Of a DNA stretch of 39,849 bases, positions 1 through 39,849 are shown one piece after another. Location: positions 1 to 39,849 of the IMG/VR virus record IMGVR_UViG_3300025407_000057; one strand, 5' to 3'. Within the stretch, counting starts at the first letter, position 1; the number at the start of each line of letters is the position of its first letter. The DNA is from a virus. The translations under genes were made by a program, and so were the position numbers. The notes under the pieces are model-generated. The model was given only the letters and a program-made list of their open reading frames with translations. It searched no databases and had not been told where the DNA came from.

Positions 1-164
1 CAAGGCTATGTCGGAGATGCTATTTTAGTATTAGACTGGGAAAGAGGTGGAAATCCTCATGTAAACGAAGTAGATAAAGCTAAGGCATTCTTAGACCATG
101 TAGTATTTAGAACTGGTGTTAAGCCAGTTATTTACATGTCAGCTAGTCTTGTAAGTGAAATGGA
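1..164. repeat. terminal direct repeat, left copy (circular overlap)
   Basis: These 164 bases match positions 39686-39849 except for one base: G at 127 against A at 39812, which changes Val to Ile in the lysin. The repeat lies inside the lysin reading frame, and the frame continues exactly when the ends are joined. This is what an assembly of a circular or circularly permuted genome looks like. A true short direct terminal repeat is less likely, because it would cut a gene. The mismatch may be strain variation. Confidence 0.9.
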
Positions 165-639
165 CTGGTCACCAGTAATTAACGGAGATTACGGACTATG
201 GGTAGCAGCTTATCCATACAACAGCACTCCAATAACAGACTTTCAAATTGACCCTAACCTAGACCCTAACCCAAGCTGGGGAGCTGTCGGAGATATTATG
301 TGGCAGTTCACATCAACAGGACGAATTGCTGGATATTACGGTAATTTAGACTGTGATTTATTCTATGGTGATGCAAATACTTGGAATGCATACAAAGCCG
401 TTCCAGTACCTGTTCAACCACCTGTAATGCCTACAGTGCCTACAGTGCCTACACCAGAACCTGCACCAATCGTGCCACCAGTTGAACCACCAATCGTTAT
501 ACCACCTGTAGTCACACCACCTGTAGTACCACAACCAGAACCTATTACCCCACCTGTAGTGCCACCTAAGAAAAATTGGTTAAGTAGACTAATAAACGCA
601 ATACTCTACTTCTTTGATATAAAAGTAAAAAAGCCGTAA
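1..639 (+). CDS. GH25 endolysin (3' part; starts at 39446 across the join)
   Basis: This is the C-terminal part of a GH25-family muramidase that cuts the glycan backbone of peptidoglycan at lysis. Joined to 39446-39685 it gives 292 residues. The LDWE motif (Asp92 and Glu94 of the joined protein) is the family's Asp-x-Glu catalytic pair. The segment with WQFTSTG and a nearby Asn-Leu-Asp-Cys-Asp matches the end of a GH25 barrel. After the barrel comes a Pro/Val-rich linker of about 55 residues (roughly 213-270), then a short basic, hydrophobic C-terminal helix (NWLSRLINAILYFF) ending in Lys/Pro. I see no classical wall-binding repeats; the linker and helix may replace them. A strong ribosome site for the next gene follows at once. 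Confidence 0.88.
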   Translation, partial: QGYVGDAILVLDWERGGNPHVNEVDKAKAFLDHVVFRTGVKPVIYMSASLVSEMDWSPVINGDYGLWVAAYPYNSTPITDFQIDPNLDPNPSWGAVGDIMWQFTSTGRIAGYYGNLDCDLFYGDANTWNAYKAVPVPVQPPVMPTVPTVPTPEPAPIVPPVEPPIVIPPVVTPPVVPQPEPITPPVVPPKKNWLSRLINAILYFFDIKVKKP

Positions 640-649
640 GGAGGCTAAA

Positions 650-856
650 ATGATTCAATTAAAACAAATACTAAGCGTAGGAAAACCATCAAGTCAGCAA
701 GTAAAGCATGACGCATGGTTAATAGTAGTGGCTTTCGCAAGTACTTTCTTGGCTACTTGGGATGGTTCATTCACAAAGACAGCTGTTAAAGCTGGAGCAG
801 TTGCAGGCGTATCTGCAGCAATAACCGTAGTAAAGAGTATAGTTACTACACTATAG
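650..856 (+). CDS. small membrane protein, holin candidate
   Basis: A 68-residue protein with a strong AGGAGG site 5 nt before ATG, placed 10 bases after the lysin gene. Residues about 22-37 form a hydrophobic stretch (AWLIVVAFASTFLATW). A second weakly hydrophobic Ala/Val-rich stretch covers about 45-65. Size, one or two membrane segments and lysin adjacency fit a holin, which would permeabilise the membrane to release the lysin. There is no family signature I can name. Other small membrane proteins at 34916 and 35143 are competing holin candidates. Confidence 0.6.
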   Translation: MIQLKQILSVGKPSSQQVKHDAWLIVVAFASTFLATWDGSFTKTAVKAGAVAGVSAAITVVKSIVTTL

Positions 857-863
857 GAGCAAT

Positions 864-2159
864 ATGCAACCATACAAGGTCAAATGGGAGGGAGATGACC
901 TGAAAGCATTACTCACTCTCTCAGACGAGGAGTTAAAAACAAAATACTGGTGGATGTCATGGGAAGGCATTCGCAGAACGAGAAACAAATACAGAACAAA
1001 AGCAAGGAGGGTACTAGAAGTGGAAAAGAATCCAGAGAGGGCTACACCTGCCGTAGACAAGTTGGCAGAACTGTTTGATAGGTCTGGCATAGACCCAAAC
1101 GACATACTTAAAATAAACAGGGTAAACATATATCAGGGGTATATGAAAAACGAAGAGGGTGAGTTTGAAACCACTGACCTAGTATCTGTCCAATATGTGC
1201 CTAGGGGTGAAGAGATGACCGAGGACATGTTCATTCGTCAAGCTAAACCTACCATCATCCGACCTAGTAAAAGCAATAAAAAAGTATCTAGCGAAAAACT
1301 AGCCATAGTCTTACCTGACATACAGGCTGGATTCAGACAATACGAAGACGGCACTCTAGACCCTATCCACGATCCAAAGGCACTAGATATAGCACTTCAG
1401 ATAATTAAAGACACTAAACCTGACCAAGTAATACTTAACGGAGATAACCTAGATTTCCCACAGCTTGGTAGGTTCGCACAGGAATCCACTTTTAGTAAGA
1501 CACTAAACGAAACACTAGATTATGTTCATAACTTACTTGCACAAATTAGAGCCAACGCACCAGATACACGCATTGTCTATCTAGCAGGCAACCATGAACT
1601 ACGACTCAGCAAGTACCTAATGCAGTATGCTGAGAAGCTCTACGGAGTCCGACAAGCAGGAACGACCGAGAGAGTCCTTACCATTCCTTTTCTACTTAAT
1701 CTCGCAGATGTAGAATGTGAATACAAGAGTGGCTACCCTGCTAACCAATACTGGATTAACGAAAGACTTAAGGCTATACACGGACATGTAGTCAAGCAAG
1801 CTGGTAAAACAGCAGGAGCTATAGTTAATCAGGAAGAAACAAGCACACTGTTTGGACACATTCACAGACACGAATACGCAGCTAGAACAGCTAAGAACTT
1901 TAACGGAGCTAGATTTGTAATAGCACAAAGCTTTGGCTGTCTGGCACGCATAGACGGTGCTGTGCCTAGTTATGGCAGTGGAGTTGATGAAATGTCCGAT
2001 ATGCCTATACAACATTGGGAAAACTGGCAACAAGGGCTAGGAGCTGTGTATTACCAAGACGGAGATAAACCATTTGATACTCAGCAGATTACCATACAGA
2101 CACACAACAATTACCAGACAAGATTTAACGGAAAACTGTACCTGCCAAATGAAAATTAA
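864..2159 (+). CDS. calcineurin-like metallophosphoesterase
   Basis: A 431-residue protein with a two-metal phosphoesterase core in its C-terminal two thirds. The metal motifs run in the usual order: PDIQ (Asp152), LNGDNLD (about 191-197), GNHE (242-245), HGH (306-308) and GHIH (331-334). About 145 N-terminal residues precede the core; residues 19-45 are charged and helical and could be a DNA-binding or docking segment. The substrate cannot be read from sequence; related phage enzymes are usually annotated only as phosphoesterases. The start has TAGGAGCAAT before ATG. The 3' end overlaps the next start by 11 bases, so the two are probably co-translated. Confidence 0.85.
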   Translation: MQPYKVKWEGDDLKALLTLSDEELKTKYWWMSWEGIRRTRNKYRTKARRVLEVEKNPERATPAVDKLAELFDRSGIDPNDILKINRVNIYQGYMKNEEGEFETTDLVSVQYVPRGEEMTEDMFIRQAKPTIIRPSKSNKKVSSEKLAIVLPDIQAGFRQYEDGTLDPIHDPKALDIALQIIKDTKPDQVILNGDNLDFPQLGRFAQESTFSKTLNETLDYVHNLLAQIRANAPDTRIVYLAGNHELRLSKYLMQYAEKLYGVRQAGTTERVLTIPFLLNLADVECEYKSGYPANQYWINERLKAIHGHVVKQAGKTAGAIVNQEETSTLFGHIHRHEYAARTAKNFNGARFVIAQSFGCLARIDGAVPSYGSGVDEMSDMPIQHWENWQQGLGAVYYQDGDKPFDTQQITIQTHNNYQTRFNGKLYLPNEN

Positions 2160-2634
2160 TATAGGATGTGGTGGTTACCCAATTAAAGGCTATATAAACA
2201 TAGACAAGCTACCTAAGTTTAGTAAGCACAACTATGACGCATGGGAACTACCCTACGAAGATAATTCAGTAGAAGAAATATACGCAGGACATGTAGTAGA
2301 ACACCTACCCTACGATAAGATACAAGATACCCTCAGGGAGTGGAACAGAGTGTTATCTCCAGAGGGCAAAGTAACAGTTGTAATCCCAGATATGGTTAAA
2401 GCTATAGAGTGGTACAAAGACGGTAAGTTTACCTTTGACGAAGTTCAGGGAATATTCTACGGCTATTGGAAGTCACTAGACTGGGAAGAAGGACATCACT
2501 TATTTGTGTGTGACAAGATAGTAAGAGATTGGATGTCAGAAGTGTTTAATGAAGTACAAATACAAACAGAGCCAGTACCACAGATGGTATCAGAAGTGGA
2601 ATGGCAATCCATAATAACAGGAAGGAAAAGATAA
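2149..2634 (+). CDS. class I SAM-dependent methyltransferase-like protein
   Basis: I start this at ATG 2149 (161 residues) because the motif I glycine loop, INIGCGG, follows straight after; the frame is open further upstream but only inside the preceding gene. Next come an acidic strand-2 turn (NIDKLP), the HVVEHLPY motif and RVLSPEGKVTVVIPD, the arrangement seen in Methyltransf_11-type small-molecule or sugar methyltransferases. It is short for the family, with little room for a substrate domain. Its partners are the phosphoesterase upstream and the glycosyltransferase-like gene at 3316-3987 on the other strand, so modification of a glycan or nucleotide is plausible but inferred. The stop shares its last A with the next ATG (TAATG). 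Confidence 0.75.
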   Translation: MKINIGCGGYPIKGYINIDKLPKFSKHNYDAWELPYEDNSVEEIYAGHVVEHLPYDKIQDTLREWNRVLSPEGKVTVVIPDMVKAIEWYKDGKFTFDEVQGIFYGYWKSLDWEEGHHLFVCDKIVRDWMSEVFNEVQIQTEPVPQMVSEVEWQSIITGRKR

Positions 2635-2843
2635 TGGAATCGTATGATTATGATCATTTAGAAGACATAGTATCTGAGTTTGAAGACATAGCTACAGAAC
2701 TATATGAACAGAGTAGAGAGAACATGGAGTCTTCCTACTGGTTAGAAAGAGATGTTTTAGATAAAGCTATAGACAATGCAGTTAATCAGGTCATATACCT
2801 ATTAACACTTAAGCACCAACAGGAAAGACGCAGTTATAAGTAG
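2634..2843 (+). CDS. hypothetical acidic protein, 69 aa
   Basis: I do not recognise this. The start is ATG 2634, with GGAAAAG just upstream and a TAATG overlap with the methyltransferase-like gene; a longer open frame from 2601 lies wholly inside that gene. The protein is rich in Asp, Glu and Tyr at the N-terminus and predicted mostly helical, ending in a basic HQQERRSYK tail. It is probably co-translated with its upstream neighbour. Confidence 0.7.
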   Translation: MESYDYDHLEDIVSEFEDIATELYEQSRENMESSYWLERDVLDKAIDNAVNQVIYLLTLKHQQERRSYK

Positions 2844-2848
2844 ATACT

Positions 2849-3253
2849 ATGAGTGCTTTTGAGTTTGGTCATAACAAAGATAACCTAAGAGAGTTTTTAC
2901 CAAATTATGGTGGAGTAGATTGGCATTACGCATATATAAGCCGTCACGGAGATGAACCACTTAGTGCATGGGGTGAAACCATAGATGAGCTTGGTGAGTT
3001 TTGTGAGCAACTACATCAGGAAAATTGTTGCATATATATAAATGCTACCAACCCTACCTTTGATTTAATAATGGTATTAGATCACAGAGATGACGGTGGC
3101 GATTGGTGGCTTACTAGAGAACAGATAGGTTCAGAATACTTTGATGAATTAGTAGATGGCATAAGTGAGGAAGTCATGGTAGTTCAGACTAAATACCCTA
3201 TGAAACATATAGCAGAGTTTGTTATGAAACTTATGTTCAAGGATTTAGAGTAA
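2849..3253 (+). CDS. hypothetical protein, 134 aa, last gene of rightward unit
   Basis: Unrecognised acidic protein with aromatic-rich patches (DWHYAYISRHGDEPLSAW; GDWWLTRE). No membrane segment is visible. The ribosome site is weak (TAGATACT before ATG), and the gene starts 5 bases after its neighbour, so coupling is likely. It is the last gene before the convergent leftward operon, with a hairpin terminator just after its stop. Confidence 0.7.
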   Translation: MSAFEFGHNKDNLREFLPNYGGVDWHYAYISRHGDEPLSAWGETIDELGEFCEQLHQENCCIYINATNPTFDLIMVLDHRDDGGDWWLTREQIGSEYFDELVDGISEEVMVVQTKYPMKHIAEFVMKLMFKDLE

Positions 3254-3278
3254 ATAAAAAGACTAGTGCTCGCTAGTC
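3252..3278 (-). terminator. hairpin terminator between convergent operons
   Basis: A perfect 6-bp stem GACTAG/CTAGTC (3261-3266 with 3273-3278) has a 6-nt loop. Read leftward it is followed by TTTTTATTTA, a good intrinsic terminator for the operon ending at 3316. Read rightward it is followed by CTTCTATATA, a weaker U-tract, so it may serve both directions. Confidence 0.7.
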
Positions 3279-3315
3279 CTTCTATATATTAATATTCTAC
3301 CAGATTGTAATGTCT

Positions 3316-3987
3316 TTACAATTCTTTTTTATTTCCGTCACTGTCAATAACACGAACATTATCAAACTCCCAGAGTTCGCATATATATTCGTCAGCAGTA
3401 AAGTTACCCACCTTAGGTAGCTTAGGTTCTACAAAGAAGTAATGACCAACAGGTGTATCACAAGTTTCTATAGTAATGCCCATTTTCCATAACCTGTAAT
3501 AGAAGTCCACATCATGCTGTCCGTGGATATGTTCTTGGTTCTCATCAGTTACTTCAATAGGATATACAGTATCTCCATTAATAGAGTAGGACATCTTAGT
3601 GCTAAAGTATGGTCGCTCTAGCTTCTCAAATACTGATCGTTTAATAAGTGTGCAGCCAAACCCAGTCTGTTTAAATCCATTAGTGTAAGTAGTTATTACA
3701 TGACCAAACCTACCTATAGGGTAATCACAAGCTGCTACATCTGCATCCATAGCTAATAACTTGTCTAATATACCATCAGGTAGGTAATGGTCGTCCTCTA
3801 CAAACCACAAATAATCACAACCAGCGTCCATAGCTTGGTTAGCAATATGATTATGGCAGTCTGGAATTCTTTTACCATGCGAGAAGAAAAATTTAACATC
3901 TGTTCTATGTGCAGTATTACGGAGTAAACTCTCCATTAACCTGGAATAAACATACCCCCTACTTGGCAAACACACACCTATGCTCAT
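3316..3987 (-). CDS. GT-A-like glycosyltransferase
   Basis: A 223-residue protein with the layout of a small GT-A fold enzyme. It has an N-terminal CLPSRG strand, WFVEDDHYLP (about 61-70; a metal/nucleotide-binding acidic cluster like DxD), GFGCTLIKRSVFEKL (about 109-123), then HDVDFYYRLWKMGI (about 158-171) and a late His in GHYFF. This is the usual order in short phage and bacterial glycosyltransferases. The acceptor is unknown; DNA bases, virion proteins or host surface sugars are all possible. AGGAAAAA precedes the ATG, which overlaps the stop of a 29-residue frame (ATGA). It is the last gene of the leftward operon. Confidence 0.75.
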   Translation of the reverse strand: MSIGVCLPSRGYVYSRLMESLLRNTAHRTDVKFFFSHGKRIPDCHNHIANQAMDAGCDYLWFVEDDHYLPDGILDKLLAMDADVAACDYPIGRFGHVITTYTNGFKQTGFGCTLIKRSVFEKLERPYFSTKMSYSINGDTVYPIEVTDENQEHIHGQHDVDFYYRLWKMGITIETCDTPVGHYFFVEPKLPKVGNFTADEYICELWEFDNVRVIDSDGNKKEL

Positions 3988-4073
3988 TTTTTCCTTTTTA
4001 GTTTCTTTTTATATACTTTTTTTCTCCAACCAGAAAATTCTATGTCTTCAAAGTATAGTTTAAAGTCTATCAT
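3984..4073 (-). CDS. possible 29-aa basic peptide coupled to the glycosyltransferase
   Basis: A short open frame reading MIDFKLYFEDIEF and then a Lys/Arg-rich tail (RKKVYKKKLKRKK). Its TGA overlaps the next ATG as ATGA, the junction style used all along this operon. The ribosome site is only GAAG close to the ATG. It is too short for coding statistics; position and overlap are the only support. Confidence 0.42.
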   Translation of the reverse strand: MIDFKLYFEDIEFSGWRKKVYKKKLKRKK

Positions 4074-4105
4074 CTTCAGTAGCCAAAGCTACATGGATTC
4101 CTTGT

Positions 4106-4336
4106 TTATGCTCCTATTATATCAGAATCTCCCATAAATTGTTGTCGTAATTTTATTTTTTGCATCTCTAACCCTAGTATTTTGGTAATGATCTCGTCTA
4201 CTTTAATTATGTCTATCTTATTTCCATCTAGATATACTATGTAGTCTTTATTGTCATATTTAAAATTAATATAACCTTTAGTTTTTTTAATTGTTACAAA
4301 TATTTCAGGATTTTTTACTTCTTGTTTTGCTGGCAT
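4106..4336 (-). CDS. hypothetical protein, 76 aa
   Basis: I place the start at 4336 (MPAKQEV), because GGAGGG lies 6 bases before that ATG; a longer frame from 4357 lacks such a site. The protein is Lys/Ile-rich, with a likely beta-rich middle (YINFKYDNKDYIVYLDGNKI). I do not recognise a family. It overlaps the end of the resolvase-like gene by 32 bases in another frame. A 30-base stretch with no gene separates it from the 29-aa frame downstream. Confidence 0.65.
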   Translation of the reverse strand: MPAKQEVKNPEIFVTIKKTKGYINFKYDNKDYIVYLDGNKIDIIKVDEIITKILGLEMQKIKLRQQFMGDSDIIGA

Positions 4337-4712
4337 TTTTACCCTCCATTTCATCAATTATTGTTTGTAAGTCTAATATCTCTCGCCTAAGGTCAAAGTA
4401 AGTTTCAACTTTCATTACTGTGAGTATAGGTCGGTAGTTACCAGATATATGTAATAGGGGAGTTTGCGCACCACTTGCCTGTGATGTCGCCTGATCCCAC
4501 CATGCCCACAGAGATACCTTTTCTTGGTTCTTACACTCGTCTACATAAGCATAGTCATTAGGTTTCCATATATCGCCTTTAAAATGCGTCATAGCACCTG
4601 ACATGGGCATTCTAGTAGCTTTAGGGTCTATATCGTAATGCCGATACATACCTGCTATTTCTCGCTCTAGTCTATTGCCTTTCTGTTTCTTGCTCTGTGG
4701 GGTCTTAGCCAT
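4305..4712 (-). CDS. PD-(D/E)XK nuclease, Holliday-junction-resolvase-like
   Basis: A 135-residue protein with GNRLEREIAGMYR at the N-terminus (conserved helix-1 Glu), then FKGDIW and VDECKNQEKVSLW. Asp of KGDI and the E-x-K of DECKNQ form the split PD-(D/E)XK metal site seen in phage and archaeal resolvases. Such enzymes cut branched DNA before packaging. The C-terminal 30 residues are charged and helical. It starts two bases after the groEL stop, with AAAGGG upstream. A generic DNA-binding nuclease of the same fold cannot be excluded. Confidence 0.72.
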   Translation of the reverse strand: MAKTPQSKKQKGNRLEREIAGMYRHYDIDPKATRMPMSGAMTHFKGDIWKPNDYAYVDECKNQEKVSLWAWWDQATSQASGAQTPLLHISGNYRPILTVMKVETYFDLRREILDLQTIIDEMEGKNASKTRSKKS

Positions 4713-4714
4713 AA

Positions 4715-6328
4715 CTATACCCTTTGCTCTACTGGTGCTTCTGGGATGTCTACTACTAGAGCACCCATAGTCATAGCTGTTCCAGCAATAGATACTGAGT
4801 TCTGTATAGCTTCTTTGGTTACTCGTGTAGGGTCAATTACTCCAGACGCTTTAAGGTCTACTAGCTTATCTGGGTTATTTACATTAACACCCTGACCTTG
4901 CTTACCTTCTTTTACTTTAGGAAGCCACTCATCAGCGTTTAGTCCAGCGTTGCTTAATAGAATACGGAATGGTTGCTCTAGTGCGTTCTTAAGTATCTGT
5001 GCACCTACGGCTACGGAATCACTACCCTTTACATCTATAGTCTTAGCTAAGCTTATAAGGGTTACTCCACCACCATAGACTACTCCGTCAGCTAGTGCTG
5101 CCTTAACAGCTGCTACAGCGTCATCTACTCGGTACTTCTTCTCTTCTATCTCAGTTTCGGTAGCTCCACCAACTTTAATGACAGCAACTTTACCAGATAG
5201 TGATGCACTTCTATCTCTTAAACCATCTTTGTCAAAGTCATTAGTAGCAGTTTCAATCTGTGCGTGTAGTTGTGCAATTCTACTTTTCACTGCGTTAGAG
5301 TTTCCATTACCTTCTATTATGGTTGTATCATCTTTGGTTACTATTACTTTCCTAGCAGACCCAATAACATCTAGTTCCACATTCTCAAAGGTCATTCCCT
5401 TAGCTTCGGCAATAACTTCAGCACCAGTCAATATAGCTATATCGTCCAGTGTTTCTTTACGCTTGTCACCAAATGACGGTGCTTTGACTGCAACCGTGTT
5501 AAATACACCTTTAAGCTTGTTTAATACTAGTGTAGCCAGTGCTTCACCTTCCACATCTTCAGCAATAAGTAGCAAATCTTTCTTACCAGCCTGTGCTAAC
5601 TTCTCTAGTAATGGTATGAACTCCTGAATAGAAGTCACTCTTCTGTCAGTGATTACAATAGCAGGGTTAGTGTAAACAGTTTCCATTCGCTCTTGGTTGG
5701 TAGCCATGTATGGACTTACAAACCCACGATCAAAGGTAAAACCTTCTACAACTTCACTTTCCATAGACAGACCTTGTCCTTCTTCTACAGTAACAACTCC
5801 GTCCTTACCTACCTTGTTAATTACTTCAGCTATAAGGTCGCCAATCTCGGCATCTCCTGCACTAATAGTAGCCACTTCAGCCACTCTCTTCTTGTTGCCT
5901 TCAATCTTTTCGGACATACCTAATAGTTTCTCTTCTACACCCTTAGCAGCCTCTTCTAAGCCTTTTCTAAGTAGCATAGGGTTATGTCCTGCAGCTATTA
6001 GCTTGTTAGCTTCGTTAAGCAAGTGATAGGTCAGAATGGTCACAGTTGTAGTTCCATCTCCAGCCACATCATTCATCTTAGACGCAGCTTGCTTAATAAG
6101 CTCTGCACCGACTTTGTAGCCAAGAGTTTCGTCATCTACATCTTTAATCTCTACACCTTTAGCAACAGTCACACCATCATGTGTAATAGCTGGTGATCCG
6201 TATGCTTTGCCTATGACCACATTACGACCCTTAGGACCGAATGTAGTCTTCACAGCCTTATATAATATCTCTGCTCCACCTAGCACTCTTCGTCTAGCGT
6301 CATCATCATAAAATACCTTTTTACCCAC
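4715..6328 (-). CDS. groEL: GroEL-like chaperonin (Hsp60)
   Basis: A 537-residue group I chaperonin that folds proteins in an ATP-driven double ring. Full-length domain order is present: equatorial, intermediate, apical and back. ATP-site residues are conserved: GPKGRNVV (31-38), Asp51 in ITHDGVTVA, and AGDGTTT (about 89-95); the hydrolytic Asp of RVDDAV lies near residue 400. Apical substrate/GroES-binding features FDRGFVSPYM and DVEGEALATLV are intact. The C-terminus ends in DIPEAPVEQRV, without the GGM tail. It begins with GTG behind AAGGAGGG (6-nt spacing); no other start fits. It lies 12 bases after a groES-like gene. Conserved active residues argue for a working chaperonin, not a relic. 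Phage GroELs are known but uncommon, especially in a ~40 kb genome. Confidence 0.97.
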   Translation of the reverse strand: MGKKVFYDDDARRRVLGGAEILYKAVKTTFGPKGRNVVIGKAYGSPAITHDGVTVAKGVEIKDVDDETLGYKVGAELIKQAASKMNDVAGDGTTTVTILTYHLLNEANKLIAAGHNPMLLRKGLEEAAKGVEEKLLGMSEKIEGNKKRVAEVATISAGDAEIGDLIAEVINKVGKDGVVTVEEGQGLSMESEVVEGFTFDRGFVSPYMATNQERMETVYTNPAIVITDRRVTSIQEFIPLLEKLAQAGKKDLLLIAEDVEGEALATLVLNKLKGVFNTVAVKAPSFGDKRKETLDDIAILTGAEVIAEAKGMTFENVELDVIGSARKVIVTKDDTTIIEGNGNSNAVKSRIAQLHAQIETATNDFDKDGLRDRSASLSGKVAVIKVGGATETEIEEKKYRVDDAVAAVKAALADGVVYGGGVTLISLAKTIDVKGSDSVAVGAQILKNALEQPFRILLSNAGLNADEWLPKVKEGKQGQGVNVNNPDKLVDLKASGVIDPTRVTKEAIQNSVSIAGTAMTMGALVVDIPEAPVEQRV

Positions 6329-6340
6329 TTTATACCCTCC

Positions 6341-6589
6341 TTATTTAATTTTAGCTAATACTTCGTCTTCACTAAATATCACATATTCAGTTTTATCTAA
6401 TTTTACTCTAGTAGAATAATTTAACCTAACTACTACCTTATCTTCTGGTTTTATAGTAGACACATCTGGTCCAACATACTTAACAGTTAGATAGGGTGCT
6501 TGCTCATTAACAGTAGTTAATATAATCCCTGACTTGTGTGTTTCGCTAACTTCGTTTACAGCTACTATATTATTTCCTAATGGGTTCAT
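6341..6589 (-). CDS. groES: GroES-like co-chaperonin
   Basis: An 82-residue protein with the GroES plan: N-term NPLGNNIVAV strand, a mobile-loop segment ETHKSGIILT, VKYVGPD, KVVVRLNYSTRVKLD, and a final strand EYVIFSEDEVLAKIK. The usual length is about 95, so the N-terminus and roof loop are trimmed. It sits immediately before groEL in the classical order, which makes the assignment firm. The ATG overlaps the stop of the small gene upstream (ATGA), so translation is probably coupled. It should cap the phage GroEL, and perhaps host GroEL too. Confidence 0.92.
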   Translation of the reverse strand: MNPLGNNIVAVNEVSETHKSGIILTTVNEQAPYLTVKYVGPDVSTIKPEDKVVVRLNYSTRVKLDKTEYVIFSEDEVLAKIK

Positions 6590-6729
6590 ACTTCTACATC
6601 CTCGTATTTACCAGTAAGCGCTATTGTAGTTAGTGGATCGTCTTTAGTTCCTTCATGACTTTGCGCTATATCTACTTCGTATATTCTTATCTTTTTATCA
6701 TCTAAATCTTGTATTACCTGTAATAACAT
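6586..6729 (-). CDS. small protein upstream of groES, 47 aa
   Basis: A short frame (MLLQVIQDLDDKKIRIYEVD...) with an excellent AAGGAGATATA site before ATG. It shares TAATG with the KGG gene upstream and ATGA with groES downstream, filling the gap exactly. It has a beta-rich N-terminal half and an acidic end. Family unknown. Precise overlaps on both sides make it very probably a real gene. Confidence 0.75.
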   Translation of the reverse strand: MLLQVIQDLDDKKIRIYEVDIAQSHEGTKDDPLTTIALTGKYEDVEV

Positions 6730-6926
6730 TATATCTCCTTTTTAGTTCTTCTAGATTTTGTGCCACCTTTGCGACCAGCAATACTTGCTAGTTCTCGGTT
6801 AGCAGCAAAACCACCTGTTTTACCTATCTTTCCACCAATAGAACCAATCTTTTGGTAGAAGTCTTCTCCGTATTTACGCTTATTGGTTTCTACAGTTTTT
6901 TTTGCTCCTTCAACTGTTCCAGCCAT
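6729..6926 (-). CDS. KGG-motif small basic protein
   Basis: A 65-residue, Gly/Lys-rich protein containing GSIGGKIGKTGGFA and AGRKGGTKSRR, the repeated G-G/K-G pattern of KGG (stress-type) small proteins found in many bacteria and phages. These are usually intrinsically flexible and their biochemical role is not settled. The basic C-terminus could bind nucleic acid. It overlaps both neighbours by a single base (TAATG). Confidence 0.68.
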   Translation of the reverse strand: MAGTVEGAKKTVETNKRKYGEDFYQKIGSIGGKIGKTGGFAANRELASIAGRKGGTKSRRTKKEI

Positions 6927-7189
6927 TATTCCTCACTTTCTGGACTAAACTTGAAGTAGCCTAGTGTATAGAATTGAGATCTACCACTACCTTGTTTCCA
7001 GAATTTGTCCCTAAATCTTTTAAATTCTTTTGCTTCTTTCTTCCAATCCTTAATCAACATCTTAGTGCCTGAATATTCCACCATTATCTGTGCTCCAGCG
7101 TATTTGTCTGGCACTGCTACCCAGAGAGTGCTAGGATCTTCTCCTAGCTTATCTCCAGTTATTAAACTTTTAGGTGCGTATGTCTTCAT
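6926..7189 (-). CDS. hypothetical protein, 87 aa
   Basis: Unrecognised protein with an N-terminal beta-like half (LWVAVPDKYAGAQIMVEYSG) and a Lys/Phe-rich middle (KKEAKEFKRFRDKFWK) that could contact nucleic acid. The start is supported by AAGGAGATAGT before ATG. It lies 9 bases after the SSB-like gene, so a role in DNA metabolism is possible from context only. Confidence 0.75.
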   Translation of the reverse strand: MKTYAPKSLITGDKLGEDPSTLWVAVPDKYAGAQIMVEYSGTKMLIKDWKKEAKEFKRFRDKFWKQGSGRSQFYTLGYFKFSPESEE

Positions 7190-7198
7190 ACTATCTCC

Positions 7199-7660
7199 TT
7201 AAAAAGGTATATCGTCTAAGTTAATTTTATTGTAGTCATCTTCTAGGTGCTCATCACTATTGCCCCATTCATCTACCTGTGGAGCTTTTTGAGTGCCTTT
7301 AAACTCGTTTTTAGAATCAACACGCTCTTTGATAGCTCTTGCTGTTTCTAAAGCCTTATCACGACCTGTAGGTTCGTTTCTTAAAATCTTAAGTATCTCG
7401 TCAAGCTTGTCTATAATTGCTCCGAACTTGTCTTTCTTAACTACTTTAGATTGCAGACCATAGTTATCTGTTTCATAGATTTCTAGGGTATCGCCTACTT
7501 CTACTGGTCCGAATGGGAAGTAAGTGCTTCCACTATCGGTTAATACCTTAAACTTCTGCCAAGTCTTAGCTTGACCTGTCTTCTTGTCAGTATATTGACC
7601 TTCTTTAACTGGCTGAGCGTCATTAAGTATCTCAGTCACTTTTTCATACTGCTTGTCCAT
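7199..7660 (-). CDS. single-stranded DNA-binding-like protein
   Basis: A 153-residue protein. Residues 1-75 look like an OB-fold (WQKFKVLTDSGSTYFPFGPV, VGDTLEIYETDNYGLQSKVV). The middle is charged and helical. The C-terminus is strongly acidic and ends in DDIPF, the tip bacterial SSBs use to recruit partner enzymes. No standard SSB_B signature is evident, so this is SSB-like on fold impression and tip. Adjacent nuclease genes agree with a recombination or replication role. The ATG overlaps the previous stop. Confidence 0.72.
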   Translation of the reverse strand: MDKQYEKVTEILNDAQPVKEGQYTDKKTGQAKTWQKFKVLTDSGSTYFPFGPVEVGDTLEIYETDNYGLQSKVVKKDKFGAIIDKLDEILKILRNEPTGRDKALETARAIKERVDSKNEFKGTQKAPQVDEWGNSDEHLEDDYNKINLDDIPF

Positions 7661-7869
7661 TATTTCTTCTTTCCTTTCTTTCTAATGCTAACTACTTTAC
7701 CAATACCTGTGTGGTCATCCACATCAATCCTAGATACTTCTAGGTAAGTGAATAAATCATTTAATGCGTTGTTCAAATCATTTACTCGGACATCTAGTTC
7801 ATCAAATAGATCAACCATATTGTCCATCACATTGTTCAAGTCTTTTATTAGTCGCTTATTGCTTAACAT
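7660..7869 (-). CDS. short coiled-coil protein, 69 aa
   Basis: Residues 8-45 show regular hydrophobic spacing (LNNVMDNMVDLFDELDVRV...) typical of a coiled coil, followed by a basic KKGKKK end. Unknown function. The start has AAGGAGAACTTAA before ATG and lies inside the last 14 bases of the nuclease gene. Confidence 0.68.
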   Translation of the reverse strand: MLSNKRLIKDLNNVMDNMVDLFDELDVRVNDLNNALNDLFTYLEVSRIDVDDHTGIGKVVSIRKKGKKK

Positions 7870-8623
7870 TTAAGTTCTCCTTGTTTATTAAATACCACTC
7901 CATAGAGCAAGGTTCGCCATTGAAGTAGAAGTCGTTATAGACTTTACCTGCTTTGGTTCGCTTAGCCATCCAGCCATTGTCAATTAGATGACAGGTGCAG
8001 TCTGGTAGTGTTCCAAACTCTAAGTATTCATTCCATTTTTCATTTAAAGCTTTCCAAAAACCAACGACATCATCTCGCAGATTAGCGTCATAGTTAAGAT
8101 CGTGCTCTCTCATACGGAGAGTATCTTTCTCAATCTGAAGTATTCGTGCTTCAGTTAAGTCTGGGTGTTCTTTTCGCAGCATTAACATATATGTTCCAAG
8201 TTGCATTCGGTGTAAGTCGCTTAGTCCGAAGTCATAGTTAAATGCCTTAGAGTTAGCAGTCTTATAGTCATACAATACTTTTCTACCATTTATGTCTAGT
8301 AAATCGTCATAATGACCCTTAATGAAATACTTAGGTTCTAATAGTTCTTGTTCGCTAGATATAGATATACCAGCGTTCTTAGTAATGCGTTGCACCCACT
8401 CGTGAAAGATATGCCCAGCTTCAAACACTCTGGTAGATCTAGCACTGTCTTCTACAATCTCTGGCACTTTAGGAAGTCCAAGTCGCTTGAAGACTATAAG
8501 TCTTTTACATTGACCAGCACTACTGGCAGACCAGTATATGCCATAATCCCTAACTTCTTCGCTCTTCTTTTGTAGGTATTCGTCTATAAGTGTTCTAACA
8601 CCTGTTTCATACAGATTTTCCAT
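7856..8623 (-). CDS. Cas4/RecB-like PD-(D/E)XK exonuclease
   Basis: About 255 residues from ATG 8623 (AGAAAGG 7-8 nt upstream; a TTG two codons earlier is less likely). Motifs in order: a single Cys in AGQCKR (about 39), AGHIFHEW (about 69-76), KGHYDDLLD (about 102-110), LYDYKT (about 117-122, the D-x-K), and RMQLGTYML (about 139-147, the QxxxY motif). Two close Cys (PDCTC) and one more (EPCSMEW) follow near the end, so four cysteines could hold a 4Fe-4S cluster as in Cas4 and AddB. The role is likely DNA end resection in phage recombination or replication. There are no CRISPR features here, so this is not a CRISPR Cas4. Confidence 0.82.
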   Translation of the reverse strand: MENLYETGVRTLIDEYLQKKSEEVRDYGIYWSASSAGQCKRLIVFKRLGLPKVPEIVEDSARSTRVFEAGHIFHEWVQRITKNAGISISSEQELLEPKYFIKGHYDDLLDINGRKVLYDYKTANSKAFNYDFGLSDLHRMQLGTYMLMLRKEHPDLTEARILQIEKDTLRMREHDLNYDANLRDDVVGFWKALNEKWNEYLEFGTLPDCTCHLIDNGWMAKRTKAGKVYNDFYFNGEPCSMEWYLINKENLNVKQ

Positions 8624-8819
8624 TAACAAACCTTTCTACTAAGTCAGCGTTTCTAGCCACACAGTTATATACTGTCTGATGAGATATGCCTAAGATGTCA
8701 GCAACTTCGTAATTGCCTAGTCTAGTCTTTCCGTCTGCTAGTGGTAAATCTAAAGATAATAGCAGTAAGATGTAGTCATCTACTGGCTTTTTGTCTAATA
8801 GATATTCGGTAAAAGTCAT
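8607..8819 (-). CDS. small helix-turn-helix protein
   Basis: A 70-residue protein; residues about 36-57 (NYEVADILGISHQTVYNCVARN) read as a helix-turn-helix with a recognition helix starting at SHQTV. The N-terminal half is Leu-rich and may dimerise. It could be a transcription regulator of this operon or of the divergent promoters near 9.4-9.5 kb; this is inferred from position. Start and stop both overlap neighbours (ATGA upstream). Confidence 0.7.
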   Translation of the reverse strand: MTFTEYLLDKKPVDDYILLLLSLDLPLADGKTRLGNYEVADILGISHQTVYNCVARNADLVERFVNGKSV

Positions 8820-8947
8820 TTGCTTTCCTCGTATATTACTTCAATTCTTTTAATCTTTTTAGGTGGAACTGGTTCTACCTGTCTAGGAACAAACATACTC
8901 TCGGTATATTGCTTAATCCAATCTTCTGTTATTTTAGTTAAATCCAT
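8816..8947 (-). CDS. small protein, 43 aa
   Basis: A frame beginning MDLTKITEDWIKQY, with a Pro-rich middle (VEPVPPKK). GGAGAGCAAGATA precedes the ATG. It shares TAATG with the upstream gene and ATGA with the HTH gene, filling the gap without a base to spare. No family recognised. Confidence 0.68.
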   Translation of the reverse strand: MDLTKITEDWIKQYTESMFVPRQVEPVPPKKIKRIEVIYEESK

Positions 8948-9132
8948 TATCTTGCTCTCCTTACAAACTTGGCTACACCAGCAAATGCTTCTTCAGCACT
9001 TTCTAGATCGCCCTGAGCCAAGTAAGTGTATATCTGCTTCTTAAAAGTTTCAGGAATTTCCTTAACACTTAATAAGTCAGAGTATTCATCTGCTAATCTA
9101 TCAAAGATAGCGTCATTTACCTGATTGCTCAT
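8947..9132 (-). CDS. small helical protein, 61 aa
   Basis: An acidic, helical protein (DAIFDRLADEYSDLL, GDLESAEEAFAGVAKFV) with a basic RRAR end. No known domain. The start at ATG 9132 overlaps the stop of the gene upstream (ATGA), with AAAGGCAAG upstream. Confidence 0.68.
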   Translation of the reverse strand: MSNQVNDAIFDRLADEYSDLLSVKEIPETFKKQIYTYLAQGDLESAEEAFAGVAKFVRRAR

Positions 9133-9290
9133 TTCTTGCCTTTCTTTTCTTTAGTTAATTGTTCAGTTAGTTTTTTTATTTCTAACTCTACATTTATGCT
9201 AGTGATTTCCCTGAAGAAACCAATTAGCCTGACTAGCCTATATTCTACCCAAAGTAGATATAAGCAAAGTAATCCTGCCACCACGATCAT
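9129..9290 (-). CDS. small single-pass membrane protein, first gene of the 9.3-kb operon
   Basis: A 53-residue frame with an N-terminal hydrophobic segment (IVVAGLLCLYLLWVEY) and a charged, coiled C-terminus (LEIKKLTEQLTKEKK). GGGGGA lies before the ATG and the stop overlaps the next start (ATGA). It is the first gene behind the promoter at 9421-9449. The topology predicts a short N-out anchor with a cytoplasmic tail; function unknown. Confidence 0.68.
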   Translation of the reverse strand: MIVVAGLLCLYLLWVEYRLVRLIGFFREITSINVELEIKKLTEQLTKEKKGKK

Positions 9291-9331
9291 AAATCCCCCA
9301 ATCGTTTAATTTATTATTGTTAGTTGAGTAA

Positions 9332-9409
9332 GGGGCTACTAAGGCGAGCCCCCATTACCAAAACGAATACATATACTTCGTTAGGAAAGACCTTACCCAT
9401 CTAGTCTTT
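9332..9409 (-). promoter_or_regulatory. structured 5' leader with three consecutive stems
   Basis: In the leftward transcript from the 9421-9449 promoter, three perfect 6-bp stems follow each other: AAAGAC/GTCTTT (9404-9409 with 9386-9391), AACGAA/TTCGTT (9377-9382 with 9362-9367) and GGGGCT/AGCCCC (9347-9352 with 9332-9337). No U-run follows the last stem, so this does not look like a terminator. It may stabilise the mRNA or sense something; no known riboswitch is recognised. Confidence 0.6.
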
Positions 9410-9420
9410 AACCTGAATTC

Positions 9421-9449
9421 AGTGTATCAAACTTTATTTATATTGTCAA
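9421..9449 (-). promoter_or_regulatory. sigma70-type promoter for the leftward 9.3-3.3 kb operon
   Basis: On the minus strand TTGACA (9449-9444) is followed after exactly 17 bases by TACACT (9426-9421). Transcription should start near 9414, giving a ~125-nt leader before the ATG at 9290. The -35 is a perfect consensus. Confidence 0.8.
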
Positions 9450-9488
9450 TATACTTTTATCATAAGTTTTATTAGTTAAACAAGATAG

Positions 9489-9517
9489 TTGACATAATTT
9501 TAAGTTAGATGTATTTT
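9489..9517 (+). promoter_or_regulatory. sigma70-type rightward promoter
   Basis: TTGACA (9489-9494), a 17-base spacer and TATTTT (9512-9517). It is divergent from the leftward promoter, with 39 bases between the two -35 boxes, so a shared operator is possible. It points at a region with no reading frame for 300 bases and then the terminase small subunit gene. Confidence 0.72.
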
Positions 9518-9523
9518 AATAAT

Positions 9524-9680
9524 ACGCAACTCTTTAAAACTCAGATGCGTTAATACTGAGTAAGCCTAAACCTACGCTGACTTTATAGCGCTGGAATAGC
9601 CTAAGGGCATAAGGGAAGTGTCAAGGGTAATAAGTCTACCCAATATTTCCTATGCTCTAGATCTTTTATAATTTATTTTT
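9524..9680 (+). ncRNA. candidate structured small RNA or attenuating leader
   Basis: No reading frame of note occurs here, yet the RNA from the 9489 promoter would be well folded. Early stems are mutually exclusive: ACGCA/TGCGT (9524-9528 with 9546-9550) or ACTCAG/CTGAGT (around 9539-9562). CGCT/AGCG follows (around 9574-9590). A long 3' hairpin then covers 9601-9660. I do not recognise an Rfam class; it is not tRNA-, tmRNA- or 6S-like. It could be a free-standing RNA or the leader of the terminase gene at 9847. Confidence 0.45.
9601..9680 (+). terminator. long hairpin plus U-rich tract
   Basis: Bases 9601-9617 pair with 9646-9660: 15 pairs, two G-U, two bulged A. An inner GGGTA/TACCC stem (9625-9629 with 9637-9641) sits in the loop. 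The tracts TCTTTT (9662-9667) and TTTATTTTT (9672-9680) follow. It fits an intrinsic, perhaps partial, terminator for the candidate RNA. Confidence 0.55.
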
Positions 9681-9811
9681 GTTCTTATTAAATAAACTCT
9701 ACCCACCTGTCTAACATTACGCACTAGAATAACCTAACTTTACTTATATAAATAATATTATATAATATATTTAATTATAATAATATAAATATTTAATAAT
9801 CATCACTGGCA

Positions 9812-9839
9812 TTGAATAGTTATACTTTTATGATAAAAT
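9812..9839 (+). promoter_or_regulatory. possible promoter for the terminase small subunit gene
   Basis: TTGAAT (9812-9817), a 16-base spacer and TAAAAT (9834-9839). The predicted start point almost meets the ATG at 9847, so the mRNA would be leaderless or nearly so, although CAGG precedes the ATG. AT-rich surroundings make chance matches likely. Confidence 0.4.
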
Positions 9840-9846
9840 ACAGGTA

Positions 9847-10221
9847 ATGACTACACTTAGACAAGAGAAAGCAATACAAGCCTTGAAAGATCCTAAAGTT
9901 AAAACTTATAAGGAAGCAGGGTTAATAGCAGGTTATGCTGAGAAGAGTGCTAAAGTTTCTATGAGCCGACTTAAGAAGAAGATAGAAAAGTATGGAGAAA
10001 CAGGGTTAGATGTTTTAGATAACATAGCCAGAACAGGTATCAACGAAATAGCCAGAGTTCAAGCAGGTAAAACCTTAATTGAAACAGCCTACGGAAAACC
10101 AAAAAATAATGACAAGGACAATAATTCTAATGCCCCTGTCAATATTATTTTTAACCGAGTAGAGCAACCCAAAACTGATTACATTGAAGGTGCAGTTTCT
10201 AATCAGGGCAACTCGGTATAA
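9847..10221 (+). CDS. terminase small subunit-like protein
   Basis: A 124-residue protein. The N-terminus, TTLRQEKAIQAL and then YKEAGLIAGYAEKSAKVSMSRL, has the plan of phage small terminases: an N-terminal HTH in which an 'A-G-Y' turn follows an initial helix. The middle is helical (DVLDNIARTGINEIARVQAG), and the C-terminus contains a polar linker and VNIIFNRVEQPK. It would recognise packaging DNA for the large subunit at 14483. It stands alone, more than 4 kb from that gene, with opposite-strand genes on both sides and no clear terminator before the convergent gene at 10237. Confidence 0.7.
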   Translation: MTTLRQEKAIQALKDPKVKTYKEAGLIAGYAEKSAKVSMSRLKKKIEKYGETGLDVLDNIARTGINEIARVQAGKTLIETAYGKPKNNDKDNNSNAPVNIIFNRVEQPKTDYIEGAVSNQGNSV

Positions 10222-10236
10222 ACTAGACTTTGAAAC

Positions 10237-10503
10237 CTAATAGCCCCAATACTCTCTGTCTTGCCTATCTCTATACTGTTCGTATTGGTAATCACTATCT
10301 TCTAAGTGATCTTCTATAATCTTTACTTCTAATTGTTCTGATATACCTTCGCAGCTTTCGTTAGAGCAATTTACATAGTAATCGCCATCTTCTTTTACTA
10401 CTTCGTAATCTTCGTGGGAACAATTCCAAACCCATTTTTCGCTTAAATCACAGTCTTCATCAAGCGTATATGTCCCACCTTCGTGCTTTATGTTAATCTT
10501 CAT
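10237..10503 (-). CDS. small acidic protein with cysteine pairs, 88 aa
   Basis: The start is ATG 10503, where AGAGGGGGAAATA gives a strong site; a longer frame from 10530 is not supported. The centre has NCSHED and NCSNESC, a Cys-x-His plus Cys-x4-Cys arrangement that could bind zinc. The C-terminal third is dominated by Asp, Glu, Tyr, Gln and Arg. Family not recognised. It is the last gene of the second leftward operon. Confidence 0.68.
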   Translation of the reverse strand: MKINIKHEGGTYTLDEDCDLSEKWVWNCSHEDYEVVKEDGDYYVNCSNESCEGISEQLEVKIIEDHLEDSDYQYEQYRDRQDREYWGY

Positions 10504-10516
10504 TATTTCCCCCTCT

Positions 10517-10663
10517 TTATTTAATTTCAATTATATTTACATCATCATATCCGTCTATAATATATTCATTAGCCAATTTATTAGCACTATCTAAAGACAA
10601 TAAATAATCATTTACTTCGCCCCCACCTACCCAAACAGTGTATTTTTTCATTATTTCTACCAT
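10517..10663 (-). CDS. small phage protein with YTVWVGG motif, 48 aa
   Basis: A frame with KKYTVWVGGGEVNDYLLSL and then ANKLANEYIIDGYDDVNI. GGAGATCTAAATA stands before the ATG. From memory, very similar short proteins ('YTVxVGGxEVND') recur beside other tiny acidic genes in diverse phages, with no known function. Start and stop are snug against neighbours. Confidence 0.68.
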   Translation of the reverse strand: MVEIMKKYTVWVGGGEVNDYLLSLDSANKLANEYIIDGYDDVNIIEIK

Positions 10664-10666
10664 TAT

Positions 10667-10822
10667 TTAGATCTCCAATTCCTTGACTTTAAAATTCCAG
10701 TTGTATTTAACCCAATATTGTATGCTTTTATTGCTCAAACCTTTTAATTTCGCTTGTTCAATAAACTCGTTAATTGTTCCCCTAAAATTCCTTGCCCACT
10801 CTCTTTCTTCTATTGTCTTCAT
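10667..10822 (-). CDS. small basic helical protein, 51 aa
   Basis: A frame starting MKTIEEREWARNFRG, rich in Arg, Lys, Trp and Asn. The ATG overlaps the stop of the upstream membrane protein gene (ATGA) and the TAA ends 4 bases before the next ATG. No domain recognised. The overlap and spacing support a real gene. Confidence 0.62.
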   Translation of the reverse strand: MKTIEEREWARNFRGTINEFIEQAKLKGLSNKSIQYWVKYNWNFKVKELEI

Positions 10823-10995
10823 TTACTTCGCCTTTCTCTTATATCTTCGTAAAATAACTTATATTTATCTAATGCCATTAGTCCGATCTTTTGTGATGTT
10901 TTAACCACTCTTTGACCAAATATAGTGTTAAGCCTTAAGTTTATGTAATCAGCCAGCATTAAGCCGACTACAATACCAGCCCAAAAAACAAACAT
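10819..10995 (-). CDS. small membrane protein, 58 aa
   Basis: From ATG 10995 (AGGGG upstream) the protein begins MFVFWAGIVVGLMLADYI, a single N-terminal membrane segment, followed by a basic amphipathic tail (FGQRVVKTSQKIGL...). A longer frame from 11013 begins with TTG inside the previous gene and is less likely. Function unknown. Confidence 0.65.
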   Translation of the reverse strand: MFVFWAGIVVGLMLADYINLRLNTIFGQRVVKTSQKIGLMALDKYKLFYEDIRERRSK

Positions 10996-10996
10996 A

Positions 10997-11167
10997 TTAC
11001 AGCCCCTGATCAATTATTTCAGCCCATTCACTAGGATCAGGGTAAAATATCTTCGCAACCTTAATTGCTTCTTCGTATGTTATGCCACTGGTAGAAGCAT
11101 ATAAGGGGTAATCAGCTATAAGCATTATTGCCAAATTGCCTAATTCTTGATCTAATTTGATTGCCAT
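10997..11167 (-). CDS. small helical protein, 56 aa
   Basis: I start at ATG 11167 (GGGGGTC 7 nt upstream), giving MAIKLDQELGNLAIML...; an upstream in-frame ATG at 11209 lies inside the preceding gene. Helical, with a Pro/Trp-containing end (YPDPSEWAEII). Unknown family. Confidence 0.62.
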   Translation of the reverse strand: MAIKLDQELGNLAIMLIADYPLYASTSGITYEEAIKVAKIFYPDPSEWAEIIDQGL

Positions 11168-11168
11168 A

Positions 11169-11573
11169 TTATTTGACCCCCACTGTACTATTCTCATATA
11201 CAGCATCAACTATTTCTTGCAGCATATTTCTGTAGTAGTAATATTGACCAGTTTGAATATTGCTTAAAATACCACCTTCAGTAAGCCCCATTTCTTCAAC
11301 AGCCTGATCTATGATATAAGCCCTGTTATAATCTTGAGCCAACCATTTCACTATATCGTGATTATATACATCAACAAGACCATCAGCAATTTCATGTAGA
11401 TTGCCATCTATTTCATCTTGATCTTCATTATTGTAATTTAATAAATTATGGCATAACCGTTCAATTTCTCTAATATGTAAATCTTTGATCCACAACCAAC
11501 TATTATTTCTTGTTTCATAATTTTTACTATTTAAAACTTTTAATTCTTGCCTTAATATCTCATTAAAATTCAT
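11169..11573 (-). CDS. hypothetical protein with HEIADG motif, 134 aa
   Basis: A mostly helical, acidic protein. NLHEIADGLVDVYNHDIVKW (about residues 59-78) resembles, from memory, a widespread family of small phage proteins built on a 'HEIADxxVxVY' core with no assigned role. The start follows AAAGGATTAAAGAA. Tyr-rich patch (QYYYYRN) near the C-terminus. Confidence 0.68.
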   Translation of the reverse strand: MNFNEILRQELKVLNSKNYETRNNSWLWIKDLHIREIERLCHNLLNYNNEDQDEIDGNLHEIADGLVDVYNHDIVKWLAQDYNRAYIIDQAVEEMGLTEGGILSNIQTGQYYYYRNMLQEIVDAVYENSTVGVK

Positions 11574-11595
11574 TTCTTTAATCCTTTATTATTAA

Positions 11596-11811
11596 TTAAT
11601 ACTTGCTTCTTGCATTTAAATAATTCATATCTTGATCATAGTAAAATCTATAGTACACACCTGACCAATAACCCTGATGCTTTATTACACTGGTAATATA
11701 CTTATAATCTTCTTTAATATTACCTAGACTAAAAAACTCTTCATCATATAGGCTTAATAAATTATTAAAATCATCTAAAAATTCTTCTTGCTTATTTTTT
11801 ACTTCAATCAT
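11596..11811 (-). CDS. hypothetical acidic protein, 71 aa
   Basis: Asp/Glu/Tyr-rich protein (EEFLDDFNNLLSLYDEEFF...; YWSGVYYRFYYDQD). Unrecognised. AGAAGGGCGCAAGA precedes the ATG. A gene-free gap of 107 bases lies upstream, holding the dyad TACAG/CTGTA around 11873 and no convincing frame with a start codon. Confidence 0.62.
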   Translation of the reverse strand: MIEVKNKQEEFLDDFNNLLSLYDEEFFSLGNIKEDYKYITSVIKHQGYWSGVYYRFYYDQDMNYLNARSKY

Positions 11812-11918
11812 TCTTGCGCCCTTCTATTAAATATCTTATTATTAAAATTTGCTTCTTCATTACAGGGGTAATCTGTATAAAATACACTCTGTAAGCTATT
11901 GCTTATATTTATTATTTT

Positions 11919-12494
11919 TTAATTACCCCCTTTTTCACTTGAATTGCTTAAGATCAATTCATATACATCTTCAGGGGTAGCTTGATATTCAAATTCAGAT
12001 CCTATTTTACTCTTCAAATAGAATTCAATTACACTTGACCACTGGACTGGATCTATATCATTTCTTGACCATTCTTGATCTTTACAATTATCACTGTAAT
12101 TTGACCAAAAGCCATCATAACTAGTAAAATTATTTTTAATGTAATTTGACCATTCAGGATCTTCTTCTACTTCATTTTTAATCTTAAGCATATCTACTTT
12201 ACTTGCCATGCCAAATATACGATCTGTATAAAAATTATATTCTTTTGGACTAGTTATTTCTGTAAAGTCAATCTGTATATTAAGCATATCTGATATATTG
12301 CTAGCATATTCTAAAGCATATTCTTTAAATACTTCTTGCCACTTAATACGATCATTAAATGCATATTGATCTTCTTCATTCATATCTTCAGTCAATGCTT
12401 CAGTAGCGATATCTAAGCAACCTTCATGCAAGGTATTATAGAAGCCACGAAATGGCAATTCTACTTCAATTTGATCTGTTATTACTTTATTCAT
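11919..12494 (-). CDS. conserved-type phage protein with SPKEYNF motif, 191 aa
   Basis: The largest gene of this block. It opens with VELPFRGFYNTLHEG and contains EITSPKEYNFYTDRIFGMA (about residues 77-95). From memory this pairing marks a family of uncharacterised phage proteins found with the 'AYQNYLGGG' protein, as here. The middle is acidic with many Trp (EDPEWSNY, DGFWSNYSDN). No catalytic motif visible. AGAAGGATATAAT precedes the ATG. Confidence 0.7.
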   Translation of the reverse strand: MNKVITDQIEVELPFRGFYNTLHEGCLDIATEALTEDMNEEDQYAFNDRIKWQEVFKEYALEYASNISDMLNIQIDFTEITSPKEYNFYTDRIFGMASKVDMLKIKNEVEEDPEWSNYIKNNFTSYDGFWSNYSDNCKDQEWSRNDIDPVQWSSVIEFYLKSKIGSEFEYQATPEDVYELILSNSSEKGGN

Positions 12495-12524
12495 TTTATT
12501 ATATCCTTCTTGATTAAATTATTA

Positions 12525-12860
12525 TTAATAAGCGCTTGCGCTTCTTGATTGAATTTCTTCATAATCTTCATTATATTCATCTTCAAATTCTTCATTTCTA
12601 AGATTAAAATAATATTCTTTTAATTGATCCTCAAGCGCTTCTACCTTATTTCTAAGCGCCTTATTACTACCCTTAATTGTAAAGTTATAATCTGATTGAA
12701 TAGATCCTAAAATACCACCACCCAAATAATTCTGATACGCACTCATTTTAGCGCCATTAATACCTAAAATTTTACTTACATCTATTTCAATGCCACCACC
12801 CCTATAAGATACTTCTACTCTTAATGTATTATTTTTAATATCTTCTATATAATTCTTCAT
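12525..12860 (-). CDS. conserved-type phage protein with AYQNYLGGG motif, 111 aa
   Basis: ATG 12860 is chosen because AAGGAAGAAG lies upstream; a longer frame from 12905 is inside the preceding gene. The motif MSAYQNYLGGGILGSI lies near residues 40-56, followed by a coiled region (NKALRNKVEALEDQLKEYY) and an acidic tail. The family is common in phage genomes as I remember it, with unknown function. Confidence 0.7.
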   Translation of the reverse strand: MKNYIEDIKNNTLRVEVSYRGGGIEIDVSKILGINGAKMSAYQNYLGGGILGSIQSDYNFTIKGSNKALRNKVEALEDQLKEYYFNLRNEEFEDEYNEDYEEIQSRSASAY

Positions 12861-12885
12861 ATTCTTCTTCCTTCTTATTAATTTA

Positions 12886-13176
12886 TTAAATAAAATATGC
12901 TTCATTCTTTACAGGTATAATAACTACTTCTTCCTGATTGAATAGATCCTTAATACTGCTTGCCACTTCAAATGCTTTACTCTTAGTTATACCAAATATG
13001 CTTAAGGTATAACTTATTTCAATCTTATTTTTATAGCAGCCTATTTGATCCTGAATGCTATAACCATCAATGCCACTTTTATTTAATTCTTTACTTAATA
13101 GATCTAGCATTACATTCTTCTTTAGATCTTGATCTGTTTTATTATTATATGCGCTATAAATTATATTAAAATTCAT
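12886..13176 (-). CDS. hypothetical protein, 96 aa
   Basis: Lys/Ile/Asn-rich small protein (NIIYSAYNNKTDQDLKKNV...; VVIIPVKNEAYFI). No domain recognised. AAAGGATTAATTAAG precedes the ATG. Second gene behind the promoter at 13324-13352. Confidence 0.65.
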   Translation of the reverse strand: MNFNIIYSAYNNKTDQDLKKNVMLDLLSKELNKSGIDGYSIQDQIGCYKNKIEISYTLSIFGITKSKAFEVASSIKDLFNQEEVVIIPVKNEAYFI

Positions 13177-13193
13177 CTTAATTAATCCTTTAC

Positions 13194-13286
13194 TTAATAA
13201 AATATTATTTCACTACCACCTGAATACAGGTTATATAAAACTATTGCTTCACTTACTTCTTCTACTACTCTTACATTGATCTTCAT
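13194..13286 (-). CDS. possible 30-aa leader protein
   Basis: The first start codon after the promoter at 13324-13352, with AAGGATTAAATAT before it. It encodes MKINVRVVEEVSEAIVLYN... and stops 17 bases before the next gene. Too short to classify; the ribosome site matches the style of its neighbours. Confidence 0.5.
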   Translation of the reverse strand: MKINVRVVEEVSEAIVLYNLYSGGSEIIFY

Positions 13287-13323
13287 ATATTTAATCCTTA
13301 TTTTTAATTAATATTACATTATA

Positions 13324-13352
13324 ATAATATCAAATTAAATATATATTGTCAA
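13324..13352 (-). promoter_or_regulatory. sigma70-type promoter of the 13.3-10.2 kb operon
   Basis: Minus strand TTGACA (13352-13347), a 17-base spacer and TATTAT (13329-13324); the spacer ends in TTTGA just as in the promoter at 9421-9449. The two leftward promoters share TTGACAATATA as -35 context, so they are probably expressed together. Confidence 0.82.
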
Positions 13353-13390
13353 TGCTATTTTATATATAATATATAAATAACTCTTTAACC

Positions 13391-13399
13391 TGTGTATAA
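13391..13399 (-). other. DnaA-box-like 9-mer
   Basis: TGTGTATAA is the complement of TTATACACA, a match to the bacterial DnaA box TTATNCACA, beside AT-rich DNA. A single box could be chance in this composition. The lack of any phage replication gene makes a host-driven origin worth considering. Confidence 0.3.
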
Positions 13400-13802
13400 C
13401 TTATATAATTACATTGATATGCTATAGGATCTAAGCGCGCGCCATTATTTCACTAGTGAAGGCAGTCTATTATTAATTATTAATATTAAATACAATAGAT
13501 ATATATAGGATCATTAATTGTATAACAGTTTATTATTGCCACTACTGTTATTTATATACTGTATAATGTATACATATAATAAAAGAATATCTTTATATCT
13601 TTACTTGCTACTCTTAGTTATTGTCTTTACTTAAATAAAAAATAATTAAAACAAAAATAAAAATAAAACCGAACCAACCTTGCTATATACAATGGTATAA
13701 GGTAAATGAATTATTAGAAATAGAGATAAATACAATTCTACACAGACAAACAAAACTGTTTTTAATTAGGGAAAATTTTTTTTACTCTCATGTTAGGGCA
13801 AC

Positions 13803-13831
13803 TTGCTTAAGTATAATGTATAATGTATAAT
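13803..13831 (+). promoter_or_regulatory. rightward promoter with three tandem TATAATG units
   Basis: TTGCTT (13803-13808), 17 bases, then TATAAT (13826-13831). Two more TATAAT copies lie 7 and 14 bases upstream (13819, 13812), making a perfect 7-base triplicate. It stands 26 bases before the first gene of the rightward region (ATG 13857). Confidence 0.7.
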
Positions 13832-13856
13832 GTATATTATAAATGGGGTTGGGTAT

Positions 13857-14198
13857 ATGCCACAAATAACTGTCTATATAAAAAAAGAAGACATGCCAAG
13901 CTGGAAAGCTATTAGAAATAAGGCAGAGTGGATTAGATATTATCTTAATGGGGGAAAACATGAAGAAGAAACCTTACGGACAAAAAGTGTTGATACAACT
14001 GAGTCTATTAGACCTGTTATAAAACATACTGTTGTAAATATAGAAGACGCGCCAATAAAAAATATATCGGACGGCAAAGCCGTTGGTGTTAAGAGAACTA
14101 TTGACCTTACTACTGTACTTACTAGAAAAAAGATTAAGACTTGTGAGCATGGAGCTGCCATAGGTTTATGTAAGTTTAACTGTAGGAGGGCTGTATGA
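13857..14198 (+). CDS. small basic protein with C-terminal Cys cluster, 113 aa
   Basis: The start is ATG 13857 (MPQITVYIKKEDMPSW); an in-frame ATG at 13830 overlaps the -10 box and is unlikely. The N-terminal strand plus helix (EDMPSWKAIRNKAEWIRYYL) resembles a ribbon-helix-helix DNA binder. The C-terminus has CEHGAAIGLCKFNC, a Cys-x-His-x7-Cys-x3-Cys possible zinc site. As first gene of the late unit it may be a regulator; this is inference. Confidence 0.65.
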   Translation: MPQITVYIKKEDMPSWKAIRNKAEWIRYYLNGGKHEEETLRTKSVDTTESIRPVIKHTVVNIEDAPIKNISDGKAVGVKRTIDLTTVLTRKKIKTCEHGAAIGLCKFNCRRAV

Positions 14199-14284
14199 AA
14201 CTGAAGCTTGTAAGGCTGAAGAAGTGTTGTCTGCATAAACTTAGCTATGCTGAGTATTGTGTTAGATGTAGAGGGATTATCTAG
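14195..14284 (+). CDS. 29-aa cysteine-rich peptide
   Basis: A short frame with CCLHKLSYAEYCVRC, a Cys-Cys-x2-His ... Cys-x2-Cys zinc-knuckle-like pattern. TAGGAGGG gives a strong ribosome site, the ATG overlaps the previous stop (ATGA) and the TAG overlaps the next GTG. Three consecutive small genes here each carry a Cys cluster. Confidence 0.6.
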   Translation: MKLKLVRLKKCCLHKLSYAEYCVRCRGII

Positions 14285-14523
14285 TGAAAATCTTTGATGA
14301 CTATGATGAGAACAAAGACTTGTTTGGTAAGGACGATTTCTTTGAGATTATTAGAAAGAAAGATATGCAGAATGCTAGACGCAAGGAGGATTACCTATCT
14401 CAAATATTTATTGGATGGCAGTGTCCTATTTGCTGGGAAATATATAACCCTCATATATTAAATTGTGTAAAGGAACATAAGTATGGCTCAAACAAAAGAA
14501 CTAACAATACCCTACCATTTTGA
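14284..14523 (+). CDS. small protein with CPIC zinc-like motif, 79 aa
   Basis: Starts with GTG at 14284 (AGAGGG upstream; TAGTG overlap). It has an acidic N-terminus, a basic middle (RRKEDYL) and then QCPICWEIYNPHILNC, two or three metal-ligand-like cysteines. It overlaps the start of the terminase gene by 41 bases. Function unknown. Confidence 0.6.
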   Translation: MKIFDDYDENKDLFGKDDFFEIIRKKDMQNARRKEDYLSQIFIGWQCPICWEIYNPHILNCVKEHKYGSNKRTNNTLPF

Positions 14524-15880
14524 ACCTAGAACATACCAGATACCGTTCTGGTTAGCTATTCAAGATAAGCCTGTAGATAGAGCAGTGCTTGTATGGGCAA
14601 GGCGACATGGTAAAGACAAGACTATGATAAACGCACTTCTATTACAAATGCTTAAACGAGTTGCTAATTACTATTATGTATTCCCTGAGTTTAACCAAGG
14701 ACGAAAAGCTTTGTGGGATAACTTAGACAGTTATGGGTTTAAGACTATGGACCATATACCACAAGAGCTTAGAAAGAGAACTGACCAACAGCAGATGAAG
14801 ATTGAACTATATAACGGTTCTATCTTTCAGATTATAGGAGCTTCTGACATTGACCGTATAGTTGGAACTAACCCAGCAGGGATTGTGTTTAGTGAGTATT
14901 CACTTATGAGTCCAAACATTATTGGTTATCTATTACCGATTGTTGTTGAGAACAAAGGGTTCATGTGGTTTAACTTTACTCCACGAGGTGACAACCATGC
15001 GAGAACTTTATATCAGCAGGCAGTTAAGAATGGGTGGTTCGTTAGCTATGTAAATGCTAGAGATGCAGGACAATTTAGTGAACAAGAATTAGAAGAAATT
15101 AAAAAAGAATACAAGGGGTTATATGGTGATGAAAGACTTTTCAATCAAGAGTTTATGTGCTCGTTTGATGAACCGATACAGGGATCATATTACGGAGATC
15201 TCATTTCGTTGGCTGAAGAAACCGACAGGATTACGGATGTTCATTATAGGAATGAACTTCCTGTTCATACTTATTGGGATCTTGGTGTTGGTGATGCTAC
15301 TGGAATTTGGTTTGCTCAGTTTGTTGGTGATAAGGTTAATCTCATAGATTACTACGAGGGTAACGGTAAAGGACTTGACCACTACATAAAGGTATTACAA
15401 AACAAACCTTATGTGTACGGACAACACTTTGCACCACACGATATTAAGGTAAGGGAGTTTGGTTCTGGGTTATCTAGGGTAGAAACAGCTAGAAACTTAG
15501 GAATAAACTTCCGTGTAGCACCTAAATTAAAAATAGAAGATGGTATAAACGCAACAAGAATATTACTTCAAAGGTGTTACTTTGATAAGAAAAAATGTGA
15601 AATAGGTCTTGCTTGCTTAAAAAATTACCATAGAAAGTATAACGAAGAAACGAGGGTGTATGATAATAAACCACTTCATGATTGGAGTTCTAATGGGGCT
15701 GATGCTTTCCGTTATCTTGCAGTATCTGTCAAACAGAACCAAATAAGTAATTACAGCCCAACAGATGATATACCTGAGTACGCTAAGAGTGGGTTTAACT
15801 TTGGTAGTGCTGTTACAGACACTAGTAGGTTTACACAGCAAGATGACTTAGGTTTTGATAAAAATGGATTTTTAAGATGA
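14483..15880 (+). CDS. terL: terminase large subunit
   Basis: A 465-residue DNA packaging motor. The N-terminal ATPase has a Walker A variant WARRHGKDKT (about 38-47) and a Walker B GIVFSEYS (about 133-140) with catalytic Glu. The coupling segment FNFTPRG is near 163-169. The C-terminal nuclease starts at TYWDLGVGDATGIW (Asp near 266) and ends with HDWSSNGADAFRYLA, the final metal-binding Asp. Length and motif set are standard for phage large terminases. AAAGGAAC precedes ATG. The stop overlaps the next start (ATGA). Confidence 0.95.
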   Translation: MAQTKELTIPYHFEPRTYQIPFWLAIQDKPVDRAVLVWARRHGKDKTMINALLLQMLKRVANYYYVFPEFNQGRKALWDNLDSYGFKTMDHIPQELRKRTDQQQMKIELYNGSIFQIIGASDIDRIVGTNPAGIVFSEYSLMSPNIIGYLLPIVVENKGFMWFNFTPRGDNHARTLYQQAVKNGWFVSYVNARDAGQFSEQELEEIKKEYKGLYGDERLFNQEFMCSFDEPIQGSYYGDLISLAEETDRITDVHYRNELPVHTYWDLGVGDATGIWFAQFVGDKVNLIDYYEGNGKGLDHYIKVLQNKPYVYGQHFAPHDIKVREFGSGLSRVETARNLGINFRVAPKLKIEDGINATRILLQRCYFDKKKCEIGLACLKNYHRKYNEETRVYDNKPLHDWSSNGADAFRYLAVSVKQNQISNYSPTDDIPEYAKSGFNFGSAVTDTSRFTQQDDLGFDKNGFLR

Positions 15881-17085
15881 TTAAATATTTTAGTATGTTT
15901 AGTGGAATAGGAGGATTTGAAATTGGAATACAAAGAGCCTATGATGATGCAACAGGTAGGCGACAGAGCCAAGATGGGGGTGAGAGCTTGGAGCGTGACG
16001 AGAGTATGTCCATCCCTGCAAGCATCCCCTGGGAGCAAATACCCCTATGTATTGGTTACTCCGAAATTGATAAATACGCAATTAAAGTCTACGAAAGGAA
16101 CTTCAATGGACACACAAACTACAAAGATGCAACAAAAATTAACCCAGAAGAACTCCCAGATTTTGACCTTCTTGTCGGAGGATTTCCTTGCCAAGCTTTC
16201 AGCATTGCTGGAAAAAGAAAAGGATTTGAAGACACCAGAGGCACACTCTTCTTTGATATCGCTAGGATTCTTGCAGAAAAAAAACCCAAACATCTGGTTC
16301 TTGAAAATGTCAAAGGTCTACTTAGTCACGACCAAGGAAGAACTTTCCAGACAATCATTGGGGTTCTCTCCGACTTGGGGTATGGAGTTGAATGGCAGGT
16401 ACTTAACAGCAAAGACTTCGGAGTTCCCCAAAACAGGGAAAGGGTCATCATTGTCGGACATCTTGGAAACGAATGTGGACGAAAAGTATTTCCTATCACC
16501 AACGGCAGTAAAAGCCATCTTAAATACAGCGGGGGAGTCATTTCGTCTAGAGAAAAATGGCTTGAGGACGGCAACAACAACTCAAGGAACTTCTCGCAAG
16601 GACAACGGATTTACTCCACAGAGGGCATAAGCCAAACCCTTGCAGGACAGGCAGAAGGTCAGGGTGGTAAAACTGGTTTATATGAAATTGCAGATACTCG
16701 TATACGCAGACTCACGCCTAAAGTAGCTATACAAGAAGCAACTAAAAAAGGATATGCAGAAGCAACAGTAGGACAAGCTATAAATCTATCTCAACCAAAT
16801 AGTAAAACAAGACGAGGTAGAGTATCAGATATTGCTCAAACAATAGATACAGGTATGCAACAACATACACTTACAGAAGAAGCTCGTATACGCAGACTCA
16901 CACCTAAAGAATGTGAACGCCTACAAGGATTTCCAGATGATTGGACTAAGTATGGTGAAGATGAACACGGAATGAGAGTAGATATCAGCGACACACAACG
17001 ATACAAAATGTGTGGTAACGCAGTAACTACAAACGTAATACAAGCAGTAATAACAAACTTAATAAAATGTATGGAGGAAATATGA
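15877..17085 (+). CDS. C5 cytosine-specific DNA methyltransferase
   Basis: A 402-residue enzyme that methylates cytosine C5 using SAM. Motifs in order: FSGIGGFE (8-15, SAM loop), the catalytic GGFPCQ (Cys105), ENVKG (143-147), QNRER (185-189), and RRLTPKECERLQGFPDDW with GNAVTTNV near the end. An ~35-residue insert follows motif I. Between motifs the target-recognition region is odd: RIRRLTPK occurs twice (27-bp direct repeat, 16697-16723 and 16883-16909). No restriction partner is present, so it probably shields phage DNA from host enzymes. Codon use in the 5' two thirds looks different from the 3' end. Confidence 0.93.
   Translation: MIKYFSMFSGIGGFEIGIQRAYDDATGRRQSQDGGESLERDESMSIPASIPWEQIPLCIGYSEIDKYAIKVYERNFNGHTNYKDATKINPEELPDFDLLVGGFPCQAFSIAGKRKGFEDTRGTLFFDIARILAEKKPKHLVLENVKGLLSHDQGRTFQTIIGVLSDLGYGVEWQVLNSKDFGVPQNRERVIIVGHLGNECGRKVFPITNGSKSHLKYSGGVISSREKWLEDGNNNSRNFSQGQRIYSTEGISQTLAGQAEGQGGKTGLYEIADTRIRRLTPKVAIQEATKKGYAEATVGQAINLSQPNSKTRRGRVSDIAQTIDTGMQQHTLTEEARIRRLTPKECERLQGFPDDWTKYGEDEHGMRVDISDTQRYKMCGNAVTTNVIQAVITNLIKCMEEI
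16697..16909 (+). repeat. 27-bp direct repeat inside the methyltransferase gene
   Basis: Positions 16697-16723 and 16883-16909 match in 26 of 27 bases. Both encode RIRRLTPK in frame, 62 codons apart. Only the second copy continues into the conserved ECERLQGFP; the first runs into unrelated sequence. This suggests duplication or recombination within the gene. Confidence 0.85.
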
Positions 17086-17351
17086 CAGTAGAAGATATAA
17101 AAGAACTATGCCCAAAGGCAGAGAACATAGCAATACTAAATGGAATAGTATCTATGAAAGTCGGTGAGTTTGCTAAGTCAGAAAGTATGTGGGTTAATAA
17201 ATCACCTATGGAAAACAAAGCTAAGATCACTAGACTTTACCAAGAACTATTAACTATGAATAGAACCCTTAATGACGATATTAATAGACAACTGAACAAA
17301 AACCTTGCAGCCAATACCCAGCAGTATAAGAACGACCTATATGGTAAATAG
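17082..17351 (+). CDS. hypothetical helical protein, 89 aa
   Basis: The start is ATG 17082 (GGAGGAAAT upstream, ATGA overlap with the methyltransferase stop); the frame is open further back only within that gene. Predicted all-helical, with a coiled C-terminal half (ITRLYQELLTMNRTLNDDI...). Unknown, placed between methyltransferase and portal. Confidence 0.7.
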   Translation: MTVEDIKELCPKAENIAILNGIVSMKVGEFAKSESMWVNKSPMENKAKITRLYQELLTMNRTLNDDINRQLNKNLAANTQQYKNDLYGK

Positions 17352-17354
17352 TAT

Positions 17355-17666
17355 ATGGCACAACAAGACTTTTGGACACTGTGGGCTAATGTCGGAAAAG
17401 AACTTATAGAGCACGGACAAGAAGTACAATTCGGACATTCATTACTTGAAGTTAAATACATGGAGGGCGTACCTAAAGTAATTATTTTAAGTAAGTCTAT
17501 TAAGCGTAAATTTCCTAGTGACGATATAGCTAAAATGAGTGTTGCACAAGAGATGGAAACTACCGAGAAAGCTAACTATACTGGTGCTAGAACATTCACC
17601 ATTACTTATGATAAAGGACACATATCTCACATTCTGCTTGACGAATACACCAACAAATTGTTATAA
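17355..17666 (+). CDS. hypothetical protein, 103 aa
   Basis: Mixed alpha/beta protein beginning MAQQDFWTLWANVGKEL. Unrecognised. It starts 3 bases after its neighbour's stop. The last codons overlap the -35 and -10 of a promoter that faces the portal gene. Confidence 0.68.
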   Translation: MAQQDFWTLWANVGKELIEHGQEVQFGHSLLEVKYMEGVPKVIILSKSIKRKFPSDDIAKMSVAQEMETTEKANYTGARTFTITYDKGHISHILLDEYTNKLL

Positions 17667-17667
17667 T
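17638..17667 (+). promoter_or_regulatory. promoter ahead of the portal gene
   Basis: TTGACG (17638-17643), an 18-base spacer and TATAAT (17662-17667) with TGT just before it (extended -10). A stem AGTAGT/GCTACT (17676-17681 with 17698-17703) forms in the leader but has no U-tract, unlike the three later modules. Confidence 0.62.
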
Positions 17668-17728
17668 GTGTTTTAAGTAGTGAGCCTAGGCAAAGCAGCT
17701 ACTCTGATTAACTTAATTGGAGTATGCT

Positions 17729-19933
17729 TTGGACGCAAAAAAAGAGCCACATCTATTAAACGAAAAAAGACGAGAAAAGGGTGCAGACTATGACACCGTT
17801 ATTCAAGATTTAGAAGAGAACGACAGAACTATTGGTGGCGACCTCCGACTCCGTGGTATGTTGGCTTCTCAATTTCAAACAGCACAAAACGCCCTTAGAT
17901 ACATGTCCTTAGACTGGGACGAATATGAAGACCTCTTATTCGTTCAAAGCAGAACTCCAGACAACTCTAAGATTAGACTTAGTGAAGGTAGCCTATCTAC
18001 CATTGTTATAGAACGAGCTGGACGAGTTATGTCTAAGTTACCAAGAGGAACTGTTCACGCATTTGGTTTACAAAATCAAGGTAAAGGTCAGTTAATGGAC
18101 TTACTTCTTGAAAAGTGGATATACCCTAACGCTAATTACCAATACGACCTAGAAACTAAACTATTTATGTGGGATATGTATTCAAATGTATATGGTACTA
18201 TGCCAATGTGTTATGACTGGACATACACACAAAACTATACAGGACCAGACTGCTGGTTAGTGCCAATTAGAAACTTTTTCCCACAACAAGGTAGATTCTC
18301 TATGCACAACTGTGACTATGTGTTTATCTCCAACTATATCAGCCGTGATTACTTAGAAGACCTAGTAGAGAATGAAGTTACTGACTACGACCTAGACGCT
18401 ATTGCACAGGTATTAGAGAAGACTAAACAAGGTAAGACACGACCAACTAGCTATGATGATTACTTGCGACACAACCCTATGTTCCAATACAGAAGACGAG
18501 CTGTATTTACTGACACAGGTGAAATAGAAGTTGTTACTAAGTACGAAGCTGGTGATGACGGACGCTGGATAGATTTCCTACCTGACTTTGGTAATTTAGT
18601 TATTAGAAACATTCCTAACCCACATCAGAACGGTAAAATACCTGTAGTGCTTAAGTACGCTATGCCGACACTAGACTCTGTTATTGGTTTAGGTGACATG
18701 GAAAAAGGACGATATGCTCAGTACGCTATTGACACTGTTACAAACCTACTTGTTGATGGTATTAAGCTTAGAACCTACCCACCAATCAAGGTATTAAACG
18801 GTAATGTAGTCATGCCAACTGTTAGATTCCAACCTGGAGCTAAATGGCTCGTATCTAACCCTAACGATATTAGTCACCACCAGTTCCCAGATGTAGATGG
18901 CAACAACAATCTCACATTCCAAATGCTTCAGGGCATAATGAGTAACATAACAGGTCAAACTACCACGAGAGCTAGTGGTGAATCCAATACACCAACTGAA
19001 GGTAAAACTCCACAAGCTATTAAAGCTCAGAACGCTAGCCAGTCTACTAGGGACGATATTGATTCTAAGTTTATGGACAAATCTATTGAAGAGCTATTTA
19101 ACGGTATGATTAGCCTAATAAATGATGTAGAGCATGACGAACCTATAGAACTTTACATGTTTAATGACGAAATTGCTGAAATTGCAGCTAGTTACCCTGA
19201 CATTAAGGACGCAGTTAAGATTTCTCCAAACGGAAAAACTGCAAAAATCACTATTAAACCATCAAGAATCAAGAATGAAAAGGGTTACATCTACAAAATT
19301 AACCCACGATCTACCTACATGGACGATTTGGACGCTCAACACGAGCAATTACTAGAGATTCACAACACATTAATGTCAAATCCTGGTGTAATGGACGACC
19401 AACTAGCAAAAAATGGCATGGCATTTGACTACGGTGAGTACTATAAGGAGCTTTTGATGACTGGTGGACTACGAGATGTTAAGAAATTACTCCGAAACAT
19501 GACTCCACAGCAACAACAGTCTTATCAACAGCAAAAAGGACTTGAACAACAGCGAACTATGCAAGAACGCATGGACATTAAAGACCTACCACCTGCAGCA
19601 GCAGCTCAAATGGCTAACCGAGCAGGACTACAAGTACAACCTCAAGATTTTATGCAGAATCAGATTCAAAAAATGGCACTTGAAACACAGAGCAAGGTTG
19701 AAGTTACACAAGCTAAGAATGGCAAACCTGTAAGCCCTATGACGCAACAAAGCGCTATGAATGGTATGCAACAGCCTCAACAGCAGAACGAAGGTCCTAT
19801 GGGGCTTCCTATGCCTCAGACAGGTTATACAGTGCCAGGTAGTCCAGAACCTGAGATGGGAAATATTAATATAGGTAATCCTGATATTGCACAAGCGATT
19901 GCACACATTAGGAGTACACACGGAAGGCTATAA
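17729..19933 (+). CDS. portal protein
   Basis: About 734 residues; the ring at the capsid vertex through which DNA passes. The assignment rests on position (after the large terminase, before scaffold and capsid), size typical of podovirus portals, an N-terminal region rich in helices and Trp, and a Gln/Met-rich helical C-terminus (QQQQSYQQQKGLEQQ). I start it at TTG 17729 because GGAG lies 6-7 bases upstream; no ATG exists nearby. An earlier TTG at 17717 lacks a site. No enzyme motif is expected. Confidence 0.82.
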   Translation: MDAKKEPHLLNEKRREKGADYDTVIQDLEENDRTIGGDLRLRGMLASQFQTAQNALRYMSLDWDEYEDLLFVQSRTPDNSKIRLSEGSLSTIVIERAGRVMSKLPRGTVHAFGLQNQGKGQLMDLLLEKWIYPNANYQYDLETKLFMWDMYSNVYGTMPMCYDWTYTQNYTGPDCWLVPIRNFFPQQGRFSMHNCDYVFISNYISRDYLEDLVENEVTDYDLDAIAQVLEKTKQGKTRPTSYDDYLRHNPMFQYRRRAVFTDTGEIEVVTKYEAGDDGRWIDFLPDFGNLVIRNIPNPHQNGKIPVVLKYAMPTLDSVIGLGDMEKGRYAQYAIDTVTNLLVDGIKLRTYPPIKVLNGNVVMPTVRFQPGAKWLVSNPNDISHHQFPDVDGNNNLTFQMLQGIMSNITGQTTTRASGESNTPTEGKTPQAIKAQNASQSTRDDIDSKFMDKSIEELFNGMISLINDVEHDEPIELYMFNDEIAEIAASYPDIKDAVKISPNGKTAKITIKPSRIKNEKGYIYKINPRSTYMDDLDAQHEQLLEIHNTLMSNPGVMDDQLAKNGMAFDYGEYYKELLMTGGLRDVKKLLRNMTPQQQQSYQQQKGLEQQRTMQERMDIKDLPPAAAAQMANRAGLQVQPQDFMQNQIQKMALETQSKVEVTQAKNGKPVSPMTQQSAMNGMQQPQQQNEGPMGLPMPQTGYTVPGSPEPEMGNINIGNPDIAQAIAHIRSTHGRL

Positions 19934-20310
19934 TGGATAAAGGAAAAGCAGCTATTAGGGGAAGCATGCGAGTATCATTTGATGATAATCTTTTCACCCC
20001 ACCAGAAGTAGTAGAAAACCAAGACATAGAGCAAGAGGAGAATGAAATAATTAACCTCTATGCTTCATTAGCAGAACACCCAGGCTGGGTACAAATTAGG
20101 CAAGACTTTGAGGCTACAATTAAAGCTTATCGGTCAGGCAAAACCTTGCAACAAGCAATACCTACAAAGTCATTAGAGGAAATCGGACGACTCACTATAA
20201 CTACAAATGCTATAGCAGATGAGTTAGAAAAAATAATCCTAACTGTTGAAACTGCCGTTGCTCAGGTAGAGGAGAAAATTAAAAATGGACGACAAAGTCA
20301 AAGAGTTTAG
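19933..20310 (+). CDS. hypothetical acidic helical protein, 125 aa
   Basis: Starts in the portal stop (TAATG). Acidic N-terminal half (EVVENQDIEQEENEI), then long helices (LEKIILTVETAVAQVEEKI). It may be a small head-assembly factor by position only. Confidence 0.68.
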   Translation: MDKGKAAIRGSMRVSFDDNLFTPPEVVENQDIEQEENEIINLYASLAEHPGWVQIRQDFEATIKAYRSGKTLQQAIPTKSLEEIGRLTITTNAIADELEKIILTVETAVAQVEEKIKNGRQSQRV

Positions 20311-20542
20311 AAAGGCGATAGAAGATGCACAACCAGCTAAATTTCCAGATTTTACAAAAATTAGGAACAACCTTAAAAGTGAAGCTAGGAATAATGTATT
20401 TCACTCGCCTATTCAGCAAGGTCCAATCCTTATTTGTAGGAGTTGTACGACACAGCACACGATTGCTTATGTTGGTATGGACAAAATTCTTGTCGGTGTT
20501 AAAGAGAATGGAGAGCCTATTTTAGAGCCACGAAAGATGTAA
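20285..20542 (+). CDS. small protein with CxxC, 85 aa
   Basis: Overlaps the previous gene by 26 bases. The N-terminal half is a charged helix. ILICRSCTTQH in the C-terminal half has a Cys-x2-Cys that could hold a metal. Unrecognised; between portal and scaffold. Confidence 0.65.
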   Translation: MDDKVKEFRKAIEDAQPAKFPDFTKIRNNLKSEARNNVFHSPIQQGPILICRSCTTQHTIAYVGMDKILVGVKENGEPILEPRKM

Positions 20543-20546
20543 ACCG

Positions 20547-20613
20547 ATACCTGCTCACCCAAAATAGATGGGCAGGTATTGGGGGACATCACCCCCAGGT
20601 GACGCACGAACCT
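20547..20613 (+). promoter_or_regulatory. GC-rich double-hairpin leader before the scaffold gene
   Basis: Two perfect stems: ATACCTGC/GCAGGTAT (8 bp; 20547-20554 with 20572-20579) directly stacked on TGGGGG/CCCCCA (6 bp; 20580-20585 with 20592-20597). An AGGT/ACCT pair follows (20597-20600 with 20610-20613). No U-run and no clear -10. It stands out as a GC-rich island in AT-rich DNA and could be an mRNA processing or stability element. Confidence 0.55.
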
Positions 20614-20642
20614 ATAACAAGTGTGATTAGAAAGGAGCAGCC

Positions 20643-21467
20643 ATGGCTGATTCAGAACAGACGCAAAACACCACCCCTGCTGGTGGGACATCAGATTCGT
20701 CATCAGATGTAAGTTCAAATGCAGGTGGTGAAGCACTACAACCAACTAACTCCGTTGAGGTCGTAAACGGAAATGTTGAGGACAATGGTAATTCCGAGCA
20801 GAGTGATGCTGCTAACGGTGCAGATAGTAGTGATGGAACACGACAAAGACCTTCTCGTGCTGAAAGGCGCATAAGTGAATTAACAAAAACAATAAAGGAT
20901 TTAGAAAAACAATTGCAACAGCCGAACCAGCTTTACAACGAGCTTACAAAATCTCCTGTAAACAATTCAAATGTTCAGTTGCCTGACTATTCTAACTTAA
21001 CTGAAATAACTCCTGACCAAATTCGCCAGGACATTATCTCAGCAGCAAGTCAGATAGTAGACCTGAAAATGCAAACGACTGCACAAGTCTTGGAGAGTAA
21101 CCTCACTCGTTCTCAAGCGATTGAAAAACGAGCGCTGGAAATAGAAAAGGCTGAAGCTAAATATGCTGTTTTAAATCCAAACAGTGAAGACTATGATGAG
21201 GATTTAGTTCATGAAATCACTGATTCATACAGTGAAATTTTTGCAAAAGATCCAACAGTTAGTTTCACAAAATTCATTCAACCTCTTACACGAGTATTGG
21301 ATTCAATGTCAAACACAAATCCGAAAGGAACGAGCAATCCAGAAGTATCATCTAAAGGTAAATCTGCTATCAAACCTACTAACTCACCATCAAAGAGTCA
21401 GAAGCCGTTTGAACAGATGTCTACCAAAGAGATGGAACAATACTTCGCTTCAAAGAGAGTTCGTTAA
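20643..21467 (+). CDS. scaffold-like protein
   Basis: 274 residues directly before the major capsid gene. The N-terminal third is Ser/Asn/Asp/Glu-rich and disordered. Then comes a basic helix (RPSRAERRISELTKTIKDLE), a coiled centre and a basic C-terminus (KPFEQMSTKEMEQYFASKRVR). Order, acidic disorder and a basic C-terminal helix are the features of phage scaffolds that template the shell and then leave. AAGGAGCAGCC precedes the ATG. Confidence 0.75.
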   Translation: MADSEQTQNTTPAGGTSDSSSDVSSNAGGEALQPTNSVEVVNGNVEDNGNSEQSDAANGADSSDGTRQRPSRAERRISELTKTIKDLEKQLQQPNQLYNELTKSPVNNSNVQLPDYSNLTEITPDQIRQDIISAASQIVDLKMQTTAQVLESNLTRSQAIEKRALEIEKAEAKYAVLNPNSEDYDEDLVHEITDSYSEIFAKDPTVSFTKFIQPLTRVLDSMSNTNPKGTSNPEVSSKGKSAIKPTNSPSKSQKPFEQMSTKEMEQYFASKRVR

Positions 21468-21486
21468 AAAATAAAGGTATAAATCA

Positions 21487-22425
21487 ATGGCAATTAACAC
21501 TACAGCCTCCTCAGGTGGTTCACCAAGTACTGCAGGTGCATTATCTAACGAAGTAGCCGTTTACTACGAACGACGCTTCCTAGAAAGAGCACGAGCTATG
21601 CTTGTACACCAAGAAGGTGCACAGTTGAGAGCTTTAGAAGGAAATGCTGGAAAACAGGTTATCTTTAACCGATTCAGCCCTCTAAGTCTTGCTACTACAG
21701 CTTTAACAGAAGGTTCAAACCCTGCTGCAGTTGGACTAGTAGACTCTCAAGTAACTGTTACTCTAGCAGAATACGGAAACTCAATTCAGGTTTCTAGACT
21801 TCTAGGTACAGTAGACATTGATGACCGTGACAAAGAAAAAATTGATGTTGTAGCTCAGAACATGGGTGAAACTTTAGACTACCTAGTAGCAACTGCTTTA
21901 CAAAGTGGTGCAACTACTCTAACTATTAACTCATCTACAGCTAACACTAACGGTAGCATTACTGCTGCTGCAGTGGCACAAGGTGTAGCTCAACTTAAGA
22001 GCAACAAGGCATTAATGTATGACGGTACTTTTGGATGGATCGGTAAGATTCAACCACAGACTGAATATGACTTAATCCTAACTACAACTTGGCAGAACGC
22101 TGCTGCTTACTCCAATGTACAAGCATTGTACGCAGGTGAAATTGGTGCGCTATATGGCGTTAGATTCTTGGTAACTAACCAAGGAATTAACTCATCTAGC
22201 ACTGCTTACCCACAAGGTAAAGCTTACTCTAACTTCATCCACGGAAGAGAAGCATTTGGTGTATATGACAACCAATTAGATGCTCCTAAGCTCTACATTG
22301 TCACAGGTGCTGATTCAAACAACCCTGCAGAACGATTCCATGTAATTTCATGGGCTGGTCAATTTGCAAGCGTTGTATTGAACGCAAACTGGGTCATAAA
22401 TGTTGTATCTGGTGCTTCTATCTAA
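21487..22425 (+). CDS. major capsid protein, N4gp56-type
   Basis: 312 residues, with the look of the N4gp56 capsid family (an HK97-fold group): an N-terminal ALSNEVAVYYERRFLERA, GNAGKQVIFNRFSPL, LTEGSNP, VTLAEYGNSIQVSRL and GETLDYLVATALQ, and a late beta region ending in VSGASI. Scaffold upstream and hairpin terminator downstream fit a highly expressed shell protein. It has few Cys and no extra Ig domain. Confidence 0.88.
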   Translation: MAINTTASSGGSPSTAGALSNEVAVYYERRFLERARAMLVHQEGAQLRALEGNAGKQVIFNRFSPLSLATTALTEGSNPAAVGLVDSQVTVTLAEYGNSIQVSRLLGTVDIDDRDKEKIDVVAQNMGETLDYLVATALQSGATTLTINSSTANTNGSITAAAVAQGVAQLKSNKALMYDGTFGWIGKIQPQTEYDLILTTTWQNAAAYSNVQALYAGEIGALYGVRFLVTNQGINSSSTAYPQGKAYSNFIHGREAFGVYDNQLDAPKLYIVTGADSNNPAERFHVISWAGQFASVVLNANWVINVVSGASI

Positions 22426-22449
22426 TAATAGACGCTAGTACAGACATAA

Positions 22450-22485
22450 GGGGTAGGAGTGTAAAAGCTTCTACCTCTTTAATTT
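22450..22485 (+). terminator. hairpin terminator after the capsid gene
   Basis: GGGGTAGGAG (22450-22459) pairs with CTTCTACCTC (22468-22477): ten pairs, two G-U, 8-nt loop. TTTAATTT follows. A partial terminator would explain higher capsid expression relative to downstream genes. Confidence 0.72.
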
Positions 22486-22507
22486 AATAAAATATAAGGA
22501 GAATAAC

Positions 22508-22816
22508 ATGACAACAAAGAAAGCCACAGCACAATCTACTGAAGCTGGTATCAACATACCACCAGAAAAAGTAGAACTACAAGGAACAACAATAGCTAAA
22601 CTATTAAACAAAGATGAGCTATATGACGACATAGAAAACACAGACTACACCACTAAATATGATGGTATAGATAACCAAATAGATGGATTCTTAAAGAAAC
22701 ACTATGAAACAAAATCAGCAACTATAGATATGCTTGCAGATGTTCTTAACTGGGACAGAATGGAAGTAATTGAAAGACTAAAAGAAGCTGGTTGTGACTT
22801 ACCAACAGGTTGGTAG
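22508..22816 (+). CDS. hypothetical protein, 102 aa
   Basis: Begins MTTKKATAQST, then an acidic middle (DELYDDIENTDYTTKYD) and a helical end (IDMLADVLNWDRMEVIERL). Located just after the capsid gene; head-completion or regulatory roles are possible, not shown. AAGGAGAATAAC precedes the ATG. Confidence 0.7.
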   Translation: MTTKKATAQSTEAGINIPPEKVELQGTTIAKLLNKDELYDDIENTDYTTKYDGIDNQIDGFLKKHYETKSATIDMLADVLNWDRMEVIERLKEAGCDLPTGW

Positions 22817-22817
22817 T

Positions 22818-23081
22818 ATGGACATTAACCTCAAAAACTTAGATGAGTCTAGGCGTAATGACTACATTAAGATGACTGAAAAGTTAAATGATCCTAACTC
22901 ATCAGACTATGACAAAAAAAGAGCTGCAGATGTTTTATATGCTTTGAAACTACAAGCTAACAGCAAACCAATACAAAAACTAAGAGAAGATATGCGTATA
23001 GCTGTATTAAATGGGGATAGAGATAAAGTTGAAAAACTAGGGGAAATAGCTAAAAAGGTTGATAGAGATTGGCGTTTCTGA
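22818..23081 (+). CDS. hypothetical charged helical protein, 87 aa
   Basis: I choose ATG 22818 (AGGTTGG upstream); the frame from 22794 begins with GTG inside the previous gene. All-helical, Lys/Asp-rich. Its last codons contain the -35 of the module promoter. Confidence 0.66.
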   Translation: MDINLKNLDESRRNDYIKMTEKLNDPNSSDYDKKRAADVLYALKLQANSKPIQKLREDMRIAVLNGDRDKVEKLGEIAKKVDRDWRF

Positions 23082-23087
23082 TATAAT
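23059..23087 (+). promoter_or_regulatory. module A promoter
   Basis: TTGATA (23059-23064), 17 bases, TATAAT (23082-23087) with TGA immediately before. A second TATAAT lies 13 bases further on (23095-23100). First member of a recurrent promoter-terminator arrangement. Confidence 0.78.
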
Positions 23088-23114
23088 ACAAGTGTATAAT
23101 GACTTTGAAATCAA

Positions 23115-23150
23115 AGAGTTATGCCCTAAATTAGGCGTAGCTCTTTTTTT
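23115..23150 (+). terminator. module A intrinsic terminator
   Basis: AGAGTTATGCC (23115-23125) pairs with GGCGTAGCTCT (23134-23144): 11 pairs with two G-U, 8-nt loop, then a T-run to 23150. AGGAG for the next gene begins three bases later. A separate CTTTGA/TCAAAG stem (23103-23116) overlaps its foot by two bases and may compete. Confidence 0.88.
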
Positions 23151-23166
23151 ATAGGAGAAAATAGAA

Positions 23167-24258
23167 ATGGCAGTACAATACACACCACAAGGCGTAGCTT
23201 ACCAGAATAACCCAGATTTTAGAGGTTATCTATCTGCGCAAGGTGGACAATATGCAGACCTACTTAACTATGTAGGTGGAGCAGACGGTAATAACCCATA
23301 CACACTAAACACTGATAAACTAGGAAGTCAAACGAACGCTTCTCAACTTAATCAGATGATTAAAGATGCGTATAGCAATTACTCTATGGGTACAAACATC
23401 AACCAAGGGGTAAACTACCAAGCACCATCATCTGGAGGTGGTGGAAATGCATCAGGATTAAGTGACACTGCTCAATCTCAAATGCTACAGGCTTTAGGAA
23501 CATCTTATAATGTGCCAATTCAGAATTATCAAACGCAATTAGGTAATATACCTAGCCAATACAACACAGATGTAGCCAACACACTAGGTCTATACGGTTC
23601 AGAGCAAACAGCTAATGCAGACCAAACCCAGAACCAACTAAACGTCTACGGACAACAAGAAGCTAACACTACTGCCCAACAACAACTATCTCTAGCACAA
23701 CTAGCTGAGAACATTAGAAGCCAGAATACTGGTTACCAAAACCAATTAGCTGAAAGAGGAGCTGGATCATCTAGTGCAGCTGGTATGGCACAATACGCAT
23801 TAGGTAAGCAACAAGCCCAGGAATCTGCAGGAATAAACCTACAAGCAAACACTAACAACGCACTTATTCAGCAACAAATGAATGCAGCAACTACTTCAGG
23901 TCAAGACTACTCTAAAATTCTTAATCAGCAACAACAAGGTGCGCTAACTGGTTTACTAAACAATTACAAGAGTCAAATGTATAACCTACAAGACAGTTTA
24001 GCCCAAGCAACAGGTGGAGAAGCTCGTGATGCTATTTATTACACTAAACAAGCATTAGACAACGATATGCTTAATAAGTTAAACAACTTAAACTCAAACA
24101 TAGGTAATGCTGGAACAGCTTTCTCACAAGCTCAAAACACAGCACAATCTAATATAAGTTCACAAGTTACACCAAACATAGCGACTAAACCAGACGCAGT
24201 AATAACACCACAAATAGGAAGCTTTTCACCCAATTTGAATAACAACCCAGTACTTTAA
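23167..24258 (+). CDS. Gln/Asn-rich virion protein, possible internal protein
   Basis: 363 residues, very rich in Gln, Asn, Ala and Gly, with long helical stretches (QQEANTTAQQQLSLAQLAEN) and few charged residues. Composition and position before a 1371-residue protein match small internal or ejection proteins of short-tailed phages. No enzymatic motif seen. Confidence 0.62.
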   Translation: MAVQYTPQGVAYQNNPDFRGYLSAQGGQYADLLNYVGGADGNNPYTLNTDKLGSQTNASQLNQMIKDAYSNYSMGTNINQGVNYQAPSSGGGGNASGLSDTAQSQMLQALGTSYNVPIQNYQTQLGNIPSQYNTDVANTLGLYGSEQTANADQTQNQLNVYGQQEANTTAQQQLSLAQLAENIRSQNTGYQNQLAERGAGSSSAAGMAQYALGKQQAQESAGINLQANTNNALIQQQMNAATTSGQDYSKILNQQQQGALTGLLNNYKSQMYNLQDSLAQATGGEARDAIYYTKQALDNDMLNKLNNLNSNIGNAGTAFSQAQNTAQSNISSQVTPNIATKPDAVITPQIGSFSPNLNNNPVL

Positions 24259-24273
24259 TAGAGAGGAGATAGA

Positions 24274-27200
24274 ATGCAGCCAAAACAGAACCCATTAGGT
24301 ATACCAACTACTGCTCCTGGACAAATCTTTGTTAATCAGAACCAACCAAAACCAATTACTATCACTCCTATGAGTGGTCCTAAAATACAGCCTGCTAATC
24401 AACAATTTAATATTTCACCCATACAAAGCCCTAACTTTAATATGAATGGGTTTATTAATGCACCTAATTTTATAGGTAATCCAGAACAACCTTCTAATAA
24501 CCCTATACAAAACATAAACAATAAAGTTAAGCAAAATCCTAGCATATTTACATCATTAGAAAATACTCTTATTCAAGGTGCAAAAGATGTAGGTGGTTTT
24601 GCCAAAGGAGTAGGTGGTAAGCTATTTGATTTGGGTAAGGGGATTGTAGAATACCCAATAACATTAGGTGGAGATGTACTTAAAACTGCTGGTTCAGCAG
24701 TTAAGAGTGCTGCTATATCTCTTGCCAGTGGTGCTGCATCTATGATTCCAGGTGGAGCTGAAACAATGAATCAACTTCAACAGAAGAGTAATGCAGAAAC
24801 TTCTGCCTACATGTCTAAACTAACCAGTGACTTAGAAAAGCTACCACAGGGCGCTGCTGCTGGTATTGCAGGTGGAATTAAATCTATATTTAACCCACAA
24901 ACTACAACCGTTCCTGTAGTATCTAAAAACCCTGTAACTAAATTCTTTGTAGGTAATCAACCTATTGAATCTGTTCAACAAGCGTATGAACAAGGTGGTA
25001 AAACACAAGGTGAAAAAGTTGGTGCAGGATTAATAGCTGCAATTAATGATATTTTATCTATTAAAGGTGGTAAAGCTGTATTAAAAAGTGGAATTTCTAA
25101 AGGTGCTGAGGTATTAGAACGCAACCCATCAGCAGAAACACTTAGACAACAAGCTCCAACTGTAGACCAAGTTCCATTTACAAAACGAGTTAATAATTTA
25201 GACGGAGATAAGGCTGCACAAACAGTGTTAGGTCGTGGTGGAACAATAGACCAAGCTGCAGCAGCATACGAACAAAAAGCACCACAAGTACCAAAAGAAG
25301 TTGTAGATTCAGAAGTATCTTACCTTGCAGATAAGACAGCACCTAGGTTTGATCCTGTTAAGTTTGATGAAAATGCTAATCCTAACTTAGTAAACAAAGC
25401 TGAAAAGTATGACGAAGTTCTTAACACAGACCTTAAAACCCCACAAAATAGTAAGACTCCGTTAATGGATTTACTTAAACAAGCAAATGGTAAAGCTCAA
25501 GAGGGTAGGATATATGCTAGTCAGTTTGCTAAAGAAATTAAGGGTATATTAACAAACAAAGATGATAGAACAGCTACTAGAGATGTATTAGAGGGTGCTG
25601 TAGACAAGTCTACTGTATCTGATGATGTTAGGTCTATAGCCAACATACTACGCCCTATAAACGACAAAATTCTTGCTATTGGTAGATACGATAATCCTGA
25701 CCTTGGTGAGCGAGAAAACTATGGAACAAGACAAATAATTAAAAGTAATGAAACTGCAAAACCTAGTGAATCACTTACTGTAAAAGGCTTTAACAATATT
25801 GCAGACTTGTTTAGAAAAACTTCATCTATAGCTGCACGAACTGAAATACATAAATTTGTAGACACTAAAGGCAACGCTAAATTTGGAACACTAGATGAAC
25901 TTAACCTTACTAGACTTGGTAATAACTTATTTAGAGATGAGAACGGCAACGCATATAAAGCTGTTCAAACTTCTGCTCGTGAAATAGAACAAAGTGGTAG
26001 AGCAATATACCGAAAAGACATAGCTAAAATAGCTGAAAAACATCTATCTGAAGCTGCAGTTGTAAGAGCAAGACAATTAGCTTACGAAGAAGTAATGCGT
26101 AACCCAGAAGCTTATGAAATTAGAGATGCTGCTAATGCAATAAAAGGTGATGTGCTCATTAAAAATGTACCAGATTTACAAGGTAAAGTAGCACCTAGAA
26201 ATGTTGCAAAGCTATTACAAGACACATTTAAAGAACCTGAAGGCATGAGTCCACTACAAAAAACTTGGCGTGGTGTTACAAGAACAGTTACTCAAGCCAT
26301 TATACTTAACCCATTTATACACGGTATGAACCTACTTAACCAAGCCATTATAGCTACTGGAGTAGGTAGAGAAGATTTGTCTATGCCAGCCAAAGTATGG
26401 AATGGAATGATTGCTAGTGGAAAGTTTGGTCATGCATTAATGGAACTAGCTGATCCTGATGTTAGACAAGCCATGATAAAAGAATATCTATCTAGAAGTA
26501 CTTTTGGTACTGGTGGTGGAGAAAGTGAAACAGTATTAACTCGTGCATTAGAAAGAATGAACTTACCAGAGTTTAATAAATTAAACGCTAAAGCCATGGA
26601 ATGGATTGATATGACATTTAGACTTGCAGCTCACAAAGCAAACCGTGAAGCTGGTATGTCAATTAAAGATAGTGTTGATGCAGTAGATAAGTTTATGGGT
26701 GACAATAGTAAAATACCTGAACTAGCACAAGACATAGGGCTATTCTATAGATGGAACAGAACACAGGGAATGGCATTATATTCACAACTTAGAAGCCCAG
26801 GAAGATACATGGGTGCTAATGTGGCTACGGCAGTAAACGCAGCTATTTACTTTGGACTAAACAGTGTTCTTCAAAAAGCTACAGGAAACCAATACGCATC
26901 AGATAGAACTCCTGGAGAACTAGGTATGATTAGAGATATATACCGTTTAGTTAAAGACCCATCTAACGCTCCAAGACAAATACTTACTAGCAAGACTAAC
27001 CCAATAATAGTTGAAGCACTTAACCAATTAATGGGTAAAAACATGTATTCTGGAAATACTTTAGATACTAACTCTGCAAGGTTACTTGATTTATACAATA
27101 CTTTGTTTGCCCCAGCTAAAAACATAACTAAGGTTACTAGTGGTAAACAAACATTACTAAGTGGATTTGTATTACCAGAATTTGGTATTAACTTACCTAC

Positions 27201-28389
27201 AGGTACGCAAGCAGAAGGTAAAGCACCTTACCAGGCAGCTCCTAATGCCAAAGGTATATTAAATACATTACTAAATGTTCCTGGTGCAGAAGGGGGAACA
27301 GGTGTAGCTCAGCAAAAAGCGTATATACAAGCTAAAGATGTACTTGATAAAACTCTAATAAATGATAAAGCTGCTCAAGCTGCAGTCCAACTTTACATGA
27401 GTAGTGAAGTAGATAATAAAGGCGTTAAGATGCAAAAGAGCGAAGAAGAAACTATAGGTGCTGCATTGGCAGTAGCTGGTAGTCCTAAAGGTCTTGCTGC
27501 ACTACAACAGTTTGCTAAATCTACTGGAGATAATAGTCTTATATGGAAACTAAATGGTGCAGACCTTAAAACATTCTTAGAATACAAAGCTGCTGATTCT
27601 GATCAACAACAGGCTATGATGCAAAACACTTTACCTAAGTTTGCAAACTTTAATAACGGTCAAGGATTAACGGATTTTGTTAAAGAATACCAACAATACT
27701 ACAAAGATAATCCAATTAAATCTACTATAGCTCCTAACCCAGCTAACCCTGTATACCCAACATTTACAGGAACACAAGCTGACAACCTAAATACATACAA
27801 GCAACAAATTAGTAAATTAGACTCATCTACAAAAAATAACTACTTGCTAAATCACCCAGAAGTAGTAGACGCTTTAGGCAAAGAAACTAAATACTATAAC
27901 GACTTAGCAGTAGCTCAAGGTGGACTAGCTAAAAAAGGCTTTACACCACTTACAGCAGACGAACAAAAGGGATTAGATACATATAGCTCACTTAAAGGGG
28001 ACAAGGTAGCACAAGGTCAATGGATTAAAGCTAACCAAGATTTATGGAACTCTATATCTACAAAACTTACTCAGAATAGCGTATTAGCAACAGCTGAGAA
28101 GGGTGCAGTAGAACAATACGAAGGCGTGCCATTTAGTGGACAATATCTCAAAGACATAGCATCAGCAGCTCAAGGTATAGCTAATGTAGGTGGCAACTAC
28201 CAGATAAACCCAGAAGCTGCATACCAGGCTAGAAAGACCAGTGCTGGCTCATCTTACAAACCTAGAAAACCTTTAATTATAAAGGCTAGAAAGATTAGAG
28301 CAGTTAGACCAAGCATGAAGCGTTTTAAACAACCAAAATCAGTTCGCATAGCTAAAACACAGAAACCACTTAGAATTGCGAAAGGCTAG
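24274..28389 (+). CDS. large internal virion / DNA-ejection-like protein
   Basis: 1371 residues, the largest protein. Pro/Asn-rich start; a Gly/Ala-rich amphipathic zone at about 90-175 (GGFAKGVGGKLFDLGKGIVE...) that could insert in membranes. A long helical body contains WRGVTRTVTQAIILNPFIHG near 668-687, and a strongly basic C-terminus ends in QKPLRIAKG. I find no lysozyme or transglycosylase motif. Giant helical proteins between capsid and tail genes in podoviruses are usually ejected with the DNA; that role is inferred. Tape measure is an alternative, but other long-tail genes are missing. Confidence 0.6.
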   Translation: MQPKQNPLGIPTTAPGQIFVNQNQPKPITITPMSGPKIQPANQQFNISPIQSPNFNMNGFINAPNFIGNPEQPSNNPIQNINNKVKQNPSIFTSLENTLIQGAKDVGGFAKGVGGKLFDLGKGIVEYPITLGGDVLKTAGSAVKSAAISLASGAASMIPGGAETMNQLQQKSNAETSAYMSKLTSDLEKLPQGAAAGIAGGIKSIFNPQTTTVPVVSKNPVTKFFVGNQPIESVQQAYEQGGKTQGEKVGAGLIAAINDILSIKGGKAVLKSGISKGAEVLERNPSAETLRQQAPTVDQVPFTKRVNNLDGDKAAQTVLGRGGTIDQAAAAYEQKAPQVPKEVVDSEVSYLADKTAPRFDPVKFDENANPNLVNKAEKYDEVLNTDLKTPQNSKTPLMDLLKQANGKAQEGRIYASQFAKEIKGILTNKDDRTATRDVLEGAVDKSTVSDDVRSIANILRPINDKILAIGRYDNPDLGERENYGTRQIIKSNETAKPSESLTVKGFNNIADLFRKTSSIAARTEIHKFVDTKGNAKFGTLDELNLTRLGNNLFRDENGNAYKAVQTSAREIEQSGRAIYRKDIAKIAEKHLSEAAVVRARQLAYEEVMRNPEAYEIRDAANAIKGDVLIKNVPDLQGKVAPRNVAKLLQDTFKEPEGMSPLQKTWRGVTRTVTQAIILNPFIHGMNLLNQAIIATGVGREDLSMPAKVWNGMIASGKFGHALMELADPDVRQAMIKEYLSRSTFGTGGGESETVLTRALERMNLPEFNKLNAKAMEWIDMTFRLAAHKANREAGMSIKDSVDAVDKFMGDNSKIPELAQDIGLFYRWNRTQGMALYSQLRSPGRYMGANVATAVNAAIYFGLNSVLQKATGNQYASDRTPGELGMIRDIYRLVKDPSNAPRQILTSKTNPIIVEALNQLMGKNMYSGNTLDTNSARLLDLYNTLFAPAKNITKVTSGKQTLLSGFVLPEFGINLPTGTQAEGKAPYQAAPNAKGILNTLLNVPGAEGGTGVAQQKAYIQAKDVLDKTLINDKAAQAAVQLYMSSEVDNKGVKMQKSEEETIGAALAVAGSPKGLAALQQFAKSTGDNSLIWKLNGADLKTFLEYKAADSDQQQAMMQNTLPKFANFNNGQGLTDFVKEYQQYYKDNPIKSTIAPNPANPVYPTFTGTQADNLNTYKQQISKLDSSTKNNYLLNHPEVVDALGKETKYYNDLAVAQGGLAKKGFTPLTADEQKGLDTYSSLKGDKVAQGQWIKANQDLWNSISTKLTQNSVLATAEKGAVEQYEGVPFSGQYLKDIASAAQGIANVGGNYQINPEAAYQARKTSAGSSYKPRKPLIIKARKIRAVRPSMKRFKQPKSVRIAKTQKPLRIAKG

Positions 28390-28404
28390 TATTAGTGATA
28401 TAAT
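28376..28404 (+). promoter_or_regulatory. module B promoter
   Basis: TTGCGA (28376-28381), 17 bases, TATAAT (28399-28404) with TGA just before. It overlaps the end of the 1371-residue gene, as module A overlaps its upstream gene. Confidence 0.75.
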
Positions 28405-28434
28405 GTAGGAGAATGCATTACAGCAGAGCTGAGG

Positions 28435-28460
28435 CACTCCTACTCAAGGAGTGTTTTTTT
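28435..28460 (+). terminator. module B intrinsic terminator
   Basis: CACTCCT (28435-28441), a 5-nt loop, AGGAGTG (28447-28453), then seven T (28454-28460): a perfect intrinsic terminator about 50 nt after the predicted start of transcription and 20 bases before the ATG at 28481. Confidence 0.9.
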
Positions 28461-28480
28461 AATTTAAAAAGGAGATAACA

Positions 28481-28846
28481 ATGGCATTTACACCAAATAA
28501 CCCATACGCTATATCTGACAACCAGCAGAGAGTAGTGGATGTACAAGAGGGAGCAACTGGAGTTTACGAAACCCTAAACGCTACTGCTACTTCATTTGTA
28601 TACTTAACAACTACAGCAGGAACACAAGTTAAAACTGGTCCTGGTATTTTTCACACACTATCAATTCTAGGTGCTAAAAGTTCTAGCCCTATAACTGTTT
28701 ATGATGGTACATCAACATCAGGAACAATAATCGCACAGTTTGGAACAGGTGCTCAAGCTGTTTCATTTACTTTTGATGCACAATTTAATACTGGTTTATT
28801 TGTTGTAGTGCCATCTGGTGACACTGTAACAATAACTTACTTATAG
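28481..28846 (+). CDS. small beta-rich virion protein, 121 aa
   Basis: A Thr/Val/Gly-rich beta protein (FHTLSILGAKSSSPITVYDG; VVVPSGDTVTITYL) like capsid decoration or head-fibre proteins. AAAAAGGAGATAACA precedes the ATG. No name can be given. Confidence 0.62.
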   Translation: MAFTPNNPYAISDNQQRVVDVQEGATGVYETLNATATSFVYLTTTAGTQVKTGPGIFHTLSILGAKSSSPITVYDGTSTSGTIIAQFGTGAQAVSFTFDAQFNTGLFVVVPSGDTVTITYL

Positions 28847-28855
28847 GAGTAATTT

Positions 28856-29677
28856 ATGGCTAACACTAGCCCAATGACATACCAAAACATAATTAATGCC
28901 ATTCAGCTACAGACTCTAAATGATCCTACGCCACCAGTTATAGGTTCACAGGAGTACAACATTTATGTTGGCATGATTAGAACATTAGCTATTCCTACAT
29001 GGGAAAACGAGCGTGGTGTTATTTGGGATGAGCTATGGGTTAATGAACCAAACTACTACACAATTACTGCAACTCCGTCCAATGTAACTACTCCTATCAA
29101 TATTCCTTTGCCATCAGACTTTAAGTTTATGTATGGTGGAACTATCTGGCTGACTTACCCAGGTTCAACGAACGCTTCCCCCAATGTTCGTTCATTTAAG
29201 ATTAAGAAATTACCTGAAATGGAAATGAACCCTCGTAACAATCAGCCAGAGTTCTATGTAACAGGCAACCCTGTATCTGGTTACAACCTTGTAATGGGTT
29301 GGTATCCACAGACAGGTGGTGCTGAAATAGGTGCTACTATATCTTTCCGATACTACAAGTTTGCTAACATTCCAGATATAACTAGCACAGGTGCTTTATC
29401 CAACCCTCAAGATACTCCAGAAATGGCAGACCCTAACTTTATTATTTACAAGGTATCTGCTCAGGTTTCTGCTAACAACTTCAATACTACCCTTTACCAG
29501 ATTATGGAAGACAAGGCTAACTACTCACTTCTCAACATGCGTATGGCACAAGAGATGAGTGCTAACTTCCAAGATGACTACCTACGAGATGTAGACAGTC
29601 TACTGGGCTACAGTGCTTATTTACCAAATAGATACAACAGTGGATACTGGACCAATAACGGTACAGGATTCATATAG
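28856..29677 (+). CDS. putative head-tail adaptor / tail tube protein
   Basis: 273 residues, helical start (TYQNIINAIQLQTLND), a beta middle (NIPLPSDFKFMYGGTIWLTY, FRYYKFANIP) and a helical end (DDYLRDVDSLLGYSAYLPNR). The helix-beta-helix plan, and being directly before the nozzle-like gene, agree with an adaptor of the T7 gp11 or P22 gp4 type. Inferred from position and plan. Confidence 0.52.
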   Translation: MANTSPMTYQNIINAIQLQTLNDPTPPVIGSQEYNIYVGMIRTLAIPTWENERGVIWDELWVNEPNYYTITATPSNVTTPINIPLPSDFKFMYGGTIWLTYPGSTNASPNVRSFKIKKLPEMEMNPRNNQPEFYVTGNPVSGYNLVMGWYPQTGGAEIGATISFRYYKFANIPDITSTGALSNPQDTPEMADPNFIIYKVSAQVSANNFNTTLYQIMEDKANYSLLNMRMAQEMSANFQDDYLRDVDSLLGYSAYLPNRYNSGYWTNNGTGFI

Positions 29678-29685
29678 GAGATTAA

Positions 29686-32034
29686 ATGCCAGGACAAACA
29701 ACTAAGGTTAATGCTGCAAACATTCGCCCCTACGAACTTATAATTGGTGGGCAGAACAATCAATACAACTGGCGACCAGGTGTTATTTCTTTCGTACAGG
29801 AAGACCGTCTACCTATTGGTGCAGTAACTCAAGCTAAAAACATGATGATGACTCAGGATGGTGTGTGGGCAACCAGATGGGGTTCTAATAACTATGGTAA
29901 AGCATACTCAGGTCCTATAACAGGAATGACTGACTTTACTACTATTATTAACGGTGTAACAACTAATTACATCATGATAGTAGACAACGGTACTGTTAAA
30001 TACTCCAAAGACGGTGGTAACTGGTCAAGCGTATCAGGAACAGGTCCAGGAGCTAGTAATCACCTAGTATCTACTAACCAGGGAACTACTTACCTATCTG
30101 CAGCTATTACTACTACAACAGCTACCTCTATAACCGTAGCATCAGCTACTAACTTTCCATCTAGTGGTTCATTCATTATTACTGTAGACAGTGAGCAAAT
30201 GAATGTTACAGCAGGTGCAGGAACTACTACTTGGACTGTAACTAGAGGTGTAAACGGAACTACCAAAGCTACACACTCAGCTAATGCAGTAATCAGTTAC
30301 GGAAGCCAAGTATGGACACAACTTCTTCAATACCAGAACAAGATTTTATTTGCTAACGGAGTAGACAACTTTGGTTACATAGATATATCTACAAGTACTA
30401 TATCTGGATGGGTAGGAACTGCTACCACAACTAACATTACTAGCGCTACTGCTACAATCGGTTCTCAGCTTACACAGCGCACTAATAACAACCTACTTAG
30501 GTATTACATAACTACAGTTACTAAAACAGGTGAAACAGCTCCATATCAGGTTGCAGATGTATATGTAGACCAAGCTCGTGAAACATGGTGGGCTAATAAC
30601 ACTTCTACACAAAGTTCTAATACTAATGTATTTATTAAAATTGCATGGACTGGTTCATCAGATTCAAATGTTATTGGCTACAATATATACCTTGCTCAGG
30701 CGATAGGTGGAGTAGCGTATTTCTTAGACTCAATATCTGCTAATACAGGTGGTACAGTTACTTACACAGACTGGGGTTCAACCGTAGTAAACAACTATGT
30801 AATTGCACCAGTTACTGACACAACCTTAGCACCTAAATTTAACTGGATGGCTATATCTGATAACAGATTATGGGCTACAGGTGATCCTAACAATCCTAAC
30901 AGAATATACTGGGCAGGAGCACAACTTCAATACGCACTAGGCTTTTCTCCATTTGTTGGTGGTGGTTGGGTAGACATACAGCCAGGAACACCTAACACAC
31001 CTAGATGGATTGGTCAGTTCCGTGACGGACAGGGTAACCCTATTACTACTATCTTAATGGCAGAACCATCAGGCTATGGTTCGGTATGGCATTGTATGCT
31101 TACAGACACAACCTTTGGTAACTATACATTTACCACACCTACTGTAGTTCAGGCTATGCAATCATTCGGTACACTATCCCCTAGAAGCGTTGTACAGACC
31201 CTACAGAATGTTTATTACTACTCACCTGGACCTGCAGGCTTTTATTCAAATGGTAGCATCCAGACGCTTTACAATGTGCTTGCAACCAATGAAATAAGTC
31301 TAGTAATCCGACCTGACTGTAAAGCTATTACTTATAACGCAATTAATAATATTACTGGAATAGAGTTTGATAAGAAAATATTCTGGTCTGTTCCTTATGG
31401 CTCAAGCCAAAACAATCAGATATTTGTATATGATACAGCCAAGCAGAACTGGAATCCTGCAGCGTTTACTTTTGGTGTACAACAGTTTATGAAGTATACC
31501 GACAACTCTGGAGTATTACACCTATTAGCATTACAGACTACACCTGTTAATGGTAACTACCTAATAGAGATTAGTGCTGACTTTAATGGAGATAACGGAT
31601 TACCTTTTGATTCACACATTCAAACTGGTCTTATACATGTTAGCCCAGACCACTTACAGTTTGCCAACATTCAATACGCATACTGGGAAATGGGTTCAGC
31701 TGAAGGACAAATACAGCTGGCATTCTCAGGTACGACTAAGAACACGCCACTATCTAATCTAGCCACTTATTCGTATATAGCAGGAAGCTCGGCTAATAAT
31801 ACTGGATTCTCTAGCTTTGCATTTAGCACAAAACCATTTTCGTACGCATCTGTCGCACCTACACAGGTTACTGAACTTGCAGACAAGAAGCGTATTCGTA
31901 TTACCAAGCTTGTAAACAACTGGGAGGCTGAAGTACACACTAACACGGTAGCTTCATACCTAACACTTAACCAGATGGTAGTGAAAGGTTTTATGATACC
32001 AACACAAGACCCAACAGGATGGATATTAAACTAA
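29686..32034 (+). CDS. putative tail nozzle protein with Ig-like insert
   Basis: 782 residues. The N-terminus (PGVISFVQEDRLPIGAVTQA, NMMMTQDGVWATRWG) and many short beta blades (ISDNRLWATGDPNNPNRIYW) match the beta-propeller nozzle proteins of short-tailed phages (T7 gp12 / P22 gp10 type). About residues 136-206 form a separate domain (TSITVASATNFPSSGSF ... VTRGVNGTTKATHS) that recurs in the next protein. It should form the distal tail channel. Confidence 0.62.
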   Translation: MPGQTTKVNAANIRPYELIIGGQNNQYNWRPGVISFVQEDRLPIGAVTQAKNMMMTQDGVWATRWGSNNYGKAYSGPITGMTDFTTIINGVTTNYIMIVDNGTVKYSKDGGNWSSVSGTGPGASNHLVSTNQGTTYLSAAITTTTATSITVASATNFPSSGSFIITVDSEQMNVTAGAGTTTWTVTRGVNGTTKATHSANAVISYGSQVWTQLLQYQNKILFANGVDNFGYIDISTSTISGWVGTATTTNITSATATIGSQLTQRTNNNLLRYYITTVTKTGETAPYQVADVYVDQARETWWANNTSTQSSNTNVFIKIAWTGSSDSNVIGYNIYLAQAIGGVAYFLDSISANTGGTVTYTDWGSTVVNNYVIAPVTDTTLAPKFNWMAISDNRLWATGDPNNPNRIYWAGAQLQYALGFSPFVGGGWVDIQPGTPNTPRWIGQFRDGQGNPITTILMAEPSGYGSVWHCMLTDTTFGNYTFTTPTVVQAMQSFGTLSPRSVVQTLQNVYYYSPGPAGFYSNGSIQTLYNVLATNEISLVIRPDCKAITYNAINNITGIEFDKKIFWSVPYGSSQNNQIFVYDTAKQNWNPAAFTFGVQQFMKYTDNSGVLHLLALQTTPVNGNYLIEISADFNGDNGLPFDSHIQTGLIHVSPDHLQFANIQYAYWEMGSAEGQIQLAFSGTTKNTPLSNLATYSYIAGSSANNTGFSSFAFSTKPFSYASVAPTQVTELADKKRIRITKLVNNWEAEVHTNTVASYLTLNQMVVKGFMIPTQDPTGWILN

Positions 32035-32056
32035 TGTGTATTTTTAACTTTATTTG

Positions 32057-32065
32057 TGATATAAT
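32057..32065 (+). promoter_or_regulatory. module C promoter (extended -10)
   Basis: TGATATAAT (32057-32065) as in modules A and B, but with no good -35 (TGTATT-like). The extended -10 may compensate. Confidence 0.55.
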
Positions 32066-32092
32066 AACTAAGAACACTCAGTACAGAGTTAC

Positions 32093-32122
32093 AGGTGCTC
32101 CCTTGTCGGAGTACCTTTTTTT
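32093..32122 (+). terminator. module C intrinsic terminator
   Basis: AGGTGCTCC (32093-32101) pairs with GGAGTACCT (32108-32116), nine pairs with one G-U, then T-run to 32122. The following CTTTTTTTATAGGAGAAA is almost the same as in module A, ending in ATGGCA in both. Confidence 0.9.
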
Positions 32123-32135
32123 ATAGGAGAAATAA

Positions 32136-33008
32136 ATGGCAGCAGCAAACACAGATTTAGTACGAAACGCAGCACCTAACTTCGCTACAAACCTAACAGG
32201 ATCAATGTTAAGTAGTGATACTAGTATGACTGTAGCTTCAACCACAGGATTACCAACTGGTACTGCTGTTACATTAGTTATTGACGCAACCGACCCTGTA
32301 TCTGGAGCATCTACTCCTTCTCTTAAAGAAGTAGTAACTGGAGTAGTATCTAACTCAACTACTGTAGGTAACTTACTTAGAGGTAAAGACGGTACTACAG
32401 CTCAAGCTCACACATCTAACGCTAATGTTACTATGTGGATTACTGCTAACCTATGGAATGATTTCCAAAGCTCTTACTTAGCACAGCATACTCAAGCTGG
32501 TTACCACTATGGAATATCTAACACAGGTGGAATGAGCAACTCTGGTGGATTCTCTACTGACTCTATTACTGTATCTGGTACAGCTTCACTTCCTACATTA
32601 GGTAACACTGCAGTATCTGGAACACTATCTGTATCTGGAGCTACAACCCTTACAGGAGCTTTAACAGCTAACGGTGCTACATTTAACGGTGCAGTTGGTA
32701 TATCTCCACAAAGTGCAACTACAGTAGCTACTACATTAACACCTAGTTCTTCTAATTTTGTAGTACTAACAGCTCAAACCACAGATTTTACAGTAGCTTA
32801 TCCAACAATAAGTGCAACAGAAGGTGAAACATTAGTTATAAGAATAAAAGATAATGGAACATCTCACAATATTAACTGGAACAGCGTATACAATCCAATT
32901 CAAGTTACTTTGCCATCATCAACAACAGCAGGCAAGACACATTACATAGGTTGTAAGTGGAATGGTTCTACAACCAAATGGGATGTTCTTAGCGTAGCAG
33001 TAGGATAA
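32136..33008 (+). CDS. tail fibre or spike-like protein, 290 aa
   Basis: The N-terminal domain (SMTVASTTGLPTGTAV ... LLRGKDGTTAQAHTS) resembles the insert of the nozzle-like protein. The middle is a Thr/Ser/Gly beta-repeat zone (TVSGTASLPTLGNTAVSGTL), and the end (HYIGCKWNGSTTKWDVLSVA) is a compact beta tip. Probably an exposed tail component. Confidence 0.58.
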   Translation: MAAANTDLVRNAAPNFATNLTGSMLSSDTSMTVASTTGLPTGTAVTLVIDATDPVSGASTPSLKEVVTGVVSNSTTVGNLLRGKDGTTAQAHTSNANVTMWITANLWNDFQSSYLAQHTQAGYHYGISNTGGMSNSGGFSTDSITVSGTASLPTLGNTAVSGTLSVSGATTLTGALTANGATFNGAVGISPQSATTVATTLTPSSSNFVVLTAQTTDFTVAYPTISATEGETLVIRIKDNGTSHNINWNSVYNPIQVTLPSSTTAGKTHYIGCKWNGSTTKWDVLSVAVG

Positions 33009-33012
33009 ACAG

Positions 33013-33732
33013 ATGGCAACCTCAGGTTCATTTTCAGGTTCAGCCTTCACTATTGGAGGTCAATCCAATAACTACATTTTTACTAACTGGCAATTAGCTA
33101 GTCAGAACACAAGTGGTAACTACTCTACAATTAACTGGCAAACATATTTTCACTTTAACGGTGCAGATGCTCAGCTAAATAATGGTTACACCAATTCCAA
33201 CGCAGGTATGCTTTGGCAGAACACAGGCTTAGTACATAACTATGCAGGTGTATATACTGTTAGGGACATAGCATTAGCTTCTGGTACGTTTACAATAGGT
33301 CATGATGCAAACGGTAACCAGACTTTAAGCCTAAGTGATTCAATAGACATTTACCAAACAGGTACTTCATCTGGTTCTGGTTCATGGGCACTACCTCGTA
33401 TTCCATTAGCCCCTGGTTTACTAAACATGACAGTAGACAGCATTACGACTCAATCAGCAAGATTAGGTGCAGAAATTACAAGTTATGGTCATGGTACAAC
33501 TGCAAATCTTGAAATGTTTTATAAACTACATACCGATTCAGGATACACAAGTTTAGGAATACAAGCTGACGCAGCAGGATACAACTATTGGTCAGTTACA
33601 GGATTACAACCTGCCACATTATATGACTACATCTGTAACGTAACTAACAACAATGGGGACTTTGCACAATTTACCTCACAATCATTTACAACTTTAATAA
33701 ATAATTCAATGCTAACAATGGATGTATTCTAA
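33013..33732 (+). CDS. beta-rich structural protein with FnIII-like end, 239 aa
   Basis: Residues 1-130 recall the DUF859-type phage virion domain (SGSFSGSAFTIGG ... FTIGHDANGNQTLSLSDS). Residues about 142-228 look like a fibronectin III domain (NMTVDSITTQSARLGAEI ... TGLQPATLYDYICNVT). Such pairs decorate phage tails or capsids and may bind host sugars. Confidence 0.58.
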   Translation: MATSGSFSGSAFTIGGQSNNYIFTNWQLASQNTSGNYSTINWQTYFHFNGADAQLNNGYTNSNAGMLWQNTGLVHNYAGVYTVRDIALASGTFTIGHDANGNQTLSLSDSIDIYQTGTSSGSGSWALPRIPLAPGLLNMTVDSITTQSARLGAEITSYGHGTTANLEMFYKLHTDSGYTSLGIQADAAGYNYWSVTGLQPATLYDYICNVTNNNGDFAQFTSQSFTTLINNSMLTMDVF

Positions 33733-33744
33733 GAAAGGAACAAT

Positions 33745-33864
33745 ATGGATTACAAAAAAATGACATTAGGAAATAAACCAGCACCCAAAAAAGTTATGGG
33801 TAAAGTAACACCAAAAATTAAAATAAAATCCGACAAGCGACCTAAAGCTAGAAAGGGCTATTAA
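33745..33864 (+). CDS. 39-aa basic peptide
   Basis: Frame MDYKKMTLGNKPAPKKV... ending in RPKARKGY; nearly one residue in three is Lys or Arg. AAAGGAACAAT precedes the ATG, and TAATG links it to the next basic protein. First of four basic proteins in a row. Confidence 0.65.
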   Translation: MDYKKMTLGNKPAPKKVMGKVTPKIKIKSDKRPKARKGY

Positions 33865-34130
33865 TGAGTAGTAAAGTTCAACCCAAAAGCAAATCAGACA
33901 TCAAGATGAGTAAAGCTCACCTTAAGCTAACAAAGAAGATGCTTAAGTCCAATGAGAAAATTATCAAGATGAAAATCGGAGATCATCAGAAAGCAGCGAA
34001 ATCTGCAAAAACTTCACAGTCTAAGTCTTACAACAACTCCCACGCTAAAGTTCATAAGATGGAATTAAAGTCTATCAAGAAAGAACAAAAAGCCATGGGA
34101 AAATATAGTAAGAAAGTTAATAACAAATAA
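33864..34130 (+). CDS. Lys-rich helical protein, 88 aa
   Basis: Highly basic, helical (KAHLKLTKKMLKSNEKIIKM; HKMELKSIKKEQKAMGKY), with no acidic tail. Composition like histone- or protamine-like proteins. It may coat DNA or RNA or be packaged in the head; no family recognised. Confidence 0.66.
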   Translation: MSSKVQPKSKSDIKMSKAHLKLTKKMLKSNEKIIKMKIGDHQKAAKSAKTSQSKSYNNSHAKVHKMELKSIKKEQKAMGKYSKKVNNK

Positions 34131-34145
34131 GGAGGACCTATAACA

Positions 34146-34733
34146 ATGGGACAACAAAACAAATTTGTATCAGGTGGAAAGATTGGTCAGAATATTGCAC
34201 CATTACCAAACCCTTACAATGCAGAAAAAGCTGGTGGAGCTCGTAAGAGTTCTATGAGCAAGGGCGCAGCTACACTAGGAAAAGTAGCAAACCCAGGTGA
34301 GAACATGGGTACACAAACACTAAGTACTCACAACGATATTAACGCCTTTACAAGAGGTATAAAGAGCCGTGGACCATACAATGGACCAGCATTTTCAAGC
34401 TTTAACAACTACGGAAAGATGGGTAGAACTGGAAATACATCAGCTATCTCTAGCTTTACACTACCTTCTGGTAACAAGATGGGTTCTACACTAACTACAC
34501 AAAAGATGTATGGTGGAAGCTATAACGACCCAATGAAAAGCAACCCTGCAGGCAGCAACAAGGCTAACAACACTAAAGCTACTGTAAGAGGTGGTTCTAG
34601 CAAAAAAGGTGGCATGTCTGGCAAAGTAGGCGCAGGTGGCAACTTTACTGGTAAATCAGCTCAAATGAAACGAGCAGCTGGTGGAAACAAAAAAGGCAGT
34701 GGCTACATGGCTTCTGTTAGAAAAGGTAAATAA
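34146..34733 (+). CDS. Gly/Ser/Lys-rich disordered basic protein, 195 aa
   Basis: Low-complexity protein rich in Gly, Asn, Ser and Lys, ending in a repeat-like GGSSKKGGMSGKVGAGGNF and a basic tail. Predicted disordered. AAGGAGGACC stands upstream. Function unknown; its place in a basic cluster suggests nucleic-acid contact. Confidence 0.64.
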   Translation: MGQQNKFVSGGKIGQNIAPLPNPYNAEKAGGARKSSMSKGAATLGKVANPGENMGTQTLSTHNDINAFTRGIKSRGPYNGPAFSSFNNYGKMGRTGNTSAISSFTLPSGNKMGSTLTTQKMYGGSYNDPMKSNPAGSNKANNTKATVRGGSSKKGGMSGKVGAGGNFTGKSAQMKRAAGGNKKGSGYMASVRKGK

Positions 34734-34734
34734 T

Positions 34735-34914
34735 ATGCCAGCTAAATCTTTCAAGGGCAAGAGTATGCGACCAGGTGGTGGTGGACGATTCGCTAAGATG
34801 GTAGCATCTGGCAAATCCCCTGCACTTGCAGCATATATTGGAAGAAAAAAGTATGGAGCTAAAAAAATGGCTTCATTTTCTGCACAAGGTAAAAAAAGAG
34901 CAGGAAAAAAATAG
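34735..34914 (+). CDS. small basic phage protein with AAYIGRKKYG motif, 59 aa
   Basis: From ATG 34735: MPAKSFKGKSMRPGGGGRFA, then ALAAYIGRKKYGAKKMASF. The core 'LAA-x-IGRKKYGK' recurs, as I recall, in many uncharacterised phage proteins. A longer frame from 34681 lies inside the previous gene. Very basic; function unknown. Confidence 0.68.
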   Translation: MPAKSFKGKSMRPGGGGRFAKMVASGKSPALAAYIGRKKYGAKKMASFSAQGKKRAGKK

Positions 34915-34915
34915 C

Positions 34916-35146
34916 ATGACCCAACGTGAAACTGAAAGACTAGCTATAGTGGAGGCAAACCAAAAGAATATGAGTGATAATTTAGAAGAAATTAAACAAG
35001 ATATCAAAGAGCTTAAATCTATGATGTACGATGTTAGACAAAACTATATTACTAAAAACACTGCTCGTTGGATTGCTGGTGTAATTATCTCTGTTTTTAC
35101 GGCTTTCATTTACGTTTGGGATGTAATCCTTAGAGGTGGTAAATGA
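34916..35146 (+). CDS. XhlA-like coiled-coil membrane protein
   Basis: 76 residues from ATG 34916. A coiled helix (ERLAIVEANQKNMSDNLEEI) is followed by a C-terminal membrane segment (WIAGVIISVFTAFIYVWDVI). This is the plan of XhlA-type haemolysin/holin accessory proteins. The stop overlaps the next start (ATGA), so it is coupled to a second membrane protein: together a likely lysis pair. Confidence 0.66.
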   Translation: MTQRETERLAIVEANQKNMSDNLEEIKQDIKELKSMMYDVRQNYITKNTARWIAGVIISVFTAFIYVWDVILRGGK

Positions 35147-35421
35147 AAAAGTTTAATAACTGGTTAGCAATTAAAATCACATCTGGAGTAGCCACAATGT
35201 GGTGTGCATACATATTCGCTATATTAGCCATGCTAGGATTTCCTACACATGGCAAAGCACAAGACTATGTTCAATGGATTAGCCAAACTTTTATTCAACT
35301 TACTATGCTATCTGTAATTATGGTAGGTCAGAATTTACAAACTAGAGAATCTAAAAAAAGACACGCTGAACATATAAAACACATTAATAAGATAAATAAA
35401 CACTTAGGAGTAAAAGAATGA
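35143..35421 (+). CDS. two-pass membrane protein, holin-type
   Basis: 92 residues with two membrane segments: TMWCAYIFAILAMLGF (about 18-33) and FIQLTMLSVIMVGQNL (about 50-65). A polar loop separates them and the tail is basic (ESKKRHAEHIKHINKINKHL). Size and topology fit a class II holin, or a phage membrane protein of another role. Coupled by ATGA overlaps on both sides. Confidence 0.66.
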   Translation: MKKFNNWLAIKITSGVATMWCAYIFAILAMLGFPTHGKAQDYVQWISQTFIQLTMLSVIMVGQNLQTRESKKRHAEHIKHINKINKHLGVKE

Positions 35422-35810
35422 AAGTAAGCACACAAGCTCCACAAATTCAGAATGCTATTCGTGGCAACACATACATTCTAAACATACCTGTATATCAGTC
35501 TGACGGTGTTACACCATTTAACTTAACAGGAGGGACAGTCTACTTCACTCTTAATAGTTCGTCTACTCCAGCAAGTGATGGTACAGATGCGTCAGCTGCT
35601 ATCAAAAAACAAGTTAGTTCATTTATTACACCTAGTGGTGGAAGTTACCCTAGCCAAGCTCAGATTGTACTCGCTAATACCGATACATCTGGACTTAGCC
35701 AAGGAGTCTACTACTATGACATACAAGTAAAAGACGGTTCAGGAAACATTATTTCTTTAGCTGCTAATACTTTTAGCGTAATAGATGACATAACAACAAG
35801 AACAACATAA
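35418..35810 (+). CDS. Ig-like beta protein, possibly BppU N-domain-like
   Basis: 130 residues: GNTYILNIPVYQSDGVTPFN, then LTGGTVYFTLNS and YYYDIQVKDGSGN. This follows the strand order of the BppU-type N-terminal domain that attaches receptor-binding parts to phage tails. The match is by impression, so the name is tentative. Confidence 0.52.
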   Translation: MKVSTQAPQIQNAIRGNTYILNIPVYQSDGVTPFNLTGGTVYFTLNSSSTPASDGTDASAAIKKQVSSFITPSGGSYPSQAQIVLANTDTSGLSQGVYYYDIQVKDGSGNIISLAANTFSVIDDITTRTT

Positions 35811-35826
35811 TAAAAGGAGAAAAAAT

Positions 35827-36000
35827 ATGGATTCACAACCAATAGAAGCAACTATCGTAAATGATGTTGTGTCCGTAGAAAGTCTATCTGGACACCCAGA
35901 AGGATATGTAGACGGAAACGGTGAAACTATTGTCGCTGATTTAGACGACAAAGGTAATGTAATAGGCTGGCACAAAGAGCCAGTAGGAGGGACTAAATAA
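35827..36000 (+). CDS. small acidic protein, 57 aa
   Basis: Frame MDSQPIEATIVNDVVSVESL with a DGNGETIVADLDDKGNVIGW beta-hairpin-like end. AAAAGGAGAAAAAAT precedes the ATG and TAATG joins it to the next gene. Unrecognised; probably a small virion or chaperone piece. Confidence 0.66.
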   Translation: MDSQPIEATIVNDVVSVESLSGHPEGYVDGNGETIVADLDDKGNVIGWHKEPVGGTK

Positions 36001-36497
36001 TGGCATCAACAGTATCATGGTCCGAATATAACGGAGCAACCCCAACAATCACAGGTTCTAGAACTGAAATGAACCTAAAGAATATAGATGACAGCACAAC
36101 TGCTTACTCATCTAGCCCAATCACTGCAGGTAACAACAGTTTTACTAAGTACCAATCAGCAGTACACGCAGGTACATACAACACACTATCTGCAGCTTCA
36201 TACACAATGAGCGTAGCAGGTGGAAGCCTTGGAACAGGTCTAACATTAGTAGGTGGAGTTAAGACTAGTTACACAACTCCTGCAACAACAGCAAGTGGTG
36301 ACTCAACAGTTACAACTTCAGCTATGACTGCTAACTTTAATTCAAGTTCAACAGGTGTTGGTACAGGTACATCTACCTACACTACAGCTGGTGGTGTATA
36401 TGTAAACCCACTACGTCTACAACTTCAGACAACTACAAGTGCAGCTCCTGGAGATACAACTTCAGAAACTATCACTTACACTTGGACTGAAAGCTAA
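36000..36497 (+). CDS. beta-rich virion protein, 165 aa
   Basis: Ser/Thr/Gly-rich protein (TPTITGSRTEMNLKNIDDS; VYVNPLRLQLQTTTSAAPGD). Typical of tail-associated or decoration proteins; no named domain. Between the Ig-like protein and the long fibre. Confidence 0.6.
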   Translation: MASTVSWSEYNGATPTITGSRTEMNLKNIDDSTTAYSSSPITAGNNSFTKYQSAVHAGTYNTLSAASYTMSVAGGSLGTGLTLVGGVKTSYTTPATTASGDSTVTTSAMTANFNSSSTGVGTGTSTYTTAGGVYVNPLRLQLQTTTSAAPGDTTSETITYTWTES

Positions 36498-36536
36498 TAG
36501 TAACTAAGCCTTAAATGGCAGGGAGAAAGCAATACA

Positions 36537-36902
36537 ATGCCCCACAATGCAATAGAAGCAGAATATAAGGATGGTTTCGTTCTTAGTGAACTAGATCAAG
36601 ACGATAAGTCTATCTACGAAGAAGGACGAAACACCTTCTATGATATTTTAAACAAGCTACCAGAAACCGAACATGGTCCTATGGTACGCTTGTCTTTGCA
36701 TGTCCATAAACAGAAATTAGACATAGACTGGACATCAGTTCCAGGCAACGCTAAACCTATTAGATTTAAGACTTACGCAATAGAACGAAACTTTGCGACA
36801 GGTGAAACATCAGACCCAATGCTACAAAAGATAGTATTCGGTTATGAGTATTTAGACCCAGAAACAAAAATGAATGTACAAAAAGTACAGGAAATAAAAT
36901 AA
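36537..36902 (+). CDS. hypothetical protein, 121 aa
   Basis: Mixed protein with an acidic start (VLSELDQDDKSIYEEGRN) and beta strands (RLSLHVHKQKLDIDW). Unrecognised. It lies immediately before the repeat fibre, so it could be a fibre chaperone or adaptor; this is positional guesswork. GGGAGAAAGCAATAC precedes the ATG. Confidence 0.62.
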   Translation: MPHNAIEAEYKDGFVLSELDQDDKSIYEEGRNTFYDILNKLPETEHGPMVRLSLHVHKQKLDIDWTSVPGNAKPIRFKTYAIERNFATGETSDPMLQKIVFGYEYLDPETKMNVQKVQEIK

Positions 36903-36911
36903 GGAATATAA

Positions 36912-39431
36912 ATGGCTGCAGTAATTAGAGGTTCAAGTACATTTACAGTACCATCAGGTTCAAGCACACAGACTGTTACTTTACCAGTAACTACAAACGC
37001 TGGTGATGTTATTATAGTTGCCACTTCTGCACAGGGAACAACTAGCTTCTCAATGTCAGGTGGTAGCACAACTACTTGGTCTACAGTAGGAAGTGGCGTG
37101 GGTGTTGCACCTGTTGTTTGGACAATGCTTGGGTATAACACACCTTCTGGTGTTACTTCTGCTACGCTTACTTATTCTACTGGTGGTGCTGGTTCTGGTG
37201 CTGTAGCCGTTATTTCTGGACTTTCATTAATTAACCCAGTTCTTCAATCTGGTAACGGTTCATCTTCTTCAGCTACTACTGCCACTGCTTCGTTAGCAAA
37301 CGCTGTCAGAACAAATACATTACTATTTTATGCAACATCACATTTTGGAGCTACTGGTGAAACTGGTATATGGTCAGTTGATACAAACAGCTTTTTTAAT
37401 TTACAGTTTTCAAACAATAACTCACGACCTGTTGGAATAGATTATAAACCCCCTACTGGTTCAGTTGGTGCAACTGGTAACTCAGTTACTGTAACTTATA
37501 CCAACTCAAACTCTGGTGGACTTACATTACTTGAATTAAATGTTCCTTTTACATCAACTCAATCATCTGTAGCTAGGATTCAAAAAACATTTACATCAAC
37601 TCAATCATCTGTAGCTAGAATACAAAAAACACTCACATCTACTGAACCCAGCAAAGCTCGTATACAAAACACCTTAACTAGTACAGAACCGTCTAAAGCT
37701 CGTATTACAAAAACGCTTACAAATACTCAACCAAGTAAATCCAGAATATCTAAAACTCTTACCTCAACACAACCTAGCAAAGCAAGAATAAGTAAAACTT
37801 TTACAGCAACTCAGACTTCTGTAGCTAACATAGTTCCAAACATTCGTACTACTACACAGACTTCTAAAGCTCGTATAGCTAAATCTTTTAATAATAACCA
37901 GACATCTGTAGCACGAATCATAGAACAGGAAACTGTTAATCAGACATCCATAGCTAGAATAGTTAAAACATCTAGTACAACTCAATCGTCCGTTTCAATA
38001 GTACAAATAAATGGTACAAGTAACCAACCATCTACAGCACGCATAAGTAAAAGCTTTACGACTATACAAAGTGAAGTAACTCGTATTACTAAAACTCAAA
38101 CTAGCACTCAGACATCAGTAGCCAGAATTGCTAAAACTTTCACGTCCACACAACCATCTGTCGCTCGTATAGTAGAGCAAGAATACACCACACAAACTAG
38201 CATATCTCGCATACAGAAAACGATTACAGCCGTTCAGACAGCCGTTTCACGCATAGTTGAACTTCGTACCACAACGCAACCTAGTAAGGCTAGAATCCAA
38301 AACACATTCTCCGTTACGCAAACAGAAGTAGCCAGGATTCAAAAGACACTTACTGCTACACAACCTGAAGTCGCTAGAGTATCTAAATTACTTACAAGCA
38401 CTCAAACCGAAAAAACTCGTATACAAAACACACTAACTTCTACTCAACCATCTAAGGCTAACATTGTTTTAGTACCTTATGTTACTTCAACAAACACTGG
38501 GTATCAGGCTTTAACTACAGCTACAACTTCATTTACTGTAACTCTACCAACTTATTCAGCTGGTCAAGTAGTAACTATTTATATATCTTCTAATGCTGCT
38601 ATAACTACACCTTCAGGATGGTCTGTAATAGATACAAGTGAATATGGCTACATAAGAACAATGACAGGTTCTGAAGGAAGTACTGTAGCATTTACTCAAT
38701 CATCTGCATCTAATGTGACATGGATAACCACTGCTTTTGCTAAAGCACCTACTGGATATGTATTCAATTTAACTTCAGGTACATTCCAAACAGGTGCTGC
38801 AAGTACAACTGTAACTTCACCAGCTATGTCTGGATTAACTTTTGGAAACTATTACTTCTTGTCTATAGCTTCAATGGTGGCTATATCTGGTGGTCCACAA
38901 ATTACAGGTTACCCAAGCAACATGCCAAACGACCAAAATGGAGTTGCTGGAACTTTTTCAAACAATACACCTGCTATAGCAACATCATCAGCTAGAATAG
39001 TTGGAGTAACTTCATTTACACCTACGGCATTTACTTTTAGTGGTTCTGGTAGTAACTCATCTGCTACATTTGCTGCTAGGTACACACCAACTACAAAAAC
39101 TCAAACATCTGTAGCAAGAGTTAAAAACACTCTTACTAGAACTCAAACTTCTGTCACTCGTATTAGTAAAACACAAACATCTACTGAAACTTCCAAAGCA
39201 AGAATTCAAAGTATAAAATCTGTAACACAGACATTAATAGCCAAAATTGCTCCTATACATGGAATAATAATAAATATACCGTTTCAGATGCCGTCAAATA
39301 TCACATTGACAATTACTCAACAACCGACTATAAATGTGAGTGTAAGCATTAGCAATACCTTAACAATCCCAGTCATTCAGACATCACCAATAACAATTTC
39401 ATTAAATGTAACTTATCCACAAATTAATTAA
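36912..39431 (+). CDS. long repeat-built tail fibre
   Basis: 839 residues in five parts. (1) Residues 1-212 are a beta domain (SSTFTVPSGSSTQTVTLPV). (2) Residues about 213-519 are some 22 tandem 14-residue repeats with consensus xTxTQxSxARIxKT. (3) A second beta domain covers about 520-726 and resembles the first (TTSFTVTLPTYSAGQVV). (4) About 4 more repeats reach to ~780. (5) A short Thr/Ile/Val-rich beta tail ends the protein. I know no family with this plan. Position before the lysin and an exposed beta/rod character suggest a receptor-binding or adhesive fibre. Confidence 0.72.
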   Translation: MAAVIRGSSTFTVPSGSSTQTVTLPVTTNAGDVIIVATSAQGTTSFSMSGGSTTTWSTVGSGVGVAPVVWTMLGYNTPSGVTSATLTYSTGGAGSGAVAVISGLSLINPVLQSGNGSSSSATTATASLANAVRTNTLLFYATSHFGATGETGIWSVDTNSFFNLQFSNNNSRPVGIDYKPPTGSVGATGNSVTVTYTNSNSGGLTLLELNVPFTSTQSSVARIQKTFTSTQSSVARIQKTLTSTEPSKARIQNTLTSTEPSKARITKTLTNTQPSKSRISKTLTSTQPSKARISKTFTATQTSVANIVPNIRTTTQTSKARIAKSFNNNQTSVARIIEQETVNQTSIARIVKTSSTTQSSVSIVQINGTSNQPSTARISKSFTTIQSEVTRITKTQTSTQTSVARIAKTFTSTQPSVARIVEQEYTTQTSISRIQKTITAVQTAVSRIVELRTTTQPSKARIQNTFSVTQTEVARIQKTLTATQPEVARVSKLLTSTQTEKTRIQNTLTSTQPSKANIVLVPYVTSTNTGYQALTTATTSFTVTLPTYSAGQVVTIYISSNAAITTPSGWSVIDTSEYGYIRTMTGSEGSTVAFTQSSASNVTWITTAFAKAPTGYVFNLTSGTFQTGAASTTVTSPAMSGLTFGNYYFLSIASMVAISGGPQITGYPSNMPNDQNGVAGTFSNNTPAIATSSARIVGVTSFTPTAFTFSGSGSNSSATFAARYTPTTKTQTSVARVKNTLTRTQTSVTRISKTQTSTETSKARIQSIKSVTQTLIAKIAPIHGIIINIPFQMPSNITLTITQQPTINVSVSISNTLTIPVIQTSPITISLNVTYPQIN
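37548..38472 (+). repeat. 22 tandem 42-bp coding repeats (14 residues each)
   Basis: Each unit has Gln (or Glu) at position 5, Ser at 7, usually Ala-Arg-Ile at 9-11. Only one unit appears to carry an extra residue. Codons differ between most units while residues are kept, so selection acts on protein; the first two units are near-identical DNA and look recently duplicated. Confidence 0.9.
39090..39250 (+). repeat. second cluster of about four 14-residue repeats
   Basis: Units TKTQTSVARVKN, TRTQTSVTRISK, TSTETSKARIQS and SVTQTLIAKIAP follow the same consensus as the main array, after the second beta domain. Confidence 0.82.
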
Positions 39432-39445
39432 ACGAAAGGAATAAT

Positions 39446-39849
39446 ATGTCATTAAAAGGAATAGACATAAGTGCAGCACAAGGAAGTATAGATGTATCTG
39501 GACTCCCTGTAGACTTTGTAGTTATCAAAGCTACTGGTGGTAACGGATATGTAAATCCACAGTGTGATACAAATTATCAGCAAGCCAAGAATGGTGGTAA
39601 ATTGAGGGGTGTGTACCATTATTACTCAGACGGTTTCGGAGGAGATGATCCTATCGCTGAGGCTAATTGGTTTGTAGATAACATTCAAGGCTATGTCGGA
39701 GATGCTATTTTAGTATTAGACTGGGAAAGAGGTGGAAATCCTCATGTAAACGAAGTAGATAAAGCTAAGGCATTCTTAGACCATGTAGTATTTAGAACTG
39801 GTGTTAAGCCAATTATTTACATGTCAGCTAGTCTTGTAAGTGAAATGGA
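39446..39849 (+). CDS. GH25 endolysin (5' part; continues at position 1)
   Basis: The start of the muramidase: MSLKGIDISAAQGSIDV places the first catalytic-site Asp at residue 7, as in other GH25 enzymes. VVIKATGGNGYVNP and LRGVYHYYSD are family strands. LDWE lies at 91-94. AAAGGAATAAT precedes the ATG. The frame runs off the right end and resumes in frame at base 1; bases 39686-39849 duplicate 1-164. Confidence 0.9.
   Translation, partial: MSLKGIDISAAQGSIDVSGLPVDFVVIKATGGNGYVNPQCDTNYQQAKNGGKLRGVYHYYSDGFGGDDPIAEANWFVDNIQGYVGDAILVLDWERGGNPHVNEVDKAKAFLDHVVFRTGVKPIIYMSASLVSEM
39686..39849. repeat. terminal direct repeat, right copy
   Basis: Copy of 1-164 with one mismatch (A at 39812). See the left copy for the interpretation as a circular overlap. 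Confidence 0.9.

Follow-up and report, generated by a model that had tools for sequence, protein, structure and literature searches.

Promoter–terminator modules and candidate leader RNA switches before virion genes in a phage genome

Well-studied phages mostly turn on their late genes with a new sigma factor, a new polymerase, an activator or a single antiterminated promoter. In lambda and phage 21, the terminator tR′ lies close behind the late promoter pR′, so that the late genes need antitermination by Q, whose action depends on promoter DNA and on a sigma pause. In Pseudomonas aeruginosa, the alpB promoter is likewise followed by an immediate intrinsic terminator that has to be bypassed, and AlpA binds an element between its −35 and −10. 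In phage HK022, the structured putL RNA at the 5′ end of an operon transcript is linked to readthrough. LicT, SacY and BglG act on RAT RNAs, in which a protein-held antiterminator stem overlaps the terminator and termination is the default (PMC3369936).

We analysed a virus record of 39,849 nt (IMGVR_UViG_3300025407_000057, here termed the window) whose modules resemble each of these systems in part. As in LicT–RAT, a predicted stem with an internal loop overlaps a terminator, a likeness at the level of architecture. Unlike the RAT leaders, those described here start at about +1, occur in several copies per phage before virion genes and would in some cases act on translation. The phage record gave no match to CAT_RBD (PF03123) or to ANTAR (PF03861), although a CAT_RBD protein could be supplied by the host. 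In contrast to pR′ of lambda and phage 21, neither the promoter element nor the pause is conserved, and there are four modules rather than one. The initial annotation knew of no described phage system with this repeated layout, and nothing in the literature searched speaks against this, although single copies are known (the lambdoid late promoter with Q, and alpB with AlpA). The repeated use of an RNA switch for virion genes appears to be undescribed. Late control in these phages seems to lie in such a switch, repeated at several late operons and found at the same genes where the portals are only ~30% identical. This points to a putative RNA-binding factor and would provide a compact, ready-made expression switch.

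Layout and conservation of the modules

The initial annotation had noticed three places (modules A, B and C) at which a promoter precedes a terminator, the reverse of the usual order at operon boundaries. All three modules are present, with TATAAT at 23082, 28399 and 32060 and TG before each. The reversed order also holds, as the extended −10 (TGATATAAT) at 23079, 28396 and 32057 is in each case followed by a hairpin with a 7-T run, beyond which lie a ribosome site and the start codon (Table 1). These hairpins are the top three plus-strand terminators by score in the late half. They had been placed some 50–57 nt beyond the promoter; it is the T-runs that end ~50–57 nt past the predicted start, whereas the stems begin already 32–33 nt from where the −10 starts. 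The string CTTTTTTTATAGGAGAAA is, as reported, common to modules A and C. The AGAG(T/C)T word, said to lie at or just before each stem, does exist in A, B and C; however, its structural place differs among them and it is missing from a fourth module, P, and it is therefore not one element. Module P (17638–17729, before the portal-like gene 17717) had been overlooked, and its T-run is poor. Gene 17355 ends in a stop codon that overlaps the −10 of this module. A homologue of the portal-like gene in one distant relative (L374) resembles an annotated portal.

By itself, TGNTATAAT is not rare, with six occurrences in the genome against 3.7 expected, four of the six being within modules. A promoter before a gene-preceding terminator is more frequent than chance: in the window and its relatives, a −10 match scoring at least 6 lies 28–65 nt upstream of 25 of 63 such terminators, compared with 2.5% of random positions, and at the same spacing a match scoring 7 accompanies 13 of the 63, compared with 0.4%. 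Only one other plus-strand terminator is strong (22450–22477, 3′ of the major capsid gene), and it lacks a promoter.

In near relatives from lake metagenomes, promoter and terminator occupy orthologous places. Terminators kept with their −10 boxes lost had been named beforehand as evidence against the arrangement, and we find that relatives with the terminator retain the box. Among phages whose portal is ~30% identical, the order of promoter, leader, terminator and start codon recurs before the portal gene in 22 contigs (final set), and also before homologues of the genes at 23167 (n = 7) and 28856 (n = 5).

Table 1. Predicted elements of modules P, A, B and C, and adjoining genes
Feature	Coordinates	Strand	Details
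103-aa gene directly upstream of module P	17355..17666	+	family across clade
Module P promoter	17638..17667	+	TTGACG, 18 nt, TGTTATAAT; 11/12; TG before −10; kept in near relatives
Module P candidate antiterminator RNA	17676..17703	+	AGTAG-TGA-GCCTAGGCAAAGC-AG-CTACT; covariation over 11 sequences
Module P terminator-like hairpin, sequestering the ribosome site	17699..17726	+	weak T-run here, 8 T in L016
Portal-like gene	17717..19933	+	start probably TTG at 17717 or 17729
Module A promoter	23059..23087	+	TTGATA, 17 nt, TGATATAAT; 11/12
Module A candidate antiterminator RNA	23094..23124	+	GTATAA-TGA-CTTTG(AAAT)CAAAG-AG-TTATGC
Module A terminator (hairpin with 7-T run)	23113..23150	+	7-T run 23144-23150
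Late gene 3′ of module A, 363 aa	23167..24258	+	no family match
Module B promoter	28376..28404	+	TTGCGA, 17 nt, TGATATAAT; 10/12
Module B candidate antiterminator RNA	28414..28436	+	TGC-ATTA-CAGC(AGA)GCTG-AG-GCA
Module B terminator (hairpin with 7-T run)	28431..28460	+	7-T run 28454-28460
Late gene 3′ of module B, 121 aa	28481..28846	+	
Module C extended −10	32057..32065	+	TGATATAAT; no good −35
Module C candidate antiterminator RNA	32072..32100	+	GAACAC-TCA-GTA(CAGAGT)TAC-AG-GTGCTC
Module C terminator (hairpin with 7-T run)	32093..32122	+	7-T run 32116-32122
Late gene 3′ of module C, 290 aa	32136..33008	+	C-terminal part matches phrog_3030, unknown function

Predicted leader folds that compete with the terminators

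Promoter and terminator are separated by a conserved RNA that begins at about +1. Its predicted fold has an outer stem and an inner hairpin, joined by an asymmetric internal loop that typically reads Y-V-A on its 5′ strand and A-R on its 3′ strand. Because the 3′ strand of the outer stem is the 5′ arm of the terminator, the putative antiterminator and the terminator are mutually exclusive. Across 23 non-redundant modules, leaders taken as far as the terminator 5′ arm fold to −9.0, against −6.2 (sd 0.4) for shuffles, a value that none of the 5000 draws attained. Sequestration of the arm is also commoner than expected in the same set (P 0.01), although tests of one sequence at a time were mostly not significant. 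Fold predictions generally gave the antiterminator for nascent prefixes and the terminator for full leaders.

Covariance in related phages, which the initial annotation had proposed as a check, is found for modules P and B. Over 11 sequences of the module P antiterminator, 96% of cells are paired, four of the five outer pairs are doubly compensated, and the covariation score was matched by 0 of 500 shuffles. For module B and its relatives, 100% of cells are paired and four pairs are changed on both sides, a covariation equalled by 1 of 500 shuffles. Module A, taken alone, covaries weakly. The module C antiterminator is itself weak (−3 to −4 kcal/mol), and its relatives, with GAAAAC..GTC..GAC..GTTCTC, supply few sequences for a test of compensatory change. 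Leader hairpins of distant modules covary too, to an extent equalled by 12 and by 20 shuffles in 500. Several other distant modules (L371, L423, L370 and L378) show no evident competing fold, and the L374 group, likewise distant, has invariant outer pairs, so no compensatory changes can show there. In another relative (G009), the leaders designated B′ and C′ have no T-run, and a competing hairpin covers the ribosome site; such a translational version corresponds to the exchangeable output known from riboswitches.

When a model made from portal leaders only was run over 678 kb, modules B and C of the window were among the three top-ranked hits outside the training set, a result owed mainly to the shared stem of the terminator. 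When the window was scanned with the Y-V-A/A-R descriptor, 11 plus-strand hits were obtained, two of them at modules. As shuffles yield 3 to 11 hits, the descriptor alone is not diagnostic, only its placing at the modules. We also considered whether the 3′ arm of the terminator generally contains the ribosome site, but this feature is not distinctive (18 of 38 modules versus 9 of 22 other terminators).

Module A bears some likeness to the freshwater-2 RNA (RF02980) in its hairpins followed by a ribosome site and ATG, and scores 28 bits at best against a gathering cut-off of 49.9. Genuine copies of this RNA in viral contigs reside after a TAAATA box like that of the T4 late promoter and before MGRP... 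genes, without a terminator. Given this context, we rejected the identity as a chance likeness of hairpin and ribosome site. A scan of genome_contigs with the freshwater-2 core pattern gave what seem to be scattered chance hits.

A proposed attenuator and its alternatives

From the order of promoter and terminator, its conservation and the competing folds with their compensatory changes, all of which are read from sequence, we infer active promoters, termination, a default state and a factor, whose identity is considered below. Our leading reading, to which we lean with some reserve, is that each of the four modules opens a late transcription unit with an attenuator that is off by default and opened by a factor. 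Since the folded RNA and the stop signal cannot both form, each operon probably begins with an RNA on/off switch. RNA polymerase would start ~7 nt after the −10 box, and the first 25–35 nt of RNA would fold into the antiterminator. Left alone, the terminator would prevail as the more stable fold, giving by default an aborted RNA of ~50–57 nt. One factor common to all modules, probably phage-made and late, would stabilise the antiterminator, much as LicT acts on its RAT RNA, and let polymerase enter the virion genes, and transcripts arriving from upstream would meet the same gate. In some relatives, the competing hairpin that hides the ribosome site would provide an equivalent switch at translation. 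Lake metatranscriptomes are predicted to contain short 5′ RNAs of this length from the portal and other virion operons.

Either short terminated RNAs or regulated readthrough had been offered as the outcome of the layout. The second is better supported, because the terminator has a covarying rival fold in the leader and even distantly related phages retain the layout; the short RNAs would merely accompany the off state. We find no support for coupling to upstream translation, as the upstream stop codons lie at or before the −10.

The terminators might instead be unregulated and partial, setting the ratio of late expression, blocking readthrough from upstream and protecting mRNA 5′ ends, with hairpins that serve stability only. 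The terminator at 22450 is a plain attenuating terminator used by the same phage group, and folding is common in short leaders. We nevertheless consider this explanation unlikely, as a promoter is not insulated by a terminator downstream of itself, and the compensated outer stem employs the terminator's own arm.

The order of promoter, terminator and late gene is also that of the lambdoid late promoter and alpB (PMC6606751, PMC9371919), and a phage protein of the Q or AlpA type could load at the promoter on sigma-paused polymerase, which would then ignore the terminator, the leader structure being incidental. A second TATAAT at 23096 could give a sigma pause in module A, but it is present in the window's module A only and, by eye, is not conserved in its relatives. 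The promoter spacers of P, A, B and C, also judged by eye, have no common motif between −35 and −10 comparable to the AlpA element, and a search of the phage record with PF06530 and PF03589 gave no protein of the Q family. Loading of this kind, which would leave the compensatory changes in the leaders and the ribosome-site version in G009 unexplained, seems improbable to us.

We rate low, too, the chance that RNA polymerase is the direct target of the 5′ hairpin and gains terminator resistance with no protein, as it does from put RNA in HK022. The element does lie at the extreme 5′ end of the transcript, like putL (PMC9378689), and a phage protein would not be needed. However, put is longer (~70 nt, with two long stem-loops), belongs to early genes and affects terminators as distant as 10 kb without overlapping them, whereas here the hairpin overlaps the terminator arm, with one terminator per element; the leaders also have no Rfam match. 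That the short terminated RNAs (~50–57 nt) are small regulators in trans is very improbable, for although the layout would yield discrete short RNAs and the inner hairpin loops are conserved within modules, control in cis better fits a site before the start codons of orthologous genes and the conserved alternative pairing.

Candidate regulator and wider occurrence

An extension of the attenuator proposal, which we put forward only tentatively, is that the modules constitute a multi-site phage riboregulon throughout a clade of uncultured phages, in which one RNA-binding factor would open the repeated switch and so time or balance virion production. Termination and translation outputs would be interchangeable among relatives, and the reader is possibly a protein of a new family, for instance that of gene 17355. 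This gene is a speculative candidate for the regulator. Its structural model is confident (pLDDT 88), but the fold gave no Foldseek match with E <0.001 and, among the families listed, a best Z of 6.7, which is only middling, and hence we claim no function for it.

The annotated phage records searched contain no close relatives of this phage group. The layout is absent from five more distant isolates (Bacillus phage Pony, Streptomyces phage Manuel, MW202801, Paenibacillus phage API480 and Pseudoalteromonas phage Y3), which do have terminators, several of them 3′ of the capsid gene. An unannotated gut contig, MT836150, may carry the layout at 4681.

Promoter–terminator modules in the late region

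This virus record of 39.8 kb carries its terminase gene, portal-like gene, major capsid gene and other late genes on the plus strand of the right part, from about 14 to 39.8 kb. The initial annotation had described three sites here at which a terminator comes after an extended -10 box and precedes the ribosome site of a virion gene. This order is present at all three (modules A, B and C), with the box TGATATAAT located 32-33 nt 5′ of each terminator. A fourth module (P), which had been overlooked, precedes the portal-like gene. The genes behind modules A, B and C gave no informative family match, and their designation as virion genes rests on gene position.

Features of the window
Feature	Position	Strand	Remarks
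GroEL, phage-encoded	4715-6328	-	phrog_5725, E 7e-144
Possible ocr-like anti-restriction protein	11169-11573	-	weak match, phrog_2568, E 1.6e-4
TATAATG repeats	13811-13845	+	in tandem, directly 5′ of gene 13830
Small protein, CxxC..C..H pattern	14284-14523	+	directly 5′ of terminase gene; homologues in near relatives only
DNA methyltransferase	15877-17085
Module P promoter	17638-17667	+	TTGACG-18-TGTTATAAT; before portal-like gene
Module P hairpin	17699-17726		poor T-run
Post-capsid-gene terminator	22450-22477	+	no promoter; between major capsid gene and next gene
Module A terminator	23113-23150	+	strong; then ribosome site and late gene
Module B terminator	28431-28460	+	strong; then ribosome site and late gene
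Module C terminator	32093-32122	+	strong; then ribosome site and late gene

On its own the box TGNTATAAT is not rare, occurring six times in the window against 3.7 expected; the rarity belongs to its placement. Among 63 non-redundant terminators preceding a gene in the window and its relatives, many of which are orthologous and hence not independent, a -10 element scoring at least 6 lies 28-65 nt upstream of 25, against 2.5% of random positions; for 13 it reaches the full score, against 0.4%. The literature searched, which took in few subscription papers, contained no report of repeated promoter–terminator modules ahead of phage late genes.

The post-capsid-gene terminator has counterparts at the same place in phages Pony, Manuel, MW202801 and API480. 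Its 5′ arm in near relatives is able to pair with the end of the capsid coding sequence (GCTTCTAT..), which suggests a possible translation-linked attenuator. The N-terminus of gene 13830 appears ribbon-helix-helix-like by eye.

Conservation of the modules and their leader RNAs

No close relative was found among the GenBank phages searched, and the layout is absent from Bacillus phage Pony, Streptomyces phage Manuel, MW202801, Paenibacillus phage API480 and Pseudoalteromonas phage Y3. In relatives found among viral contigs, promoter and terminator occupy positions matching those in the window, and relatives retaining the terminator also have the extended -10. A capsid-protein profile reached 272 more distant relatives, of which 80 were kept. 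Many of these show a promoter, then a structured leader and a terminator ahead of the start codon, which often lies immediately 3′ of the T-run. The genes behind their modules are orthologous to those in the window: 22 contigs have the portal gene there (identity about 28-57%), seven the 23167 homologue and five the 28856 homologue. Module B is constant in place and not in gene, because in contigs G006 and G007 the 28481 gene is missing from its usual position and the module immediately precedes the 28856 homologue. Homologues of the 28481 gene lie near the 13830 homologue in G006 and G007 (L068 2111-2440 and L071 14467-14796, minus strand).

Upstream sequences of orthologues, compared by eye, share an architecture between promoter and terminator in which an inner hairpin is enclosed by an outer stem. 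The asymmetric loop between them has 3-4 nt on its 5′ side (TGA, CGA, TCA, CCA, ATCA or ATTA) and 2 nt on its 3′ side (AG, AA or AC). The 3′ strand of the outer stem is also the terminator 5′ arm, and the element, termed the antiterminator, starts about 7 nt past the -10 box, or at about +1. In 11 portal leaders, 96% of antiterminator cells and 87% of terminator cells pair, and four of the five outer pairs have changed on both sides; none of 500 shuffles reached the covariation score of these leaders. For module B and its relatives 100% of cells pair, with both-side changes in four pairs. One relative of module C has GAAAAC/GTTCTC for GAACAC/GTGCTC and GTC/GAC for GTA/TAC. In the group of contig L374 the inner hairpins covary and the outer pairs (GGT/ACC, GTCT/AGAC) are invariant; for the module A antiterminator the covariation evidence is weak.

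Because these structures were drawn with the sequences already in view, we added comparisons with shuffles. For 23 non-redundant modules, leader folding was more favourable, at -9.0 versus -6.2 (sd 0.4) for dinucleotide shuffles, the terminator 5′ arm was sequestered more often (P 0.01), and the asymmetric enclosed hairpin occurred in 22% versus 4%. When a covariance model built from portal leaders only was run on 678 kb, its first three non-training matches were window module B, the C module of contig L072 and window module C (E 0.022 to 0.098). Most of this signal comes from the common terminator stem GGnACTCC..GGAGT, and the result speaks more for a kinship among the modules than for the antiterminator as such.

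Predicted operation of the proposed leader switch

In RNA folding, nascent RNA ending before the terminator 3′ arm adopts the antiterminator in nearly all modules tested, module C with a shorter start being a case where it is not the best nascent fold. The full leader folds as the terminator in 10 of 10 compared. The default state should therefore be termination, and readthrough would need something that stabilises the antiterminator. Transcripts initiated upstream contain the same RNA and would be subject to the gate as well. In contig G009 the counterpart leaders B′ and C′ lack a T-run, and the competing hairpin extends over the ribosome site and the start; thus the transcriptional and translational outputs of the switch look interchangeable.

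Antitermination of the Q or AlpA type at the module promoters would depend on a promoter-bound element and also on sigma pausing (PMC6606751, PMC9371919), but, by eye, relatives of module A do not keep its second TATAAT and the promoters of P, A, B and C have no common spacer motif. Searches of the record for Q-family, CAT and ANTAR proteins gave no match. The put RNA (PMC9378689) differs from the module leader in being longer and acting at a distance. For a leader switch of the kind proposed, LicT on RAT (PMC3369936) is the nearest working analogue by mechanism, not by membership. Gene 17355, which adjoins module P and forms a family across the clade, is only a candidate regulator; its predicted fold gave no clear match.

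Other leader-like RNAs in viral contigs

Hairpins directly 5′ of terminators in three different distant phages (L408 1632-1664, L415 6654-6693 and L427 5248-5285) have the loop CTCTAATG in common, which suggests a recognised loop. The freshwater-2 RNA (RF02980) scores over the cut-off in about 50 viral contigs (L339-L368), where it lies close behind a TAAATA box resembling the T4 late promoter and precedes ORFs beginning MGRP or MGN; it seems to be a late leader RNA in T4-like phages.
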